Both the position numbers and the translations under genes were made by a program. Shown one piece after another: positions 1 to 53,705 of a stretch of 53,705 nt of DNA. The notes under the pieces were generated by a model that saw only the letters and a program-made list of their open reading frames with translations, did not search any database and had not been told where the DNA came from. Within the stretch, counting starts at the first letter, position 1, and each line of letters opens with the position of its first letter. Origin of the DNA: Defluviicoccus sp. (GTDB taxonomy: Bacteria; Pseudomonadota; Alphaproteobacteria; MPNO01); assembly GCA_022823775.1 (NCBI GenBank), contig JAJEHI010000124.1, forward strand, positions 1 to 53,705, read 5' to 3'.

Positions 1-170
1 ACCGCGTCCCCGGTATCGATCCCAAGGCGTGTCAGCCCGTGGGCGACCCGGCCGATCTCCCCGTCCCACCCTGCATAGGTCATCCGGACCTCGCCGTCGA
101 CCGCGGCGAGCGCTTCCGGGTCCCGCGCGACCGCGCGCGCGAAGACGGTGCCGAGCGGAATGGCGGTCAC
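1..170 (-). CDS. AMP-forming acyl-CoA synthetase, N-terminal fragment
   Basis: This is the first 56 codons of a gene that runs off the left edge. The start is GTG at 170-168, overlapping the TGA of the upstream CoxS gene (GTGA). The translation has the look of the N-terminus of the ANL/AMP-binding ligase family, with a leader followed by DPEALAAVDGEVRMTYAG and then GWDGEIGRVAHGL, matching the usual 'aravaxdyg...lTYaeLdxrvnrlA' segment. Such enzymes activate a carboxylic acid as acyl-AMP and then form acyl-CoA. Co-translation after a molybdenum hydroxylase suggests that it activates an acid from the same catabolic route. The substrate cannot be judged because the catalytic domains lie outside the window. 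Confidence 0.72.
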   Translation of the reverse strand, partial: MTAIPLGTVFARAVARDPEALAAVDGEVRMTYAGWDGEIGRVAHGLTRLGIDTGDA

Positions 171-655
171 GACGAGCCTCCCGCGACGTCGAGGATCGCG
201 CGCACCATCCCCTCGTAACCCGTGCAGCGGCAGATATGGCCCGACAGCATGTCCCGCACCTCGTCCTCGGTCGGGTCGGGGTTGGTCTCCAGGAACTGCG
301 TCGCGGAGATCAGGATACCGGCCGTGCAGAACCCGCACTGCAAAGCGTGGTGACGGCGGAACGCCTCCTGCAGCGGGCTCAGCGACCCGCCCTCGGCAAG
401 CCCCTCGACGGTTCCGATCTCGGCGCCGTCGACCTGCACCGCGAAGCGCAGGCAGGAGCGCACCGCGCGCCCGTCGATATTGACCGTGCAGGCGCCGCAG
501 ACACCGTGCTCGCAGCCGACATGGGTGCCGAACAGCTTCAGCTCATGGCGCAGGAAGTCGCTCAGCAGGGTCCGCGCCTCAGCGAAGCCGCCGTGACGAC
601 GGCCGTTCACGGTGACCGTGACGCGATGCCGGGTGCCCGGCTTTATCCTCAGCAT
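167..655 (-). CDS. 2Fe-2S small subunit of a xanthine dehydrogenase/CO dehydrogenase-family hydroxylase (CoxS-like)
   Basis: The gene encodes 162 residues, the usual size for CoxS/XdhC-type electron-transfer subunits. The N-terminal plant-type ferredoxin motif CEHGVCGAC (about residues 49-57), with its fourth cysteine at RSC, holds one 2Fe-2S cluster. The C-terminal helical domain carries QCGFC and ICRCTGYEGM for the second. It passes electrons from the molybdenum cofactor in CoxL to FAD in CoxM. The ATG at 655 overlaps the end of the CoxM gene by 7 bases, and the stop overlaps the start of the acyl-CoA ligase, so the unit is translationally coupled. All eight cluster cysteines are present. 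Confidence 0.93.
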   Translation of the reverse strand: MLRIKPGTRHRVTVTVNGRRHGGFAEARTLLSDFLRHELKLFGTHVGCEHGVCGACTVNIDGRAVRSCLRFAVQVDGAEIGTVEGLAEGGSLSPLQEAFRRHHALQCGFCTAGILISATQFLETNPDPTEDEVRDMLSGHICRCTGYEGMVRAILDVAGGSS

Positions 656-1521
656 GGCGCCGCGCCCGCTCTGTCGAACGCCCGTTCGAGGGCGCGCGCG
701 CCCAGCACACGGACGAGCTGCCGCCGATAGGCCGCGCTCGCCTTCGGGTCTTCGATCGGATCCGCCCGGTCGGCGGCCAGCGCCGCCGCCCCGGCCGCGG
801 TTTCCGCCGTCGCGGGCGCCCCGACGAAACCGGAGAGGTCGGCCAGCACCGGACGGTCCTCGATCCCGCCGAGGCCGAGCGACACCGCGGACAGGCCGCC
901 ATCGGGATCGACGGTGGCCGCGGCCGCGACCGCCGCTATCGCGAAGTCTCCTTGCCGCTGGGCGATCTCGTCGAAGGCACAGCCCGTCCCCGCCGTGGCG
1001 CGCGGCCAGCGGAGCGCCGTCACGAGCTCGTCGGGCTCGCGCGCCGTGGCGAATATTCCGTCGAAGAAATCGTCGGCCGCTATCGTGCGGGCGCGCCCCT
1101 TTCGCTGCACCACGACCTCCCCGCCCAGCGCGACGAGCGCCAGGGGGATCTCCGCGCTCGGATCGGCGTGGCAGACCGAGCCTCCCAGGGTCCCCCGGTT
1201 CCGGGTCTGGAAATGCCCGACGAAGGGCAGCGCTTCGGCCAGGAGCGGCACGGATTCGGCGATCAGCGGAGACGCGAGCGCATCGACCTGGCGGCAAAGC
1301 GCCCCGGTTTCCAGAACGCCGCCGTCCGCCGCGATCCCCGCCAGGGACTCCACGGGATTGATGTCGATGACGGCGGCCGGCCGCGCGAGCCGCATGTTGA
1401 GCATCGGGCCGAGCGACATCCCCCCGGCGAGCGCCGAGGCGTCCGAACCGAACTCGGCCATCAGCTCCAGCGCCTCGTCGAGCGTATCGGCGCGGCAATA
1501 TTCGAACGGCGCGGGCTTCAC
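649..1521 (-). CDS. FAD-binding medium subunit of a molybdenum hydroxylase (CoxM-like)
   Basis: The protein of 290 residues belongs to the FAD-binding/CO dehydrogenase flavoprotein family. It shows the FAD-contact segments LAGGMSLGPMLNMRLARP near residue 36 and FQTRNRGTLGGSVCHADP near residue 107, followed by the C-terminal CODH-flavoprotein domain. It takes electrons from the CoxS clusters and hands them on to an acceptor. The start is a GTG at 1521 giving VKPAPFEYCRADTL, overlapping the CoxL stop as GTGA. The order CoxL-CoxM-CoxS is compact, with all junctions overlapping, which points to one mRNA and a stoichiometric complex. Confidence 0.93.
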   Translation of the reverse strand: MKPAPFEYCRADTLDEALELMAEFGSDASALAGGMSLGPMLNMRLARPAAVIDINPVESLAGIAADGGVLETGALCRQVDALASPLIAESVPLLAEALPFVGHFQTRNRGTLGGSVCHADPSAEIPLALVALGGEVVVQRKGRARTIAADDFFDGIFATAREPDELVTALRWPRATAGTGCAFDEIAQRQGDFAIAAVAAAATVDPDGGLSAVSLGLGGIEDRPVLADLSGFVGAPATAETAAGAAALAADRADPIEDPKASAAYRRQLVRVLGARALERAFDRAGAAPC

Positions 1522-3929
1522 CCGGCGCCTCCGCCGTCCGCGACCAGGTCCCAGACCCTGTTGAGGGTAAAGGGCGGGTCCACGTCCTCGCGCCCGAGCG
1601 CGTCGGCGACGGCGTTGGCGATCGCCGTCGGCGCCAGCATGGAACAGCCGTCGCCCATCCCCTTGGCCCCGAGCGCGGTATGCGGCGACGGGGTGTCGAC
1701 ATGACCGACGGTGAGCGCGGGCATCTCCGGCGCGGTGACGCAGAGATAGTCCGCGAAGGTGCCCGAGAGCGGGTTGCCCTCCTCGTCGTAAACCATCTCC
1801 TCCATCAGCGCGCCGCCGACGCCGTGGGCGAACCCTCCCAGGATCTGGCCTTCCACGATGAGCGGGTTGAGGACGTTGCCGACATCGTGGACGGAGACGT
1901 ATTTCCTCACCTCGACCCTGCCGGTCCCCCGGTCGATCTCGACCGCCGCGAGGTCGCATATGAAGCCGAAGGTGACCGCCGAGGCCACCCGGTCCCGCTC
2001 GTCGGGCGGGCCGAGCCCGGGTGGCGAGACGATCGCGGTCTCGAAGATTCCGGGCGTCATGCCGTCCGGCAGGCCGGCGGGATGCCAATGGGTCTTGGCG
2101 GCGACGCGGCGAAACGGCAGCGCCTTTTCCGGCACGCCGACGACGCGCGCGGTGCCGTCGGCGAGCTCGACATCCTCCGCCGCGACTTCCAGATCCTCGG
2201 CGGCCACCGCCCTGACCTTGTCGGCGACCAGCCGCGCGGCCTCGCCGATGGCGTCGATCACCACCGAGGAAAACCGGTTCGCGTAGTTGCCCGATGCCAG
2301 CGACCATGCACCGGTCAGCGTATCGACCTCGGTCACCACGTCGATGTCGTCGGGGGTGAGGCCGAGCGCGTCGGCCGCGACTTGCGCGGCGACCGTCGCG
2401 TGTCCCTGCCCGGCCGGCGTGGAGACCGTCTTGACGGTGACGGATCCGGTAGGATCGACGGATATGGTGCAGGTTCCGAGCCCTCCGGACCTGCCGCCCG
2501 CGCGGGCGCGCTCCTCCGGCGTCTGGGCGAGCGTCACATAGGCCATGTTGGAGCCGGACGGCTCGATCGCCGTCGCCATGCCGATGCCGAACAGCCGCCC
2601 TTCGTCCCGCGCCCGGTCCCGCCCGGCGCGCAACTCTTCGTAGCCGGCAAGCTCCAGCGCCCGGTCGAGCCCGGCCTCGTAATCGCCGGCGTCATAGATC
2701 GCGCCCGCCGGCGCGCGGTAGGGGAACGAATCGCGCGGTATGAAATTGCGCCGCCTGATCTCGGCGATGTCGATGCCGAGCGCCCGCGCGCCGGCGTCCA
2801 TGGCGCGCTCGAGCGCGAAGAAAAACTGCGGCCCCCCATAGCCCCGGTTGAGGCCGATCGGCAGCCGGTTTGTCGTCACCAGCCGGTTGTCGACATATAT
2901 GTTGCCGACCCGGTAGGCGCCGTTCGACGCGCTGTGCATCCGGTAGACGGACGCCGGCTCGGGCGCGCGGATAAACGCGCCGACATCGACGACATTGAGG
3001 AATTTGAGACCGATCAGCGTGCCGTCATTTCGAAATGCCGCCTCGACGGCATCCTCCCGGTTGGACGCCGCCGACGAGCCCACCAGATGCTCCAGCCGGT
3101 CCTCGATCCATTTGAGCGGGACGCCGAGGAGCCGGCTCGCGGCGGCGAGCAGCACCATATAGGGGTACATCCCCTGCTTGATGCCGAAGCTGCCGCCGCT
3201 CTGCGGAGAGGTGATCAGGCGCAGCCGGTTGCCCGGCACCCCGAGCGCGCCGCACATCAGGGCGTGCAGGATGAACGGCCCCTGGAAATTGGACCATATC
3301 GTGTAGCGGTCGGGCGCCGGCTCGAACTGCGCGACCGCGCCGTAGGTCTCCATCGGAGTCGAGGAATAGCGTGGGAAGGTCCAGTCCAGCCGGACCACGC
3401 GGTCGGCCTCCGCGAACGCGGTTTCCGGGTCGCCGTAGCGGAAGCTGCGATGGTGGACGACGTTGGAGCCCACCGCCTCATGCAGCAGCGGCGAGTCGTC
3501 ATCCATGGCGGCATCGAGGTCCATCACCGGGGGCAGCGGCCGGTATTCGACCTCGATCAGCTCGAGCGCATCCTCGGCGACGTAGCGGTCCTCGGCCGCG
3601 ACCAGCGCCACCGGCTCGCCGGCGTAGCGCACCTTGTCGACCGCCATCGGGTAGTAATCGATCGGCACGCGGACCGCGCTCGGGATGGGCCGGGTCGCGG
3701 CCGAAATGTCGACTCCGGTGACGACTCCATGCACACCGGGGTGCGAGACGGCATTCGAAATGTCTACCGAAACGATGTCGGCATGGGCGTGGGGCGAGCG
3801 CAGCAGAGCCGCGTGGCGGAGCCCAGGCACCGGCTCCATGTCGTCGATGAAGCGCGCGTGGCCGGTAAGGAGGGCCTCGTCCTCCTTGCGCGGGACCGGG
3901 GCCCCGACCCAGCGGCCGCCTTCGGTCAT
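1518..3929 (-). CDS. Molybdopterin-binding large subunit of a xanthine dehydrogenase-family hydroxylase (CoxL-like)
   Basis: The protein has 803 residues, normal for CoxL-type catalytic subunits that bind molybdopterin cytosine dinucleotide and hydroxylate a C-H or carbonyl carbon with water. The N-terminal a/b hammerhead region includes HARFIDDMEPVPGLRHAALL and RSPHAHADI. The molybdenum-site segments GGSFGIKQGMYPY and NRGYGGPQ are present. It lacks the AYRCSFR loop of true form I CO dehydrogenase, so CO is an unlikely substrate. The usual catalytic glutamate of the GxGE motif is aspartate here (AKGMGDGCSM, Asp760; codon at 1650-1652). The ATG at 3929 overlaps the FMN reductase stop as ATGA. 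No maturation genes (CoxD/E/F, XdhC) are seen nearby. Confidence 0.9.
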   Translation of the reverse strand: MTEGGRWVGAPVPRKEDEALLTGHARFIDDMEPVPGLRHAALLRSPHAHADIVSVDISNAVSHPGVHGVVTGVDISAATRPIPSAVRVPIDYYPMAVDKVRYAGEPVALVAAEDRYVAEDALELIEVEYRPLPPVMDLDAAMDDDSPLLHEAVGSNVVHHRSFRYGDPETAFAEADRVVRLDWTFPRYSSTPMETYGAVAQFEPAPDRYTIWSNFQGPFILHALMCGALGVPGNRLRLITSPQSGGSFGIKQGMYPYMVLLAAASRLLGVPLKWIEDRLEHLVGSSAASNREDAVEAAFRNDGTLIGLKFLNVVDVGAFIRAPEPASVYRMHSASNGAYRVGNIYVDNRLVTTNRLPIGLNRGYGGPQFFFALERAMDAGARALGIDIAEIRRRNFIPRDSFPYRAPAGAIYDAGDYEAGLDRALELAGYEELRAGRDRARDEGRLFGIGMATAIEPSGSNMAYVTLAQTPEERARAGGRSGGLGTCTISVDPTGSVTVKTVSTPAGQGHATVAAQVAADALGLTPDDIDVVTEVDTLTGAWSLASGNYANRFSSVVIDAIGEAARLVADKVRAVAAEDLEVAAEDVELADGTARVVGVPEKALPFRRVAAKTHWHPAGLPDGMTPGIFETAIVSPPGLGPPDERDRVASAVTFGFICDLAAVEIDRGTGRVEVRKYVSVHDVGNVLNPLIVEGQILGGFAHGVGGALMEEMVYDEEGNPLSGTFADYLCVTAPEMPALTVGHVDTPSPHTALGAKGMGDGCSMLAPTAIANAVADALGREDVDPPFTLNRVWDLVADGGGAG

Positions 3930-4483
3930 CGCGCGCCGAGGGCCGCCGCCGCCGACAGGTAATCCTCGATCATGCCCCGGAACATGCCGGCGAGCGCCTC
4001 GTTCGCGATGTTGCCGTCCTCGCCGTAGGCCTGGCCGGCCTGCGCGAGGGCGAACATCTTCGGGTAGCACCAGCAGCCCAGGATCTCGAGCGGCAGCCGG
4101 AGGCTGGTCAGCCCGCGCGCGCCGCCGACGAGAGACGGCGAAGCCGACATCAGCAGGACCGACTTGCGGTCGAGCGGCACGGGCTGCATGCGCGACAGCC
4201 AGTCGATGGCGTTCTTCAGCGTGCCCGGCATGGTCCAGTTGTATTCCGGCGAGGCGAGCAGCCAGGCATCCGACTCCGCGATGCGGGCCCCCAGCGCCTC
4301 CGCGCCCTCGGGAATGCCGGACTCGTCCTGCAGATCGCCGTTGTAGAGCGGCATGTCGAACTCGCCGAATTCGGCGTGGTCGACCTCGTGACCGCATTCG
4401 CGGACAATGTCTTCGGCGAGCAGCAGGAGACGCCGGTTGATCGATTCCTTCCTGAGCGAAGCGGCGAACGCAAATACCTTCAT
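3926..4483 (-). CDS. NAD(P)H-dependent FMN reductase-like flavoprotein
   Basis: A 185-residue flavodoxin-fold protein of the NADPH-dependent FMN reductase family (SsuE/ChrR/ArsH type). The phosphate-binding loop is at the start (FAFAASLRKESINRRL, residues 4-19) and the typical SPEYNWTMPGTLKNAIDWLS segment lies near residue 80. I chose ATG at 4483, which gives the canonical MKVFAFAASLR start with a GGA about 13 bases upstream; an upstream in-frame ATG would add an arginine-rich leader without homology character. It is the promoter-proximal gene of the CoxLMS unit and overlaps CoxL by 4 bases, so it may serve as redox partner or quinone/flavin reductase for that hydroxylase. That role is inferred. 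Confidence 0.86.
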   Translation of the reverse strand: MKVFAFAASLRKESINRRLLLLAEDIVRECGHEVDHAEFGEFDMPLYNGDLQDESGIPEGAEALGARIAESDAWLLASPEYNWTMPGTLKNAIDWLSRMQPVPLDRKSVLLMSASPSLVGGARGLTSLRLPLEILGCWCYPKMFALAQAGQAYGEDGNIANEALAGMFRGMIEDYLSAAAALGAR

Positions 4484-4515
4484 ATCCGGATTTTCCTTTC
4501 TGGGGGCGCGGCGCG

Positions 4516-5025
4516 ATGTCGGCGGCAGAAGATAGCGGCGCGGTCGGGGTCGGTCCACGCCCGCCGCCGTCCGAAACCCCCGACATCGACATCGCGGAAG
4601 CCGCGGACGGGAACGACATGGCGGCCTGTTTCGCGATTCGCCGCGAGGTGTTCTGCGTCGAACAGGGGGTGTCGGAAGAGTTGGAAATCGACGGGCTGGA
4701 TGCCGAATGCCGCCACTACCTGCTGCGCGTCGGCGGGCAGTCCGCCGGTACCGCGCGCACCCGTCCCGTCGAGCCCGGCACGGTCAAGGTCGAACGCGTC
4801 GCGATCCTCGCCCGATACCGGGGCCGGGGGCTGGGCTCCGCGCTCATGCGGCATGTGCTTCGGGAACTGGACGGAGAGAGCTGCGGCAGGACGGTGCTGC
4901 ACGCCCAGGCGCACAGCGAAACCTTCTATCGCGCGCTCGGCTTCGCGACCGAGGGCGCGCCCTTCGAGGAGGCCGGGATTCCGCATGTCCGCATGGTCCG
5001 CAATTCCTTGCTCGGGGGCAATTGA
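4516..5025 (+). CDS. GNAT-family N-acetyltransferase
   Basis: The protein has 169 residues. After about 25 low-complexity residues the GNAT fold begins with DIDIAEAADGNDMAACFAIR and FCVEQGVSEELEIDG, the latter typical of the ElaA/YjaB-like subgroup. The acetyl-CoA pyrophosphate loop RYRGRGLGSALM lies around residues 100-111, followed by AHSETFYRALGF. It probably transfers an acetyl group from acetyl-CoA to an amine; the acceptor is unknown. It is transcribed divergently from the FMN reductase with only 32 bases between the starts, so the two promoters must overlap. The first 25 residues are proline-rich and the true start could lie further in. Confidence 0.85.
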   Translation: MSAAEDSGAVGVGPRPPPSETPDIDIAEAADGNDMAACFAIRREVFCVEQGVSEELEIDGLDAECRHYLLRVGGQSAGTARTRPVEPGTVKVERVAILARYRGRGLGSALMRHVLRELDGESCGRTVLHAQAHSETFYRALGFATEGAPFEEAGIPHVRMVRNSLLGGN

Positions 5026-5106
5026 GTCGGCCGGCCTTATTTGGTCTCATGCGCCATCGCCGAAGGGTGCGAAACCCGACCGGCGCGCACACGAGGAGAA
5101 GAACAG

Positions 5107-6123
5107 ATGAGAGGCATCAAGTTTCTGACGGTCGCGGCAGCCGGTGCGATCGCGATGGCGGGCAGCGCGATGGCGCAAAGCCCCGCCGATTTCTACAAGG
5201 GGCGGACGGTCACGATCCTGCACGGCTTCGGCGTCGGCGGGACCTACGGCAAGACCTCGCTCTCGCTCGCCGAGGCGCTCAAGCCGCTTCTCGGGACGGA
5301 TTCGATCATCGTCCAGAACCGGACCGGCAGTGGCGGGCTCAAGATGACCAACTACGCCTACAACGTCGCGCCCAAGGACGGCTCGGTGCTGCTGATGCTG
5401 CCCGATACGCTGGTCGTCACGCAGCTCACCCGCCCCAAGGCCGCGAAGTACGAGGCCGACAAGTTCACCTTCATCGGCGGGGCGCTCAAGGTGAACTCTC
5501 TGATGGCGGTCAGGAGCGACACCGGGGTGAAGCAGTGGTCCGACCTCAAGACCAAGGAAGTGCCCTTCGCCTCGTCGGGCGTCGGATCGCAGACCTACCA
5601 GGTTCCGGCGATCGTCAACGGCCTGCTCGGGACGAAGATCAAGATCGTCAAGGGCTATCGCGGCTCGCGCAAGATGCTGCTGGCGATGGAGCAGGGCGAG
5701 GTCTCGGGCGTCAATTTCACCTGGCTCGCCTTCAAGACCAACCGCGAGGTGTGGTTCAAGAACGGTTTCGCGGTGCCGCTGATCCAGATGGGCCCCGAGC
5801 CCGAGGCCGAGCTGGCCAATGTGCCGATGCTGAAGGACCTGGTGGCCGCCGAGGACCGGCCGATCATCGGCTTCATGTCGACGCTCGTCGCCATCGGCCG
5901 CAGCCTGGCCGTCGCGCCGGGCGTCCCGCAGGACAGGATCGCTTTCCTGCGCGGCGCCTTCGCCAAGGCCGTCGCCACGCCCGCCTTCGCGGCCTCGATG
6001 AAGAAGAGCAAGCTCAGGGTCACCCCCAGCACGGGCGAGGAGATCCAGAAGGTGGTGAGCGAGAGCCTCAAGATCGACGACGCGACGCTCGCCAAGGCGC
6101 GCAAACTGCTGGCCGCCAAGTAG
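5107..6123 (+). CDS. Tripartite tricarboxylate transporter (Bug/TctC) substrate-binding protein
   Basis: A periplasmic binding protein of 338 residues. The first 24 residues form a Sec signal peptide ending SAMAQ, and the mature protein starts SPADFYKGRTVTILHGFG, the classic opening of the Bug family (here with HGFGVGGTYG in place of the usual PGGxxD region). The translation start is set by an ACGAGGAGAAG ribosome site 6-16 bases upstream; an earlier in-frame ATG lacks both a good site and a signal peptide. No TctA or TctB membrane gene is present in the window, so the protein is an orphan here, as is common for Bug proteins. The ligand, probably a carboxylate, cannot be predicted. The gene ends in a strong terminator. 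Confidence 0.9.
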   Translation: MRGIKFLTVAAAGAIAMAGSAMAQSPADFYKGRTVTILHGFGVGGTYGKTSLSLAEALKPLLGTDSIIVQNRTGSGGLKMTNYAYNVAPKDGSVLLMLPDTLVVTQLTRPKAAKYEADKFTFIGGALKVNSLMAVRSDTGVKQWSDLKTKEVPFASSGVGSQTYQVPAIVNGLLGTKIKIVKGYRGSRKMLLAMEQGEVSGVNFTWLAFKTNREVWFKNGFAVPLIQMGPEPEAELANVPMLKDLVAAEDRPIIGFMSTLVAIGRSLAVAPGVPQDRIAFLRGAFAKAVATPAFAASMKKSKLRVTPSTGEEIQKVVSESLKIDDATLAKARKLLAAK

Positions 6124-6149
6124 CGCCGCTTCGACGGTTTCGGGAACGA

Positions 6150-6183
6150 CGCCCCGGCCCCGCCAGGCCGGGGCGTTTCGTTT
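6150..6183 (+). terminator. Rho-independent terminator after the Bug binding-protein gene
   Basis: A perfect 10-base-pair GC stem (CGCCCCGGCC at 6150-6159 and GGCCGGGGCG at 6166-6175) with a 6-base loop is followed by TTTCGTTT. It begins 26 bases after the stop at 6123. The gene on the opposite strand ends at 6227, so this hairpin may also stop transcription from that side, although the run of T is only on the plus side. Confidence 0.88.
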
Positions 6184-6226
6184 GCGCGCTGCTCGGGGCG
6201 TGAGAACACAGGGCCGGCGTGCAGGC

Positions 6227-6514
6227 TCATTCGGTATCGCCCATTTCGGAAGCGGCTTTGAAGCTGACGTAGACCCAGACGGGTATCTCGCTGTGCTGCC
6301 GGATGAAGTCGAAGACCCGATCGCGAATCGAGATGCGGGTATCGAGATCGACGTTACCCTCGGGGAGAACGGCCCACACCCAGACAGCCGGTTCGTCCGC
6401 GGAGTCGGTGCCGGTTTCGACGACCCAGTCGGACACTTCGGTGGGAAGAGGCGGCAACTCGTCGAGGGCAGCCCGAATTTCCGTGTTGGCGAACTGCGTG
6501 GCGCGTTCGCTCAC
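6227..6514 (-). CDS. Small conserved-looking protein of unknown function
   Basis: A 95-residue acidic protein that I do not recognise. It starts with GTG at 6514, preceded by a good GGAAGGA ribosome site 9 bases upstream, which supports it as a real gene. The C-terminal half (EPAVWVWAVLPEGN, then DLDTRISIRDRVFDFIRQ, then IPVWVYVSFKAASE) looks like an alternating strand-helix-strand core, while the N-terminal 40 residues are likely helical. There is no signal peptide, membrane helix or cysteine. It stands alone, convergent with the Bug protein gene and divergent from the DUF1232 gene. Confidence 0.62.
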   Translation of the reverse strand: MSERATQFANTEIRAALDELPPLPTEVSDWVVETGTDSADEPAVWVWAVLPEGNVDLDTRISIRDRVFDFIRQHSEIPVWVYVSFKAASEMGDTE

Positions 6515-6686
6515 GGCTGACGTCCTTCCGGATCGTTACTGTCGGAGAGCCGGTACGGCAACTTCGATGTGTAGCTTTCGGAGGCGATCCCGGCCCCGAC
6601 AAACCGATCCGAGGCCTATACTTCCCCCAAGAAAGTATGATGAGCGGGGCTCTTTCCATCGCCCCGCGGCTACCCATATTTCACTT
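6515..6686. other. Divergent intergenic region with two small hairpins
   Basis: These 172 bases separate two divergent genes and hold no credible coding frame. Two inverted repeats stand out: ATACTT (6618-6623) with AAGTAT (6633-6638), and GCGGGG (near 6643) with CCCCGC (near 6661). The GC hairpin lies about 20 bases before the start used for the DUF1232 gene, where no purine-rich ribosome site is visible, so it might affect translation of that gene. No convincing -35/-10 pair was found by eye. Confidence 0.35.
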
Positions 6687-7079
6687 ATGGACGGCGAACT
6701 CACACTGATGAACGGACCGCTGGGCATGGACCGCGACCCCGCCGTCAATCGGCAGAAGCTGGAGGCGGACGAGGCGGTCGTCCGGGGCGGGTTCCGCCGC
6801 AAGGTGCGCGCCACCCTCGGCCGGGTGCCGTTCGTGGAAGACGCCGTCGCTTCGTTCTATTGCGCGGTCGACAGCGGCACGCCGCTTTACGTCAAGGCGA
6901 TGCTGATGGGCGCGATCGCCTATTTCATCACCCCCACCGACGTGATTCCCGACTTCATCGCCACGCTCGGCTATACCGACGACGCGGCGGTGCTGACGGC
7001 CGCGATCAGGGCGGTCGGAAGCAACCTGAAGCCCCACCACCGCGAACGGGCGCGGCGGTTCCTTGACGACATGAAGTAG
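6687..7079 (+). CDS. YkvA-family (DUF1232) small membrane protein
   Basis: A 130-residue protein with the diagnostic DUF1232 core GTPLYVKAMLMGAIAYFITP followed by TDVIPDFIATLGYTDDAAVL, residues about 70-110, in which the hydrophobic stretch is membrane-associated. The family is widespread and its biochemical role is not established. The start is uncertain: ATG at 6687, 6708 or 6726 are all in frame, and none has a strong ribosome site (the last has GGA about 10 bases upstream). The charged N-terminal 45 residues precede the conserved domain in all cases. It is followed after 61 bases by the acyl-CoA synthetase gene. Confidence 0.82.
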   Translation: MDGELTLMNGPLGMDRDPAVNRQKLEADEAVVRGGFRRKVRATLGRVPFVEDAVASFYCAVDSGTPLYVKAMLMGAIAYFITPTDVIPDFIATLGYTDDAAVLTAAIRAVGSNLKPHHRERARRFLDDMK

Positions 7080-7140
7080 CCGGCCGGGTCCGGACCGGCG
7101 CGTTCTGGACAGGCTCGGGCGTCGTCTCCATCATCGGCCG

Positions 7141-9186
7141 ATGCCCGCCGGCCAGCTCTCGCGCCTGTTCGATCCGCGCTCCATCGCCGTGGTCGGCGCT
7201 TCGGCGAACGAGGCGAAGCCGGGCTTCCAGATCCTGAGGGCGCTCGAGCCCTTCCACGGCGCGGTCCACGCGGTCAACCCGCGCGGCGGCACCGTCATGG
7301 GGCGGCCGGTCCATCGCAGCCTCGCCGATATCCCCGAGCCGGTGGACCTCGTCGCCCTCGTGCTGCCGGCACGGCATTCGCTGGCGGTGCTGGAGGAGGC
7401 CGCGGCGATCGGCGCGGGCGCCGCCTTCATGGTGAGCGGCGGGTTCGGCGAGACCGGCGCCGCCGGCGCGGCGCTGGAAGCCGACATTGCGAGCGCGTGC
7501 CGGGCCGGCGGGATCCGGCTTCTCGGGCCGAACACCTCGGGATTCCTGCGCCCTTCGCGCGGGCTTGCCTGCACTTTCCTGCCGGCGGCGGCGGAGCTCC
7601 GGCCCGGTCCGATCGGAATCGTCGCGCAATCGGGCGGGATCAACCTCACGCTTGCGATGATGGCCAATGCCGAAGGGCTGGGCGTCAGCCTGGCGGTCGG
7701 GCTCGGCAACGCGGCCGATCTGGGTATCGCGGAGACGCTGGACTATCTGGCGGCGGATCCGGAGACGCGGGCCATCGCGGTCCACCTCGAAGGGGTAGAG
7801 GACGGTAGGGCGGTGTTCGACGCGGTCAGAGCCGCGGTCCCGGCCAAGCCGGTGATCGCGCTCCCGGTCGGCAAGGCGGACCTCACGGGATTTGCCGAGT
7901 CGCATACCGGCGCGCTGATGGGAAACCACCGGCTGACGCGCTCGGCGCTCCGCCAGGCCGGCGCGGTGGTGGTGGAAACGCTCGACGACGCGCTCGACGC
8001 GGCCCGTGCGCTCGCCATGACGCGGCTCAAGCCCGCGCGCGATCCGGGGATCGGCGTGCTGACCGGGCAGGCCGGGCCGGGGCTGCTGATGACCGATACG
8101 CTCAGGCAGGCGGGCGTATCGGTGCCGGAGCTGGCGCCCGCGACGGTGGCCCGGATCGCGGGCGCGCTTCCCCCGCTCACCTACATGAGGAACCCGGTCG
8201 ACACCGGACGGCCCGGCGACAACCTCGGGGCCGTCATCGAAGCGCTCGCCGAGGACGGGCGAATCGACGCCATCCTCGCCTACGCGCTCATCGAGGGCGG
8301 CCCGCTGGATGTCGGCGGGGCCGCGCTCGAGGCGGCGGGCAAGACTTCGAAGCCGATGGTCTTCGCCACCGCGGGCGTTCCGTCCGAGACCGCGGGACCG
8401 GTCGACGCGCTTCGCCGCGCCGGCGTTCCGGTTTTTCTCGTCCCCGACCGGGCCGCGCGGGCGATGGCGGCCATGGTGGAGGACGCGCGCGGCCGGGCGA
8501 ACGCGGAACGGGACGGAACCGACGCCGCGCCGCCCGGGATCGCTCCGCCGCTCGCGGGCCCGGTGGACGAGGATGCGGCGAAGTCTCTCGTCTCCGCCTA
8601 CGGCATCGCGACGCCGAGACGGACGGTGTGCCGGAACCGCGCGGAGGCCGAAGCGGCGCGCGCGGCGATACCGGGCCCGGCGGTCGCGAAGGTTCTCGAC
8701 CCGGCGATACTCCACAAGTCCGATGTCGGGGGCGTGCATACCGGGATAGAAACCGCCGGGGCGCTGGACTCGGCGCTCGATGCCATCGACCGGATATCGA
8801 GCGCCGGCTACCTGATCGAGGAAATGGCGCCCGACGGCCTCGACCTCATAATCGGCGCGCGGAACGATGGGAGTTTCGGTCCGACCGTGCTGCTCGGCCT
8901 CGGGGGCACCGCGGCCGAGGCCATCGACGACGTCGCCGTGGCCCTGGCGCCGCTCGGCGGCGGCGAGGTCGACAGGATGATCGACGTGCTCGCCGGACGG
9001 GCGCTTTTCGGCCCTTGGCGCGGCGCCCCGGCCCCCGACCGCGCCGCCATCCGCGATGCCGTCGCGGGTATCGCCAGGCTGATCGTCGAACATCCGGAAA
9101 TCGCGGAGATCGACCTCAACCCCGTCAGGGCCCATGCCGGCGGCGCGATCGCGCTCGACGCGCTGATCGTTCTTCGGCGCGCGTGA
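7141..9186 (+). CDS. ADP-forming acyl-CoA synthetase (acetate-CoA ligase, ADP-forming; fused alpha-beta)
   Basis: A 681-residue single-chain NDP-forming acyl-CoA synthetase. The N-terminal CoA-binding Rossmann domain opens with SIAVVGASANEAKPG (residues 14-28). The succinyl-CoA-ligase-like domain follows, with the phosphorylated histidine in ESHTGALMG (His255). The C-terminal ATP-grasp domain carries AKVLDPAILHKSDVGGVHTG. The enzyme interconverts acyl-CoA + ADP + Pi and acid + ATP + CoA. The next two genes encode an indolepyruvate:ferredoxin oxidoreductase, which makes acyl-CoA from 2-oxo acids, so this enzyme may turn that acyl-CoA into acid plus ATP, as in archaeal amino-acid fermentation. 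No good ribosome site is visible before the ATG. Confidence 0.9.
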   Translation: MPAGQLSRLFDPRSIAVVGASANEAKPGFQILRALEPFHGAVHAVNPRGGTVMGRPVHRSLADIPEPVDLVALVLPARHSLAVLEEAAAIGAGAAFMVSGGFGETGAAGAALEADIASACRAGGIRLLGPNTSGFLRPSRGLACTFLPAAAELRPGPIGIVAQSGGINLTLAMMANAEGLGVSLAVGLGNAADLGIAETLDYLAADPETRAIAVHLEGVEDGRAVFDAVRAAVPAKPVIALPVGKADLTGFAESHTGALMGNHRLTRSALRQAGAVVVETLDDALDAARALAMTRLKPARDPGIGVLTGQAGPGLLMTDTLRQAGVSVPELAPATVARIAGALPPLTYMRNPVDTGRPGDNLGAVIEALAEDGRIDAILAYALIEGGPLDVGGAALEAAGKTSKPMVFATAGVPSETAGPVDALRRAGVPVFLVPDRAARAMAAMVEDARGRANAERDGTDAAPPGIAPPLAGPVDEDAAKSLVSAYGIATPRRTVCRNRAEAEAARAAIPGPAVAKVLDPAILHKSDVGGVHTGIETAGALDSALDAIDRISSAGYLIEEMAPDGLDLIIGARNDGSFGPTVLLGLGGTAAEAIDDVAVALAPLGGGEVDRMIDVLAGRALFGPWRGAPAPDRAAIRDAVAGIARLIVEHPEIAEIDLNPVRAHAGGAIALDALIVLRRA

Positions 9187-9197
9187 GCCGCCCTCCC

Positions 9198-9240
9198 CCG
9201 GCCCCTCCCGCGAGCGGGAGGGGAGAAGGTAAGGGGCCGG
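9198..9240. repeat. Intergenic GC-rich palindrome with nested pairing
   Basis: The sequence CCCCTCCCG (9202-9210), loop CGAG, CGGGAGGGG (9215-9223) is a perfect 9-base-pair hairpin just after the synthetase stop. A wider alternative pairing joins CCGGCCCCT (9198-9206) to AGGGGCCGG (9232-9240). No T run follows, so it is a poor intrinsic terminator. The composition and form resemble the short dispersed palindromes found between genes in many alphaproteobacteria. I did not spot a second copy in the window. Confidence 0.5.
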
Positions 9241-9320
9241 CATCGGCGCGGTAGTGGCTCGCACCCGTCAAAGCGGGTATCCTGCGAACAAACCGTTATT
9301 CACGCGAGCGGAGACGCACC

Positions 9321-11510
9321 ATGGAACGAAGCTTCGCCAAGGAAGTCGAGCTTCTGCGCCGGGGCGACGGGGAATATTTCGAGGGCGAGGGCATCCTCGC
9401 CATCACCAAGGGCCTGCTGCAGTCGGGCGTGAGCTACGTCGGCGGCTACCAGGGCGCGCCGGTCTCCCATCTGATGGATGTGCTGACGTCGGATTCCAAG
9501 GGGTTGATGGCGGAGCTCGGCGTCCATACCGAAGTCTGCGCCAACGAGGCCGCGGCGGCGGCCATGCTGGCGGCCTCGATCAACTATCCGATCCGCGGCG
9601 CGGTGACATGGAAATCGACGGTCGGCACCAACGTCGCGGCCGACGCGCTCTCCAACGTCGCGTCCGCCGGCGTCGTCGGCGGCGCGCTGATCATTCTGGG
9701 CGAGGATTACGGCGAAGGCGCGAGCATCATCCAGGAACGCACCCACGCGTTCGCGATGAAATGCTCGGCGTGGCTGATGGACCCCCGCCCTCATCATCCC
9801 CGCATGGTCGATCTCATCGAGAAGGGGTTCGAGCTCTCCGAGGCCTCGCACACGCCGGTGATGGTGGAATTCCGCATCCGCGCCTGCCACGTCACCGGCC
9901 GTTTCGCGACCAAGGACAACAAGCCGGGCCGGTTCTCGACCAACGACAAGCTGGAGAAGCCGGTCTTCGACATCGGGCGCATCGCGCTGCCGCCGGCGAC
10001 CTACGAGCAGGAAAAGAAGAAGGTCGAGGAGCGATTCCCCGCGGCCATCGACTTCATCCGCGAGCACAAGCTGAACGAGGTCTTCCCGGGCAAGTACGAC
10101 GATGTCGGGATCGTCTGTCTGGGCGGACTCTACAACTCGGTGATCCGCGGGCTGCAGCAGCTCGGCCTCGCCGACGTGTTCGGCAATTCCGACATCCCCA
10201 TCCTCTGCCTCAACGTCACCTACCCCCTGGTCGACGACGAGATCGCGGAATTCTGCGCGACCAAGCGTTCGGTCCTCATCGTGGAAGAGGGCTTCCCGGA
10301 ATACCACGAGCAGGCGATCAACGCGCTGCTGCGCAAGGCCGACCTCAACACCGAGATCGTCGGCAAGGGCGTGTTTCCCAAGGCCGGCGAATACCAGGCC
10401 GAGGTGATGCTGCGCGGGCTCGCCGGCTTCATCGAAGGCTCGGTCCCCAAGGGGATCGACCTGGAGCCGGTATCCGCGGTCGTCGCCGGCCTCGACAAGA
10501 CCAAGGAAACCGCGGCCGAAATGCTGGGCAAGCCGGTTCCCAAGCGTCCGCCGGGTTTCTGCACGGGCTGCCCCGAACGGCCGGTGTTCAGCGCGATCAA
10601 GCTGGTGCAGCGCGAGGAGGACGTCGGCGAGGTGCACATCTCGGCCGATATCGGCTGCCACACCTTCGCCGCGCTGCCGCCCTTCGGACTCGGCAACACG
10701 GTGACCGGCTACGGGCTCGGACTCGCGAGCTCGGCGGGGGTCGCGCCGCACTTCAACGGGCGCACGATCTCGATCATGGGCGACGGAGGATTCTGGCATA
10801 ACGGGTTGTCGAGCGGCATCAGCGGGGCCGCCTTCAACGACCACGATTCGGTTCTGGTCATCATGGCCAACGGCTATTCCTCGGCGACCGGCCAGCAGCG
10901 CCTGCCGTCCACCACCGCGGGCGGCAGCGTCCCGTCCGACACGGTCATGCCGATGGAGCGCGCGATCAAGGGACTCGGCGTCAAGTGGGTGCGCAAGCAG
11001 TACACCTACCGGGTCGGCAAGATGAAGAAACTGCTGCACGAGGCGCTGACCACGCCCGAGAAGGGGCTGAAGGTCATCATCGCCGAGGCCGAATGCCAGA
11101 TCGCCAAGCAGCGCCGGCTTCGTCCGCTGGTCCGCAAGGCGCTCGATGCCGGCAACCGGGTCGTCCGGACGCGGTTCGGCGTCGACGAGGACACCTGCAC
11201 CGGCGATCATTCCTGCATCCGGCTGTCGGGCTGCCCCTCGCTCACCGTCAAACCCAACCCGGACCCCCTCCGCAAGGACCCGATCGCGCATGTCAACAAC
11301 GGCTGCGTGGGGTGCGGGCTGTGCGGCGAGGTGGCCGACGCGGCCGTGCTCTGCCCCTCCTTCTACCGCGCGGACATCGTCCAGAACCCCAAGGGCATGG
11401 ACCTGTTCCTGGACAAGTGGCGCAAGAGCGTGATCGGCAGGCTCGGAGGGTATGCGAACGGCGCGGTTGCCAACGGCTCGGCGGCCGGGGGCAACGGAGC
11501 CGCCCGATGA
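9321..11510 (+). CDS. iorA: Indolepyruvate ferredoxin oxidoreductase, alpha subunit
   Basis: The 729-residue protein is the thiamine-diphosphate subunit of a 2-oxoacid:ferredoxin oxidoreductase of the indolepyruvate type. The N-terminal pyrimidine-binding domain includes GVSYVGGYQGAPVSHLMD. The C-terminal half has the TPP-binding motif GDGGFWHNG near residue 487, then SSATGQQ. The tail holds an iron-sulfur region: CTGDHSCIRLSGCPSL near residue 625 and CVGCGLCGE...CPSF near residue 661, for 4Fe-4S clusters. It oxidatively decarboxylates aryl or branched 2-oxo acids to acyl-CoA and passes electrons to a low-potential acceptor. It follows the ADP-forming synthetase by 134 bases and overlaps iorB by 4. 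Confidence 0.92.
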   Translation: MERSFAKEVELLRRGDGEYFEGEGILAITKGLLQSGVSYVGGYQGAPVSHLMDVLTSDSKGLMAELGVHTEVCANEAAAAAMLAASINYPIRGAVTWKSTVGTNVAADALSNVASAGVVGGALIILGEDYGEGASIIQERTHAFAMKCSAWLMDPRPHHPRMVDLIEKGFELSEASHTPVMVEFRIRACHVTGRFATKDNKPGRFSTNDKLEKPVFDIGRIALPPATYEQEKKKVEERFPAAIDFIREHKLNEVFPGKYDDVGIVCLGGLYNSVIRGLQQLGLADVFGNSDIPILCLNVTYPLVDDEIAEFCATKRSVLIVEEGFPEYHEQAINALLRKADLNTEIVGKGVFPKAGEYQAEVMLRGLAGFIEGSVPKGIDLEPVSAVVAGLDKTKETAAEMLGKPVPKRPPGFCTGCPERPVFSAIKLVQREEDVGEVHISADIGCHTFAALPPFGLGNTVTGYGLGLASSAGVAPHFNGRTISIMGDGGFWHNGLSSGISGAAFNDHDSVLVIMANGYSSATGQQRLPSTTAGGSVPSDTVMPMERAIKGLGVKWVRKQYTYRVGKMKKLLHEALTTPEKGLKVIIAEAECQIAKQRRLRPLVRKALDAGNRVVRTRFGVDEDTCTGDHSCIRLSGCPSLTVKPNPDPLRKDPIAHVNNGCVGCGLCGEVADAAVLCPSFYRADIVQNPKGMDLFLDKWRKSVIGRLGGYANGAVANGSAAGGNGAAR

Positions 11511-13096
11511 GCGCCGAGGCGAACGGCGCCTCCAACGGCGCGGAGGCGCTCCCCGAGCGCACCTTCACGATGGTCGTCGGCGCGCTGGGCGGCGAAGGCG
11601 GGGGCGTGCTGACGAGCTGGATCGTCGCGGCGGCGGAGTCGCTGGGCTTCCCGTGCCAGAGCACCTCGATTCCCGGCGTGGCCCAGAGAACCGGCGCCAC
11701 CACCTATTACATCGAGATCTACCCCGCTCATCACGACCGCCTCGCGGGACGCTCGCCGACGATGGCTCTCTACGCCACGCCGGGCAACATGGACGTCGTC
11801 GTGACCTCCGAATTGATGGAGGCCGGCCGCGCGCTGGAGCTCGGCTGGGTGACGCCCGACCGGACCACGCTGATTTCGTCGTCGCACCGGGTCTATTCCA
11901 TACTTGAGAAATCGGCGATGGGAGACGGCCGGTTCGAGGCTTCGGACCTGATCGAGACGGCCAACCATCTCGCCAGGCGGGCCATCCTGATCGACATGGA
12001 TCGGCTCGCGCAGGCCAACGGGACCGTGATCAACGCCGTCATCCTGGGCGTGATCGCGGGTTCCGGCGAAGTGCCGATCCCCGCCGAGGCGTTCGAGAAG
12101 GCCATCGAAAAGACCGGCGTTGCGGTCTCCGGCAATCTGCGCGGCTTCAAGGCCGGGTTCGATTACGTTCGCGGCGACATTCCGATGCCGGAGGAGCCGC
12201 CGCCGGTCGAGCGCGGCGCGCCGGGCGATATCGGGGCGCTGCTGGCGCGGCTGGAGGAGAGCTTCCCGCCCGAGACCCACCGGATCCTGCGGGACGGCGT
12301 CCGCCGGGCTGTCGATTACCAGAACCTCGCCTACGGCGCGCGCTATCTCGACAACGCCGGGAAGATCCTGGCGGCCGACAAGGCGAACGGCGGCGCCGAG
12401 AGGGGATTCGGGCTGACCGTCGAAGGCGGCCGCTATCTCGCCCTCTGGATGACGTACGAGGACATCATCCGGGTCGCCGCGCTCAAGAGCCGCCCCGAGC
12501 GGATGGAACGCGTCCGCCGCGAGGTCGGCGCCAAGGCGGAAGAACCGGTCGTCGTCACCGAGTTCCTGAAACCCGGCTACGACGAGATCGCCTCGGTCCT
12601 GCCGCCCGCGCTCGGGCGCGCGCTCACGCGGTGGAAGGAGAAGAAATCCAGCCGGCAGAAGTTCCACGTCGCGATGCGGGTCAAGACCAACACCGTTTTC
12701 GGCTATGTCCGGCTTTGGGGGCTCGCGAAGCTGCGATTCTGGCGGCCCTACAGCTATCGCTTCGCCGAGGAATGGTCGGAGATCGAGACCTGGCTCGAAG
12801 CGCTCGAGAGCGCCGCCGGCCGGAGCTACGAGCTGGCGCTCGAGATCGCCGAGCTCCCCAACCTGCGCAAGGGCTACTCCGACACCCACCGGCGCGGGGT
12901 CGGCAACTACCGCAAGGTGTTCGAGGAGCTTGCCCGCCCGGCCGCGACGGCAACGGGCGATCCGGCCGGAGCGGTTACGGCGCTGAACGCCGCGCGCACC
13001 GCCGCGCTCGCCGACCCTGAGGGCGATGCGTTGAGGACGGTGCTGGTCGCGCCGCCCGCCCCACCGGAGGAGAACCGGGCGCAGGCGGCGGAGTAG
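11507..13096 (+). CDS. iorB: Indolepyruvate oxidoreductase, beta subunit with C-terminal DUF6537
   Basis: The 529-residue partner of IorA starts at the ATG of an ATGA overlap. After a short Ala/Asn-rich leader comes the pyruvate/2-ketoisovalerate oxidoreductase gamma-type domain with VVGALGGEGGGVLTSW (residues about 24-39) and SIPGVAQRTGATTYYIE. The C-terminal half matches the extended form seen in proteobacteria, called DUF6537, including FHVAMRVKTNTVFGYVRLW. This is much longer than the roughly 200-residue archaeal IorB. The subunit binds CoA or acyl transfer groups in the complex. The final 60 residues are Ala/Pro-rich and probably unstructured. Confidence 0.9.
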   Translation: MSAEANGASNGAEALPERTFTMVVGALGGEGGGVLTSWIVAAAESLGFPCQSTSIPGVAQRTGATTYYIEIYPAHHDRLAGRSPTMALYATPGNMDVVVTSELMEAGRALELGWVTPDRTTLISSSHRVYSILEKSAMGDGRFEASDLIETANHLARRAILIDMDRLAQANGTVINAVILGVIAGSGEVPIPAEAFEKAIEKTGVAVSGNLRGFKAGFDYVRGDIPMPEEPPPVERGAPGDIGALLARLEESFPPETHRILRDGVRRAVDYQNLAYGARYLDNAGKILAADKANGGAERGFGLTVEGGRYLALWMTYEDIIRVAALKSRPERMERVRREVGAKAEEPVVVTEFLKPGYDEIASVLPPALGRALTRWKEKKSSRQKFHVAMRVKTNTVFGYVRLWGLAKLRFWRPYSYRFAEEWSEIETWLEALESAAGRSYELALEIAELPNLRKGYSDTHRRGVGNYRKVFEELARPAATATGDPAGAVTALNAARTAALADPEGDALRTVLVAPPAPPEENRAQAAE

Positions 13097-13100
13097 CGCC

Positions 13101-14228
13101 TCAGGCGTCGCCCCACACTTCGCGCGCGAGGTCGATCACGAAGGACAGTTTCGCCGCCTGATCCTCGACGGCGATCAGGTTGCCCAGATCGACGCTCGCG
13201 AAGCCGCATTGCGGGCTCAAGCCCAGCCGGTCAAGCGGGACGTATCCCGAGGCTTCCTCGATCCGGCGCAGGATCTCGTCCCGGTCTTCCAAGTCGCCGC
13301 GCTTGGTGGTGACGAGGCCGAGCACCACGCACCTGTCGTCCGGCATGAAGCGCAGGGGCTCGAACCCGCCGGAACGCGCGTCGTCGTATTCGAGGAACCA
13401 GGCATCGACGTCGATGACCGGGAACAGGGCTTCCGCCAGCGGCTCGTACCCGCCCTCCGCGATCCAGGCACTCTGCGCGTTGCCGCGGCAGAGGTGGATG
13501 GTGAGGTAGGTTTCGGGGCTGCGCTCCGAGACGCAGTCGTTGAGCAGGCGCGCGTATTTGTGGATCAGCGTATCGGGATCCTCGCCGATGGCCTTCAGAT
13601 TGTCGCGCATCCTGGTATCGACGAAATAGTTGATGACCGGATCGTCGATCTGGATGTAGCGGCAGCCGAGCGCTTCAAGGGAGGCGATCTCGTCGCGGTA
13701 GACGCGGGCGAGATCCTCCCAGAACGCGTCCTTGTCGGGATAGGCCCCGTCGTCCACCGACGCGTCGCCGCCATGAAAGTGAATCCGCGTGGGCGAGGGG
13801 ATCGTGACCTTGGCGGTCTTCTCGGTCTTCCCGTTCAGGAACGCGAAGTCGTCGGCCAGGATGTCGCCCGGCCGGCCCAGCCGACCCACCGTATGGACGT
13901 TCTTGGGCACATAGCCCGATGCCGTGCCCGGCGCCCTCCGGAAGCCGGCGGCCTCGTCCGGGCTCGAAATCTCGATTCCCTCGATCGCCGAGATGAAATC
14001 GATCCACCAGTTCTCGCGCCGGAACTCGCCGTCGGTCACCGCGCCGAGCCCCAGATCCTCCTGCAGCTTCACCGCATCGGCAATGGCCTCGTCCTCGATC
14101 CCGCGCAGATCGGCGGCGTCCAGCTCGCCGGACTTCCACTTCTTGCGGGCGGCAAGAAGCTCCGGCGGACGCAGCAGGCTGCCGACATGATCGGCGCGAA
14201 ACAGGGGTTTCCTGGGGGAAGCAGTCAT
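13101..14228 (-). CDS. Cobalamin-independent methionine synthase II-like (MetE C-terminal domain family) methyltransferase
   Basis: At 375 residues this has only the catalytic barrel of MetE, as in the short 'methionine synthase II' family often found in catabolic clusters. FRADHVGSLLRPPELL opens the fold. Zinc ligands are visible as His245 and Cys247 in TIHLCRGN and Cys341 in SPQCGFAS, with Glu280 (WFLEYDD) a likely fourth. The family transfers methyl groups to thiols; many short members have uncertain substrates and may act in methylated-compound or epoxyalkane metabolism. It is convergent with iorB (4 bases between stops) and divergent from the hydrolase operon. Confidence 0.85.
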   Translation of the reverse strand: MTASPRKPLFRADHVGSLLRPPELLAARKKWKSGELDAADLRGIEDEAIADAVKLQEDLGLGAVTDGEFRRENWWIDFISAIEGIEISSPDEAAGFRRAPGTASGYVPKNVHTVGRLGRPGDILADDFAFLNGKTEKTAKVTIPSPTRIHFHGGDASVDDGAYPDKDAFWEDLARVYRDEIASLEALGCRYIQIDDPVINYFVDTRMRDNLKAIGEDPDTLIHKYARLLNDCVSERSPETYLTIHLCRGNAQSAWIAEGGYEPLAEALFPVIDVDAWFLEYDDARSGGFEPLRFMPDDRCVVLGLVTTKRGDLEDRDEILRRIEEASGYVPLDRLGLSPQCGFASVDLGNLIAVEDQAAKLSFVIDLAREVWGDA

Positions 14229-14335
14229 CGACGGTCCTTTCCGGGTTGCCGGCGCGTTGACTCGCCCCGGGCGGCACCGAACTATGTACTCCGATCTCCC
14301 GGACCCGTCACCACGCAGCCGGTTGGAAGAAGCCC

Positions 14336-15150
14336 ATGCGCATCGAGGACTATCCGCCTCAGGAACCGCTGAGCGAGATCGGGCAGGCCTTCGCCGACGA
14401 GGTCATGTCGCGCGGCGAAGCCGTCTCGTCCGTGGACGTGCGGTACGGCGGCGATCCCTACCGGTCGATCGCGATTCAGGCGCCGGCGGTACCGAACGGC
14501 ACCGTGCTCGCCATGATGCACGGAGGCGGCTGGACATCGGGCTATAAGGAGCACCTCAACTTCGCCGGGCCGTGCGCGACCGCGCGCGGGGTCGTCTATG
14601 CCAGTATCGGCTACCGCCTTGCGCCCCAACATTTGTTCCCCGCCGGTTTCGAGGACTGCGCGGATGCCATCGCCTGGCTCTACCGCAATGTCGCGGAGAC
14701 GGGCGGCGATACCGGGCGTATTTTCGTGGGCGGTCACTCGGCGGGCGGTCACTACGCGGCGCTGCTCGCGGTGCGGACCGACTGGCAGGCGCCGCGCGGG
14801 CTGCCCGCCGACGTCATACGGGGTTGCCTGCCGATCTCCGGCGTCTTCCGCTTCGGCGAAGGGAGCGGGCTCAGCGCGCGGCCGCGGTTTCTCGGACCGG
14901 AGTCGAACGACCGCGCGGCGAGCCCGGTTCTCGACATCGGGGCGGCCCCGCCCTTCTTCATCGCCCACGGCGGCGAGGATTTCCCCCATCTGATGACCCA
15001 GGCGGAGGAAATGGAAGGCGCGCTCCGCCGGGCGGGCGGGGACGTTACGCGACTGCCCATGCCGGGGCGCAACCACTTCTCGGCGTGCTACGCCGCCGGC
15101 GAGGAAGACGGGCCTTGGGTCGGCCCCGCATTCGACTGGATCGCCGCGCA

Positions 15151-15154
<4 letters not shown>
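14336..15154 (+). CDS. Alpha/beta hydrolase (HSL/esterase-like)
   Basis: A 272-residue cytoplasmic alpha/beta hydrolase. It has the oxyanion motif MHGGGW (His62), the nucleophile elbow GGHSAGGH (Ser135), an acid region HGGEDFP and a C-terminal histidine in GRNHFSA. The HGGGW plus GHSAGG pattern places it with HSL-type esterases, arylformamidases and BD-FAE-like enzymes. Its stop overlaps the start of the ABC ATPase gene (TTGA), so it may hydrolyse an ester or amide taken up by that transporter. The substrate is unknown. AAGAAG lies 4-9 bases before the start. Confidence 0.87.
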
Positions 15155-16625
<1,471 letters not shown>

Positions 16626-16629
<4 letters not shown>

Positions 16630-17591
16630 GCATGAAGTTCCTGGGAGATCGGCTGAACGCGGCCCGGCTCGGCTGGCTGGCGGGCCAGATCCCGCTGCTC
16701 GCGCTGATCGTGCTGTGCCTGATCGCGAGCGCGCTCTCGGATCGTTTCTTCTCTCCCATCAACATCAACAACGTGCTGATGCAGGGCGCGGTGATGACCG
16801 TCATCACCATCGGCATGACCTATGTCATCATATGCGGCGGCTTCGATTTGAGCGTGGGCTCGGTCGTCGCCTTGACCGGCTGCGTGACGGCGATGGCGAT
16901 GCTGGAAGCCGGCATCGTCGCCGGTGTCGTGGCCGGCGTGGCCGTGGGCGCGCTGGTCGGTCTGGTCAACGGCCTCGTCGTCACCAGGCTCGACGTCAAC
17001 CCGTTCATCGCGACGCTGGGGACGATGGTGCTGTTCCGCGGCGTCACCTTCCTGATCACCGGAGGCCGGCCGGTGGTCGGCGAAGAGGGTCTCCCCGAAC
17101 TCTTTCTCGACTTCGCCATCGAGCGCCTGTTCGGAATCCCCTACCTGGTGTGGCTGCCCGTGGCGCTCTTCGGCGTCTTCCACTGGCTCCTGCACCATAC
17201 CGCTTACGGCATCCGCGTCTTCGCGACCGGAGGAAACACCGAAGCCGCCTATCTCGCCGGCGTCGCGGTGGGCCGCGTGCGCGCCTCGGCCTATGTCTGG
17301 TGCGGCGCGCTCGCCGGGCTCGCCGGGGTGATGCTGGCGTCCCGGCTGCAATCGGGCCAGCCGACCGCCGGCGCGTTCTACGAGCTCACCGCGATCGCCG
17401 CCGTCGTCCTCGGCGGGGCTTCGCTGTTCGGCGGCGAGGGCAAGCTCTACAAGTCGATCATCGGCGTGTTCATCATGGTGGTGCTGGCCAACGCGCTCAA
17501 CCTCGCCAACGTCCACTCCTACTGGCAGCAGGTGGCGATCGGCCTGGTGATCGTCGCCGCCGCCGCCGCCGACCGGCTGCGCCGGCGCTGA
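16626..17591 (+). CDS. Sugar-type ABC transporter permease (RbsC-like)
   Basis: A 321-residue polytopic membrane protein with roughly eight to ten hydrophobic helices. It has the family hallmarks of BPD_transp_2 permeases: YVIICGGFDLSVGSVVALTG near residue 60, NPFIATLGTMVLFRG near 125, and ITGGRPV. It would form the inner-membrane channel with the RbsA-like ATPase. No periplasmic binding protein gene is found next to it, which is unusual because CUT2 loci normally include one. The stop at 17591 lies 14 bases before the next gene, so the flavoprotein is likely in the same transcript. Confidence 0.91.
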
Positions 17592-17605
17592 GGTCCGGCG
17601 CTCGG

Positions 17606-19222
17606 ATGACCGACTATGACGGCATCGTCCTCGGCGGCGGCCATAACGGGCTGATCCTTCAGGCCTACGCCGCGCGCGCCGGGCTGAATGTGCTGACGAT
17701 CGAGCGCCGGCCGTTCGTCGGCGGCGGGCTGGAGACCGCGGAAGATCCGCGTCACCCGGGCTTCCTGCACAACACCCACGGCTTCTTCCAGCGCGCGCTG
17801 ACCGAGATGCCGTGGTACCGCGACCTTGAGATCGCGCGCCACGGTGCGCGCTACATCGAACCCGAGCTGAACGTCGCAATGCTGCTTGGCGACGGCCGCT
17901 CGCTGCAATGGTGGACGGATTTCGAGCGCACCCACGCCTCTTTCGCGGCGCTGTCGAAGCGGGACGCCGCCACGCTGAAACGCTGGCACGACGATTTCCG
18001 TCCGATCGTTCGCGACATCCTCGTGCCGGAGGCGACGTCGCCGCCCTTGCCGTCGGCCGAACGCCGCGCCCTGCTCGAACGCAGCGCCGCCGGGCGCCGG
18101 CTGCTCGAAGCGAGCGCCCTGTCGCCGCTTGAGTTCGTGGAGAGCGAGTTCACGCATCCTACGATCCAGGCGGGGCTCCTGTTCTTCAACGGGCTGCGCG
18201 AGGTCGACCTCCGCGTGCGCGGTTTCGGCCACCACATCGCCGCCTTGCTCGCCAGCACGGCGAAGGCGCAGATGACGGTGGGCGGTGCGCACATGCTGGC
18301 GGTGGCGCTGGAGCGCGCCGTGCGCGAGGCCGGCGGCGATATCCGGGTGGCGACGACGCCGCGCCGCATCCTGGTCGAGCAGGGGCGCGCGGTCGGCGTC
18401 GAGACCGAGGCGGGCGATACCTTCATGGCGCGCCGCTTCGTCGCCTCCTCGCTCAACCCGCACCAGACCTTTCTCGACCTGCTGGAACCGGCCCATCTGC
18501 CCGAGGACTGGCGGCGCAGGGTCGAGGGTTTCGCATACAACCTCATCGCGCCGCTGTTCGCGCTCAACCTCAACCTCTCCGAGCCGCCGCGCTATGCCGC
18601 CGCCGAGCACGACCCCGCGCTGGAGGCCCCGTTCATGACGATCATGGGGCTCGAACACGTCTCGCAGTATCCGGAGATCGTGCGCCACCACGAGGCCGGA
18701 ACGATCCCTCCGACGGTGATGTGGGGCTGCTGCCCGACGCAGTTCGACCCCTCGCAGGTGCCGTCGGGCAGGCACACCGCGTTCATGTGGGAAAAGCTGC
18801 CCTACGCGCTCAACGGCGAGCCGGCCAGCTGGGACGCGGCCAAGGATGCCCACGGCGCGGCGATGTTCGACTTGTGGCGGCGCCATGCGCCTAATCTCGA
18901 CGGCGCGGTGATCGACCGGTTTACGCGCAGTCCGCTCGATGTCGAGCGCACCCTTCCCAACATGCGCCACGGCGATCTGCTGGTGGGCGCCTTCACCAAC
19001 GGCCAGATCGGCGCCGACCGGCCGTTCCCCGGCGCCGGCCGCTATCGCGCCCATCTGGACGGGCTCTATCTGTGCGGCTCGGCCTCGCACCCGGGCGGCA
19101 ATATCACCGGGCTCCCCGGTTACAACGCGGCGCAGGTGCTGCTCGCCGACCTCGACCTGGACGCCGAATGGGCACCGCCGCCGATCGCCGAAAGGCTGGC
19201 CGCGCTGGCGGATGCGATCTAA
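17606..19222 (+). CDS. Phytoene-dehydrogenase-like FAD-dependent oxidoreductase
   Basis: A 538-residue flavoprotein of the CrtI/phytoene-desaturase-like superfamily. The FAD dinucleotide fold opens the protein (GIVLGGGHNGL, residues 6-16, with the acidic end of strand two at Glu33 in IERRPFVGGG). A C-terminal FAD-contact segment reads GLYLCGSASHPGGNITGLPG. Bacterial members of this group outside carotenoid clusters often act on unknown substrates; no other carotenoid gene is present, so pigment synthesis is not supported. It is the last gene of the hydrolase-ABC unit. Its TAA overlaps the TAG of the convergent CoxL gene in the sequence CTAA (19219-19222). Confidence 0.88.
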   Translation: MTDYDGIVLGGGHNGLILQAYAARAGLNVLTIERRPFVGGGLETAEDPRHPGFLHNTHGFFQRALTEMPWYRDLEIARHGARYIEPELNVAMLLGDGRSLQWWTDFERTHASFAALSKRDAATLKRWHDDFRPIVRDILVPEATSPPLPSAERRALLERSAAGRRLLEASALSPLEFVESEFTHPTIQAGLLFFNGLREVDLRVRGFGHHIAALLASTAKAQMTVGGAHMLAVALERAVREAGGDIRVATTPRRILVEQGRAVGVETEAGDTFMARRFVASSLNPHQTFLDLLEPAHLPEDWRRRVEGFAYNLIAPLFALNLNLSEPPRYAAAEHDPALEAPFMTIMGLEHVSQYPEIVRHHEAGTIPPTVMWGCCPTQFDPSQVPSGRHTAFMWEKLPYALNGEPASWDAAKDAHGAAMFDLWRRHAPNLDGAVIDRFTRSPLDVERTLPNMRHGDLLVGAFTNGQIGADRPFPGAGRYRAHLDGLYLCGSASHPGGNITGLPGYNAAQVLLADLDLDAEWAPPPIAERLAALADAI

Positions 19223-21582
19223 GGACGCTCGGCCGCCGCCACCGCCTCCAGGATCGACTCCGGCGTGATGGGGAGGCTCGTGACCCGCGCGCCCAAGGGC
19301 CTGAGCGCGTCGTTGACCGCGAGCATGATCGCCGCCGGCGCGCCGACGGTGCCGGCTTCGCCCGCCCCCTTGGTTCCGAGCGCGGTTTCCTCGATCGGGG
19401 TCTCGACATGGCCGACATGGATGTCGGGCAGCCCCGCCGCCATCGGCACCAGATAGTCGACAAAGCTCGCGTTCAGCATCTGGCCGTCCTCGTCGTAGCG
19501 GCACTCCTCGAACAGCGCGCCGCCGATGCCCTGGACGACGCCGCCCCTGATCTGCTCCTCGACCAGCAACGGGTTGACGATCCGCCCGCAATCCTCGACC
19601 ACCCAGTGATCGAGCAGCCGCACTTCGCCGGTCTCCACGTCGACTTCGAGCGACGAGCCCTGCACCCCGTTGGCGAGCGCGAACGGCGCGGCGTCGGGGA
19701 CGTAGTGCCGGGTGACGGCGAGCTCGGGCTGGACGCCGGGCGGCAGGGTGTCGTGGCGGAAATGGCCGATGCGGCCGATCTCGGAAAGCGCGATCCTGGG
19801 CTCCCCGGTTCCCCGGTCGCAGACCGCGCCGCGCGCGAGGTCGAGGTCGGAGGGATCGGCCTGCAGGATCGACCCGGCGAGTTCGAGGATGTTCGCGCGC
19901 AAACCCTCGGCCGCACGCCACACCGCCTCGCCGCCGATGGTCAGCCCGCGCGAGGCCCAGGCACCGCCGCCATAGGGCGTCGTCGACGTGTCGCCGCCCA
20001 CTACGCGGACATCGCTTGCCGCCACGCCGAGCCGGTCGGCGACGATCTGGGCGAGCGCGGCGTGGGTCCCCTGCCCCAGCTCGATCACCGAGGTGACGCA
20101 GCGAACGGTACCGGAGGGCTCCAGCCGGACGGTCGCGCCGTCCTGGGTGCTGATATGGGCACCGGACGGGCCGTAATAGGCGGGCCCGACGGAGGTCATT
20201 TCGAGGAAGGTCGCGACCCCGATCCCGCGATGGATACCGGTTTTCCGAAGCTCCGCCTGCTGGGCGCGGAGCGCGTCGTAGCCCATCATCCCGACCAGCT
20301 TGTCCAGGCACCGCCGGGGGCTGAGCCGCTTTATCGCCAATCCGCCCGGGGTCCTCAGCGGATAGTCCTCGTCGCTCCAGTAATTGCGCCGGCGCAGCTC
20401 CACCGGATCGATACCGGCCGCATGGGCCGCCCAGTCGAGCAGTTGCTCCGCCACCGCGCAGGCGATCGGCTGGCCGACCGCGCGGTACATCCCGGACGGC
20501 GGCTTGTTCTGGAAGGCGACGCGCAGCCGGGCGTCGTAGCGCTCGTTGGCGTAGGCGCCCGCCGCCATCATGATCGTCATCATGCCTTCGCTGATCGGCG
20601 GGCGACCGAGCGAGCCATAGGCCCCGAGCGAGGTCAGCGCGTCGACCGAAAGCCCCCGGATCCGGCCGTCCCCGTCCACCCCCAGCCGCGCCATGACCGC
20701 CTGGTCGCGGGCATGCACGTCGCTGACGAAGGCCTCCATCCGGTCGACGACGTATTTGACGGGGCGTCCCAGGATCCTGCTGACGGCGGAGACCGCGATC
20801 TCGTCGCCGTAGACGTGGAGCTTGATGCCGAATCCGCCGCCGATGTCGGGCGCGACGACCCGGACCAGATGCTCCGGAATCCCGAGATAGCGGGACAGCG
20901 TATCCTGCTGGTGCCACGGCGACTGGTGGCTGCCGTGAACGGTGAGCGTACCCTCGCCGGGGTCGTAGTCGGCGATGACGGTGCGCATCTCGAGCGGCAC
21001 GCCGCTATGGCGGGAGAAGGAGAAGCGGCCGTCGACGACATGCGCGGCCTCGTCGAGCGCACTCTCCGAATTCCCGGTGCCGATGGTCGTGGAAAAGCAG
21101 AGATTGCTGCCGAGCTCCGGGTGGACCAGCGCCACGTCCTCGTCCAGCGTCCTGTCGCGGACGGCGGCGGCCGGCAGCGGGTCCCACTCGACCGCGACCT
21201 CGCCGGCCGCGTCCTCGGCCTCGGCGCGGCTCGCGGCGACCACCGCGGCGACCGGCTCGCCCTGCCATGCGACGCGGTCGACGGCCACCACGTGCTGCGG
21301 CGGCGAGACCATGGTCGGCAGGTGGTCCATCGTCCCCTGCCACGGCGCGCAGATTTCGGCGATCTCGGCGCCGGTAAAGACGCGCGCGTTGGGAACGGCC
21401 GCGACCGCCGGGGCCGGATCGATCCCCAGGATTCGGGCATGCGCGTGGGGGCTTCTGACGAAGGCCAGATGAAGCAGGGCGGGGAAGCGGAGATCGTCCG
21501 AGTATCTGCCCCGGCCGAAAGCGAGCCGGCGGGCGCCGCTGCGGGGTAAAGAGCGCCCGACGGCGCCCTCGGGCTCAGCCAC
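19219..21582 (-). CDS. Second CoxL-like molybdopterin-binding hydroxylase large subunit
   Basis: The 787-residue catalytic subunit starts with GTG at 21582, overlapping the CoxS stop. The hammerhead domain has FGRGRYSDDL and RSPHAHARI. Molybdenum-site segments are IGGGFGIKLHVYGDE, MYRAVGQP and the catalytic-glutamate motif TKGAGEAGTVGAP, intact here in contrast to the copy at 1518-3929. The MYRAVGQP loop differs from the AYRCSFR of CO dehydrogenase, so an organic substrate such as an aldehyde, heterocycle or acid is more likely. Gene order in this set is CoxM-CoxS-CoxL, unlike the first set, so the two are separate acquisitions rather than a recent duplication. Confidence 0.92.
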   Translation of the reverse strand: MAEPEGAVGRSLPRSGARRLAFGRGRYSDDLRFPALLHLAFVRSPHAHARILGIDPAPAVAAVPNARVFTGAEIAEICAPWQGTMDHLPTMVSPPQHVVAVDRVAWQGEPVAAVVAASRAEAEDAAGEVAVEWDPLPAAAVRDRTLDEDVALVHPELGSNLCFSTTIGTGNSESALDEAAHVVDGRFSFSRHSGVPLEMRTVIADYDPGEGTLTVHGSHQSPWHQQDTLSRYLGIPEHLVRVVAPDIGGGFGIKLHVYGDEIAVSAVSRILGRPVKYVVDRMEAFVSDVHARDQAVMARLGVDGDGRIRGLSVDALTSLGAYGSLGRPPISEGMMTIMMAAGAYANERYDARLRVAFQNKPPSGMYRAVGQPIACAVAEQLLDWAAHAAGIDPVELRRRNYWSDEDYPLRTPGGLAIKRLSPRRCLDKLVGMMGYDALRAQQAELRKTGIHRGIGVATFLEMTSVGPAYYGPSGAHISTQDGATVRLEPSGTVRCVTSVIELGQGTHAALAQIVADRLGVAASDVRVVGGDTSTTPYGGGAWASRGLTIGGEAVWRAAEGLRANILELAGSILQADPSDLDLARGAVCDRGTGEPRIALSEIGRIGHFRHDTLPPGVQPELAVTRHYVPDAAPFALANGVQGSSLEVDVETGEVRLLDHWVVEDCGRIVNPLLVEEQIRGGVVQGIGGALFEECRYDEDGQMLNASFVDYLVPMAAGLPDIHVGHVETPIEETALGTKGAGEAGTVGAPAAIMLAVNDALRPLGARVTSLPITPESILEAVAAAERP

Positions 21583-22054
21583 CGAAGCGGCTCTCCATCA
21601 CCGTCTCGACCGCGTCCACGATGGCGTGGTAGCCGGTGCAGCGGCAGTAATTGCCGGACAGGAACTCGCGGATCTCGGCGCGCGTCATCTTGCGCCCGGC
21701 TTCGAGCATTTCCGCCGACGTCAGCAGCATGCCCGGGGTGCAATAGCCGCACTGGAGCGCGTTGCGGGCGATGAACGCCTCCTGCAGATCCTCGATCTCG
21801 CCGGCGTCCGACATCCCCTCGATGGTCCACACGTCGGCGCCGTCGGCCTGGATCGCGAGCATCAGGCAGCCGCGCACGATGGAACCGTCCACACGGACCG
21901 TGCAGGCGCCGCAAACGCCGTGCTCGCAGCCGAGATGAGAGCCTGTGAGGCCGAGCTCGATCCTCAGGAAATCGACCAGGTGCTGGCGCGCCTCGACGCG
22001 TTTGGCGATCTTTTCGCCGTTGACCGTGAGTTCGATATCGGCGAATTCTTCCAT
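21575..22054 (-). CDS. Second CoxS-like 2Fe-2S subunit
   Basis: A 159-residue electron-transfer subunit with CEHGVCGAC and RGC for the ferredoxin-like cluster, and QCGYCTPGM plus YCRCTGYHAI for the helical-domain cluster. It sits 12 bases after the CoxM stop and overlaps CoxL by 8 bases. It relays electrons from the molybdenum centre to the CoxM flavin. All eight cysteines are in place and nothing looks degenerate. Confidence 0.93.
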   Translation of the reverse strand: MEEFADIELTVNGEKIAKRVEARQHLVDFLRIELGLTGSHLGCEHGVCGACTVRVDGSIVRGCLMLAIQADGADVWTIEGMSDAGEIEDLQEAFIARNALQCGYCTPGMLLTSAEMLEAGRKMTRAEIREFLSGNYCRCTGYHAIVDAVETVMESRFGG

Positions 22055-22066
22055 CGCTCCGCCCCC

Positions 22067-22927
22067 TCAGCCTGCCGCGACCATGCGGTCGATCGCGCGT
22101 CCGGTCAGCACCCGCGCCAGATGCAGTCTCGTCGCGGCGGACGCATGGAAATTTCCGATCGGGTCGAGGTCGTCGCCGAGCGCGGTCTTGACCGCTTCCT
22201 TGACGTCCTCGGACCACGCCTTGCCCTCGGCCGCCGCCGAAGCGCCGTCGGCGAAGCGGGGCCGGTCCTCGCTTCCGAAATATGCGAGGCGAACGTCGCT
22301 CAACACGTTCCCGTCGACCCGCGCATGGCAGCACACGCCGGCAAGCGCGAAGTCGCCGTGGCGCCGCGCGAGCTCCATGAAGGACGACCGGTAGCCGGAC
22401 TCGATCGCCGGGATACGCGTCTCGACCAGCAGCTCGTCGTCGGCGCGCTCGGTCTCGTAGAGCCCGTTGAAGAAGGAGCGCGCGGCGACGTTCCGCCGGC
22501 CGCGCTTGTTCGCCAGTACGAACTCGGCTCCGAGCGCGACCGCGCAGGCCGGCAGCTCGGCGGCGGGATCGGCGAGCGCGATGCTCCCGCCGAAGGTGCC
22601 GCGGTTGCGGATCGCGACATGGGCGACATGCGGCATCGCCTCGGCGATCATCGGCAGATGCTCGGCGACGATGGAGGAGGTCATCACCTCGCCGTGGCGG
22701 GCGAGCGCGCCGATCCTGACCGTCCCGTCCTCGAACGAGATGCCCTTCAGCTCCTCGATCCGGTTGATGTCGATCAGGAGACGCGGCCGCGAAAGCCGCA
22801 TGTTCAGGGTCGGCATCAGGCTCTGGCCGCCGGCGAGGATACGGGCATCGTCGCCATGCTCGGCGAGAAGCTCCAGGACTTCGTCGAGGCTTTCCGGCCT
22901 GATGTAGGCGAAGCGCGGCGCCTTCAC
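22067..22927 (-). CDS. Second CoxM-like FAD-binding subunit
   Basis: A 286-residue FAD-binding subunit. LAGGQSLMPTLNMRLSRP (near residue 32) and AIRNRGTFGGSIALADP (near residue 105) are the two FAD-contact segments. The start is GTG at 22927 with GGAGG 8-12 bases upstream; a longer frame to 22987 lacks such a site. It is the first Cox gene of the second set and follows the dehydratase-like gene by 69 bases on the same strand, so both may share a transcript. Confidence 0.92.
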   Translation of the reverse strand: MKAPRFAYIRPESLDEVLELLAEHGDDARILAGGQSLMPTLNMRLSRPRLLIDINRIEELKGISFEDGTVRIGALARHGEVMTSSIVAEHLPMIAEAMPHVAHVAIRNRGTFGGSIALADPAAELPACAVALGAEFVLANKRGRRNVAARSFFNGLYETERADDELLVETRIPAIESGYRSSFMELARRHGDFALAGVCCHARVDGNVLSDVRLAYFGSEDRPRFADGASAAAEGKAWSEDVKEAVKTALGDDLDPIGNFHASAATRLHLARVLTGRAIDRMVAAG

Positions 22928-22996
22928 TCCCAGCCTCCCGTTTTCGTTGTCAGGGACACACTGTAGCCAAGGCCGCGGAATGGGCAAGTGGCCCGA

Positions 22997-24163
22997 TCAA
23001 CCCGTCAACGCGCCCAACACGTCCATTGCGTTCGCCTTGCCCTCGAAACCGACGCCCGGCAAATCGCCGGGAGCGACGCGCCCTTCGGCGACCGTCCAGC
23101 CGTCGGGCAGGCCGCCGAGGACCAGGCTTGCGTCCGGTGCGATCTCGTGGCCTCCGAGACCGAGGCCGGCGACGACGTTGAAGGCGAAGAGATGCCCGGC
23201 ATGGGGAACCATGCGGCGGCGCGACCAGCCGGCCTTCTCCACCGCCGCGACGATCCGCAGATATTCCGGGATGCCGTAGGAGAGGGAGACGTCGAACTGG
23301 AGCAGGTCGCGGTCCTCCCTGAGCCCCCCGTAGCGCAGCAGGTTGCGCGCATCCGCCGCCGAGAACAGGTTTTCCCCGGTCCCCAGCGGGCCGGGATAGG
23401 CCGCCGCGATCTCCCGTGTCAGATCGAAGTCGAGCGGGTCGCACGGCTCCTCGAACCAGGCGAGGTCGTAATCCTCCAGCATGGCGGCCATGCGGGGCCA
23501 GTTCTCCCGGTCGAGGACGGCGTTGGCGTCGACCGCGATCCGCCCGCCCTCTCCCGCCGCGTCGATGGCGGCCTCGATCCGTGCCCGGTCGATATCCAGC
23601 GCCGCGCCGGCGATCTTCATCTTGAAGGTGCGGAACCCCCGCGCCATGCAGTCTTGGACTTCCCGGGCCAGCGCCTCGCCCTGGTTTTCCGGCCGGTAAT
23701 GCCCGCCCGAAGCGTATATCTCCACCGATCCATCGGCTTCGCCGTTATTGAAACGATCGGCGAGCAGACGCCAGAGCGGCACGCCGGCCGCCTTCGCCGC
23801 CGCGTCCCAGAGCGCCGCGTCGAGTACGCCCACGGCCGCCGAACGCTCGCCATGACCGCCCGGCTTCTCGTTGCGCATCAGAACCGACCAGGCGCGCACG
23901 GGATCGAGCAGACCCGTCTCCGGGTCGACGATCTCGGCCTCTTCCGCCGATTCCAGGCGGGGAATGAACCGCTCGCGCAGCAGCCCCCCATGCGCGTAGC
24001 GACCGACCGAGTCGAGCGCGTAGCCGATCGCCGGCGCGCCGCCGACGCGCCGGTCGGTGCGGACCGCCACGGCGCTCGCCGTCATCTCGTCGAAGCCGAT
24101 CGCCGCGTTGGACATCGTCGCGGCGACCGGGATGGTCGTTTCCCTGATTTCCAGGATGCGCAT
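22997..24163 (-). CDS. Enolase-superfamily acid-sugar dehydratase, D(-)-tartrate dehydratase-like
   Basis: At 388 residues it matches the size of the D-tartrate dehydratase branch of the mandelate racemase subgroup and shares recognisable stretches such as MRNEKPGGHGERSAAVG and LFSAADARNLLRYGG. Catalytic features: KMK (Lys181, Lys183), metal ligands Asp212 (VDANA), Glu238 or Glu239 (FEEPC) and Glu264 (TGENL), and the general-acid His321 (PHAGH). The likely reaction is Mg-dependent dehydration of a hydroxy-dicarboxylic or sugar acid. The start is ATG at 24163. It is divergent from the VOC gene with 64 bases between, and upstream of the second Cox set. Exact substrate is inferred only from resemblance. 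Confidence 0.82.
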   Translation of the reverse strand: MRILEIRETTIPVAATMSNAAIGFDEMTASAVAVRTDRRVGGAPAIGYALDSVGRYAHGGLLRERFIPRLESAEEAEIVDPETGLLDPVRAWSVLMRNEKPGGHGERSAAVGVLDAALWDAAAKAAGVPLWRLLADRFNNGEADGSVEIYASGGHYRPENQGEALAREVQDCMARGFRTFKMKIAGAALDIDRARIEAAIDAAGEGGRIAVDANAVLDRENWPRMAAMLEDYDLAWFEEPCDPLDFDLTREIAAAYPGPLGTGENLFSAADARNLLRYGGLREDRDLLQFDVSLSYGIPEYLRIVAAVEKAGWSRRRMVPHAGHLFAFNVVAGLGLGGHEIAPDASLVLGGLPDGWTVAEGRVAPGDLPGVGFEGKANAMDVLGALTG

Positions 24164-24227
24164 GCGATGGACAGCCCCCGAGCCCGCCGCCACAATGCCA
24201 CAACAGCCGCACAAGGGGAGCACGGCC

Positions 24228-24629
24228 GTGGGCAAGCTTCGGCACATCGCGATGCAGGTGCCCGATCTCGAGAAGGCAGCCGCCTTCTACGAAAGGGTCT
24301 TCGAACTCGACAGGGTATCGGAGGCGGAAAGTCCGATCGGCAACGCCATCATGCTGTCGGACGGGACGATGAACCTGACGCTGCTCAACTTCCCGGAGGG
24401 GACGGTCGGCGGCAAGAACGGGCCGGACTGGGCCGGGCTGCACCATTTCGGCATGGTGGTCGGGGACAAGGCCGCCACGGCCGAACGGATCGAAGCCAAC
24501 GGGGGCCGCTTCTTCATGGAGCTCCCGGGCGACTATCCAGGGGTGGAAGCGGAGACCAAGTTCAAGGACCCGAACGGGGTCGTCTTCGACGTTTCCGAAC
24601 ACGACTGGACCTTGAGCCGCAAAGGCTGA
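24228..24629 (+). CDS. VOC-family (glyoxalase/dioxygenase superfamily) protein
   Basis: The 133-residue protein has the beta-alpha-beta-beta-beta repeats of the vicinal oxygen chelate fold: KLRHIAMQVPDLEKAAAFYE at the start, GLHHFGMVVGDKAATAERIE in the second module and FKDPNGVVFDVSEHDW at the end. Metal-binding residues probably include His (RHIAM), His (LHHFG) and a C-terminal Glu/Asp. I chose GTG at 24228 because AAGGGGAG lies 8-15 bases before it; ATG at 24195 is in frame and would add 11 residues. Function could be lyase, isomerase or dioxygenase. The next gene follows after 5 bases. Confidence 0.83.
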   Translation: MGKLRHIAMQVPDLEKAAAFYERVFELDRVSEAESPIGNAIMLSDGTMNLTLLNFPEGTVGGKNGPDWAGLHHFGMVVGDKAATAERIEANGGRFFMELPGDYPGVEAETKFKDPNGVVFDVSEHDWTLSRKG

Positions 24630-24634
24630 GAGCC

Positions 24635-25255
24635 ATGGAACTCGTCGAGGAATTCACGATCCCGGCGCGCGAGGGCCGTGCCCTGGTCGTCGAGAAGGGG
24701 CAGATACTGAGGATCCACCAGATCGTCGGCGGCCAGGTCGGCGACTGCGTCTTCTACAACGCCGACGACCGTCGCGAGTGGTTCCATGTCGGCCAGAGCT
24801 GGGCGACCAACGTCATACTCGGAACCGGCACGTCGAAGTCCTTCAGGCACTTTTACTCCAAGCCACCGCGCGAGAACGTGATGCTGACGGTCGTCGAGGA
24901 CACCTACGCCAATCACTGGGGCAATATGGGCGGGCGCTGCTCGACGAAGCTCTACGAGCGCCGCGACGCCATCGGCGAGCATCGGTCCTGCCAGGAGAAC
25001 CTCACCGAGGCGCTCGCCCCCTACGGGCTGACGGGCGACGAGGTGATGGACGTGTTCAACGTCTTCATGAACGTCGCGCTCGACAGCGAGGGAGGGTTCA
25101 CGATCCTGCCGACGACGGTGGCCGAGGACGACTATATCGACCTTCGCGCGGAGATGAACGTGCTCGCCGCGGTCTCCGCCTGCCCGGCCGACACCTCCCC
25201 CACCAACGGCGGCAAATCGGCGCCGCTCGGGATCAAGCTGTTCGCGGCCGGGTGA
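24635..25255 (+). CDS. DUF1989 urea carboxylase-associated-family protein
   Basis: A 206-residue protein of the DUF1989 family, named after partners of urea carboxylase. Typical elements are FTIPAREGRALVVEKGQILR, then DCVFYNADDRREWFHVG, then HWGNMGGRCSTKLYERR and a C-terminal CPADTSPTNGG. Family members are thought to handle small amides or carbamates, sometimes as guanidine or urea carboxylase accessories, but no carboxylase gene lies here. Being tightly linked to a bicupin and an EutA homologue suggests a role in an amine or amino-alcohol route; this is inference. No signal peptide or membrane helix is seen. Confidence 0.83.
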   Translation: MELVEEFTIPAREGRALVVEKGQILRIHQIVGGQVGDCVFYNADDRREWFHVGQSWATNVILGTGTSKSFRHFYSKPPRENVMLTVVEDTYANHWGNMGGRCSTKLYERRDAIGEHRSCQENLTEALAPYGLTGDEVMDVFNVFMNVALDSEGGFTILPTTVAEDDYIDLRAEMNVLAAVSACPADTSPTNGGKSAPLGIKLFAAG

Positions 25256-25396
25256 GGACGGGCGGGCCGGTGCGCCCGCGGTCGCGTGCCCGGACCAGCC
25301 ATAGCGATTCGCTCTGACACTTAGCCCGATATCTTTTTTTCCATCTGGCGGCCCCAGCGGTAGTGTTGACGGGCGCGGCACGAGGAGGCAACGACC

Positions 25397-26521
25397 ATGG
25401 CGCTTTACCAGAACGAGAAGGACATCGTCGGCGAGGGGTTCCTGGAGGACACCTATCTGCTCTGGTGCGAACGGGAGGGGCCGCCGATCGCGGAGGAGTT
25501 CTGCATCGACCTGTTCGACGTCGAGACCGCGCCATGGCCGCGCATGGGCTGCAACGCCGCCTTCGTGCATCTCAAGGGGCGCGGCGACTTCATGTCGGTG
25601 TTCCTGCTCGAGCTCCTGCCGGGCCAGGCGACCGAGCCGCAGCAGCACATGTTCGAGGAGGTGATCTACGTCCTGTCCGGACGCGGCTCGACCACCATCG
25701 AGACCGCCGACGGGCGCACCCACAGCTTCGAATGGGGGCCGAAAAGCGTCTTCGCCCTACCGCTCAACTCGAAATACCGGCATTTCAACGGCTCGGGCAC
25801 GGAATCGGCCAAGCTCGCGTCGTCGACCTCGGCGCCGCTGATGATGAACTGCTTCCACAACGAGGAGTTCATCTTCGACAACGATTTCCGCTTCCCCGAG
25901 CGCGAGGGCAAGGAAAGCCACTTCTCGGGCGAGGGCGATTTCGTGCCGAAGCGCCCGGGCAAGCACATGTGGGAGACCAACTTCGTCCCGGACGTGAGCA
26001 AGTTCGAGCTCCGCGAATGGCCGGAGCGCGGCGAAGGCAGCTCCAACATCATGTTCATCCTCGCCGAGGGCACGATGCACGCCCATTGCTCGGAAATGCC
26101 GGTCGGCACCTACAAGAAGGCGCACCGCCACGGCCCGGATTTCCACGTCTACTGGGTGACCGGCGAGGGCTATTCGCTCTGCTGGTTCGAGGGCGACGAG
26201 GAGATGATGTATTACCCGTGGAAGCACGGCGTGGTGTTCGCCCCGGCCGACATGATGTTCCACCAGCACTTCAACGCATCGGCGGGGCCGGCGCGCTACT
26301 TCCCCGTGGCCTACGGCTCGCTCCGCTACCCGCTCACCGAATCCAAGCGCCGGCTCTTCGCCGGCGGCGACGTCGACGTGAAGAAGGGCGGCGACCAGAT
26401 CGAGTGGGCCGACCAGGACCCGAAGGTGCACCGCATGTTTCTCGAGGCGCTCGCCCGCAACGGCGTCGAATCGCGCATGGGCAATCTGATCGACGAGACC
26501 CCTTACCTCGCCGCCCAGTAA
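25397..26521 (+). CDS. Two-domain cupin protein
   Basis: The 374-residue bicupin has a first jelly-roll with EPQQHMFEEVIYVLSGRG (residues about 78-95) and a second with KKAHRHGPDFHVYWVTGEG (about 240-258) and FHQHFNASAGP. The His/Glu metal-binding patterns are visible in both, especially the second. It has an excellent ribosome site (GAGGAGG about 9 bases before the ATG). No signal peptide is present, so it is cytoplasmic. Bicupins of this shape include gentisate and oxalate-type enzymes and many unassigned ones; I do not assign a reaction. It ends 3 bases before the EutA-like gene, so the two are almost certainly co-translated. Confidence 0.83.
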   Translation: MALYQNEKDIVGEGFLEDTYLLWCEREGPPIAEEFCIDLFDVETAPWPRMGCNAAFVHLKGRGDFMSVFLLELLPGQATEPQQHMFEEVIYVLSGRGSTTIETADGRTHSFEWGPKSVFALPLNSKYRHFNGSGTESAKLASSTSAPLMMNCFHNEEFIFDNDFRFPEREGKESHFSGEGDFVPKRPGKHMWETNFVPDVSKFELREWPERGEGSSNIMFILAEGTMHAHCSEMPVGTYKKAHRHGPDFHVYWVTGEGYSLCWFEGDEEMMYYPWKHGVVFAPADMMFHQHFNASAGPARYFPVAYGSLRYPLTESKRRLFAGGDVDVKKGGDQIEWADQDPKVHRMFLEALARNGVESRMGNLIDETPYLAAQ

Positions 26522-26524
26522 CCG

Positions 26525-28081
26525 ATGCACGAGCTCGACTACGCGCATTTCCACCCGGCCTCCGAGCGCGAGGCCGAGTTCATCCGGGACACGATCTGGA
26601 AGGCCGACAATGTCGAACTGACGACGGTGGGCGTCGACGTGGGATCGTCGACCTCCCACCTGATGTTCGCCCGGGTCCATTTGCAACGCCTGTCGGAGGC
26701 GCTGTCGAGCCGCTTCGTCGTCGTCGGCCGCGACGTGCTGTGGCGCTCGCCGATCCTGCTCACCCCGTACCGGCCGGACTACACGATCGATGCCGACGCG
26801 CTGAAATCGTTCTTCGACGACGCGTTCCGGGAGGCCGGGCTTACTCCGGACGACATCGATTCGGGCGCGGTGATCCTGACGGGAGAGGCGCTCAAGCGGG
26901 TCAACGCGCGCGGGATCGCCGACCTGTTCGCCGAGGAGACCGGCAAGTTCGTCTGCGCGTCCGCCGGGCACAACCTGGAATCGGTGATGGCGGCGCACGG
27001 CTCGGGCGCGGTCAAGCTGTCGAGGGCCGAAGACAAGACGTTCCTCAACGTCGACATCGGCGGGGGCACCACGAAGTTCGCGCTGTGCAAGGGCGGCGAA
27101 ATCGTCTCGACGGCGGCGGTCGCGGTCGGCGGGCGGCTGCTCGCCTACGATGACGCCGATACGCTTGTGCGCATCGAGGGCCCGGCGCTCCGGATCGCCC
27201 ATGATGCCGGCATTACACTGACCCCGGGCGCCACGCTGGCGGCGGACGACCGGCGGGCGCTGGTGCGGCGCATGGTCGACGTTCTGGTCGGCTGCATCCG
27301 CCAGGAAGAGCCGGATTCGCTCGCGCGCGACCTTCTGGTCACGTCGCCGCTCGATGCTTCGCCGACGCCCGACGTGATCTCGTTCTCCGGCGGGGTGTCG
27401 GAATATATCTACGAGCGGGAAGGCGACCCGCACGGCGACCTCGGCAAGTCGCTCGCCCACCATGTCCACCATGCGTTGACCGAGGGGCGCATCCCCTACC
27501 CCGTCTACGACCCGGGCCAGGGCATCCGCGCGACCGTGGTCGGCGCCTCCCAGTTCTCGGTCCAGGTCTCGGGCAACACCATCATGGTCTCGGACGAGGC
27601 GGCATTGCCGCTCCGCAACGTGCCGGTGGTGCGGATCCGCGCCGACCTCTCGGGCGATATCGAGCCCGCGACGGTAGAAAGCGAGATCGGCGCGGCGCTG
27701 AGGCGCAACGACATCGACCCGACCGAGACCAATGTCGCGCTCGCCTTCCGCTGGGAAGGGCTGCCGCTGCACGGAAGGCTGCACGACCTCGCCACCGGGC
27801 TCCGCGACGGGCTGCGCGACGTGCTGGCGGAAAAGCGGCCCATCGTCCTGATGATGGAGGGCGATACCGGGCGCACGCTCGGCCACATCCTGGAGGACGA
27901 GTTCGACGTCGGGGTCGACATCGTCTCGGTCGACGGGGTGCAGCTCAAGGATCTCGACTATGTCGATATCGGCGAGATGATCCACCCGACCGAGGTGGTG
28001 CCGCTAATCATCAAGTCGCTCCTGTTCTCAACGCCCGATGCCAGCGCCGAGGCTTCCGCCGCCTCGCACGTCGCGGCGTGA
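26525..28081 (+). CDS. EutA-like reactivating factor (ASKHA ATPase fold)
   Basis: The 518-residue protein resembles EutA, the ATP-dependent reactivase that expels damaged cobalamin from ethanolamine ammonia-lyase. ASKHA-fold signatures are TTVGVDVGSSTSHLMFAR (residues about 34-51) and FLNVDIGGGTTKFALCKGG (about 176-194), with FSGGVSEYIYERE later. No EutB or EutC gene is within the window; the immediate upstream gene is a bicupin. Either the lyase is elsewhere in the genome or this protein serves another enzyme. It begins 3 bases after the bicupin stop, with no clear ribosome site of its own. Confidence 0.85.
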   Translation: MHELDYAHFHPASEREAEFIRDTIWKADNVELTTVGVDVGSSTSHLMFARVHLQRLSEALSSRFVVVGRDVLWRSPILLTPYRPDYTIDADALKSFFDDAFREAGLTPDDIDSGAVILTGEALKRVNARGIADLFAEETGKFVCASAGHNLESVMAAHGSGAVKLSRAEDKTFLNVDIGGGTTKFALCKGGEIVSTAAVAVGGRLLAYDDADTLVRIEGPALRIAHDAGITLTPGATLAADDRRALVRRMVDVLVGCIRQEEPDSLARDLLVTSPLDASPTPDVISFSGGVSEYIYEREGDPHGDLGKSLAHHVHHALTEGRIPYPVYDPGQGIRATVVGASQFSVQVSGNTIMVSDEAALPLRNVPVVRIRADLSGDIEPATVESEIGAALRRNDIDPTETNVALAFRWEGLPLHGRLHDLATGLRDGLRDVLAEKRPIVLMMEGDTGRTLGHILEDEFDVGVDIVSVDGVQLKDLDYVDIGEMIHPTEVVPLIIKSLLFSTPDASAEASAASHVAA

Positions 28082-28123
28082 CGGCGCGAATTCACCGTTC
28101 CCGTACTCCAAGAGAGGTCGATA

Positions 28124-28303
28124 ATGAGGAAATGGATCGCCCGCACCCTTGCGTTCGCCGCGACGGCGGCACCCGGAACCGCGCTGGCCCATCACGGCGG
28201 GCCGGCGGATATCGCGGTCGGTATCGGCGCGGGCGCGATCGCGCTTGCGGTCGTGGCCGTATTTCTCGGCGTTCGGGCGTACCGGAAGCGAACGCGCGCC
28301 TAG
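28124..28303 (+). CDS. 59-residue secreted or membrane peptide
   Basis: A short gene with a good AGAGAGG ribosome site 7 bases before the ATG. The product has a signal-peptide-like start (MRKWIARTLAFAATAAPGTA then LAHHGG), a strong hydrophobic helix (IAVGIGAGAIALAVVAVFLG, residues 30-49) and a basic tail (RAYRKRTRA). It could be a cleaved exported peptide with a second helix, or a double-spanning membrane peptide. The AHHGG after the putative cleavage site might bind a metal. It lies between the EutA-like gene (42 bases upstream) and the MFS gene, in the same orientation. I recognise no family. Confidence 0.68.
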   Translation: MRKWIARTLAFAATAAPGTALAHHGGPADIAVGIGAGAIALAVVAVFLGVRAYRKRTRA

Positions 28304-28373
28304 GGCGCTCCCGTTTTCGTCGGAACCTCCTCCGCCGACCATGACGTGAAAGGCGGGGCTGCGTGACCGTCCG

Positions 28374-29570
28374 ATGACCGCGGCCGCGACAACCGTTCGG
28401 CGCGAGGTCGAGGCGGTCGGCCTGATAAGCGCGGCCCATTTTCTCAGCCACTTCTACCAGCTCGCCCTTCCGCCGCTGTTCATCCTGATCCGCGACGATA
28501 TCGGGACGAGTTTCCTTGCCCTCGGCTCGACCGTCGCGGCCTACAACATCGCGACCGCGGTCCTGCAAACGCCGATCGGCTTCCTGGTCGACCGGATCGG
28601 CGCGCGCGGCGTGCTGATCGCGGGGCTCGCGGTCAACGCGGCGGCGATCTCGGCGGCCGGGCTCGCGGAGTCCTACTGGGCGATGATGGCGGCGATGATG
28701 GCCGCGGGCGTGGGCAACGCGGTCTTCCATCCCGCCGATTTCGCGCTGCTGTCGTCGTCGGTGGACGACCGCCGGCTGGGACGCGCGTTCAGCGTTCATT
28801 CGCTGTCCGGATCGCTCGGTTTCGCGGCCGCCCCGGTGTTCATGCTGTTCATGGCAAGCGTGTGGGATTGGCGGACCGCGCTGATCGCGGCCGGCGCCGC
28901 CGGTCTCGCGCTCGCCTGCGTGCTGCCGGCATTCTCCGGCGCGATCCGCGACAACCGCGCGCGCGAACGAAAGCAGAGGAGCGGCGACTGGACCCTGCTG
29001 CTGGACCGTACGATCCTCTCCTTCTTCGGGTTTTACGCGCTCTCGGCGGCGGCGGGGGCCGGGATCAGCGGCTTCTCCGTCGTCGCCTTCATCGCGATCT
29101 ACGGCGCGAGCCCGGAGCTCGCGGGCGGGATACTGACCGCGTTCTACCTGCTGACCGGGCTCGGCGTCGCCGCGGGCGGCTATATCGCCGACCGGTCGCA
29201 TCGCCCGGATGCCGTGCTCGGCATCTGCTACGCGGCGGCGGCGTGCGCCCTGATCGCGGTCGCGACCGGGGCGCTCGCCTTCTGGCTCGTGGTGGCCGCT
29301 TTCTGCCTCGCCGGCGTGTTCCGCGGTATCGTGAATCCGAGCCGCGACGTGTTGCTCAAGCGCCTGACGCCGGCGGGGGCCGTCGGCACCGTGTTCGGGT
29401 TCGTCACCACGGGATTCAATGTCGGGCTCGGCACCGCGCCGGTGCTGTACGGATGGGTGATGGACCTCGGACGCCCGGACGCGGTGTTCTGGATCGCCGC
29501 CGGGTTCACCGTGCTGACCATCGGGATCGTCTTCGCGGCCCGCCGCCCGGTCGCGGGCTCGGCCGATTGA
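28374..29570 (+). CDS. Major facilitator superfamily transporter
   Basis: A 398-residue, 12-helix MFS carrier. HFLSHFYQLALPPLFILIRD in helix 1 and the loop 2-3 segment GFLVDRIGARGVLIAG fit the group that includes fosmidomycin-resistance-type efflux proteins. A polar central loop RERKQRSGDW separates the two halves. There is no clear substrate cue. It follows the small membrane peptide by 70 bases and precedes the decarboxylase-like gene by 51 bases. It may import or export the compound handled by the enzymes on both sides. Confidence 0.88.
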   Translation: MTAAATTVRREVEAVGLISAAHFLSHFYQLALPPLFILIRDDIGTSFLALGSTVAAYNIATAVLQTPIGFLVDRIGARGVLIAGLAVNAAAISAAGLAESYWAMMAAMMAAGVGNAVFHPADFALLSSSVDDRRLGRAFSVHSLSGSLGFAAAPVFMLFMASVWDWRTALIAAGAAGLALACVLPAFSGAIRDNRARERKQRSGDWTLLLDRTILSFFGFYALSAAAGAGISGFSVVAFIAIYGASPELAGGILTAFYLLTGLGVAAGGYIADRSHRPDAVLGICYAAAACALIAVATGALAFWLVVAAFCLAGVFRGIVNPSRDVLLKRLTPAGAVGTVFGFVTTGFNVGLGTAPVLYGWVMDLGRPDAVFWIAAGFTVLTIGIVFAARRPVAGSAD

Positions 29571-29621
29571 CAGCGCGCGGGCGCGGCCCGCCATAATGAC
29601 GAGACCGGAGGAGGGTAATTC

Positions 29622-30602
29622 ATGGCCGACCTCGAACTTTCGATCGCGCTCGAACGCTACGATCGCCACGTGCCGTTCTTCATGGGGCTGGTCGAGCCGC
29701 CCGAGGGGCTGAAGCTCAAGCCGCTCGAGGTGGGCATGGCGCCGCCCAGGCGCGACGGGGTCGACCGTCACCGGCGCTTCCTGGAAAAGGGAGAGTTCGA
29801 CGTCGCAGAGACGTCGCTCTCCTCCCACATCATCGCCACCGCCCGCGGCGCCCCTTTCGTCGGCATCCCGGTGTTTCCGCGCCGGCTGTTCTCGCAGAAC
29901 CACATCTTCGTCAACGCGCGGGCCGGCATCGGGACGCCGAAGGACCTGATCGGCAAGCGGGTCATCCTGCGCACCTTCCAGACGACGATGTCGGTGCTGG
30001 CGCTGGGCGACCTCAAGTTCGAATACGGCGTTCCCTGGGACCAGGTGCGCTGGATCGTGGCGGACGACGAGGTGATGCCGCTCGGCGACGAGAAGGGGAT
30101 CGAGGTCGAGCGTATCGGGCTCGACGACGATGTCGGGCGCATGCTGGTCGAAGGCGAGGCGGACGCGATGGTCCATCCCCACCCGCCGCCGGCCGTGCTG
30201 GAGGCGGGCGACAGGGTGCGGACGCTGTTCCCCGACCGGCGCGCGGAATCGATGGCCTATTTCGCCAGGCACGGCTACTACCCGATCATGCACCTGATGG
30301 CGGTGCGAAAGCCGCTGATCGAGGAGCATCCCTGGCTCGCGCGCAGCGTGATGTCGCTGTGGGAGGACGCGAAGGCGCAGACCCGGGAATTCTACGAGGA
30401 CCCGGGCTGGTCGACGCTTGCCTTCGCGCGCAACGAGTTCGAGGAGCAGCTCGCCGGGCTCGGCGCCGATCCCTGGCCGTCGGGCATCGCCGCGAACCGC
30501 AAGAACCTGGAACGCTTCATCTCCTATTCCCACGACCAGCGTCTGATCGACGCCCCGGTCCCGGTCGACCGCCTGTTCCACGAATCGACCTGGGATAGCT
30601 AG
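29622..30602 (+). CDS. 4,5-dihydroxyphthalate decarboxylase-like protein
   Basis: The 326-residue protein matches the Pht5/4,5-dihydroxyphthalate decarboxylase family, which has a periplasmic-binding-protein-like fold without a signal peptide. Recognisable parts are LELSIALERYDRHVPFF at the start, FDVAETSLSSHIIATARG (about residues 59-76), PVFPRRLFSQNHIFVN and WRTxL-like ILRTFQTTMSVLALG. The reaction of characterised members is non-oxidative decarboxylation of an aromatic acid; most relatives have unknown substrates. The ribosome site GGAGGAGGG sits 7-15 bases before the start. The dienelactone hydrolase gene is 22 bases downstream, consistent with an aromatic-catabolic pair. Confidence 0.83.
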   Translation: MADLELSIALERYDRHVPFFMGLVEPPEGLKLKPLEVGMAPPRRDGVDRHRRFLEKGEFDVAETSLSSHIIATARGAPFVGIPVFPRRLFSQNHIFVNARAGIGTPKDLIGKRVILRTFQTTMSVLALGDLKFEYGVPWDQVRWIVADDEVMPLGDEKGIEVERIGLDDDVGRMLVEGEADAMVHPHPPPAVLEAGDRVRTLFPDRRAESMAYFARHGYYPIMHLMAVRKPLIEEHPWLARSVMSLWEDAKAQTREFYEDPGWSTLAFARNEFEEQLAGLGADPWPSGIAANRKNLERFISYSHDQRLIDAPVPVDRLFHESTWDS

Positions 30603-30624
30603 AACCCCCGCGAGGAGACAAGTA

Positions 30625-31356
30625 ATGGCCGAGATCCCCGTTCCCTACAGCTACGAAGGCCGCGATTTCGAGGGGATGCTGGTTTACGACGACTCGGTGA
30701 GCGAACCGCGCCCGGCGATCCTGATGCAGCCGGACTGGCTGGGCGTCTCGCGGCACGGGATCGAGATCGCGAAGGATTTCGGCGGCAGCGATTACGTCGT
30801 GATGATGGCCGACATGTTCGGCGCGGGCTACGGCGAGCGGGAAAAGAGCTTCGACGAGCTGATGAAGATCTCGCGCGAAGTCCGCGCCGACCTGCCGCAC
30901 ATCCTCGGATGCGGCGCGGCGGCGGACAGCGCGATGACGGCCGAAGCCGAAGCGCGCGGGCTGGTCGACCCCGGAAAGCGCGGCCTGATCGGCTATTGCA
31001 TCGGCGGCGGCTTCGCCCTCGAACAATCGCGCGCCGGCGCCGATTTCGGGGGGACGGCGGTCTATCACGTCACCCTGCCCGCCCCGGTCGACCCCGACGC
31101 CAGGCCGGACTTCAGGGGGCGGGTGCTGGTCTTTCACGGATCGGCCGACCCCGTGACGCCGCTCGAAGCGATCTACGACCTGGAAGCGGAGCTCACCGAG
31201 GCCGGCGTCGACTGGCAGACGATGATGTACGGCCACGCCGGCCACTCGTTCTGCGACATCGGCATTTTCAACGAGCTGCAACGCTACGACGAGAAGCTGA
31301 CGCGCCAGTCCTACGAGATGACCCGCTATTTCTTTTCCGGGATCTTCTCCGCCTGA
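30625..31356 (+). CDS. Dienelactone hydrolase-family protein
   Basis: The 243-residue alpha/beta hydrolase carries the DLH nucleophile motif GYCIGGG with cysteine (Cys125), the acid region FHGSADPVTP and a C-terminal histidine in GHAGHSF. Classical members open dienelactones in halocatechol degradation; broader members act on other esters. The start is ATG at 30625 with GAGGAGA 8-14 bases upstream. It is the last gene of the plus-strand run and is separated from the convergent LLM oxidoreductase by 4 bases. Confidence 0.88.
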   Translation: MAEIPVPYSYEGRDFEGMLVYDDSVSEPRPAILMQPDWLGVSRHGIEIAKDFGGSDYVVMMADMFGAGYGEREKSFDELMKISREVRADLPHILGCGAAADSAMTAEAEARGLVDPGKRGLIGYCIGGGFALEQSRAGADFGGTAVYHVTLPAPVDPDARPDFRGRVLVFHGSADPVTPLEAIYDLEAELTEAGVDWQTMMYGHAGHSFCDIGIFNELQRYDEKLTRQSYEMTRYFFSGIFSA

Positions 31357-31360
31357 GCGG

Positions 31361-32440
31361 CTACTCCGCCGCGGCGAGGCGGCTGTCGGCGTCCGCGAAA
31401 CCGGGCGCGACCTCCTCCATGAAGCGCTGCATCTCGTCCTTCACCCGCCGGTGCGGCTTGAGGCCGACATTGAAGTAGAGGATCACCTCGGCGAAGCCCG
31501 CGTCCTCGACCTTCTTGAGGGTCTCGCCGATGGCGTCCGCGTCGCCGACCAGAATCGACTTGTCGGTCAGCCCTTCGGGCGTCATCGCCTTCATGTTTTT
31601 CACCATGTCGACGAAGTAGTGATAGGTCGGCGGCGCCTTCGCGATATCCTGCGGCAGGGCGTGGATGCAGCATTCCTGGAAGTAGCGGACCTGGCTGGTC
31701 CGCGCCGCGAGGTCTTCCTCCGGGCTGTCGGCGAAATGCGCGAAATAGCTGCAGATCAGCCGTCCCGGCGGGTTGCCGTGACTGGCGCAGGCCTCATGGT
31801 AGATCTCGGCCATCTCGCCCAGACCGCCGAACTGCATGGCGGCGGCGAAGGGCGCGACGACGACGTTGTGGCCGAGCCTGCCGGCGAGCTCGATCGACGG
31901 GCGCGAGAAGCATGCGACGTAGATCGGCGGCGGCTTCTGCACCGGCTTCGGTGTGATGGAGACGTTCTCGAAGTCGTAGAAACGGCCCTTGTGGGTGACC
32001 GGCCCGGTCTCGGTCCAGAGCCGGTAGAGGACGTCGAGCCCCTGGGCGAAGGCCTCGGTGTTGTTCTCGTAGGGCGCGTCGAGGGGGATGTACTCGCGCT
32101 TGTCGTAGCCCCGCCCGGTGGCGAAATCGACGCGCCCGTCGCTCAGAAGGTCGAGCGTCGCCCATTGCTCGGCGACCCGGATCGGATGGTGCAGCGGCAG
32201 CACGTTGACCGCCGGGGCCAGCCGGATGCGCTCGGTCACGGCGGCGACGTAACCGAGAACGATGTCGGGACACGAAAGCACGCCCAGTGTCGAGAAATGG
32301 TGTTCGCCGATCCAGGCCGAGTGCATGCCCACCGCCTCGGCATGGATCGCCTCCGCCGCGATGTCGCGGATATAGTCGTTCGCGGTGCGATCGTTGCCGA
32401 CATAGTGGTTGTCGCTGAGCGTGAAGTAACCGAACTTCAT
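31361..32440 (-). CDS. LLM-class flavin-dependent oxidoreductase (luciferase-like)
   Basis: The 359-residue TIM-barrel protein of the bacterial luciferase family has WIGEHHFSTLGVLSCPD, a hallmark GEHH segment near residue 45, then VNVLPLHHPIRVAEQWATLD and the flavin-site segment SDGRVDFATGRGYDKREY. It probably uses FMNH2 and O2 to oxygenate a small organic molecule; the reduced flavin could come from a partner such as the FMN reductase at 3926-4483, although that gene is distant. GGAGGGA lies 7-13 bases before the ATG. It follows tusA by 18 bases. Confidence 0.88.
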   Translation of the reverse strand: MKFGYFTLSDNHYVGNDRTANDYIRDIAAEAIHAEAVGMHSAWIGEHHFSTLGVLSCPDIVLGYVAAVTERIRLAPAVNVLPLHHPIRVAEQWATLDLLSDGRVDFATGRGYDKREYIPLDAPYENNTEAFAQGLDVLYRLWTETGPVTHKGRFYDFENVSITPKPVQKPPPIYVACFSRPSIELAGRLGHNVVVAPFAAAMQFGGLGEMAEIYHEACASHGNPPGRLICSYFAHFADSPEEDLAARTSQVRYFQECCIHALPQDIAKAPPTYHYFVDMVKNMKAMTPEGLTDKSILVGDADAIGETLKKVEDAGFAEVILYFNVGLKPHRRVKDEMQRFMEEVAPGFADADSRLAAAE

Positions 32441-32458
32441 GACCGTCCCTCCGGCGGC

Positions 32459-32683
32459 TCAACCGCCCTTCCGTATCGTGATGCGAAAAACCTCGCCCTC
32501 CTCGGCGGCATCGACGAAGGCATGCGACGCCGCTTCGCAAAACGCGCGAAAATCTTCCACGGCGGCCGGATCGGTCGCGAGCACCAGCAGTTCCGAACCG
32601 GGATCGAGCGCCTTGATCGCCTTGCGGGCGCGGAGGACCGGCAGCGGGCATTTGAGCCCCGTCGCGTCCAGGCGCTCGGTCAT
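32459..32683 (-). CDS. tusA: Sulfurtransferase TusA-family protein
   Basis: A 74-residue TusA/SirA-like protein with the invariant CPLPVLRARKAI motif (active Cys12) and the two-layer fold ending in FRITIRKGG. It carries persulfide sulfur for tRNA thiolation or molybdenum-cofactor sulfuration; the window also contains two molybdenum hydroxylases and moaB, so the latter role is possible. The start at 32683 gives the family's MTERLDATGLKCP and has GGAGGGGAGA upstream. A longer frame would read back into the tRNA region and is rejected. Confidence 0.9.
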   Translation of the reverse strand: MTERLDATGLKCPLPVLRARKAIKALDPGSELLVLATDPAAVEDFRAFCEAASHAFVDAAEEGEVFRITIRKGG

Positions 32684-32721
32684 TCTCTCTCCCCTCCGGG
32701 CCCGCCCACGCATGGTGCGAT

Positions 32722-32795
32722 TGGCTGGGGCGCCAGGAATCGAACCTGGGATCACGGGATCAAAACCCGTTGCCTTACCGCTTGGCTACGCCCCA
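32722..32795 (-). tRNA. tRNA-Gln (anticodon UUG)
   Basis: Read on the minus strand, the sequence folds as a complete cloverleaf: acceptor TGGGGCG at 32795-32789 pairs with CGCCCCA, discriminator G and an encoded CCA follow (32724-32722). The anticodon stem ACGGG/CCCGT encloses TTTTGAT, giving anticodon TTG. The T arm has GGTTCGAATCC. It lies between ispE and tusA on the same strand, 25 bases after the ispE stop. Confidence 0.97.
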
Positions 32796-32820
32796 GCAAC
32801 AGGCCAGGGGCAAGATAGGT

Positions 32821-33729
32821 TCAATCGGTTGGACCCGCAATAACGCCCGCCCCGGCGGACGTTCCGAGTTGCGTGGCGCGCACCCACCACCCGGGACGGG
32901 AACCCGCGATCCGCCCGGCCGCCTCGCTTGCGGTCTTCTCCGACGGAAACAGCCCGAAACAGGTCGGCCCGCTGCCCGACAGACGGGCCATGAGGCAGGA
33001 CGGCGCCGTCCGGATCGCATCGAGCGCCGCGTCGATCTCGGGACGGATGCGCCGCGCGAACGGCGCAAGGTCGTTTCGCGCCCCGGACAAAGCCCCCGCC
33101 AGCGCCATCACGTCGGCAGCGCCGGCGTCGAAGGACATCGGCGCGGAAAACGGACCCTCGCGGGCGGCGAACACCTGGGCGGTGGGAAGCGGCACCATGG
33201 GATTGACCAGCACCGTCGGCACGTCGGGCAGCGGCGGCGCGGGCGAGATCCGTTCGCCGATGCCGCGCACGATGGCGGGACGCCCGTAGAGACAGGCTGG
33301 AACGTCCGCGCCGAGAGCCAACGCGATCGCGCGCAACCGGTCCGCCGGGACCGACAAGCGCCACAGCGCGCTCAACGCCCGCAGCGCGGCCGCGGCGTCG
33401 GCCGATCCGCCACCGATGCCGGCGGCCACGGGAAGCGCCTTGTGCAACCGGATCCGGGCGTTGGGCCGGATGCCGGCTTCCGCGGCAAGCGCGCGCGCGG
33501 CCCGCGCCACCAGGTTTTCGCCGCCGGCGTCCAGCGCGGCGGCGAACGGCCCGTCGATCTCGAGCGTGAGGCCTTCGTCCGGCCGGACCTCGATGCGGTC
33601 GTGGACCCCGGCAAAGGCCACGAGGGTTTGGAGCAAGTGGTAGCCGTCGGCGCGTCGGCCCGTTACATGGAGGAACAGATTGATCTTGGCCGGTGCCTCG
33701 ACGCCGATAATCGCCGCGGCGGCCGTCAT
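32821..33729 (-). CDS. ispE: 4-diphosphocytidyl-2-C-methyl-D-erythritol kinase
   Basis: This 302-residue GHMP kinase phosphorylates CDP-methylerythritol in the MEP route to isoprenoids. The N-terminal APAKINLFLHVTGRRADGYH (residues 12-31) is diagnostic of IspE. The ATP-binding glycine loop is LPVAAGIGGGSADAAAAL (99-116), the catalytic Asp is probably in LGADVPA (residue 142), and the third GHMP motif is LSGSGPTCFGLF. It starts 7 bases after the TPR-protein stop, so the two are co-transcribed. This is a core gene of normal length. Confidence 0.96.
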   Translation of the reverse strand: MTAAAAIIGVEAPAKINLFLHVTGRRADGYHLLQTLVAFAGVHDRIEVRPDEGLTLEIDGPFAAALDAGGENLVARAARALAAEAGIRPNARIRLHKALPVAAGIGGGSADAAAALRALSALWRLSVPADRLRAIALALGADVPACLYGRPAIVRGIGERISPAPPLPDVPTVLVNPMVPLPTAQVFAAREGPFSAPMSFDAGAADVMALAGALSGARNDLAPFARRIRPEIDAALDAIRTAPSCLMARLSGSGPTCFGLFPSEKTASEAAGRIAGSRPGWWVRATQLGTSAGAGVIAGPTD

Positions 33730-33736
33730 GGGACGA

Positions 33737-35590
33737 TCAGCGCGCGTTGCCGCCGGCCTTCGGCGCGGAAAGGCCCCGGGCGATCTTGCCCTCGATGATC
33801 GCTACCAGGTCGGGCTCCGGGTCGAGGTTGAGGGCGCGGCGCCACTGAAAGGCCGCTTCCTTGCGGCGCCCGACCTGCCAGTAGGCGTCGCCCAGGTGAT
33901 CGTTTACAGTGGGGTCCAGCGGCTCCAGCTCCGCCGCGCGCTCCAGCTTCTCCACCGCGCCTTCATAGTCGCCCATCCGGTACAGCGCCCAACCCAGGCT
34001 GTCCACGATGGCCCCGCTCTGGGGCTCGAGCTCGACCGCACGTTCGATCATCCTGCGCGCGTCGTCGAGCTTGATCCCCTGGTCGACCCATGAATAACCG
34101 AGATAGTTGAGAAGATAGGGCTCGTCCGGCGAGAGCTCGAGCGCGGCGAGCAGGTCCTTCTCCGCGCGGGGCCAGTCCTTGGACCGTTCGAGCGCGATAC
34201 CGCGCGAGAAAAGCAGTCTCCAGTGCCGCGGTTCGACCTTCTCGAGTCTTTGGATCGCGGCGTCGTAGGCCTCCACCGACTCCGAAAACCGCTTCTCGTT
34301 GCGGAACAGGTCGCCGAGCGTCGCCAGAGCGTCCGTCCGCTCCGGCCGCTCCGCGGCCATTCGGCGCAGCGCCCGGATCGCTTCGTCGTCCCTGCCGAGC
34401 CTCGAGAGAGCGCCCGCGCGCCGAAGCCTGGCCGACCAGGACAACGGCGAAGCCCTGTCGACCCGCGCATAGGCCCTTATCGCGCTCTCGTCGTATCCCG
34501 CCGATTCGAAAATCCGCCCGACGAGAACGCGGGCGGACGGAAAGTCGGGTCGCAGGTCGAGCGCCAGCTGCCCGTAAATCAGGGCCAACTCCGTCGATCT
34601 CGCCCTCATGGACAGGCTGGCGGCGTTGAAGAACACCTCGGCCGCACCCTCGATACCGTCGGCCACGACCCGTTCTGGCGACTTGCCCGCAAGGAGTTCC
34701 GCGAGCTCGCCTTCGATCAGGGAAGAACGGTCGCGGTCGGCGAGGAAAGCGCGGAAATGCCGTTCCGCTTCGGCGGCGTCGCCGTTCCGCCGGAAGAACG
34801 AGCCTATCGCCTGGACGAAACGGGCCGAGGGCTGCCGCATCTCTTCCGCGGCTGCGAGATAATGACGCCTCGCCTCTTCCGGCCGGTCCGCGAGGTCCAG
34901 GATCAGAGCGGTATGAAGGCTGCGGAAAGCTTCCGTATTGCGATTGCCGCCCGAATTGCGGAGCGTGTCGATAGCCGCATCGTGGCGTCCCGATCCGACT
35001 TCGGCCCAGGCCGAAAGCAGCGGGCCGTAAAACGGGTCGGGGCCCCGGGGCCGGATGGCCGACAGTTTCGCCCGAGCGGAGTCGAACCTGGCCGCCTTGA
35101 AATCGCCCACCGCCAGGGACAGGCTGGCGAGCGGCGCGTCTTTCTCGATCGCCAGCAGCCGGCGCGCGATCGTCCGCGCCGGATCGGCTTGCCCGCTCGC
35201 CAGCTTCGCAATCAGGGCGCGCCTCAACAGGCCCGGCTCGGGAGGCGGCACCTTGAGGGCATCGCTCATATACCGCGCCGCGGCGACGAAATCGCGCTGC
35301 CTGAATGCGTGGTGCCCGGCCAGATAGCTGCCCAGCTCCAGTGCGAAGCCGGCGGTCGCGCCATCCGGCGAGGTCTTCCCCGAACCGGCCGGGGTCTCCG
35401 CCGGCTGAGCGCGACTGGCGGGCGGCGCCAGCGCGGCCGCCGCCGCGAGCGCCAGGACGAAGCATGCCGCCCGCGATACGCCCCCGGCCGGCGACGTTCC
35501 GCCGGACGGAAATACCCATCCCGTCGCACGCCGTACGAGCGTCGCGGCCCTGGTCGCCCGATGGAATCGTGGCATTCGTGCGCGCGTCAT
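33737..35590 (-). CDS. Exported tetratricopeptide-repeat protein
   Basis: A 617-residue protein with an N-terminal export signal (hydrophobic CFVLALAAAAALAPPASRAQ about residues 43-62, after an unusually long basic n-region) and TPR repeats throughout. The C-terminal repeats are clear: LNYLGYSWVDQGIKLDDARR, VDSLGWALYRMGDYEGAVEK and VNDHLGDAYWQVGRRKEAAF. Proteins of this kind sit beside ispE or ETF-QO in many alphaproteobacteria and are presumed periplasmic or outer-membrane scaffolds. I took ATG at 35590, with GGGA upstream; other in-frame ATGs at 35623 and slightly downstream change only the leader. Confidence 0.85.
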   Translation of the reverse strand: MTRARMPRFHRATRAATLVRRATGWVFPSGGTSPAGGVSRAACFVLALAAAAALAPPASRAQPAETPAGSGKTSPDGATAGFALELGSYLAGHHAFRQRDFVAAARYMSDALKVPPPEPGLLRRALIAKLASGQADPARTIARRLLAIEKDAPLASLSLAVGDFKAARFDSARAKLSAIRPRGPDPFYGPLLSAWAEVGSGRHDAAIDTLRNSGGNRNTEAFRSLHTALILDLADRPEEARRHYLAAAEEMRQPSARFVQAIGSFFRRNGDAAEAERHFRAFLADRDRSSLIEGELAELLAGKSPERVVADGIEGAAEVFFNAASLSMRARSTELALIYGQLALDLRPDFPSARVLVGRIFESAGYDESAIRAYARVDRASPLSWSARLRRAGALSRLGRDDEAIRALRRMAAERPERTDALATLGDLFRNEKRFSESVEAYDAAIQRLEKVEPRHWRLLFSRGIALERSKDWPRAEKDLLAALELSPDEPYLLNYLGYSWVDQGIKLDDARRMIERAVELEPQSGAIVDSLGWALYRMGDYEGAVEKLERAAELEPLDPTVNDHLGDAYWQVGRRKEAAFQWRRALNLDPEPDLVAIIEGKIARGLSAPKAGGNAR

Positions 35591-35677
35591 GATCGTCCCG
35601 GATAGAGAAGCCGGAGTATACACGCGAAGATTCGGGCCGGGAGTCCCGCGGGCCCCGATTTTCCGGGGTTTCGCCGG

Positions 35678-37294
35678 CTACATGTTGGGATAATTCGGTC
35701 CGCCGCCGCCCTCGGGAACCACCCAGTCGATGTTCTGGCGGGGATCCTTTATGTCGCAGGTCTTGCAGTGCACGCAGTTCTGCGCGTTGATCTGCAACCT
35801 GGGCCCGAGGTCGCCTTCGGTTACGATCTCGTAGACCCCGGCGGGGCAATAGCGCTGCTCAGGGGCGTCGTAGAGCGCGAGGTTGACGTCGATGGGAACG
35901 GACTCGTCCTTCAACCGCAGATGGACCGGCTGATCCTCTTCGTGGTTGGTGTTCGATATGAAGACGGAGGAAAGCCGGTCGAAGGTGACCTCCCCGTCCG
36001 GCTTGGGGTAGTCGATCCGCGGCGCTTCGGACGCTTTTCTGAGCGAGTCGTGATCGGCGCGATGGCCGAACGTCCACGGCGCCCGACCGCGCAACAGGAA
36101 CGTGTCGATCGCGGCGTAGGCGAGACCCGCCCAAAGCCCCCAGCGGAAGGCGGGACGGAGATTGCGCACCGACCTCAGCTCCTGCCAGACCCAGCTCTCC
36201 CGCAAGGCGTCGGGATAGGCGTCGAGTTGTCGGCCGGGATCGTCTCCGCCGAGCGCCTCGAAAATCGCCTCGGCCGCGACCATCCCGCTCTTCATCGCGG
36301 TGTGGGTGCCCTTGATCTTGGGCACGTTCAGGAATCCGGCCTCGCAGCCGACGAAAACGCCGCCGGGGAAGGCGAGTCTCGGGATCGACTGGAAGCCGCC
36401 TTCGTTGACGGCACGCGCACCGTAGGCGATGCGGCGCCCGCCGGCGAAGGTGGGGCGGATCGCCGGGTGGGTCTTGAAGCGCTGAAACTCCTCGAAGGGC
36501 GACATGTGCGGGTTGGAGTAGTCGAGCCCGAGCACCAGGCCGACCGCGACCTGATTGTCCTCGAGATGGTAGAGGAAGGAACCGCCGTAGGTATCGGCGG
36601 GAAGAGGCCAGCCGAAAGAATGGACCACCCGCCCGGGACGGTGGTTGGCGGGGTCGATCTCCCACAACTCCTTGATCCCGATCCCGTAGGTCTGGGCGTG
36701 GCAGTCCCGGCCCAGATCGAAACGCTCCATCAGCGTCTTGCCCAGCGATCCGCGACAGCCCTCGGCGAACACGGTCTGGCTCGCGTGCAGCTCGACCCCG
36801 GGCTCGTGGTTCGGACCGGGCTCGCCGTCGTGCCCGAGCCCCATGTCTCCGGTAGCGACTCCCCTGACCCGTCCGGCGTCGTCGTACAGCACTTCCGCGG
36901 CCGCGAATCCCGGATAGATCTCGACGCCCAGCGCCTCCGCCTCGCTGGCGAGCCAGCGGCACAGATTGCCGAGGCTTACGATGTAATTGCCGCGATTGCG
37001 CGTTTGCGGGGGTGTCGGAAGCCGCAGCGCGGCCCCCTTGGTCAGCAGCAGGAACCGTTCTTCCTCGACGGGCGTGTTAAGCGGCGCGCCCCGCTCCAGC
37101 GCGTCGGGAAAGAGCTCGAACAGCGCGCGGGGCTCGATCACGGCGCCCGAAAGAATATGCGCGCCGACCTCGGAGCCTTTCTCGATCACGCAGACGCCGA
37201 TATCGCGGTCTTCCGCCGCGGCCAGCTGCTTCAGGCGGATCGCCGTGGAGAGCCCGGAAGGACCGGCGCCCACCACGACGACGTCGAATGGCAT
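35678..37294 (-). CDS. Electron-transfer flavoprotein:ubiquinone oxidoreductase
   Basis: The 538-residue ETF-QO couples ETF, reduced by acyl-CoA and other dehydrogenases, to the quinone pool at the inner membrane. The FAD fold opens with [37 protein letters not shown] is a family signature. The C-terminal ferredoxin domain has CPAGVYE and [17 protein letters not shown] for one 4Fe-4S cluster. A TTG at 37309 would extend it by five residues, but ATG at 37294 fits the usual start and has ACGGGAA upstream. It is divergent from the uracil-DNA glycosylase gene. Confidence 0.95.
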
Positions 37295-37343
37295 CGATTC
37301 CCGTTCCAAGGCCTGCCCCGTCTCACCGCGAACCGGGCGTGTA

Positions 37344-37386
37344 TAGCACAGCCCGCCGCCTGTTTCCCGAGGCGTCGCCTGTGCTA
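37344..37386. promoter_or_regulatory. Inverted repeat in the ETF-QO / glycosylase divergent promoter region
   Basis: TAGCACAG (37344-37351) and CTGTGCTA (37379-37386) form a perfect 8-base inverted repeat with a 27-base spacer between two divergent start codons. Each arm, read toward its gene, gives TGTGCTA followed by TAC (minus) or GGG (plus), resembling an extended -10 element. The arrangement could therefore be paired divergent core promoters or a dyad operator. No matching -35 hexamers were evident. Confidence 0.42.
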
Positions 37387-37395
37387 GGGTCGGGC

Positions 37396-38187
37396 ATGGC
37401 CGTTGGCGGGGCGATCACATCGGTGCTCGCGTGGCAGATCGAGGCCGGTGCGGACGAGGCGATCGCCGAAGCGCCGTTCGACCGGTTCGCGGCCGCGTCC
37501 GAGCGGCCGCGTCGAAGTCCGGAATCCCCACCCGAGGCGCTGGCGGCGCCCGGCGGACCGGCATCGATTCCCGTTGCGGCGGGCGCCCGGGAAACCGCCT
37601 CGGCGGCAACCGACCTCGAATCCCTGAAAGCGGCTTTCGAAGCCTTCGACGGTTGCGCCCTCAAGGAGACCGCGACCAATTTCGTTTTCGCGGACGGCGC
37701 GCCGAATGCGCGGCTGATGTTCATCGGCGAGGCGCCCGGAGCCGAGGAAGACCGGCAGGGTGTGCCCTTCGTGGGTCCCGCCGGGCGGCTGCTGGATCGC
37801 ATGCTGGCCGCGATCGGCCTCGACCGGGCCGAGGTCTACATCACCAACATCCTCCCCTGGCGCCCGCCGGGAAACCGCAACCCTACCGATTCCGAAATCG
37901 CGCTTTGCCTCCCCTTCATCGAAAGGCATATTTCCCTGGTCGAACCTGCGGTGGTGGTTGCGGTGGGCGGAACCGCCGCGAAGGCTCTGCTCGACGCCCG
38001 CGAAGGCATCATGCGGCTTCGCGGCCGCTGGTTTAACTACACCGTTCCGGGTTCGGACGCCCGGATACCGCTGCGGGCAATTCTCCATCCGGCCTATCTG
38101 CTTCGCCAGCCGGCCCAGAAGAGAGACGCGTGGAACGACCTGATCGCCATCAAGAAAAAACTCGCCGAGGCCGGAACGGACGGATGA
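37396..38187 (+). CDS. Uracil-DNA glycosylase (family 4 type)
   Basis: The 263-residue protein has the family-4 UDG motif [20 protein letters not shown] (residues about 112-131), which includes the catalytic region, and the late motif [10 protein letters not shown]. These enzymes remove uracil from DNA and usually carry a 4Fe-4S cluster; candidate ligands here are the cysteines in [16 protein letters not shown], and possibly others, though only some are obvious. The first 75 residues form a variable Ala/Pro-rich leader. The start is ATG at 37396, and the stop overlaps the transglycosylase start as ATGA. Confidence 0.9.
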
Positions 38188-40019
38188 CAGGGTACGAACG
38201 CCGCCCCGGGTTCGCTTCGCGGGCCGTTGTCTCAGGTTTGCTGGCGGCGGGAGCTTTCCTGGCCGCGAACCCCGGACACGCGGACAAAGCCGGCACGGGC
38301 GGGGACATTGGCGAGCGCGCCGACCGCCACGTCCTGCCGCGAGTCATCGCGGACGGAGATGCGGCTCGATACCGCAGGATCTTCGGATTGCAGGAGAAGG
38401 GAAGCTGGCGGTCCGCGGATCGGGAAATCAGGAAGCTCGGCAGCCGGCTGCTCATGGGTCACGTGCAGGCCCAGCGCTACCTGCACCCGACGAAGTACCG
38501 CTCTCGCTACAACGAGCTGGAGCGCTGGCTCAGACATTATGCCGACCATCCGGAGGCGCAGCGGATTTACCGCCTCGCCTTGCGCCGCAAGGGGAAGTCC
38601 AGCCGGCGGCCGCAGCAACCGACCGCTCTCAAGCCCAGGATCAACGGAACGACCCGGTTCTCGCCGACATACGGCTACACCTCTCCCCGCCGCCGCAGCG
38701 CCGCGGCGAGGAGCGCGGTGGCGAAGCGGATCCGTTCCATCCGGTACCATGCGCACGCCGGCCGCCTCAAGCGGGCGCGCCAGATCCTGGGCTGGCGTTC
38801 CACCCGGCGCATGCTCGACCCGACCGAGACGGCCATCGCGCGCTCTCACCTCGCGAGGGGATATTTCTTCCACGGCTCGCCGGAGACCGCGCACAGGCTG
38901 TCGGCGGGTTCGGCGAAACGGGCCGGCCGTTTCATGCCGATGGCCTACTGGATCGCCGGGCTCTCGGCCTACCGGGTCGGGGAATATTCGGAAGCCGCGG
39001 CTCATCTGGAGGCCCTGGCGGACGATCCTGCCCTCTCCCCGTGGTGGGCCTCGGCCGCGGCGTTCTGGGCGGGCCGCGCCAGTCTCGTCTCCCACAGGCC
39101 GGACCGGGTGCGCTATTGGATGAACCGGGCGGCGCAGTACCCGCTGACCTTTTACGGGCAGCTCGGCGCCCGGGTTCTCGGCATGGAACGCGACTTCGAC
39201 TGGCGCATGCCGAAGCTCTCGGGAGAGCATGTGAAAATCCTCATGCGCCATCCCGCGGCCCGCCGCGCCATCGCCCTGATGCAGGTCAACGAGCACGAGC
39301 GCGCCGAGAACGAGCTGAAAGCGCTAACCTCGATCGAGGATCGCGAGTTGGGCAAGGCGCTGATGGCGCTTGCCGACATGGCCAGGCTGGCGTCGCTTTC
39401 GGTGCGAACCGTTTCGATGGTCGAGGAGGGCGACGGCGAGGCGCCGCATGCCGCGCGCTACCCGGTGCCGCGCTGGGGTCCCCGCGACGGCTTCACGGTC
39501 GACCGCGCGCTCATCTACGCGTTCATGCGCCAGGAATCCCTCTTCAACCACCGCGCCAAGAGCCACGCGGGAGCGCGCGGCCTGATGCAGCTGATGCCGG
39601 GGACCGCGGGGTTCATGACGGGCAAGCGGTTCCGCGGGGCCCGTCGCAACCAGCTCTACGATCCGGCGCTCAACATATCGATCGCCCAACGCTATATCCG
39701 CTACCTCATCGACCACAACACGGTGAAGGGCAGCGTTCTCAAGCTGGCCGCGGCCTACAACGGCGGGCCGGGAAATCTCAACAAGTGGTGGCGCCGGGCA
39801 TCGCGGCGAAAGGCGACCGATCCGCTGATCTTCATCGAGACGATCCCCGCGCGCGAGACCCGCAACTATGTCGAGCGCGTGCTCGCCAATCTGTGGATCT
39901 ACCGCAGCCGGCTGGGGCAGGACGCGCCGACGCTGGACCGGCTCGCCGCCGGCCAGGTGCCGATATACGAGCCTCTCGACGGCGACTCCAACGTGGTGGC
40001 CCGGAATGAGCGGAATTGA
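38184..40019 (+). CDS. slt: Soluble lytic murein transglycosylase
   Basis: A 611-residue periplasmic lytic transglycosylase. A signal peptide ([20 protein letters not shown], about residues 16-35) is followed by a long helical superhelix and a C-terminal SLT domain. The catalytic glutamate is Glu451 in [14 protein letters not shown], followed by [13 protein letters not shown] and AAYNGGPGN. It cleaves the MurNAc-GlcNAc bond in peptidoglycan. The N-terminal region is rich in Arg and aromatic residues. It is coupled to the glycosylase gene upstream and overlaps moaB by 14 bases downstream. Confidence 0.93.
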
Positions 40020-40554
40020 CGACACGATTCCCTTCGCGGCGATCAACATCGCGGTGATGACCGTCTCGGATACGCGGACCGAGGACACCGACCGGTCGGG
40101 CGCGACTCTCGTCGAACGTCTGGAGAAGGCCGGCCACCGTCTGGCGGACAAGCGGATCGTTCCGGACGAGCGGACGGCGATCGAGGCGCGGCTCAGGCAG
40201 TGGATCGCCGACCCGGAAGTGGACGCGGTGATCGCCACGGGCGGAACCGGGGTCACCGGCAGGGACGTGACGCCGGAAGCCTTCGAAGCCGTGTTCGAGA
40301 AGGAAATCCCCGGTTTCGGCGAGCTGTTCCGGATGATCAGCTTCGACAAGATCGGCAGCTCGACGATCCAGTCGCGGGCGATGGCGGGCGTGGCGGGCGG
40401 CACCTACCTGTTCGCCGTGCCGGGCTCGACCGGCGCCTGCCGCGATGCCTGGGACGAGATCCTGGTCTACCAGCTCGACATCAGGCACAAGCCCTGCAAC
40501 TTCGTCGAGCTTATGCCGCGGCTCAACGAGCACCGCGCGGCGAGTTCCGCCTGA
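40006..40554 (+). CDS. moaB: Molybdenum cofactor biosynthesis protein B
   Basis: A 182-residue MoaB/Mog-family protein with the molybdopterin-binding segments VMTVSDTRTEDTDRSG, VIATGGTGVTGRDVTPEA and VPGSTGACRDAWDEIL. It adenylylates or binds molybdopterin in cofactor assembly. It overlaps slt by 14 bases and runs 32 bases past the stop of the convergent DUF2064 gene. Two molybdenum hydroxylases are encoded in the same window. Confidence 0.93.
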   Translation: MSGIDDTIPFAAINIAVMTVSDTRTEDTDRSGATLVERLEKAGHRLADKRIVPDERTAIEARLRQWIADPEVDAVIATGGTGVTGRDVTPEAFEAVFEKEIPGFGELFRMISFDKIGSSTIQSRAMAGVAGGTYLFAVPGSTGACRDAWDEILVYQLDIRHKPCNFVELMPRLNEHRAASSA

Positions 40555-41143
40555 TCCTCCAACGGGCGTAGGACTCGGCGTCGTCGACATCCTCCAGTAT
40601 GTCGAGAAATGCGACCCTCCGGCGGACGGGCACGTTCGCGCGTGTGTCCGCAAGGGCGTGCGGGCTCGACCAGCGCACACCGTCGAACAGGCCGCGCGTC
40701 GGGACGCCCGGACGCCGCCCGACCAGCCAGTAGCCTCCGTCGGCCGCCGGCCCGAAAGCCAGGTCGGCGCTTCGGAGCGCGGCGAAGGCGCTTTCGACAT
40801 GCCGCGCGCCGAGCTCGGGAATATCGCTCCCCACGATGGCGACGGGGACCATGCCGTCGCCCGCCAGAATCCGTCCCATCCTCGCGCCGAGGTCCCCCGG
40901 CCCTTGCCCCCGCCGCGGCAATCCGACGGGCCAGGGCGATCCGCCACGGGCCGACCGGTCCGGGGTGACGGCGAGAACCGTTTCCCAGCGCGGGTCGCGC
41001 CCGACCCGGCACAACAGCCGTTCGGTCGAGGCACGGTAGAAGCGTAGCGCCTCGAGCGCGCCTACCCCCGCCGCCAGGCGTCGCTTGACCGCGCCGAGCG
41101 CCGGGGCGCGAACGAACACATAGAGCCTGGGGCGCCGCCTCAT
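40523..41143 (-). CDS. DUF2064 / TIGR04282-type glycosyltransferase-like protein
   Basis: The 206-residue protein belongs to the DUF2064 family of nucleotide-diphospho-sugar-transferase-like folds. The start RPRLYVFVRAPALGAVKRRL and the central VAIVGSDIPELGARHVESAF and GPAADGGYWLVG are diagnostic. It is always paired with the TIGR04283 glycosyltransferase seen upstream, and the two overlap here as ATGA. Both families are annotated as arsenosugar-associated in some genomes, but no arsenic gene is present here. The gene extends 32 bases into the 3' end of moaB on the other strand. Confidence 0.86.
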   Translation of the reverse strand: MRRRPRLYVFVRAPALGAVKRRLAAGVGALEALRFYRASTERLLCRVGRDPRWETVLAVTPDRSARGGSPWPVGLPRRGQGPGDLGARMGRILAGDGMVPVAIVGSDIPELGARHVESAFAALRSADLAFGPAADGGYWLVGRRPGVPTRGLFDGVRWSSPHALADTRANVPVRRRVAFLDILEDVDDAESYARWRIRRNSPRGAR

Positions 41144-41862
41144 CGGTAAATGCGCGCGATGGCAGCGGGCGGAATACCCAGGAAATAGAGCCCGAGGCAA
41201 AACAGGTTGCGGCCCGAGCGGCGCAGATAGCCCGACTTCCGGTAGCGCGCCGCCGACGTGACGGCGGCGACATCCAGCGTGTCGAGCCGTCGCCGTCCGA
41301 TGCGCCGGACGAAATCGACGTCCTCCATGAGCGGAAGCGGCCGAAACCCGCCGAGCAGATCGTAGAACGCGCGTGAAATCAGCAGCCCCTGATCGCCGTA
41401 GGGGAGCCCCAGCACGGCGGTGCGCCAGGCGACCGCCGCCTCCAGCCTGCGCGCCGACCGCGCGGTGTCGTCCAGCGCGAAGCGGAATGTCGCCGCGCGC
41501 TCCCCGTTCGCGGGATCGCCGCAATAGCCGAACACCGCCTCCGCCCAGCCTTCCCCGGGCACCGTGTCGGCGTGGAGAAAGAGCAGCCAGCGACCGCGGG
41601 CCTGTCGGGCGCCCTCGGCGAGCTGGATCCCGCGGCCCGGAGGAGACGCGACGACCCTCGCACCGAGCCTTTCGGCGACCGCCGGCGTGTCGTCGGACGA
41701 CCCGCCGTCGACCGCCACGACCTCGAAGCTCCGTTCCGGTTCCGGCGCCGCGAGCGCCCGGAGCGTTTCCGGAAGCGCGGCGGCGGCGTTCAGCGCCGGG
41801 ATGACGATGCTGAGGACCGGTTGCACGCCGGGTTTCTGAAGTCTCCCCGCGGCAATGTCCAT
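41140..41862 (-). CDS. Family-2 glycosyltransferase (TIGR04283 type)
   Basis: The 240-residue GT-A-fold protein has VLSIVIPALNAAAALPETL, the DxD-like region GRWLLFLHADTVPGEGW, and an acceptor-side motif LMEDVDFVRRIGR. A hydrophobic stretch near the C-terminus (LFCLGLYFLGIPP) may contact the membrane. The TIGR04283 branch is linked by name to arsenosugar biosynthesis but is widespread. It is divergent from the radical SAM gene; the LexA box lies 12 bases upstream of its start codon as well, so either gene or both could be SOS-controlled. Confidence 0.87.
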   Translation of the reverse strand: MDIAAGRLQKPGVQPVLSIVIPALNAAAALPETLRALAAPEPERSFEVVAVDGGSSDDTPAVAERLGARVVASPPGRGIQLAEGARQARGRWLLFLHADTVPGEGWAEAVFGYCGDPANGERAATFRFALDDTARSARRLEAAVAWRTAVLGLPYGDQGLLISRAFYDLLGGFRPLPLMEDVDFVRRIGRRRLDTLDVAAVTSAARYRKSGYLRRSGRNLFCLGLYFLGIPPAAIARIYR

Positions 41863-41873
41863 AGACGAAAAAT

Positions 41874-41888
41874 GTTCTTGTTATGTTC
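41874..41888. promoter_or_regulatory. LexA operator, alphaproteobacterial type (GTTC-N7-GTTC)
   Basis: The sequence GTTCTTGTTATGTTC is a perfect match to the direct-repeat SOS box of alphaproteobacteria. It is 24 bases upstream of the radical SAM start (41913) and 11 bases upstream of the glycosyltransferase start (41862) on the other strand. Its surroundings are locally AT-rich, as expected for a promoter. Because the radical SAM product resembles spore photoproduct lyase, DNA-damage control of that gene makes biological sense. Confidence 0.85.
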
Positions 41889-41912
41889 TCATTGGCCCTG
41901 TAGGCTCTCCGG

Positions 41913-42986
41913 ATGGACTCCCCTCTCCCGGATATCCCCCGCAAGGGCCGGGGCGCCGTCAGCAACCGCGCGGGGCGCTTCGAGCCCCATACGTCCGAGG
42001 CGATCGACGACGGCTGGTTCGCCGACGATCCGCCGCCGCTCAGGACGACGCTGACGCGCGATGCGTCGAAGACGATCATCGCGCGCAACGCCTCGCCGGA
42101 CGTACCCTTCGACCGTTCGATCAACCCGTATCGCGGCTGCGAGCACGGCTGCATCTATTGCTTCGCGCGCCCGACCCACGCGTTTCTCGGCCTCTCGCCG
42201 GGGCTCGATTTCGAAACCCGGCTGTTCTACAAGCCGGACGCGGCCCGGCTGCTGGAAGACGCGCTCCACGATCCGAAATACGAATGCCGGACGATGGCGA
42301 TGGGGACGAATACCGATCCCTACCAGCCCATCGAGCGCGAATTCCGCATCACGCGTTCCATCCTCGAAATGCTGTCCGAATGCGACCATCCGGTCGGAAT
42401 CGTCACCAAGTCGTCATTGGTGGCGCGCGACATCGACATTCTGGCGCCGATGGCGGCGCGGTCGCTGGCCCAGGTGTGCATTTCGGTGACGACTCTGGAC
42501 CGCGGGCTCGCGCGCCTTCTGGAACCGCGCGCGCCGACTCCGGCCCGACGGATCGAGACGATCCGGCGTCTCGCCGAGGCCGGCATTCCGACCGGGGTGA
42601 TGGCCGCGCCGACGATCCCCGGTCTCACCGATCACGAGATGGAGGACATTCTCGAAACCGCTTTCGAGGCGGGCGCGCGGTCGGCCAGCTACATCCTCCT
42701 CCGCCTGCCGCTGGAGATCGCGGACCTGTTCGAGGAATGGCTCAAGACCCATCGGCCGGATCGTGCCGCGCGGGTGCTCGGCCTGATGCGCCAGGCTCAC
42801 GGCGGCAGGATCTACGAATCGACGTTCGGCAAGCGCATGCGCGGCCGGGGGCCCTACGCCGGGATGCTGGCCAAACGGTTCGAAGCGGCCCGCAAGCGCC
42901 TGGGATTTTCGGACAGGCGGTTCGAACTGGATACGACGCGGTTCAAACGCCCGCTTAGGCGGGGAGACCAGCTCGCGCTGTTCTGA
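41913..42986 (+). CDS. PA0069-family radical SAM protein (spore photoproduct lyase-like)
   Basis: A 357-residue radical SAM enzyme with the cluster motif CEHGCIYC (Cys76, Cys80, Cys83) within INPYRGCEHGCIYCFARP. Family segments MAMGTNTDPYQPIEREFRIT, GIVTKSSLVARDIDIL and TFGKRMRGRGPYA fit the PA0069/Rv2578c group related to spore photoproduct lyase. The chemistry is 5'-deoxyadenosyl-radical based; its actual substrate is not established. The LexA box just upstream suggests that it is induced by DNA damage. Confidence 0.92.
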   Translation: MDSPLPDIPRKGRGAVSNRAGRFEPHTSEAIDDGWFADDPPPLRTTLTRDASKTIIARNASPDVPFDRSINPYRGCEHGCIYCFARPTHAFLGLSPGLDFETRLFYKPDAARLLEDALHDPKYECRTMAMGTNTDPYQPIEREFRITRSILEMLSECDHPVGIVTKSSLVARDIDILAPMAARSLAQVCISVTTLDRGLARLLEPRAPTPARRIETIRRLAEAGIPTGVMAAPTIPGLTDHEMEDILETAFEAGARSASYILLRLPLEIADLFEEWLKTHRPDRAARVLGLMRQAHGGRIYESTFGKRMRGRGPYAGMLAKRFEAARKRLGFSDRRFELDTTRFKRPLRRGDQLALF

Positions 42987-43282
42987 CGAAGGATCTCACC
43001 GCCCCGCGCACCGGACCCCGGAGGCAACCGGCGCCATCCTCTTCGTTCCGGTATCGGAGGACGCCGGCGTTCGTCCCGGCAACAGCGCCCTTGCGGCGGC
43101 GAAATCCGACGCCTGCTTGGCGGGAGCCGAACGGCAGGAGCCGCGCGGTACCGCCGCCGCCGGGTTCGCCTATACCGTTGGGGCCGCACGGTTCGTATCC
43201 GTCGGCCGGACCGGACTCGTCCCTTTGCATTCGCGGGTGGCGTCTTGCTATGCAGGTGCCGGATCGGCAGGCGAGTTCGGGC
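42987..43282. other. Intergenic region before the SDR gene
   Basis: These 296 bases, GC-rich throughout, contain no recognisable gene, terminator or repeat. Frames that cross the region on either strand give low-complexity Arg/Pro/Gly translations and no family resemblance. If an upstream ATG at 43250 were used the SDR protein would gain 11 residues. No promoter elements are obvious. Confidence 0.4.
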
Positions 43283-44047
43283 ATGAAGGTCGATAGGCAA
43301 ACGGCGATCGTTACCGGGGGGGCATCCGGATTGGGCGAGGCGACGGCGCGGGCGTTCGCGGCCGCCGGTGCGAGGGTCGGCATTCTGGACATCGACGAGG
43401 AGCCGGCGCGAAGGGTCGCGGCTGAGATCGGCGGTGCCGCCGCGGCGTGCGACGTGGTCGATCCCGCGAGTCACGAGGCCGCCGTCGCGGCGGTCCGCGA
43501 GCGGTTGGGGCCGGCACGTATCCTGGTCGCCTGCGCCGGCATCGCTCCGAGCGCCAGGCTGATACGGCGGGACGGCAAGGCAATCGCGCTGGAAACGGTC
43601 ACCCGCGCGATCCGCGTCAACCTGATCGGCACCATCAACTCCTGCCGACTGGCTGCCGCCGACATGGCCGCTCTGGAGCCGATGGACGACAACGAGCGCG
43701 GCTGTATCGTGACCACCGCCTCGGTCGCGGCCTTCGAGGGACGGATCGGGCAACTCGACTATGCCGCCTCGAAGGGCGGGGTTGCGGCGATGACGGCCCC
43801 GCTCGCGCGCGAACTCGCCGGCGAGGGAATCCGCGTGAACTGCATCGCGCCCGGCCTGATGGAGACGCCGATGATGAGCGGTCTGTCGGAGCCGGCCAAG
43901 CGGTTTCTGCTGGAAGCTACGGTTTATCCCAAGCGTCTGGGGAAGCCGGAAGAGTACGCCGCGCTTGCCCTTCACATCGTGGAGAACGCCTTTATGAACG
44001 GTTCGGTAATCCGGTTCGACGGCGCGCTCCGAACGGTGCCGGAGTAG
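43283..44047 (+). CDS. Short-chain dehydrogenase/reductase, 3-hydroxyacyl-CoA dehydrogenase type 2-like
   Basis: The 254-residue Rossmann-fold enzyme has the NAD(P) motif TAIVTGGASGLGEATARA (residues 7-24), Asp40-region LDIDE favouring NAD, NxxG-like VACAGIAPSA, and the catalytic YAASK. The late segment ELAGEGIRVNCIAPGLMETP resembles the HSD17B10/type-2 3-hydroxyacyl-CoA dehydrogenase subgroup. It would oxidise a 3-hydroxyacyl-CoA or similar alcohol. It sits 259 bases upstream of the synthase on the same strand and could supply or tailor a substrate for it, but the gap speaks against a single tight operon. Confidence 0.88.
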   Translation: MKVDRQTAIVTGGASGLGEATARAFAAAGARVGILDIDEEPARRVAAEIGGAAAACDVVDPASHEAAVAAVRERLGPARILVACAGIAPSARLIRRDGKAIALETVTRAIRVNLIGTINSCRLAAADMAALEPMDDNERGCIVTTASVAAFEGRIGQLDYAASKGGVAAMTAPLARELAGEGIRVNCIAPGLMETPMMSGLSEPAKRFLLEATVYPKRLGKPEEYAALALHIVENAFMNGSVIRFDGALRTVPE

Positions 44048-44306
44048 CGCGCGCCGTCGAGCGGGGCGACGTGGGATACCGTCCGCGCGTTGAGTGAGCG
44101 AGAACCCTCATATGTCGCCCGCGGCGGGGGTTCATGGACGGCGAATCGCGTTCGCGCTAGAATACGCACCTAACTTACCTCTTCCGATTATTCTTGCTTA
44201 TGCGGAAGGCAGGGAGGCCTATTTCTTCTTATGTTAGGGCAAATGTCAGACGATCGGCCGACGGTTGTAGAACAGTCCTCTCCCTGTCGACTAACCGAAT
44301 AACAGC
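44048..44306 (+). promoter_or_regulatory. Probable promoter/leader of the polyketide synthase locus with nested inverted repeats
   Basis: This 259-base gap is clearly more AT-rich in its last 150 bases than the surrounding DNA, as expected for a promoter. CCTAAC (44169-44174) pairs with GTTAGG (44233-44238), and inside it CTTCCG (44181-44186) pairs with CGGAAG (44203-44208). These may be operator half-sites or an RNA fold. CTAGAAT near 44157 is a plausible -10. No ribosome site is visible before the ATG at 44307. No small gene was found. Confidence 0.5.
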
Positions 44307-47300
44307 ATGAATTTGTCGGGCACGGACAACGGCGTTGCCATCGTCGGCTACAGCCACCGCATGCCGGGTGGCATTCGGTCGGATTCCGATTTCTGGACCC
44401 TGCTGACCGAACGCGAGATCGTCCAGGAGCCGATCGCGGACCGCTACGGAAAAGGTCACCGGCCCATCGGCGAATTCTCGGGGCCGGGACGGCTTGCGAG
44501 CCCTTACGAGGGGCTGATTCGCGACGAAGACGAGTTGCTCTTCGACCGTTCCTTCTTCGGTATGTCCCACAACGAATTGAGGCAGACCGAACCGCAGGTA
44601 AGGATGCTGCTCAATTGCGCGTGGGAAGCCATCGAACACGTCGGTTGGAACCTCCACTCGCTGCGCAACAGCCCCACCGGAGTTTTCATCGGGTCGCAGG
44701 TTCCGGCCGTGTCCAACTGGCGGCCGCAGCACGGCGTCACCGAGAATTCCGTGTCCGGCATCAGCCTCGCCATGCTGGCCAATCGGATCTCCTACCACTT
44801 CAACCTCATGGGGTCGTCGGTTACCTATTGCACGGCCTGTTCCGCCGGCCTGACCGCTCTGCACGCGGCGATGAACGCGCTCGCGTGCGGCGATTGCGAC
44901 CAGGCGCTCGTCGGCGCCGTCACATATCTGGGCAGCGCCAGGATGAGCAGCGGCTTCAACCTCATGGGGGTTATCAGCCCGGACGGCACCTGCCACTCGT
45001 TCGATGCGGAAGCCAACGGCTACATGCGCTCCGAGGGATCGTTCGTCTTCGCCGTCAAGCCTTTGCCAGCAGCCGAGCGGGACGGAGATCCCATCTACGC
45101 AGTGATCGAGTCGACGGCGGTGAACGCGGCGGGGACGGCGGACGGCACGGCCGGGCTCGCGCCGGGCCGGTACATCAGCGCACCGACGCGTCATTCCCAG
45201 GTCCTGCTGATGCGCGAGGCCGCAGCCCGTGCCGGTCGCACGCCATGCGAGTTCGACTACATCGAGGCGCACGCTACCGGAACCTCGGTCGGAGACCCCA
45301 TCGAGGGTAACGCCATCGCGGAGGCGTTCGGCGGTTTCGAGCGGGAGGCCCCGCTGCGGGTTTCCAGCGTCAAGAGCAATGTCGGGCACATGGAGGCCGC
45401 CGCCTTTCACTGCGCTCTGCTCAAGGTCGTCCTGATGATGCGGCGGCGCAACTTTGCGCCGACGTCGAAGAGCTTTCAGGTGCCGAATCTGGAGATCGAC
45501 TTCGACTCCTGCCCGATGCGGGTACAAACGGAATGCGAGCCGTTCCCCGAACATCCGGTCGTCATGGGCATCAACTCGTTCGGCTTCGGCGGAGCCAACG
45601 GGCACTGCGTGGTGCGCGAGTACCGACCGTCACGACCCAGGCTCTGGTCGGTGCCTCCGGCGCCCGACGCGGGCTTCATGATCCCGCTGTCGGCACGCAC
45701 GCCCGATGCGCTCGTGGAAAGCGCGCGACGCATGCGGGGGACGCTCGACGCGCATCGGCCGGACCTTTACGCGCTCGCCGCCAATCTAAGCCGCCGCCGC
45801 ACCCATTTCGCCGCGCGGGCGGCATTCGCGGCACGCAGTCTGCCCGATCTGGCCGATGCGCTGGATGGTTTCGCGGAAGAGGGCGCGCCTGTCGGCACCG
45901 CGGAGGAGGGCGAGCGACGGCTGGTCATGGTGTTCGCCGGGCAGGGGACGCAGTGGGCCGGCTGCGGGCGCGATCTCTACGAGGCTCACCCCGTCTTCCG
46001 CCGTGCCGTCGACGCCATTGAGGGGCATTGGCGGGAGCACGCGGACACTTCACTGCGCGAGGCTTGCTTCGAAACCGAGCAAGAAGAACTCGACGAGGTT
46101 CAACTCGCCCAGCCCGCCATCTTCATGATTCAGTGCGCGCTGGTGGAATTGTTCAAGACGTGGGGCGTTTATCCCGACTGCGTGGTGGGACACAGCTCCG
46201 GCGAGGTGGCCGCGGCCTACGCCTCGGGCGCACTCTCTCTCGCCGACGCGACGCGGCTGGTCTTCCATCGCGCCACCCTGCAGCAGCGCGCGTCGGGCTC
46301 CGGCCGCATGCTGGCCATCGGACTCGATCGGCCGGGCGTCGAAAAGTTGCTGGATACCTCGGACGTTCCTTTCCGACTCGATGGCGACCGGCCAGTCCAG
46401 GTCGAGATCGCCTGCGAAAACGCACCGGCCAACACCGTCATCTGCGGTCGCGAAGGCAGCCTGCGCCCTGTCATGGATGAACTGGACCGGCGAAATCTTC
46501 AGCACCGGCTAATCCCGGGGAACATCGCCTTTCATTCCCGGGCGATGGACCCGATCGAGGACGATGCGCTGGAGGCATTCGCCTTTCTCGACGACATCTC
46601 TTTCGACGCGGACGTTCCCTTCGTCTCGTCGGTGACGGGTGTCGGGACGAGACGGCTGGACAGTGCCTATTGGTGGTCGAACATTCGCCAGCCGGTCCGT
46701 TTCGCGGAGGCGATGGAAACCGTCAAGCGCGACCACCGGCCGAATGCGGTGCTGGAACTGGCACCGCATTCGGCGCTGCAACCCCTCGTCGCGCAATGCG
46801 TGGAAGACATGTCGCCTCCGCCCGTCTCCATTCCGACGCTCATGCGGGACCGGGATACGCGCATCGGCTTTCTCGAAGCCCTGGGCGCCCTCTTCAGGAC
46901 CGGCGTGCCCCTGGACTTCGCCGCCCAGTATCCGCGGCCCGAGCCCATTGTCGACCTGTTGCCCGGACATCCGAGGGAGGAGCAGAAGACCGTCGACGAC
47001 AAGCTGGACGACGAATTCTTCCTGCAACAAGGCGAATACGCGCACGGACCGTTGGTCGGGCACCGGATTCCCGGCGACCATCTCCTGTTCGAAGCGCGAC
47101 TGTCGGAAAGAGCTTTTCCGTGGCTGGCGGAGCACCGGGTTCATCATGCTTCGATCATGCCGGCCGCCGGCTATATCGAGCTGGTTCTGGAGGCTCTCGG
47201 CGGCGTTCCTGTCCATTTCGACGTGATTGAGTTCCTGCAGCCCTGCCCCATCCCGAAAACGCCTGTCAGGCTGCAGACGTCGCTGTATCCGGTCGCCAAT

Positions 47301-50300
47301 TCCGCCGGCGAATACACTTTCTCGATTTCGACGCTGCCTTACGAGGTCGACGCGAAGAGCGAACTGCACTGTCGCGGAAAAGTGCGCCTGATCGACGTTC
47401 GACCCGAGATGGATGCGCCGGAGACCCTCGCGGATATCGATGCCTCCGGCTACGAAGCTCTTCGCTACGCGGCTGACGACGAGATCTACGAACGCTTCGA
47501 GGTGATTCTCGGGGATACGTACCAGTACGGCCCCCAGTTCAGGAACATTCGGAGGCTCCGACGCGAGCCCGAGACGGGCCGCCTTCTGCTGGATGTCGGG
47601 GTGGACGAGGCACTTTGGACGGACGCCCGAAACGAAGGCTATGTTTCCTTCCCACCTCTCCTCGACGGCGGACTGCAATCGTTTCTCTACGACCTGATGC
47701 TCGGCGCCGATCGTTTCGCCATTCCTCTTCGGGCCGAGAACGTGACGTTCCTGGGCGCGCCGACGGTGCCGCGCCTCGTCTGCCAACTGACCTATCCGGG
47801 CGGCAAACGGTACGAAGTCGACGACAAGGGCCAATATGACGTTCCGAACGGCGAGTGGGTTTCCGGCAGGCTGAACTTCTACGACGACGCAACCGGCGCC
47901 CTCTCCCTTCATGTCGGGAAATACATATCCTTTATCTCCTACCCTCGACGGGTCGACCTGCCGCACAGCAAGCATCGCATCGTCTGGCAGCCCAAATACA
48001 TCTCCAACGGCGCCGCAATTGCCGATCGGTTGCCGGAGGGCGAGATCGAGCCATCCGGCTTGCTTGCCGCCCTTGAGCGCTCCGGTGACGGCGATGTGCG
48101 TGTCTGCCACGCCATGGAGTTCGCCGGTTCCAGAGAACCGGAGCAGACCGTACTTCAGCGCTGCGTCCAGTATCTCTCGCTTGAGGAGACGCAGACCGAG
48201 TTCTGGCTGGTCGGCAACGATGAGGAGGGCGCCCGGACATACTACGACGCCTTCCACGCCCACGATGCCGCGCTACGCTTCGATTGCATCGAACCCGACG
48301 GGCGGCAGGCGTCCACGCTCGATACGAGCCTGCCGCGCCGGCACGCAGCGGATATCCTGTTCCTCCACCAGGATGAGGCCGCGTTCACGTCCGAAGACTG
48401 GCGATTCTGGCGGGATGTGGCCATCGCGGGTGGGCTGGCGCTCGTTTCTCATGAAGACGGCGCGGTTGTGGAGCCCGACGGCGGGTGGACCACGCTGCGC
48501 GCGGGCGGTTGCGCGACGCTGTTCCAGGCGCCGCCCTTCCGCGCGGACGGGCTGGATCCGGGACCGCTGCCGGCTCCCCGATGGGTGCTGGGCGATCGCG
48601 CCAGTCTGGCGAGAGCCTGGACATCCCTGCTCGACGACGCTGCGGTACATCCGATCTCCTCGGAGGCCGTCGCCTCGGGCAACCCCTTCGAGCCCGAGGC
48701 GTGGCCGGAGGTCGCGGACGTGCAGGCGATCGATTTCTTCTTCGATTGGAATCCAGAGGATCCCACGGGCGAAAAGGCGGTCTTTCAGCTCGTCGCCTTC
48801 ATCCAGTCGCTGGTTCCCTACAGGATCGAAAACGCCGGTTGCCGGTGCCGCGTCACGGTGGTGACCCGAAAGGCGGCCATGGACGCCGAGGATGCGCGCG
48901 GAAGCGCGCTTTGGGGCGCGGTGCGCAGCATGGAGGTGGAGATCGCCGAAGAAGCCAGGCTCGATTTCCGTCTCGTGGACCTCGGCACCGCCGATGACCT
49001 GGAGACGCTGGCGTGGCTTGCCCGGCACGATCTCCGCGACCGCGAGCTCGCGGTGCGCACCGGCCAGTTGTGGGTGCCGCGCGTCGTAAGCGATCGGGAA
49101 CTCTTCCCGCGCGTGCCCGCCGACGAAGATCCGCCCTACCGGCTCTTCCTGGAGAACGCCGGACAGATTGCCGGTCTTCAGATGAAGACATACGATCCGC
49201 CTGCGCCGGGACCGCATCATGTGGAGATCGACGTCTCCGCCGCGGCGCTCAACTTCCGCGACGTCATGGTAACCCTGGGGCTGCTGCCGGCATTGGCCTA
49301 TGAGCGTTCCGCGCTCGGCCGCGAGGTCGGGATGGAGGCGAGCGGCGTGGTGCGCCGCGTCGGCATGGCGGTGGACGGGTTCGAGCCCGGCGATGAGGTG
49401 GTCTTCGTCGACGGCGGCTGTATCGCCAATCGTACGGTGGTGGGTCAGCACCGCGTCTTCCCCAAGCCCGCGGACCTGAGCATGGAGGAAGCGGCAGCGT
49501 CACTCTCGGTCTACGTCACCGCCTACTACGCCCTGATCCACCTGGCCCGGCTGCGCAAGGGGCAACGAGTCCTCATTCATTCCGCGATGGGCGGCATCGG
49601 ACAGGCCGCGATCGCCCTCGCCAACGACGTGGGCGCGGAGATCTACGCCACGGCGGGTAGCGAGAGCAAACGCACGCAACTTCTGGGACTAGGCGTCAGG
49701 GCAGCCTTCGATTCCCACAGCGAGGAGTGGTTCGACGGGCTGATGAAGGCGACCGGCGGCCAGGGCGTCGATGTCGTGCTGAACTCGCTGGCCGGCCGTC
49801 ACGTTCCGCTCTGCCTCGAGGCCCTGCGGGCTGGCGGCTGGCACTGCGAGATCGGCAAGGTCGACATCTATGCCGACAGCGCTCTCGGCCTCCGCGTTTT
49901 TCGCAAGAACCTGCGGTTCGCGGCCCTCGACCTCGACCGCCTGATGGTCGACGACCCTTACCTCTCGCGCGAGCTCTCCGAAGCCTGCCTCGACCTGCTC
50001 GATCGCGGCGTGGTGCCGCCATTGCCGGTCACCGTCTTTCCATACGGAGACTACGCGAAGGCGCTCCGCCTCATGACCTCCGGCCAGCATCAGGGAAAAC
50101 TGGTGCTCAAGGCGCCGCTCGAGTCCGCCCATTCCGACTTCCCGATCGACGATCGGAGGCCCCTGCTGAACCCGGACGGGACCTACCTCGTGACCGGCGG
50201 CCTGGGCGGCTTCGGCCAGCGGTTATTGCCCTACCTCGTGACCGCCGGAGCCCGCCACCTGACCTTGTTGGACCGCGATCCCGAACGCCGCCGCAGCGAG

Positions 50301-51356
50301 AACTGGCTGCGACAGTCCACGACCCTCGCGGACATAGGACAAGGGGTCGAGATCGACATCGTTCCGGGTGACGTAGCGGTCGAGGCGGACGTGCGCCGCT
50401 GCGTCGCCGACGTGAAGAGGCCGATTAAGGGGGTGTTCCATCTCGCCGGTATCTTGGACGACTGCCTGTTGGCGGACCTGTCGCCGGAGTCCGTCGCCCA
50501 GGTGTTCGCACCCAAGGCGCAGGGCGCGCTCAATCTCCATCGTGCCACGGCCGGCCTCGCGCTCGATCACTTCGTCATGGTGTCTTCCACGTCATCGACC
50601 TTCGGCAATCCCGGCCAGATCAATTACAGCGCGGCCAACGCGTATCTGGACGGCCTCGCCGCCTGCCGGCGCCAGCAGGGGCTGCCGGCCCTCTCCTACA
50701 ACCTGGCAGCGGTCGCGGACGCCGGCATGGCCGCGAGCAATCTCGGCATCCTGCGCCTGATGAAGGCCGCCGGCATGCCGCCCGTGAGCAGCTATTGCGC
50801 GATCGCCAACCTCGACTACGCCCTCCGCACGATGGGCGACGGCGACCACCTGATCACCGCGCTTTTCAAGCGCGTATTGTGGAGTGTCGATTCCGCCGAC
50901 TACATGCGAACGGGCCGCCTGATGAGCAATCAGGATGCGTTCGACATCGGCTCCGACGAGCTGCTGACACTCGATGGCGTCGTGGCGCAGATCGCCGCCA
51001 AGGTCGCCGAGCTCTGCGGCCACGACGAGGGCGGCACGGATGAGCCTCTCTCCAGTTTCGGACTCAACTCCATCTCCGTCGCCGAGCTGGGGGCGTTCAT
51101 ACAGAGCGAGTTCAACTTTCAGGCGAGCGCGCTGGAGCTGATGACCACGGCCTCTTGCCGGTCGCTGGCGGAGGCCATCGTGTTCGGCACGAAAACGGAC
51201 GAGGAGGCCGAGGCCGAGGAGGACGGCGACCCGATCGGCGATGCACCCCTGGCGGCGCTGCGCTGCGTTCGCCGCAAGCCGTCGCCATTCGCCAGCTCGC
51301 CCGAGGACCATTTCCCGCCGGCGCCCTGTTCCGGCGCGAGTGCCGAGACGGCCTAG
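44307..51356 (+). CDS. Single-module fully reducing type I polyketide/fatty-acid synthase (KS-AT-DH-core-ER-KR-ACP)
   Basis: The 2349-residue enzyme has these domains. Ketosynthase, about 8-430: catalytic Cys178 in YCTACSAGL, His322 in EAHATGT and His361 in KSNVGHMEAA. Acyltransferase, about 539-834: Ser630 in GHSSGE, and IAFHS at 743, closer to the malonyl-type HAFH. Dehydratase, about 911-1190: His943 and Asp1120 (LLDGGLQS). A 400-residue core without recognised motifs. Enoylreductase, about 1610-1938: LIHSAMGGIGQAA. Ketoreductase, about 1956-2180: GGLGGFG, Ser2094, Tyr2107, and LDD, which suggests B-type stereochemistry. Carrier protein: Ser2255 in GLNSIS. No thioesterase or methyltransferase motif was seen. 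A full reductive loop suggests iterative synthesis of a saturated chain. The next gene, a thioester reductase, could release it. Confidence 0.94.
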   Translation: MNLSGTDNGVAIVGYSHRMPGGIRSDSDFWTLLTEREIVQEPIADRYGKGHRPIGEFSGPGRLASPYEGLIRDEDELLFDRSFFGMSHNELRQTEPQVRMLLNCAWEAIEHVGWNLHSLRNSPTGVFIGSQVPAVSNWRPQHGVTENSVSGISLAMLANRISYHFNLMGSSVTYCTACSAGLTALHAAMNALACGDCDQALVGAVTYLGSARMSSGFNLMGVISPDGTCHSFDAEANGYMRSEGSFVFAVKPLPAAERDGDPIYAVIESTAVNAAGTADGTAGLAPGRYISAPTRHSQVLLMREAAARAGRTPCEFDYIEAHATGTSVGDPIEGNAIAEAFGGFEREAPLRVSSVKSNVGHMEAAAFHCALLKVVLMMRRRNFAPTSKSFQVPNLEIDFDSCPMRVQTECEPFPEHPVVMGINSFGFGGANGHCVVREYRPSRPRLWSVPPAPDAGFMIPLSARTPDALVESARRMRGTLDAHRPDLYALAANLSRRRTHFAARAAFAARSLPDLADALDGFAEEGAPVGTAEEGERRLVMVFAGQGTQWAGCGRDLYEAHPVFRRAVDAIEGHWREHADTSLREACFETEQEELDEVQLAQPAIFMIQCALVELFKTWGVYPDCVVGHSSGEVAAAYASGALSLADATRLVFHRATLQQRASGSGRMLAIGLDRPGVEKLLDTSDVPFRLDGDRPVQVEIACENAPANTVICGREGSLRPVMDELDRRNLQHRLIPGNIAFHSRAMDPIEDDALEAFAFLDDISFDADVPFVSSVTGVGTRRLDSAYWWSNIRQPVRFAEAMETVKRDHRPNAVLELAPHSALQPLVAQCVEDMSPPPVSIPTLMRDRDTRIGFLEALGALFRTGVPLDFAAQYPRPEPIVDLLPGHPREEQKTVDDKLDDEFFLQQGEYAHGPLVGHRIPGDHLLFEARLSERAFPWLAEHRVHHASIMPAAGYIELVLEALGGVPVHFDVIEFLQPCPIPKTPVRLQTSLYPVANSAGEYTFSISTLPYEVDAKSELHCRGKVRLIDVRPEMDAPETLADIDASGYEALRYAADDEIYERFEVILGDTYQYGPQFRNIRRLRREPETGRLLLDVGVDEALWTDARNEGYVSFPPLLDGGLQSFLYDLMLGADRFAIPLRAENVTFLGAPTVPRLVCQLTYPGGKRYEVDDKGQYDVPNGEWVSGRLNFYDDATGALSLHVGKYISFISYPRRVDLPHSKHRIVWQPKYISNGAAIADRLPEGEIEPSGLLAALERSGDGDVRVCHAMEFAGSREPEQTVLQRCVQYLSLEETQTEFWLVGNDEEGARTYYDAFHAHDAALRFDCIEPDGRQASTLDTSLPRRHAADILFLHQDEAAFTSEDWRFWRDVAIAGGLALVSHEDGAVVEPDGGWTTLRAGGCATLFQAPPFRADGLDPGPLPAPRWVLGDRASLARAWTSLLDDAAVHPISSEAVASGNPFEPEAWPEVADVQAIDFFFDWNPEDPTGEKAVFQLVAFIQSLVPYRIENAGCRCRVTVVTRKAAMDAEDARGSALWGAVRSMEVEIAEEARLDFRLVDLGTADDLETLAWLARHDLRDRELAVRTGQLWVPRVVSDRELFPRVPADEDPPYRLFLENAGQIAGLQMKTYDPPAPGPHHVEIDVSAAALNFRDVMVTLGLLPALAYERSALGREVGMEASGVVRRVGMAVDGFEPGDEVVFVDGGCIANRTVVGQHRVFPKPADLSMEEAAASLSVYVTAYYALIHLARLRKGQRVLIHSAMGGIGQAAIALANDVGAEIYATAGSESKRTQLLGLGVRAAFDSHSEEWFDGLMKATGGQGVDVVLNSLAGRHVPLCLEALRAGGWHCEIGKVDIYADSALGLRVFRKNLRFAALDLDRLMVDDPYLSRELSEACLDLLDRGVVPPLPVTVFPYGDYAKALRLMTSGQHQGKLVLKAPLESAHSDFPIDDRRPLLNPDGTYLVTGGLGGFGQRLLPYLVTAGARHLTLLDRDPERRRSENWLRQSTTLADIGQGVEIDIVPGDVAVEADVRRCVADVKRPIKGVFHLAGILDDCLLADLSPESVAQVFAPKAQGALNLHRATAGLALDHFVMVSSTSSTFGNPGQINYSAANAYLDGLAACRRQQGLPALSYNLAAVADAGMAASNLGILRLMKAAGMPPVSSYCAIANLDYALRTMGDGDHLITALFKRVLWSVDSADYMRTGRLMSNQDAFDIGSDELLTLDGVVAQIAAKVAELCGHDEGGTDEPLSSFGLNSISVAELGAFIQSEFNFQASALELMTTASCRSLAEAIVFGTKTDEEAEAEEDGDPIGDAPLAALRCVRRKPSPFASSPEDHFPPAPCSGASAETA

Positions 51357-51430
51357 CTCGTCCGGTAGTGCGGTTTCTCGGCAGGAGAGTCGGATCCGTG
51401 TCGGCGTTGCGAAAACCAAGATGAGACAGC

Positions 51431-53059
51431 ATGGCCAAACCAGGAGTCGCTGACCGAGCGGTACCCCCTCTTGTCGGCGAGTTACCGCCCCGATGCCGGG
51501 CGGACGTGGACGAGCTACGTCGCGTCGTACATACCACGATCGCGTGCGAGGCGCCGGCGGACGCTGTATCGCCAAACGAATTTCAAGAGGTTCTGCTGAC
51601 CGGAGCGACCGGTTTCGTGGGGCGCTTCCTGCTGCGCGCGCTTCTGCGCCAGAACGACCGGCTGATCGTGCACTGCCTGATCCGTGCCGAGAGCGCCGAG
51701 CACGGGTTCGCGCGATTGCGGGACGCGCTGGAGCAGGCGGAAATCCGTGAGGAGATTGCCGAAGAGCGACTGCGCGTGGTGCCCGGAGACTCCTCCCGCG
51801 AGCGCTTCGGTCTGAGCGAGTCTGAGTTCGGCGGGCTCTGTCAGCGGGTCGACGCGGTCTATCATGTTGCCGCCAATACGCGGCTCGTTCTGTCCTATGC
51901 GGATATACGCGAAACGAACGCGCTCGGCCTGCGCCCCGTGCTCGAGCTTTGCCTGAGGACCCGCCTCAAGCATCTGTTTCACTTCTCCACCATGGGCATT
52001 TTCCCGGAATATTTTTGCGACTTTTCGAGGGAGTACGGCCAGAGCCGCATCGACGATCAGATGCAGCCCGATCTCGCCGCCATGAAGAAGGCTTTTCCGT
52101 TCGGCGTCGTCGGGTATCCCTGGAGCAAGCTGGTGGCGGAGCAAGGCGTGCTGTTCGCTCGGGCAGCCGGCGTGCCGATCGCGATCTTTCGCCTTCCGCA
52201 AATGGGTCTTTCCAGCACGGGATATGCGCAGGCGAACGACTTTCCGACACCCCTGTTCGCCGCGGCGACACAGGTGGAAATGGCGCCGCATGGCTTTTCC
52301 CTGCAGAGAAACGCCGAACCGGTCGACACGGTCAGCGAAATCTGCGCGGCGATCTCGCTCAACCCCGACCGCCGCTTCACCGTCTATCATTGCTGCGATC
52401 CAGAGCCCCCATACGAAGATCTGGAGGTCGCCGAGCTGGGCTATTATTGGAAAAGCGTTCCCTACGCATCCTTCAGGCGCTCGTGTCAGGCCCTCCGCGA
52501 CGGTTCTCCGTTGCGCGGCCAGTGGGTGCTCGTCGACCATTTTGCGCCTTACTGGTTCAGCGAGGACAGGGCCCGCAGCACGGTGCCGATCGGCGATCGC
52601 GCCATCCGGGAAGACTGCCCCCACCCGATAAAGTGGCCCGCATTGCTGATCCGCCATGCGCGCTCCTATGACTGGATCAGGCGTCATCGGGACGGATGGC
52701 CCTACCCTGTTCCGCATGGGCGCCTGGACTTTGACGGTCTAATGGGACAGGCCGAAAGGTACGCCGAGCGCATGGGCGTCCCCTTCGAGCGAACCTACCC
52801 CGAGTGGATGCGCACCGGTCTCCAGCAACTCGTGCAGGCGCTGAAATCGCCGGAGGCCGGACTGCAGGAAACGCGGCTCAGCCACATCGTCTACGGGCTG
52901 ACGCGCGCCCTCCGCAGCAACGCGGCGCTCGCCCGCGAAAGGCAGCGGCACCCGGAGATCGAACGGGAGAAGGTCGAGCGGCCCGTCTTCATCGTCGGCA
53001 TCAACCGAACGGGCACGACTTTTCTGCATCGCCTGTTATCGCGCGACAGCCGCTTCTAG
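51431..53059 (+). CDS. Thioester reductase fused to a sulfotransferase N-terminus, ending at an in-frame TAG
   Basis: The frame encodes 542 residues up to TAG (53057-53059). Residues about 50-400 are a thioester-reductase-type extended SDR: NADPH motif LLTGATGFVG (55-64), VYHVAANTRL, HFSTMGIF and the YxxxK pair in GYPWSKLVAE (Tyr229, Lys233). It would reduce a carrier-bound acyl thioester to aldehyde or alcohol. After a linker, a PAPS sulfotransferase begins: VFIVGINRTGTTFLHRLL (519-536) is the 5'-phosphosulfate loop. The stop comes six residues later, in the middle of the fold, while the same frame remains open beyond it. It starts 74 bases after the synthase and is probably co-transcribed. 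Confidence 0.88.
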   Translation: MAKPGVADRAVPPLVGELPPRCRADVDELRRVVHTTIACEAPADAVSPNEFQEVLLTGATGFVGRFLLRALLRQNDRLIVHCLIRAESAEHGFARLRDALEQAEIREEIAEERLRVVPGDSSRERFGLSESEFGGLCQRVDAVYHVAANTRLVLSYADIRETNALGLRPVLELCLRTRLKHLFHFSTMGIFPEYFCDFSREYGQSRIDDQMQPDLAAMKKAFPFGVVGYPWSKLVAEQGVLFARAAGVPIAIFRLPQMGLSSTGYAQANDFPTPLFAAATQVEMAPHGFSLQRNAEPVDTVSEICAAISLNPDRRFTVYHCCDPEPPYEDLEVAELGYYWKSVPYASFRRSCQALRDGSPLRGQWVLVDHFAPYWFSEDRARSTVPIGDRAIREDCPHPIKWPALLIRHARSYDWIRRHRDGWPYPVPHGRLDFDGLMGQAERYAERMGVPFERTYPEWMRTGLQQLVQALKSPEAGLQETRLSHIVYGLTRALRSNAALARERQRHPEIEREKVERPVFIVGINRTGTTFLHRLLSRDSRF

Positions 53060-53705
53060 GCATTGAGGCGCTACGAGTTGACCGATCCGGTGCTGCCCGA
53101 CGGCGAGTATGCCACTGTGGCAGGCACGGTCGAAGATCCGCGCCGCGCCTATGCGGAGGAACTGTTAGGCGCGACCAATGTCGTCGATACGCTCGCCGGG
53201 CTCCACCGTACCGATATCGACGAGCCCGAGGAGGACTTGTGGATCCTCTGGCTCACGTTCTCGACTTGGATATTTGCGTCCGCGTATCACGTACCGACCT
53301 ATGGCCGTTGGCTGGCCGAGACCGAGTCACGCAACGCTTACGCCCATCACCGACGCGTCATGCGGCACTTCACCTGGCAGCGGCGCAGGCGCGAGCCGCG
53401 AAGCCGGCGGCACTGGCTGTTGAAGATGCCCTTCCACCTCATGGAATTGGAGGTGCTGTTGGAGACCTACCCGGATGCCCTCTTCATCCAGACCCATCGC
53501 GATCCCGTCGAGTTCATGGGCTCTTGGAACAGCATAGTGGAGCGGATACGAGGCTTTTCCACCGAGGCGCGGCCGCCGTTCGAAACCGGCGCCGAGCAGC
53601 TGGCGTTCATGAGCGGCATGCTCAACGGCGCCATGCGGTTCCGCGCCTCCAATCCCGCGCTTGAAGAGCGCTGGGTCGACGTTCGCTATACCGATTTGGT
53701 CGACG
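53060..53705 (+). pseudogene. Continuation of the sulfotransferase domain after the TAG, cut by the window edge
   Basis: In the same frame as the thioester reductase gene, 215 codons stay open from the TAG to the right edge. The translation continues the sulfotransferase fold: ALRRYELTDPVLPDGEYA, then RHWLLKMPFHLMELEVLLE, and the 3'-phosphate-binding motif QTHRDPVEFMGSWNSI. So the TAG falls between the two cofactor-binding motifs. It probably replaces one codon, for example TGG (Trp) by a single base change. Possibilities are a nonsense mutation, a sequence error, readthrough, or two separately translated pieces (a TTG follows at 53063). The label pseudogene is provisional. Confidence 0.7.

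Follow-up and report, generated by a model that had tools for sequence, protein, structure and literature searches.

The swf gene cluster was reported in 2013 from symbionts of Plakortis simplex (Della Sala 2013, PMC3908369), where it was found on two fosmids, PS11G3 and PSA11D7. It represents one of two mono-modular polyketide synthase (PKS) families that the same paper describes as occurring widely in the microbiomes of sponges (PMC3908369). The published SwfA proteins are 2349 and 2361 aa long with the domain order KS-AT-DH-ER-KR-ACP, and are marked by I or V in place of the second Q of DPQQR, HATGT in place of HGTGT, the motifs IAFH and GHSSGE, and QCALVEL, which is peculiar to SwfA (PMC3908369). 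SwfB, 832-839 aa long, combines a reductase with a sulfotransferase, and SwfC, a B12 radical-SAM protein of about 585 aa that was placed near radical-SAM methyltransferases, is absent from PSA11D7 (PMC3908369). The 2013 authors suggested that the cluster converts a terminal carboxylate to a primary sulfate; the ACP was activated by Svp, not by the enzyme of E. coli itself, and expression of the cluster in E. coli yielded no specific product (PMC3908369). The sup PKS (sponge symbiont ubiquitous) is likewise mono-modular and found in sponge symbionts, but constitutes a separate family (PMC3908369).

Clusters resembling swf are also reported across phyla in sponges, in MAGs (PMC9426513, mSystems 2022), in 'Ca. 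Thalassonella' (PMC10227082) and in PMC9864124. The literature that we found reports no swf product and contains nothing that links sponge alkyl sulfates to swf. PMC9864124 states that SupA and SwfA make methyl-branched fatty acids; the 2013 SwfA source that it cites calls the role of swf unknown.

Organization of the swf locus

The window analysed here is a stretch of 53,705 nucleotides that constitutes the whole of contig C183 in a 4.8-Mb draft genome, and it ends inside swfB at position 53705 (Table 1). The initial annotation pointed to no described pathway with a reducing PKS beside a thioester reductase-sulfotransferase protein, a view now superseded by the swfA-swfB(-swfC) cluster, which was described in 2013 (PMC3908369) and is widespread in sponge symbionts. 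Protein length, domain order, motifs and the neighbouring reductase-sulfotransferase gene leave hardly any doubt that the locus belongs to the swf family. Shared with the published clusters are the length and domain order of SwfA, its five motifs and a SwfC of the B12 radical-SAM type; the swfB frame matches the published fusion in size, although it is interrupted here. The locus differs in that swfC is convergent with swfB, a short-chain dehydrogenase (SDR) gene and a SulP gene lie in the block, an amber codon interrupts swfB, and the host is alphaproteobacterial. A further point of likeness is that PS11G3 carries genes for a SupE-like permease and a STAS-type anti-anti-sigma factor upstream.

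The host is an uncultured alphaproteobacterium and very probably a sponge symbiont. Bins of its nearest sibling (jk18x) come from Ircinia sponges (PMC9531527), and the RHO and COS bin names, judged as names, would fit the demosponge MAG study PMC8163846.

Table 1. Coordinates of features of the swf locus in the window and, where stated, on contig C46 of the same genome.
Feature	Coordinates	Strand	Description
Left end of inserted block	43006..43223		Homology to empty site of four siblings stops at 42986-43005
SDR	43283..44047	+	254 aa; type II 3-hydroxyacyl-CoA dehydrogenase-like (HSD10-like); PDB matches 4o5o, 4xgn, 1u7t
swfA ORF	44307-51356	+	2349 aa; one KS-AT-DH-ER-KR-ACP module (Pfam)
KS domain, SwfA	44331..45632	+	PF00109/PF02801; motifs EPQVR, CTACSA, HATGT, NVGH
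AT domain, SwfA	45927..46907	+	PF00698; GQGTQW, QCALVEL, GHSSGE, IAFH
DH domain, SwfA	47049..47759	+	PF21089/PF14765; HRVHHASIMP, DGGLQS
ER domain, SwfA	49209..50108	+	PF08240/PF00107/PF13602; GGxGQ
KR domain, SwfA	50178..50717	+	PF08659; KR Tyr present
ACP domain, SwfA	50988..51179	+	PF00550; GLNSI
swfB, cut by contig end	51431..53705	+	Rest on contig C46; frame broken by TAG
Thioester reductase domain, SwfB	51590..52408	+	PF07993 1.5e-49; TIGR01746 2.1e-57; motifs TGATGF, YPWSK
Sulfotransferase N-terminal part, SwfB	52982..53050	+	PF13469 (Sulfotransfer_3); PAPS loop RTGTT
In-frame TAG, swfB codon 543	53057..53059	+	Ends ORF 51431-53059
Sulfotransferase remainder within window	53060..53705	+	PF13469 5.2e-22; 3'-phosphate loop HRDPVEFMGS; PDB match 2zq5
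141-base exact overlap	53565..53705		Identical to reversed end of contig C46 (L059)
swfC	C46 6373-8115	Opposite to swfB (convergent)	580 aa; 98% identical to sibling's
SulP-family sulfate permease	C46 4637-6223		528 aa, STAS domain; directly after swfC

The reducing PKS SwfA

The initial annotation read the large open reading frame as one complete module, and Pfam analysis bears this out. A search of the same ORF (44307-51356) with Pfam found no thioesterase. Catalytic and cofactor motifs are kept throughout: the Cys, His and His of the KS, GHSSGE of the AT, the H...P motif and D of the DH, GGxGQ of the ER, the Y of the KR and GLNSI of the ACP. All five published SwfA signatures are present (EPQVR at residue 95, HATGT at 322, QCALVEL at 609, GHSSGE at 628 and IAFH at 740), and they are common to nearly all full-length relatives. 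Following the published reading of IAFH (PMC3908369), the AT motifs are predicted to select malonyl-CoA as extender.

The closest solved structure to SwfA in a PDB search is mycocerosic acid synthase. Mycocerosic acid synthase is an iterative enzyme, and this likeness, together with the presence of a single module, is suggestive of iterative use of SwfA. Mycocerosic acid synthase and Pks2 (mycobacterial iterative PKSs, Pks2 leading to sulfolipid-1) share the domain order of SwfA and provide its best NCBIfam match. They differ in that the AT motifs of SwfA read malonyl, not methylmalonyl, and a separate reductase protein is predicted for release. SwfA is not a member of the Pks2 family (sulfolipid-1 synthase, NF041183), against which it scores 888 bits with a cut-off of 2400, nor of the mycolic-type PKSs, for which its scores also fall under the cut-offs.

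A nonsense codon in swfB

The claim that a thioester reductase and a PAPS sulfotransferase are joined in one protein holds in part. Both domains lie in one frame, but that frame is interrupted by TAG, which the initial annotation overlooked, and the contig ends within the gene, so that SwfB is not one intact protein here. The reductase domain resembles those of MxaA (4u7w) and of Mtb NRP (4dqv), and the sulfotransferase resembles 2zq5/2z6v, in PDB searches. An AlphaFold model of SwfB (a sibling sequence with 27 relatives) had a mean pLDDT of 55 and a pTM of 0.36 and was too poor to add anything.

Past the TAG the same frame stays open to the end of the window, still matching Sulfotransfer_3. 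When the window is joined to contig C46 the gene has 831 codons with codon 543 as its single internal stop, and SwfB relatives are about 831 aa long. Codon 543 is TGG in the nearest relatives (L020-L023, L026 and L027), and Trp-543 is invariant in 27/27 aligned SwfB relatives; the RTGTT loop and the HR-P motif of the sulfotransferase are likewise kept through the 27 sequences. For the sulfotransferase region after the stop, dN/dS against relatives is 0.15-0.32, compared with 0.13-0.24 for the same domain among the intact copies themselves. These low values argue against a long-standing decay of the sulfotransferase and mean that the TAG would be either very recent or an assembly error. The nonsense codon may thus represent a recent mutation with loss of sulfation, or an error of assembly; if it is real, the strain would make a reductase without a sulfotransferase.

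Nucleotide identity to sibling locus L020 is about 97% over swfB (51400-53200), 76-84% at the end of swfA, and 81% at 53500-53800, where identity to L022 is 94%. Such shifts over 50200-53800 suggest that swf copies have recombined, or else that the assembly is chimeric. Genes that appear split between two frames are also seen in relatives, swfA in L031, L043 and L052, and swfB in L041. No plasmid record covered 80% of swfB in a search of such records, all identities being below 60%.

Completion of the cluster on contig C46

Looking beyond 53705, as had been proposed, became possible through the overlap with the reversed end of C46, which supplies the last ~73 codons of swfB and, beyond them, swfC in the opposite orientation, followed by SulP. 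Independent support for this join comes from four sibling genomes, in which the sequence left of the cluster (to 42986-43005) runs straight into C46 sequence (joined position ~58204, C46 ~3861) with essentially nothing between. SwfA and SwfC are both intact in this genome. The sibling's copy of SwfC has B12-binding and radical-SAM domains, and SwfC shows weak similarity to the hopanoid-lipid radical SAMs HpnJ and HpnR. The genome carries two APS-kinase genes and two ACPS-type phosphopantetheinyl transferase genes.

Just past SulP there are decayed swfA fragments, with AT and DH pieces in this genome (C46/L059 4144-4537) and a decayed KS piece in sibling G003 (contig C147, near 9505-9616); they look like the remains of another swfA copy. 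Elsewhere in the genome are ORFs of 3395 and 3445 aa with two ketosynthase matches each (C182:1569-10091 and C77:16613-25081), possibly separate polyketide or fatty-acid clusters, and one of the ACPS-type genes (C77:13134-13421) lies near the one on C77.

Relatives and candidate partner genes

A scan of species genomes yielded 34 loci with SwfB relatives, and comparison of their neighbourhoods, the check originally envisaged, found the swfA-swfB linkage kept. The possibility that the PKS and the reductase-sulfotransferase belong to separate pathways had been raised as a refutation, and the loci speak against it: wherever the flank is present swfA adjoins swfB, in either order and with at most swfC between. 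The reductase-sulfotransferase fusion is one protein in nearly every relative. SwfC is encoded in 22 of the 34 loci, its order and orientation varying.

These loci are labelled Alphaproteobacteria (including Rhodospirillales and Rhodobacteraceae), Gammaproteobacteria, Gemmatimonadota, Acidobacteria, Nitrospirales and Candidatus Binatia. The swf-like clusters of sponge MAGs and 'Ca. Thalassonella' belong to the same gene family, scattered across phyla; those reports name Nitrospirota, Latescibacterota, Acidobacteriota and Tectomicrobia (PMC9426513, PMC10227082), to which the loci here add Alphaproteobacteria, Gammaproteobacteria, Gemmatimonadota and Binatia. In the Gemmatimonadota-labelled and some other loci, genes for a STAS protein and a 92-aa protein lie ahead of swfA, as in fosmid PS11G3. 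A Binatia record (L046 9345-21406) has the order STAS, small gene, swfB, swfA, swfC, illustrating that swf gene order is not fixed.

The plan of two genes first proposed is too small, since swfC accompanies swfA and swfB, and SDR and SulP are added in this lineage. The SDR lies beside swf in this genome and in six others, on the same strand where it is upstream and on the opposite strand where it is downstream, its copies being 77-93% identical in five loci (L022, L024, L025, L026 and L032) and ~70-78% in L031; a SulP gene is seen again in L020, L026 and L032. We regard the two as candidate lineage-specific partners of swf, on the strength of this gene context. They could instead be chance neighbours belonging to other pathways, as both families are common and most swf loci lack them (SDR is present in 6/34, SulP in 3/34). 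We think this rather improbable in view of the seven genomes and the two arrangements of the SDR, and of the single block that SDR, swf and SulP form both here and in sibling G004, where the site is a different one.

Insertion of the swf block

A block of about 15.2 kb (43006 to joined position ~58203) is present in this genome but absent from the same site in siblings G002, G003, G004 and G005. G004 nevertheless carries SDR-swfA-swfB-swfC-SulP as one aligned stretch (joined 43224-57480) on a contig with other flanks, and in G003 the segment from the 3' end of swfA to SulP (joined 50316-57434) lies elsewhere, on a contig that starts inside swfA. For this second cassette (G004 C199) the left and right flanks are on different contigs in siblings, which gives no clean empty site there. 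The five genes thus appear to travel together as a cassette within the inserted block. Inspection by eye and short BLAST comparisons of the block ends revealed no evident integrase, target-site duplication, or inverted or terminal repeats.

Near the right end of the block there is a very AT-rich stretch of ~65 bases (L059 about 3890-3955) in a genome of 68% GC. A glycosyltransferase near the block (41140-41862, leftward strand) passes the curated threshold for TIGR04283, a model for arsenosugar biosynthesis. A short dispersed repeat, represented by L083 (reverse strand, 4118-4225), occurs in dozens of copies on both strands in siblings G000 and G003 and is possibly a small mobile or REP-like element.

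A more speculative scenario, which we put forward tentatively, is that in sponge symbionts swf constitutes a self-sufficient, mobile unit for a sulfated lipid, equipped with its own sulfate importer. Its movement from site to site and from lineage to lineage would lead unrelated symbionts of a single sponge to make the same lipid.

A proposed pathway and its alternatives

In the pathway that we favour, a phosphopantetheinyl transferase would activate SwfA, which would work iteratively, drawing on malonyl-CoA so that a largely saturated acyl chain grows on the ACP. With no thioesterase present, release is assigned to the reductase half of SwfB, which would use NAD(P)H to set the chain free in the form of an aldehyde or alcohol, and the sulfotransferase half would then transfer sulfate from PAPS to the new hydroxyl to give an alkyl-sulfate-type lipid. 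SwfC would probably methylate or otherwise modify an unreactive carbon; in this lineage sulfate may be brought in by the SulP permease, and the dehydrogenase-like SDR may alter the oxidation level of an oxygen on the chain. The saturated chain, reductive release and sulfation of the initial annotation remain plausible. We give about an even chance to a released and sulfated chain as the swf product, which is also the 2013 suggestion. A simple alkyl sulfate leaves SwfC and the SDR unexplained, and several swf loci lack SDR, SulP or swfC. The combined reading, comprising a swf cluster, an iterative chain, reductive release, sulfation, the roles of SwfC, SulP and SDR, and the cassette, is predicted from sequence comparisons and seems to us slightly better than evenly poised.

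In the main alternative the two halves of SwfB would act on different carbons, the reductase giving an aldehyde or being redox-silent, and the sulfotransferase acting on a hydroxyl retained in the chain or on another molecule altogether, for instance a glycolipid or hopanoid. Reductase domains can indeed go no further than the aldehyde or lack redox activity, and the curacin pathway uses a sulfotransferase to turn a beta-hydroxyl into a leaving group by sulfation (PMC3908369); the likeness of the SDR to 3-hydroxyacyl-CoA dehydrogenases hints at a chain oxygen, and the weak resemblance of SwfC to HpnJ and HpnR also fits. The curacin route, however, needs a thioesterase, which is missing here, the complete DH-ER set speaks for saturation of the chain, and the conservation of the fusion in nearly every relative favours successive steps on one substrate. 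We therefore consider action on different carbons possible but distinctly less probable.

Another view is that the pathway is decaying in this strain, with a reductase of 542 residues and no working sulfotransferase, such that a non-sulfated aldehyde or alcohol, or nothing useful, would result. The stop at an invariant Trp and the decayed swfA fragments beside the cassette are in keeping with this, but SwfA and SwfC are intact, the sulfotransferase frame runs on to its normal end under apparent purifying selection, and one differing base in an assembly from metagenome data could be a mistake or stem from a minor variant of the strain. On balance decay appears unlikely, and reductive release followed by sulfation is the reading that we retain.

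Implications

To the swf family this locus contributes a setting in an alphaproteobacterium, two genes that are candidate partners, an interrupted swfB, and an insertion site that is empty in four siblings, at least one of which carries the cassette elsewhere. Expression constructs built on swfABC alone would miss the candidate partners SDR and SulP, and the swf genes form an inserted block that close relatives lack at this site or carry elsewhere. If the sulfated-lipid idea is true, unrelated symbionts of one host may have a membrane or signalling lipid in common.

Follow-up and report, generated by a model that had tools for sequence, protein, structure and literature searches.

Organisation of the locus

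The window, that is, the whole stretch of 53,705 nt that was analysed, corresponds to the complete contig C183 of a 4.8-Mb assembly of 198 contigs, and its 3' end carries two adjacent genes of a swf cluster (Table 1). This sponge widespread fatty acid synthase cluster was described from a Plakortis simplex metagenome and from Poribacteria WGA-A3; it contains swfA, swfB, which codes for a reductase plus sulphotransferase of 832-839 aa, and the radical SAM gene swfC, and an alkyl sulphate was the authors' guess for its product (PMC3908369). The name swfB was assigned here on the basis of domain order, length and neighbours as described in that report. A mono-modular KS-AT-DH-ER-KR-ACP synthase of swfA type lies directly before swfB, and a radical SAM protein of swfC type (B12-binding, Radical_SAM and DUF4070) is encoded on contig C46, convergent with swfB. 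The same convergent arrangement was observed in the related loci L004, L005, L008 and L011. Reductase and sulfotransferase share one polypeptide of about 830-840 aa when an in-frame TAG is read through; the product as terminated has 542 aa. Judging from this cluster, the host, an uncultivated alphaproteobacterium, is probably sponge-associated.

Table 1. Positions of the swf genes, domains and associated features in the window
Feature	Position	Strand	Description	Basis or remark
swfA	44307..51356	+	Mono-modular KS-AT-DH-ER-KR-ACP synthase	Pfam; homologous to the gene upstream of relatives' swfB; domain order as SwfA in PMC3908369
swfB	51431..53705	+	Thioester reductase + sulfotransferase, frame cut at codon 543	3' end on contig C46 (L146 8142 to 8500, minus strand)
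NAD_binding_4 (thioester reductase)	51596..52339	+	Residues 56-303, intact, 5' of the stop	Pfam, E 1.5e-49; an intact relative's model shows a PKS/NRPS R-domain fold
Sulfotransfer_3	52982..53704	+	From residue 518, TAG inside	Pfam hits on either side of the stop and spanning it; an intact relative's model shows an STF1-like fold
5'-phosphosulfate loop	52997..53023	+	GINRTGTTF, residues 523-531	Translation
In-frame TAG	53057..53059	+	Mostly TGG (Trp) in homologues	Frame reading and homologue alignment
Mosaic tract, ~263 nt	53563..53705, ending on C46 (L146 ~8240-8500, minus strand)	+	Like L005/L116, not L004	Starts within 2 nt of the contig overlap

Several other features of the cluster were noted. 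The C-terminal tail of SwfA carries, after the ACP, a motif conserved in the window (51250-51353) and in relatives, RRxPSxFASPPEDHFPPA, which is possibly a docking peptide for SwfB. Degraded swfA-like fragments were found beyond swfC (L146 4144-4341; L004 6998-7294), which suggests remains of a lost second swfA copy.

Clusters of swf type have been reported across sponge species and in MAGs of Nitrospirota, Latescibacterota and Acidobacteriota, several phyla inside one sponge being carriers (PMC9426513). Our collection of swfB homologues, with 43-95% identity across loci L004-L083, was scattered over a wider range than the phyla of that report, as judged from MAG names: Alpha- and Gammaproteobacteria, Nitrospirales, Latescibacterota, Acidobacteria, Gemmatimonadetes, Rhodothermales, Binatia, Caldilineaceae, Verrucomicrobiae and Bacteroidota. 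This broad distribution suggests transfer between symbionts.

Interruption of the swfB frame

The frame opened by the ATG of swfB ends after 542 aa at TAG (codon 543), 12 residues past the phosphosulfate loop, and the same frame stays open for another 215 codons up to the end of the window. Once contig C46 is added it comprises 831 codons and ends with TGA at codon 832, which is the length found in the nearest relatives, and TAG is its sole in-frame lesion. Because an open frame of 288 codons has a chance probability of ~4e-4 under the local composition, and because 76 homologues could be aligned across codon 543, none of them with a stop at the site, this continuation is not fortuitous. Frame and homologous continuation thus bear out the original prediction on two points, namely that a 542-codon frame is cut by TAG and followed by 215 further codons, and that no frameshift needs to be invoked.

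Domain searches placed the stop within a single domain. Positions 1-23 of Sulfotransfer_3 were matched 5' of TAG (Pfam, E 1e-5) and positions 67-196 were matched 3' of it (E 5e-22), while a match over positions 1-196 was obtained with TAG read through (E 1.6e-33). Residues G523, R526, G528, T529 and T530 of the phosphosulfate loop were invariant among 42 homologues. Structural assignments were based on a confident AlphaFold model of the SwfB of an intact relative (mean pLDDT 91.7, pTM 0.88). There, the second sulfotransferase strand (542-544) contains residue 543, so that nearly the whole domain lies 3' of the stop. The complete fold of a PAPS-dependent sulfotransferase, with the 5'-phosphosulfate loop and the 3'-phosphate-binding part, is encoded by the continuous frame; the TAG-ended product keeps only the loop.

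No second swfB copy was found in the genome; the one other Sulfotransfer_3 gene, a stand-alone gene on contig C51, is not a swfB. ORFs 31451-32818 and 32770-33798 of the window, which are fused in relatives, were also considered as another broken gene. Alignment suggests that these are antisense shadows, both being opposite to minus-strand genes around a tRNA-Gln. In-frame stops in other ORFs of the window likewise appear to be due to overlapping shadow ORFs.

Codon 543 among homologues and age of the stop

Among the 76 homologous loci covering the site, codon 543 was TGG (Trp) in 67, an Arg codon in six, a Gln codon in two and a Gly codon in one, and it was never a stop. The nearest relative, L004 (identical in sequence to L115; 95% identical to the window gene and from the same genus), also has TGG. 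TAG and TGG differ by one transition, and the comparison with L004, using L006 as outgroup, placed the TGG to TAG change on the window's own branch. The single TGG to TAG change that had been proposed for this codon therefore agrees with the homologue data. Since Arg, Gln and Gly also occur, Trp543 is common but not essential, and any damage would stem from truncation rather than from the loss of this residue itself.

Substitutions accumulated on the window's branch since its split from L004 were counted on both sides of the stop. Codons 543-710 showed 7 synonymous and 7 non-synonymous changes, and codons 1-542 showed 18 and 15, respectively (Fisher P = 1.0). The proportion of synonymous changes after the stop was 50% versus a neutral expectation of ~26% (P = 0.047), on small numbers. 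The codons past the stop have thus been constrained for most of the time since the split, which implies a stop that either arose recently, is not real or is segregating.

The reading we favour, as rather probable, is that swfB carries a recent single-base nonsense allele, Trp to amber, by which the sulfotransferase is lost and the reductase retained. The constraint observed 3' of TAG weighs against this reading in one respect, as it would be equally expected from an error or from a segregating allele.

Contig end and possible assembly artefact

The main alternative is an assembly or consensus artefact, the TAG of the MAG being an incorrect base or coming from a minority strain, while swfB is intact in the population. 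This is a possibility to be taken seriously, though we consider it unlikely on balance. The final 141 bases of the window, from 53565, are exactly identical to an end of C46. Several records of relatives are named k141_..., and this overlap presumably reflects a graph branch left by a k=141 assembler. An incorrect join of C183 and C46 was rejected on the basis of the orientation of swfC and of its 98% identity to L004. The sequence is mosaic at this point: a tract that starts at 53563 (nt 2133 of swfB) is 90-98% identical to L005/L116 and 73-81% to L004, with L004-like sequence on both flanks, resuming on C46. Either gene conversion or an assembly chimera may account for this tract. The contamination of the genome was estimated by the tool at 4.75%.

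These observations lend weight to an artefact, as the assembly broke 650 nt 3' of TAG, at a branch within the mosaic tract, and the gene was evidently hard to assemble. The co-occurrence of swf-like clusters from several phyla in one sponge (PMC9426513) would make their conserved stretches difficult to assemble, and the constraint persisting 3' of the stop points in the same direction. On the other hand, the mosaic tract does not begin until 500 nt 3' of TAG, the stretch that contains TAG shares 97% identity with the nearest relative and shows no other oddity, and the change is a simple transition. A lone read error, moreover, rarely survives assembly at k=141.

Nonsense alleles of swfB were also found on contigs whose names indicate high coverage values, which further argues against an artefact: L068 has an in-frame TAG at codon 231, where alignment A1 shows an invariant Trp (coverage 416.6), and L029 has one at codon 644 (coverage 334.9). 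In addition, frame breaks were observed in L061 (at about codon 714) and L075, and a partial duplication of the 3' end in L013. With lesions in these five other loci out of 80, damaged swfB genes are no rarity among MAGs. It is conceivable that these cases reflect a recurrent and selected switch, by which sponge symbionts lose the sulfotransferase of swfB through nonsense mutation, some lineages then making unsulfated lipids. This proposal, which counts the window and the two other TAG-bearing swfB genes among ~80 loci, is regarded as very improbable.

Decoding of TAG

Amber readthrough or recoding, with TAG decoded as Trp or another residue and full-length SwfB being made, had been raised as an alternative. 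The open and constrained frame after TAG would fit such decoding, as would the in-frame TAG codons of the two further, unrelated swfB genes. However, RF1 is intact in the genome, no CUA anticodon was present among its 43 tRNA hits (all read with ARAGORN), and the single Trp tRNA has anticodon CCA. TAG is moreover a common terminator in the window: it ends 8 of 28 long ORFs, chosen mechanically and including swfA and swfB itself, some of which may be shadow ORFs, and it is the stop of swfA here and in seven related loci. Finally, the TAG codons at positions 543, 231 and 644 differ and their hosts are unrelated, which argues against a conserved recoding site. None of the marks of an amber-recoded gene, whether tRNA(CUA), RF1 loss or a conserved recoding site, was thus encountered, and readthrough is judged very improbable.

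Some results on the translation apparatus deserve mention. A general release factor search returned one gene only; a loss of RF1 was discarded when family-specific searches identified this gene as RF1. The assembly yielded no RF2 (prfB) gene, which the four genus-mates do have; as TGA ends ORFs of the window more often than either other stop, an assembly gap is the probable reason. A tRNA with a two-base anticodon, reported by ARAGORN at 15024-15104 on the plus strand inside a long ORF, is probably a false positive.

The other alternative of the original prediction, a split enzyme whose two functional polypeptides are parted by the stop and assemble into a sulfotransferase, found the least support and is hardly credible: start-like codons do exist 3' of TAG (TTG 53063, GTG 53090 and GTG 53117), but no convincing ribosome-binding site was seen by eye before them, none of the 76 homologues covering codon 543 is divided there, and according to the model the cut would part the phosphosulfate loop from the remainder of one globular domain.

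Expected consequences of the probable nonsense allele

If the recent Trp to amber change at codon 543 is a real allele of the organism, as we consider likely, translation is expected to end at this TAG, given the presence of RF1. The truncated SwfB would keep the reductase and the linker and, from the sulfotransferase, only the first strand, the phosphosulfate loop and the first helix. Such a protein may be expected to release the acyl chain of SwfA reductively and without sulfating it, this chemistry being predicted. No polar effect on swfC is expected, since this gene is convergent and not downstream in the same operon.

The importance of the observation is low, as what is seen in swfB, a known gene of a described cluster, is either an ordinary nonsense mutation or a wrongly assembled base, and it does not look like a novel form of codon reading. 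In practice, a sulfated product should be predicted from swf clusters in MAGs only after lesions have been looked for. If the allele is real, the lineage would amount to a naturally occurring knock-out of the sulfotransferase of SwfB. It could then be useful for finding the swf product, by comparison of lipids from sponges with intact and broken copies.

Comparison with known systems

Like the continuous swfB frame of the window, published SwfB combines reductase and sulfotransferase on one protein, follows a mono-modular PKS and is accompanied by a radical SAM SwfC (PMC3908369). Two differences are apparent. In the window, a TAG interrupts the swfB frame at codon 543, and SwfC follows SwfB at higher coordinates on the published fosmid, whereas the two genes are convergent here. 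The N-terminal half of SwfB resembles, in fold and sequence, the R domains of PKS/NRPS systems, such as those of myxalamid MxaA (4u7w, 4w4t) and of an S. coelicolor PKS (8v1x). These structures represent R domains of PKS/NRPS lines, whereas in SwfB a sulfotransferase is attached to the R domain and both form a protein of their own. For the sulfotransferase half, the closest solved relatives retrieved by fold search were mycobacterial STF1 (2zq5, 28% identity) and STF9 (2z6v, 25% identity). Both were solved as stand-alone sulfotransferases, in contrast to the SwfB domain, which is located here behind a reductase and is truncated.
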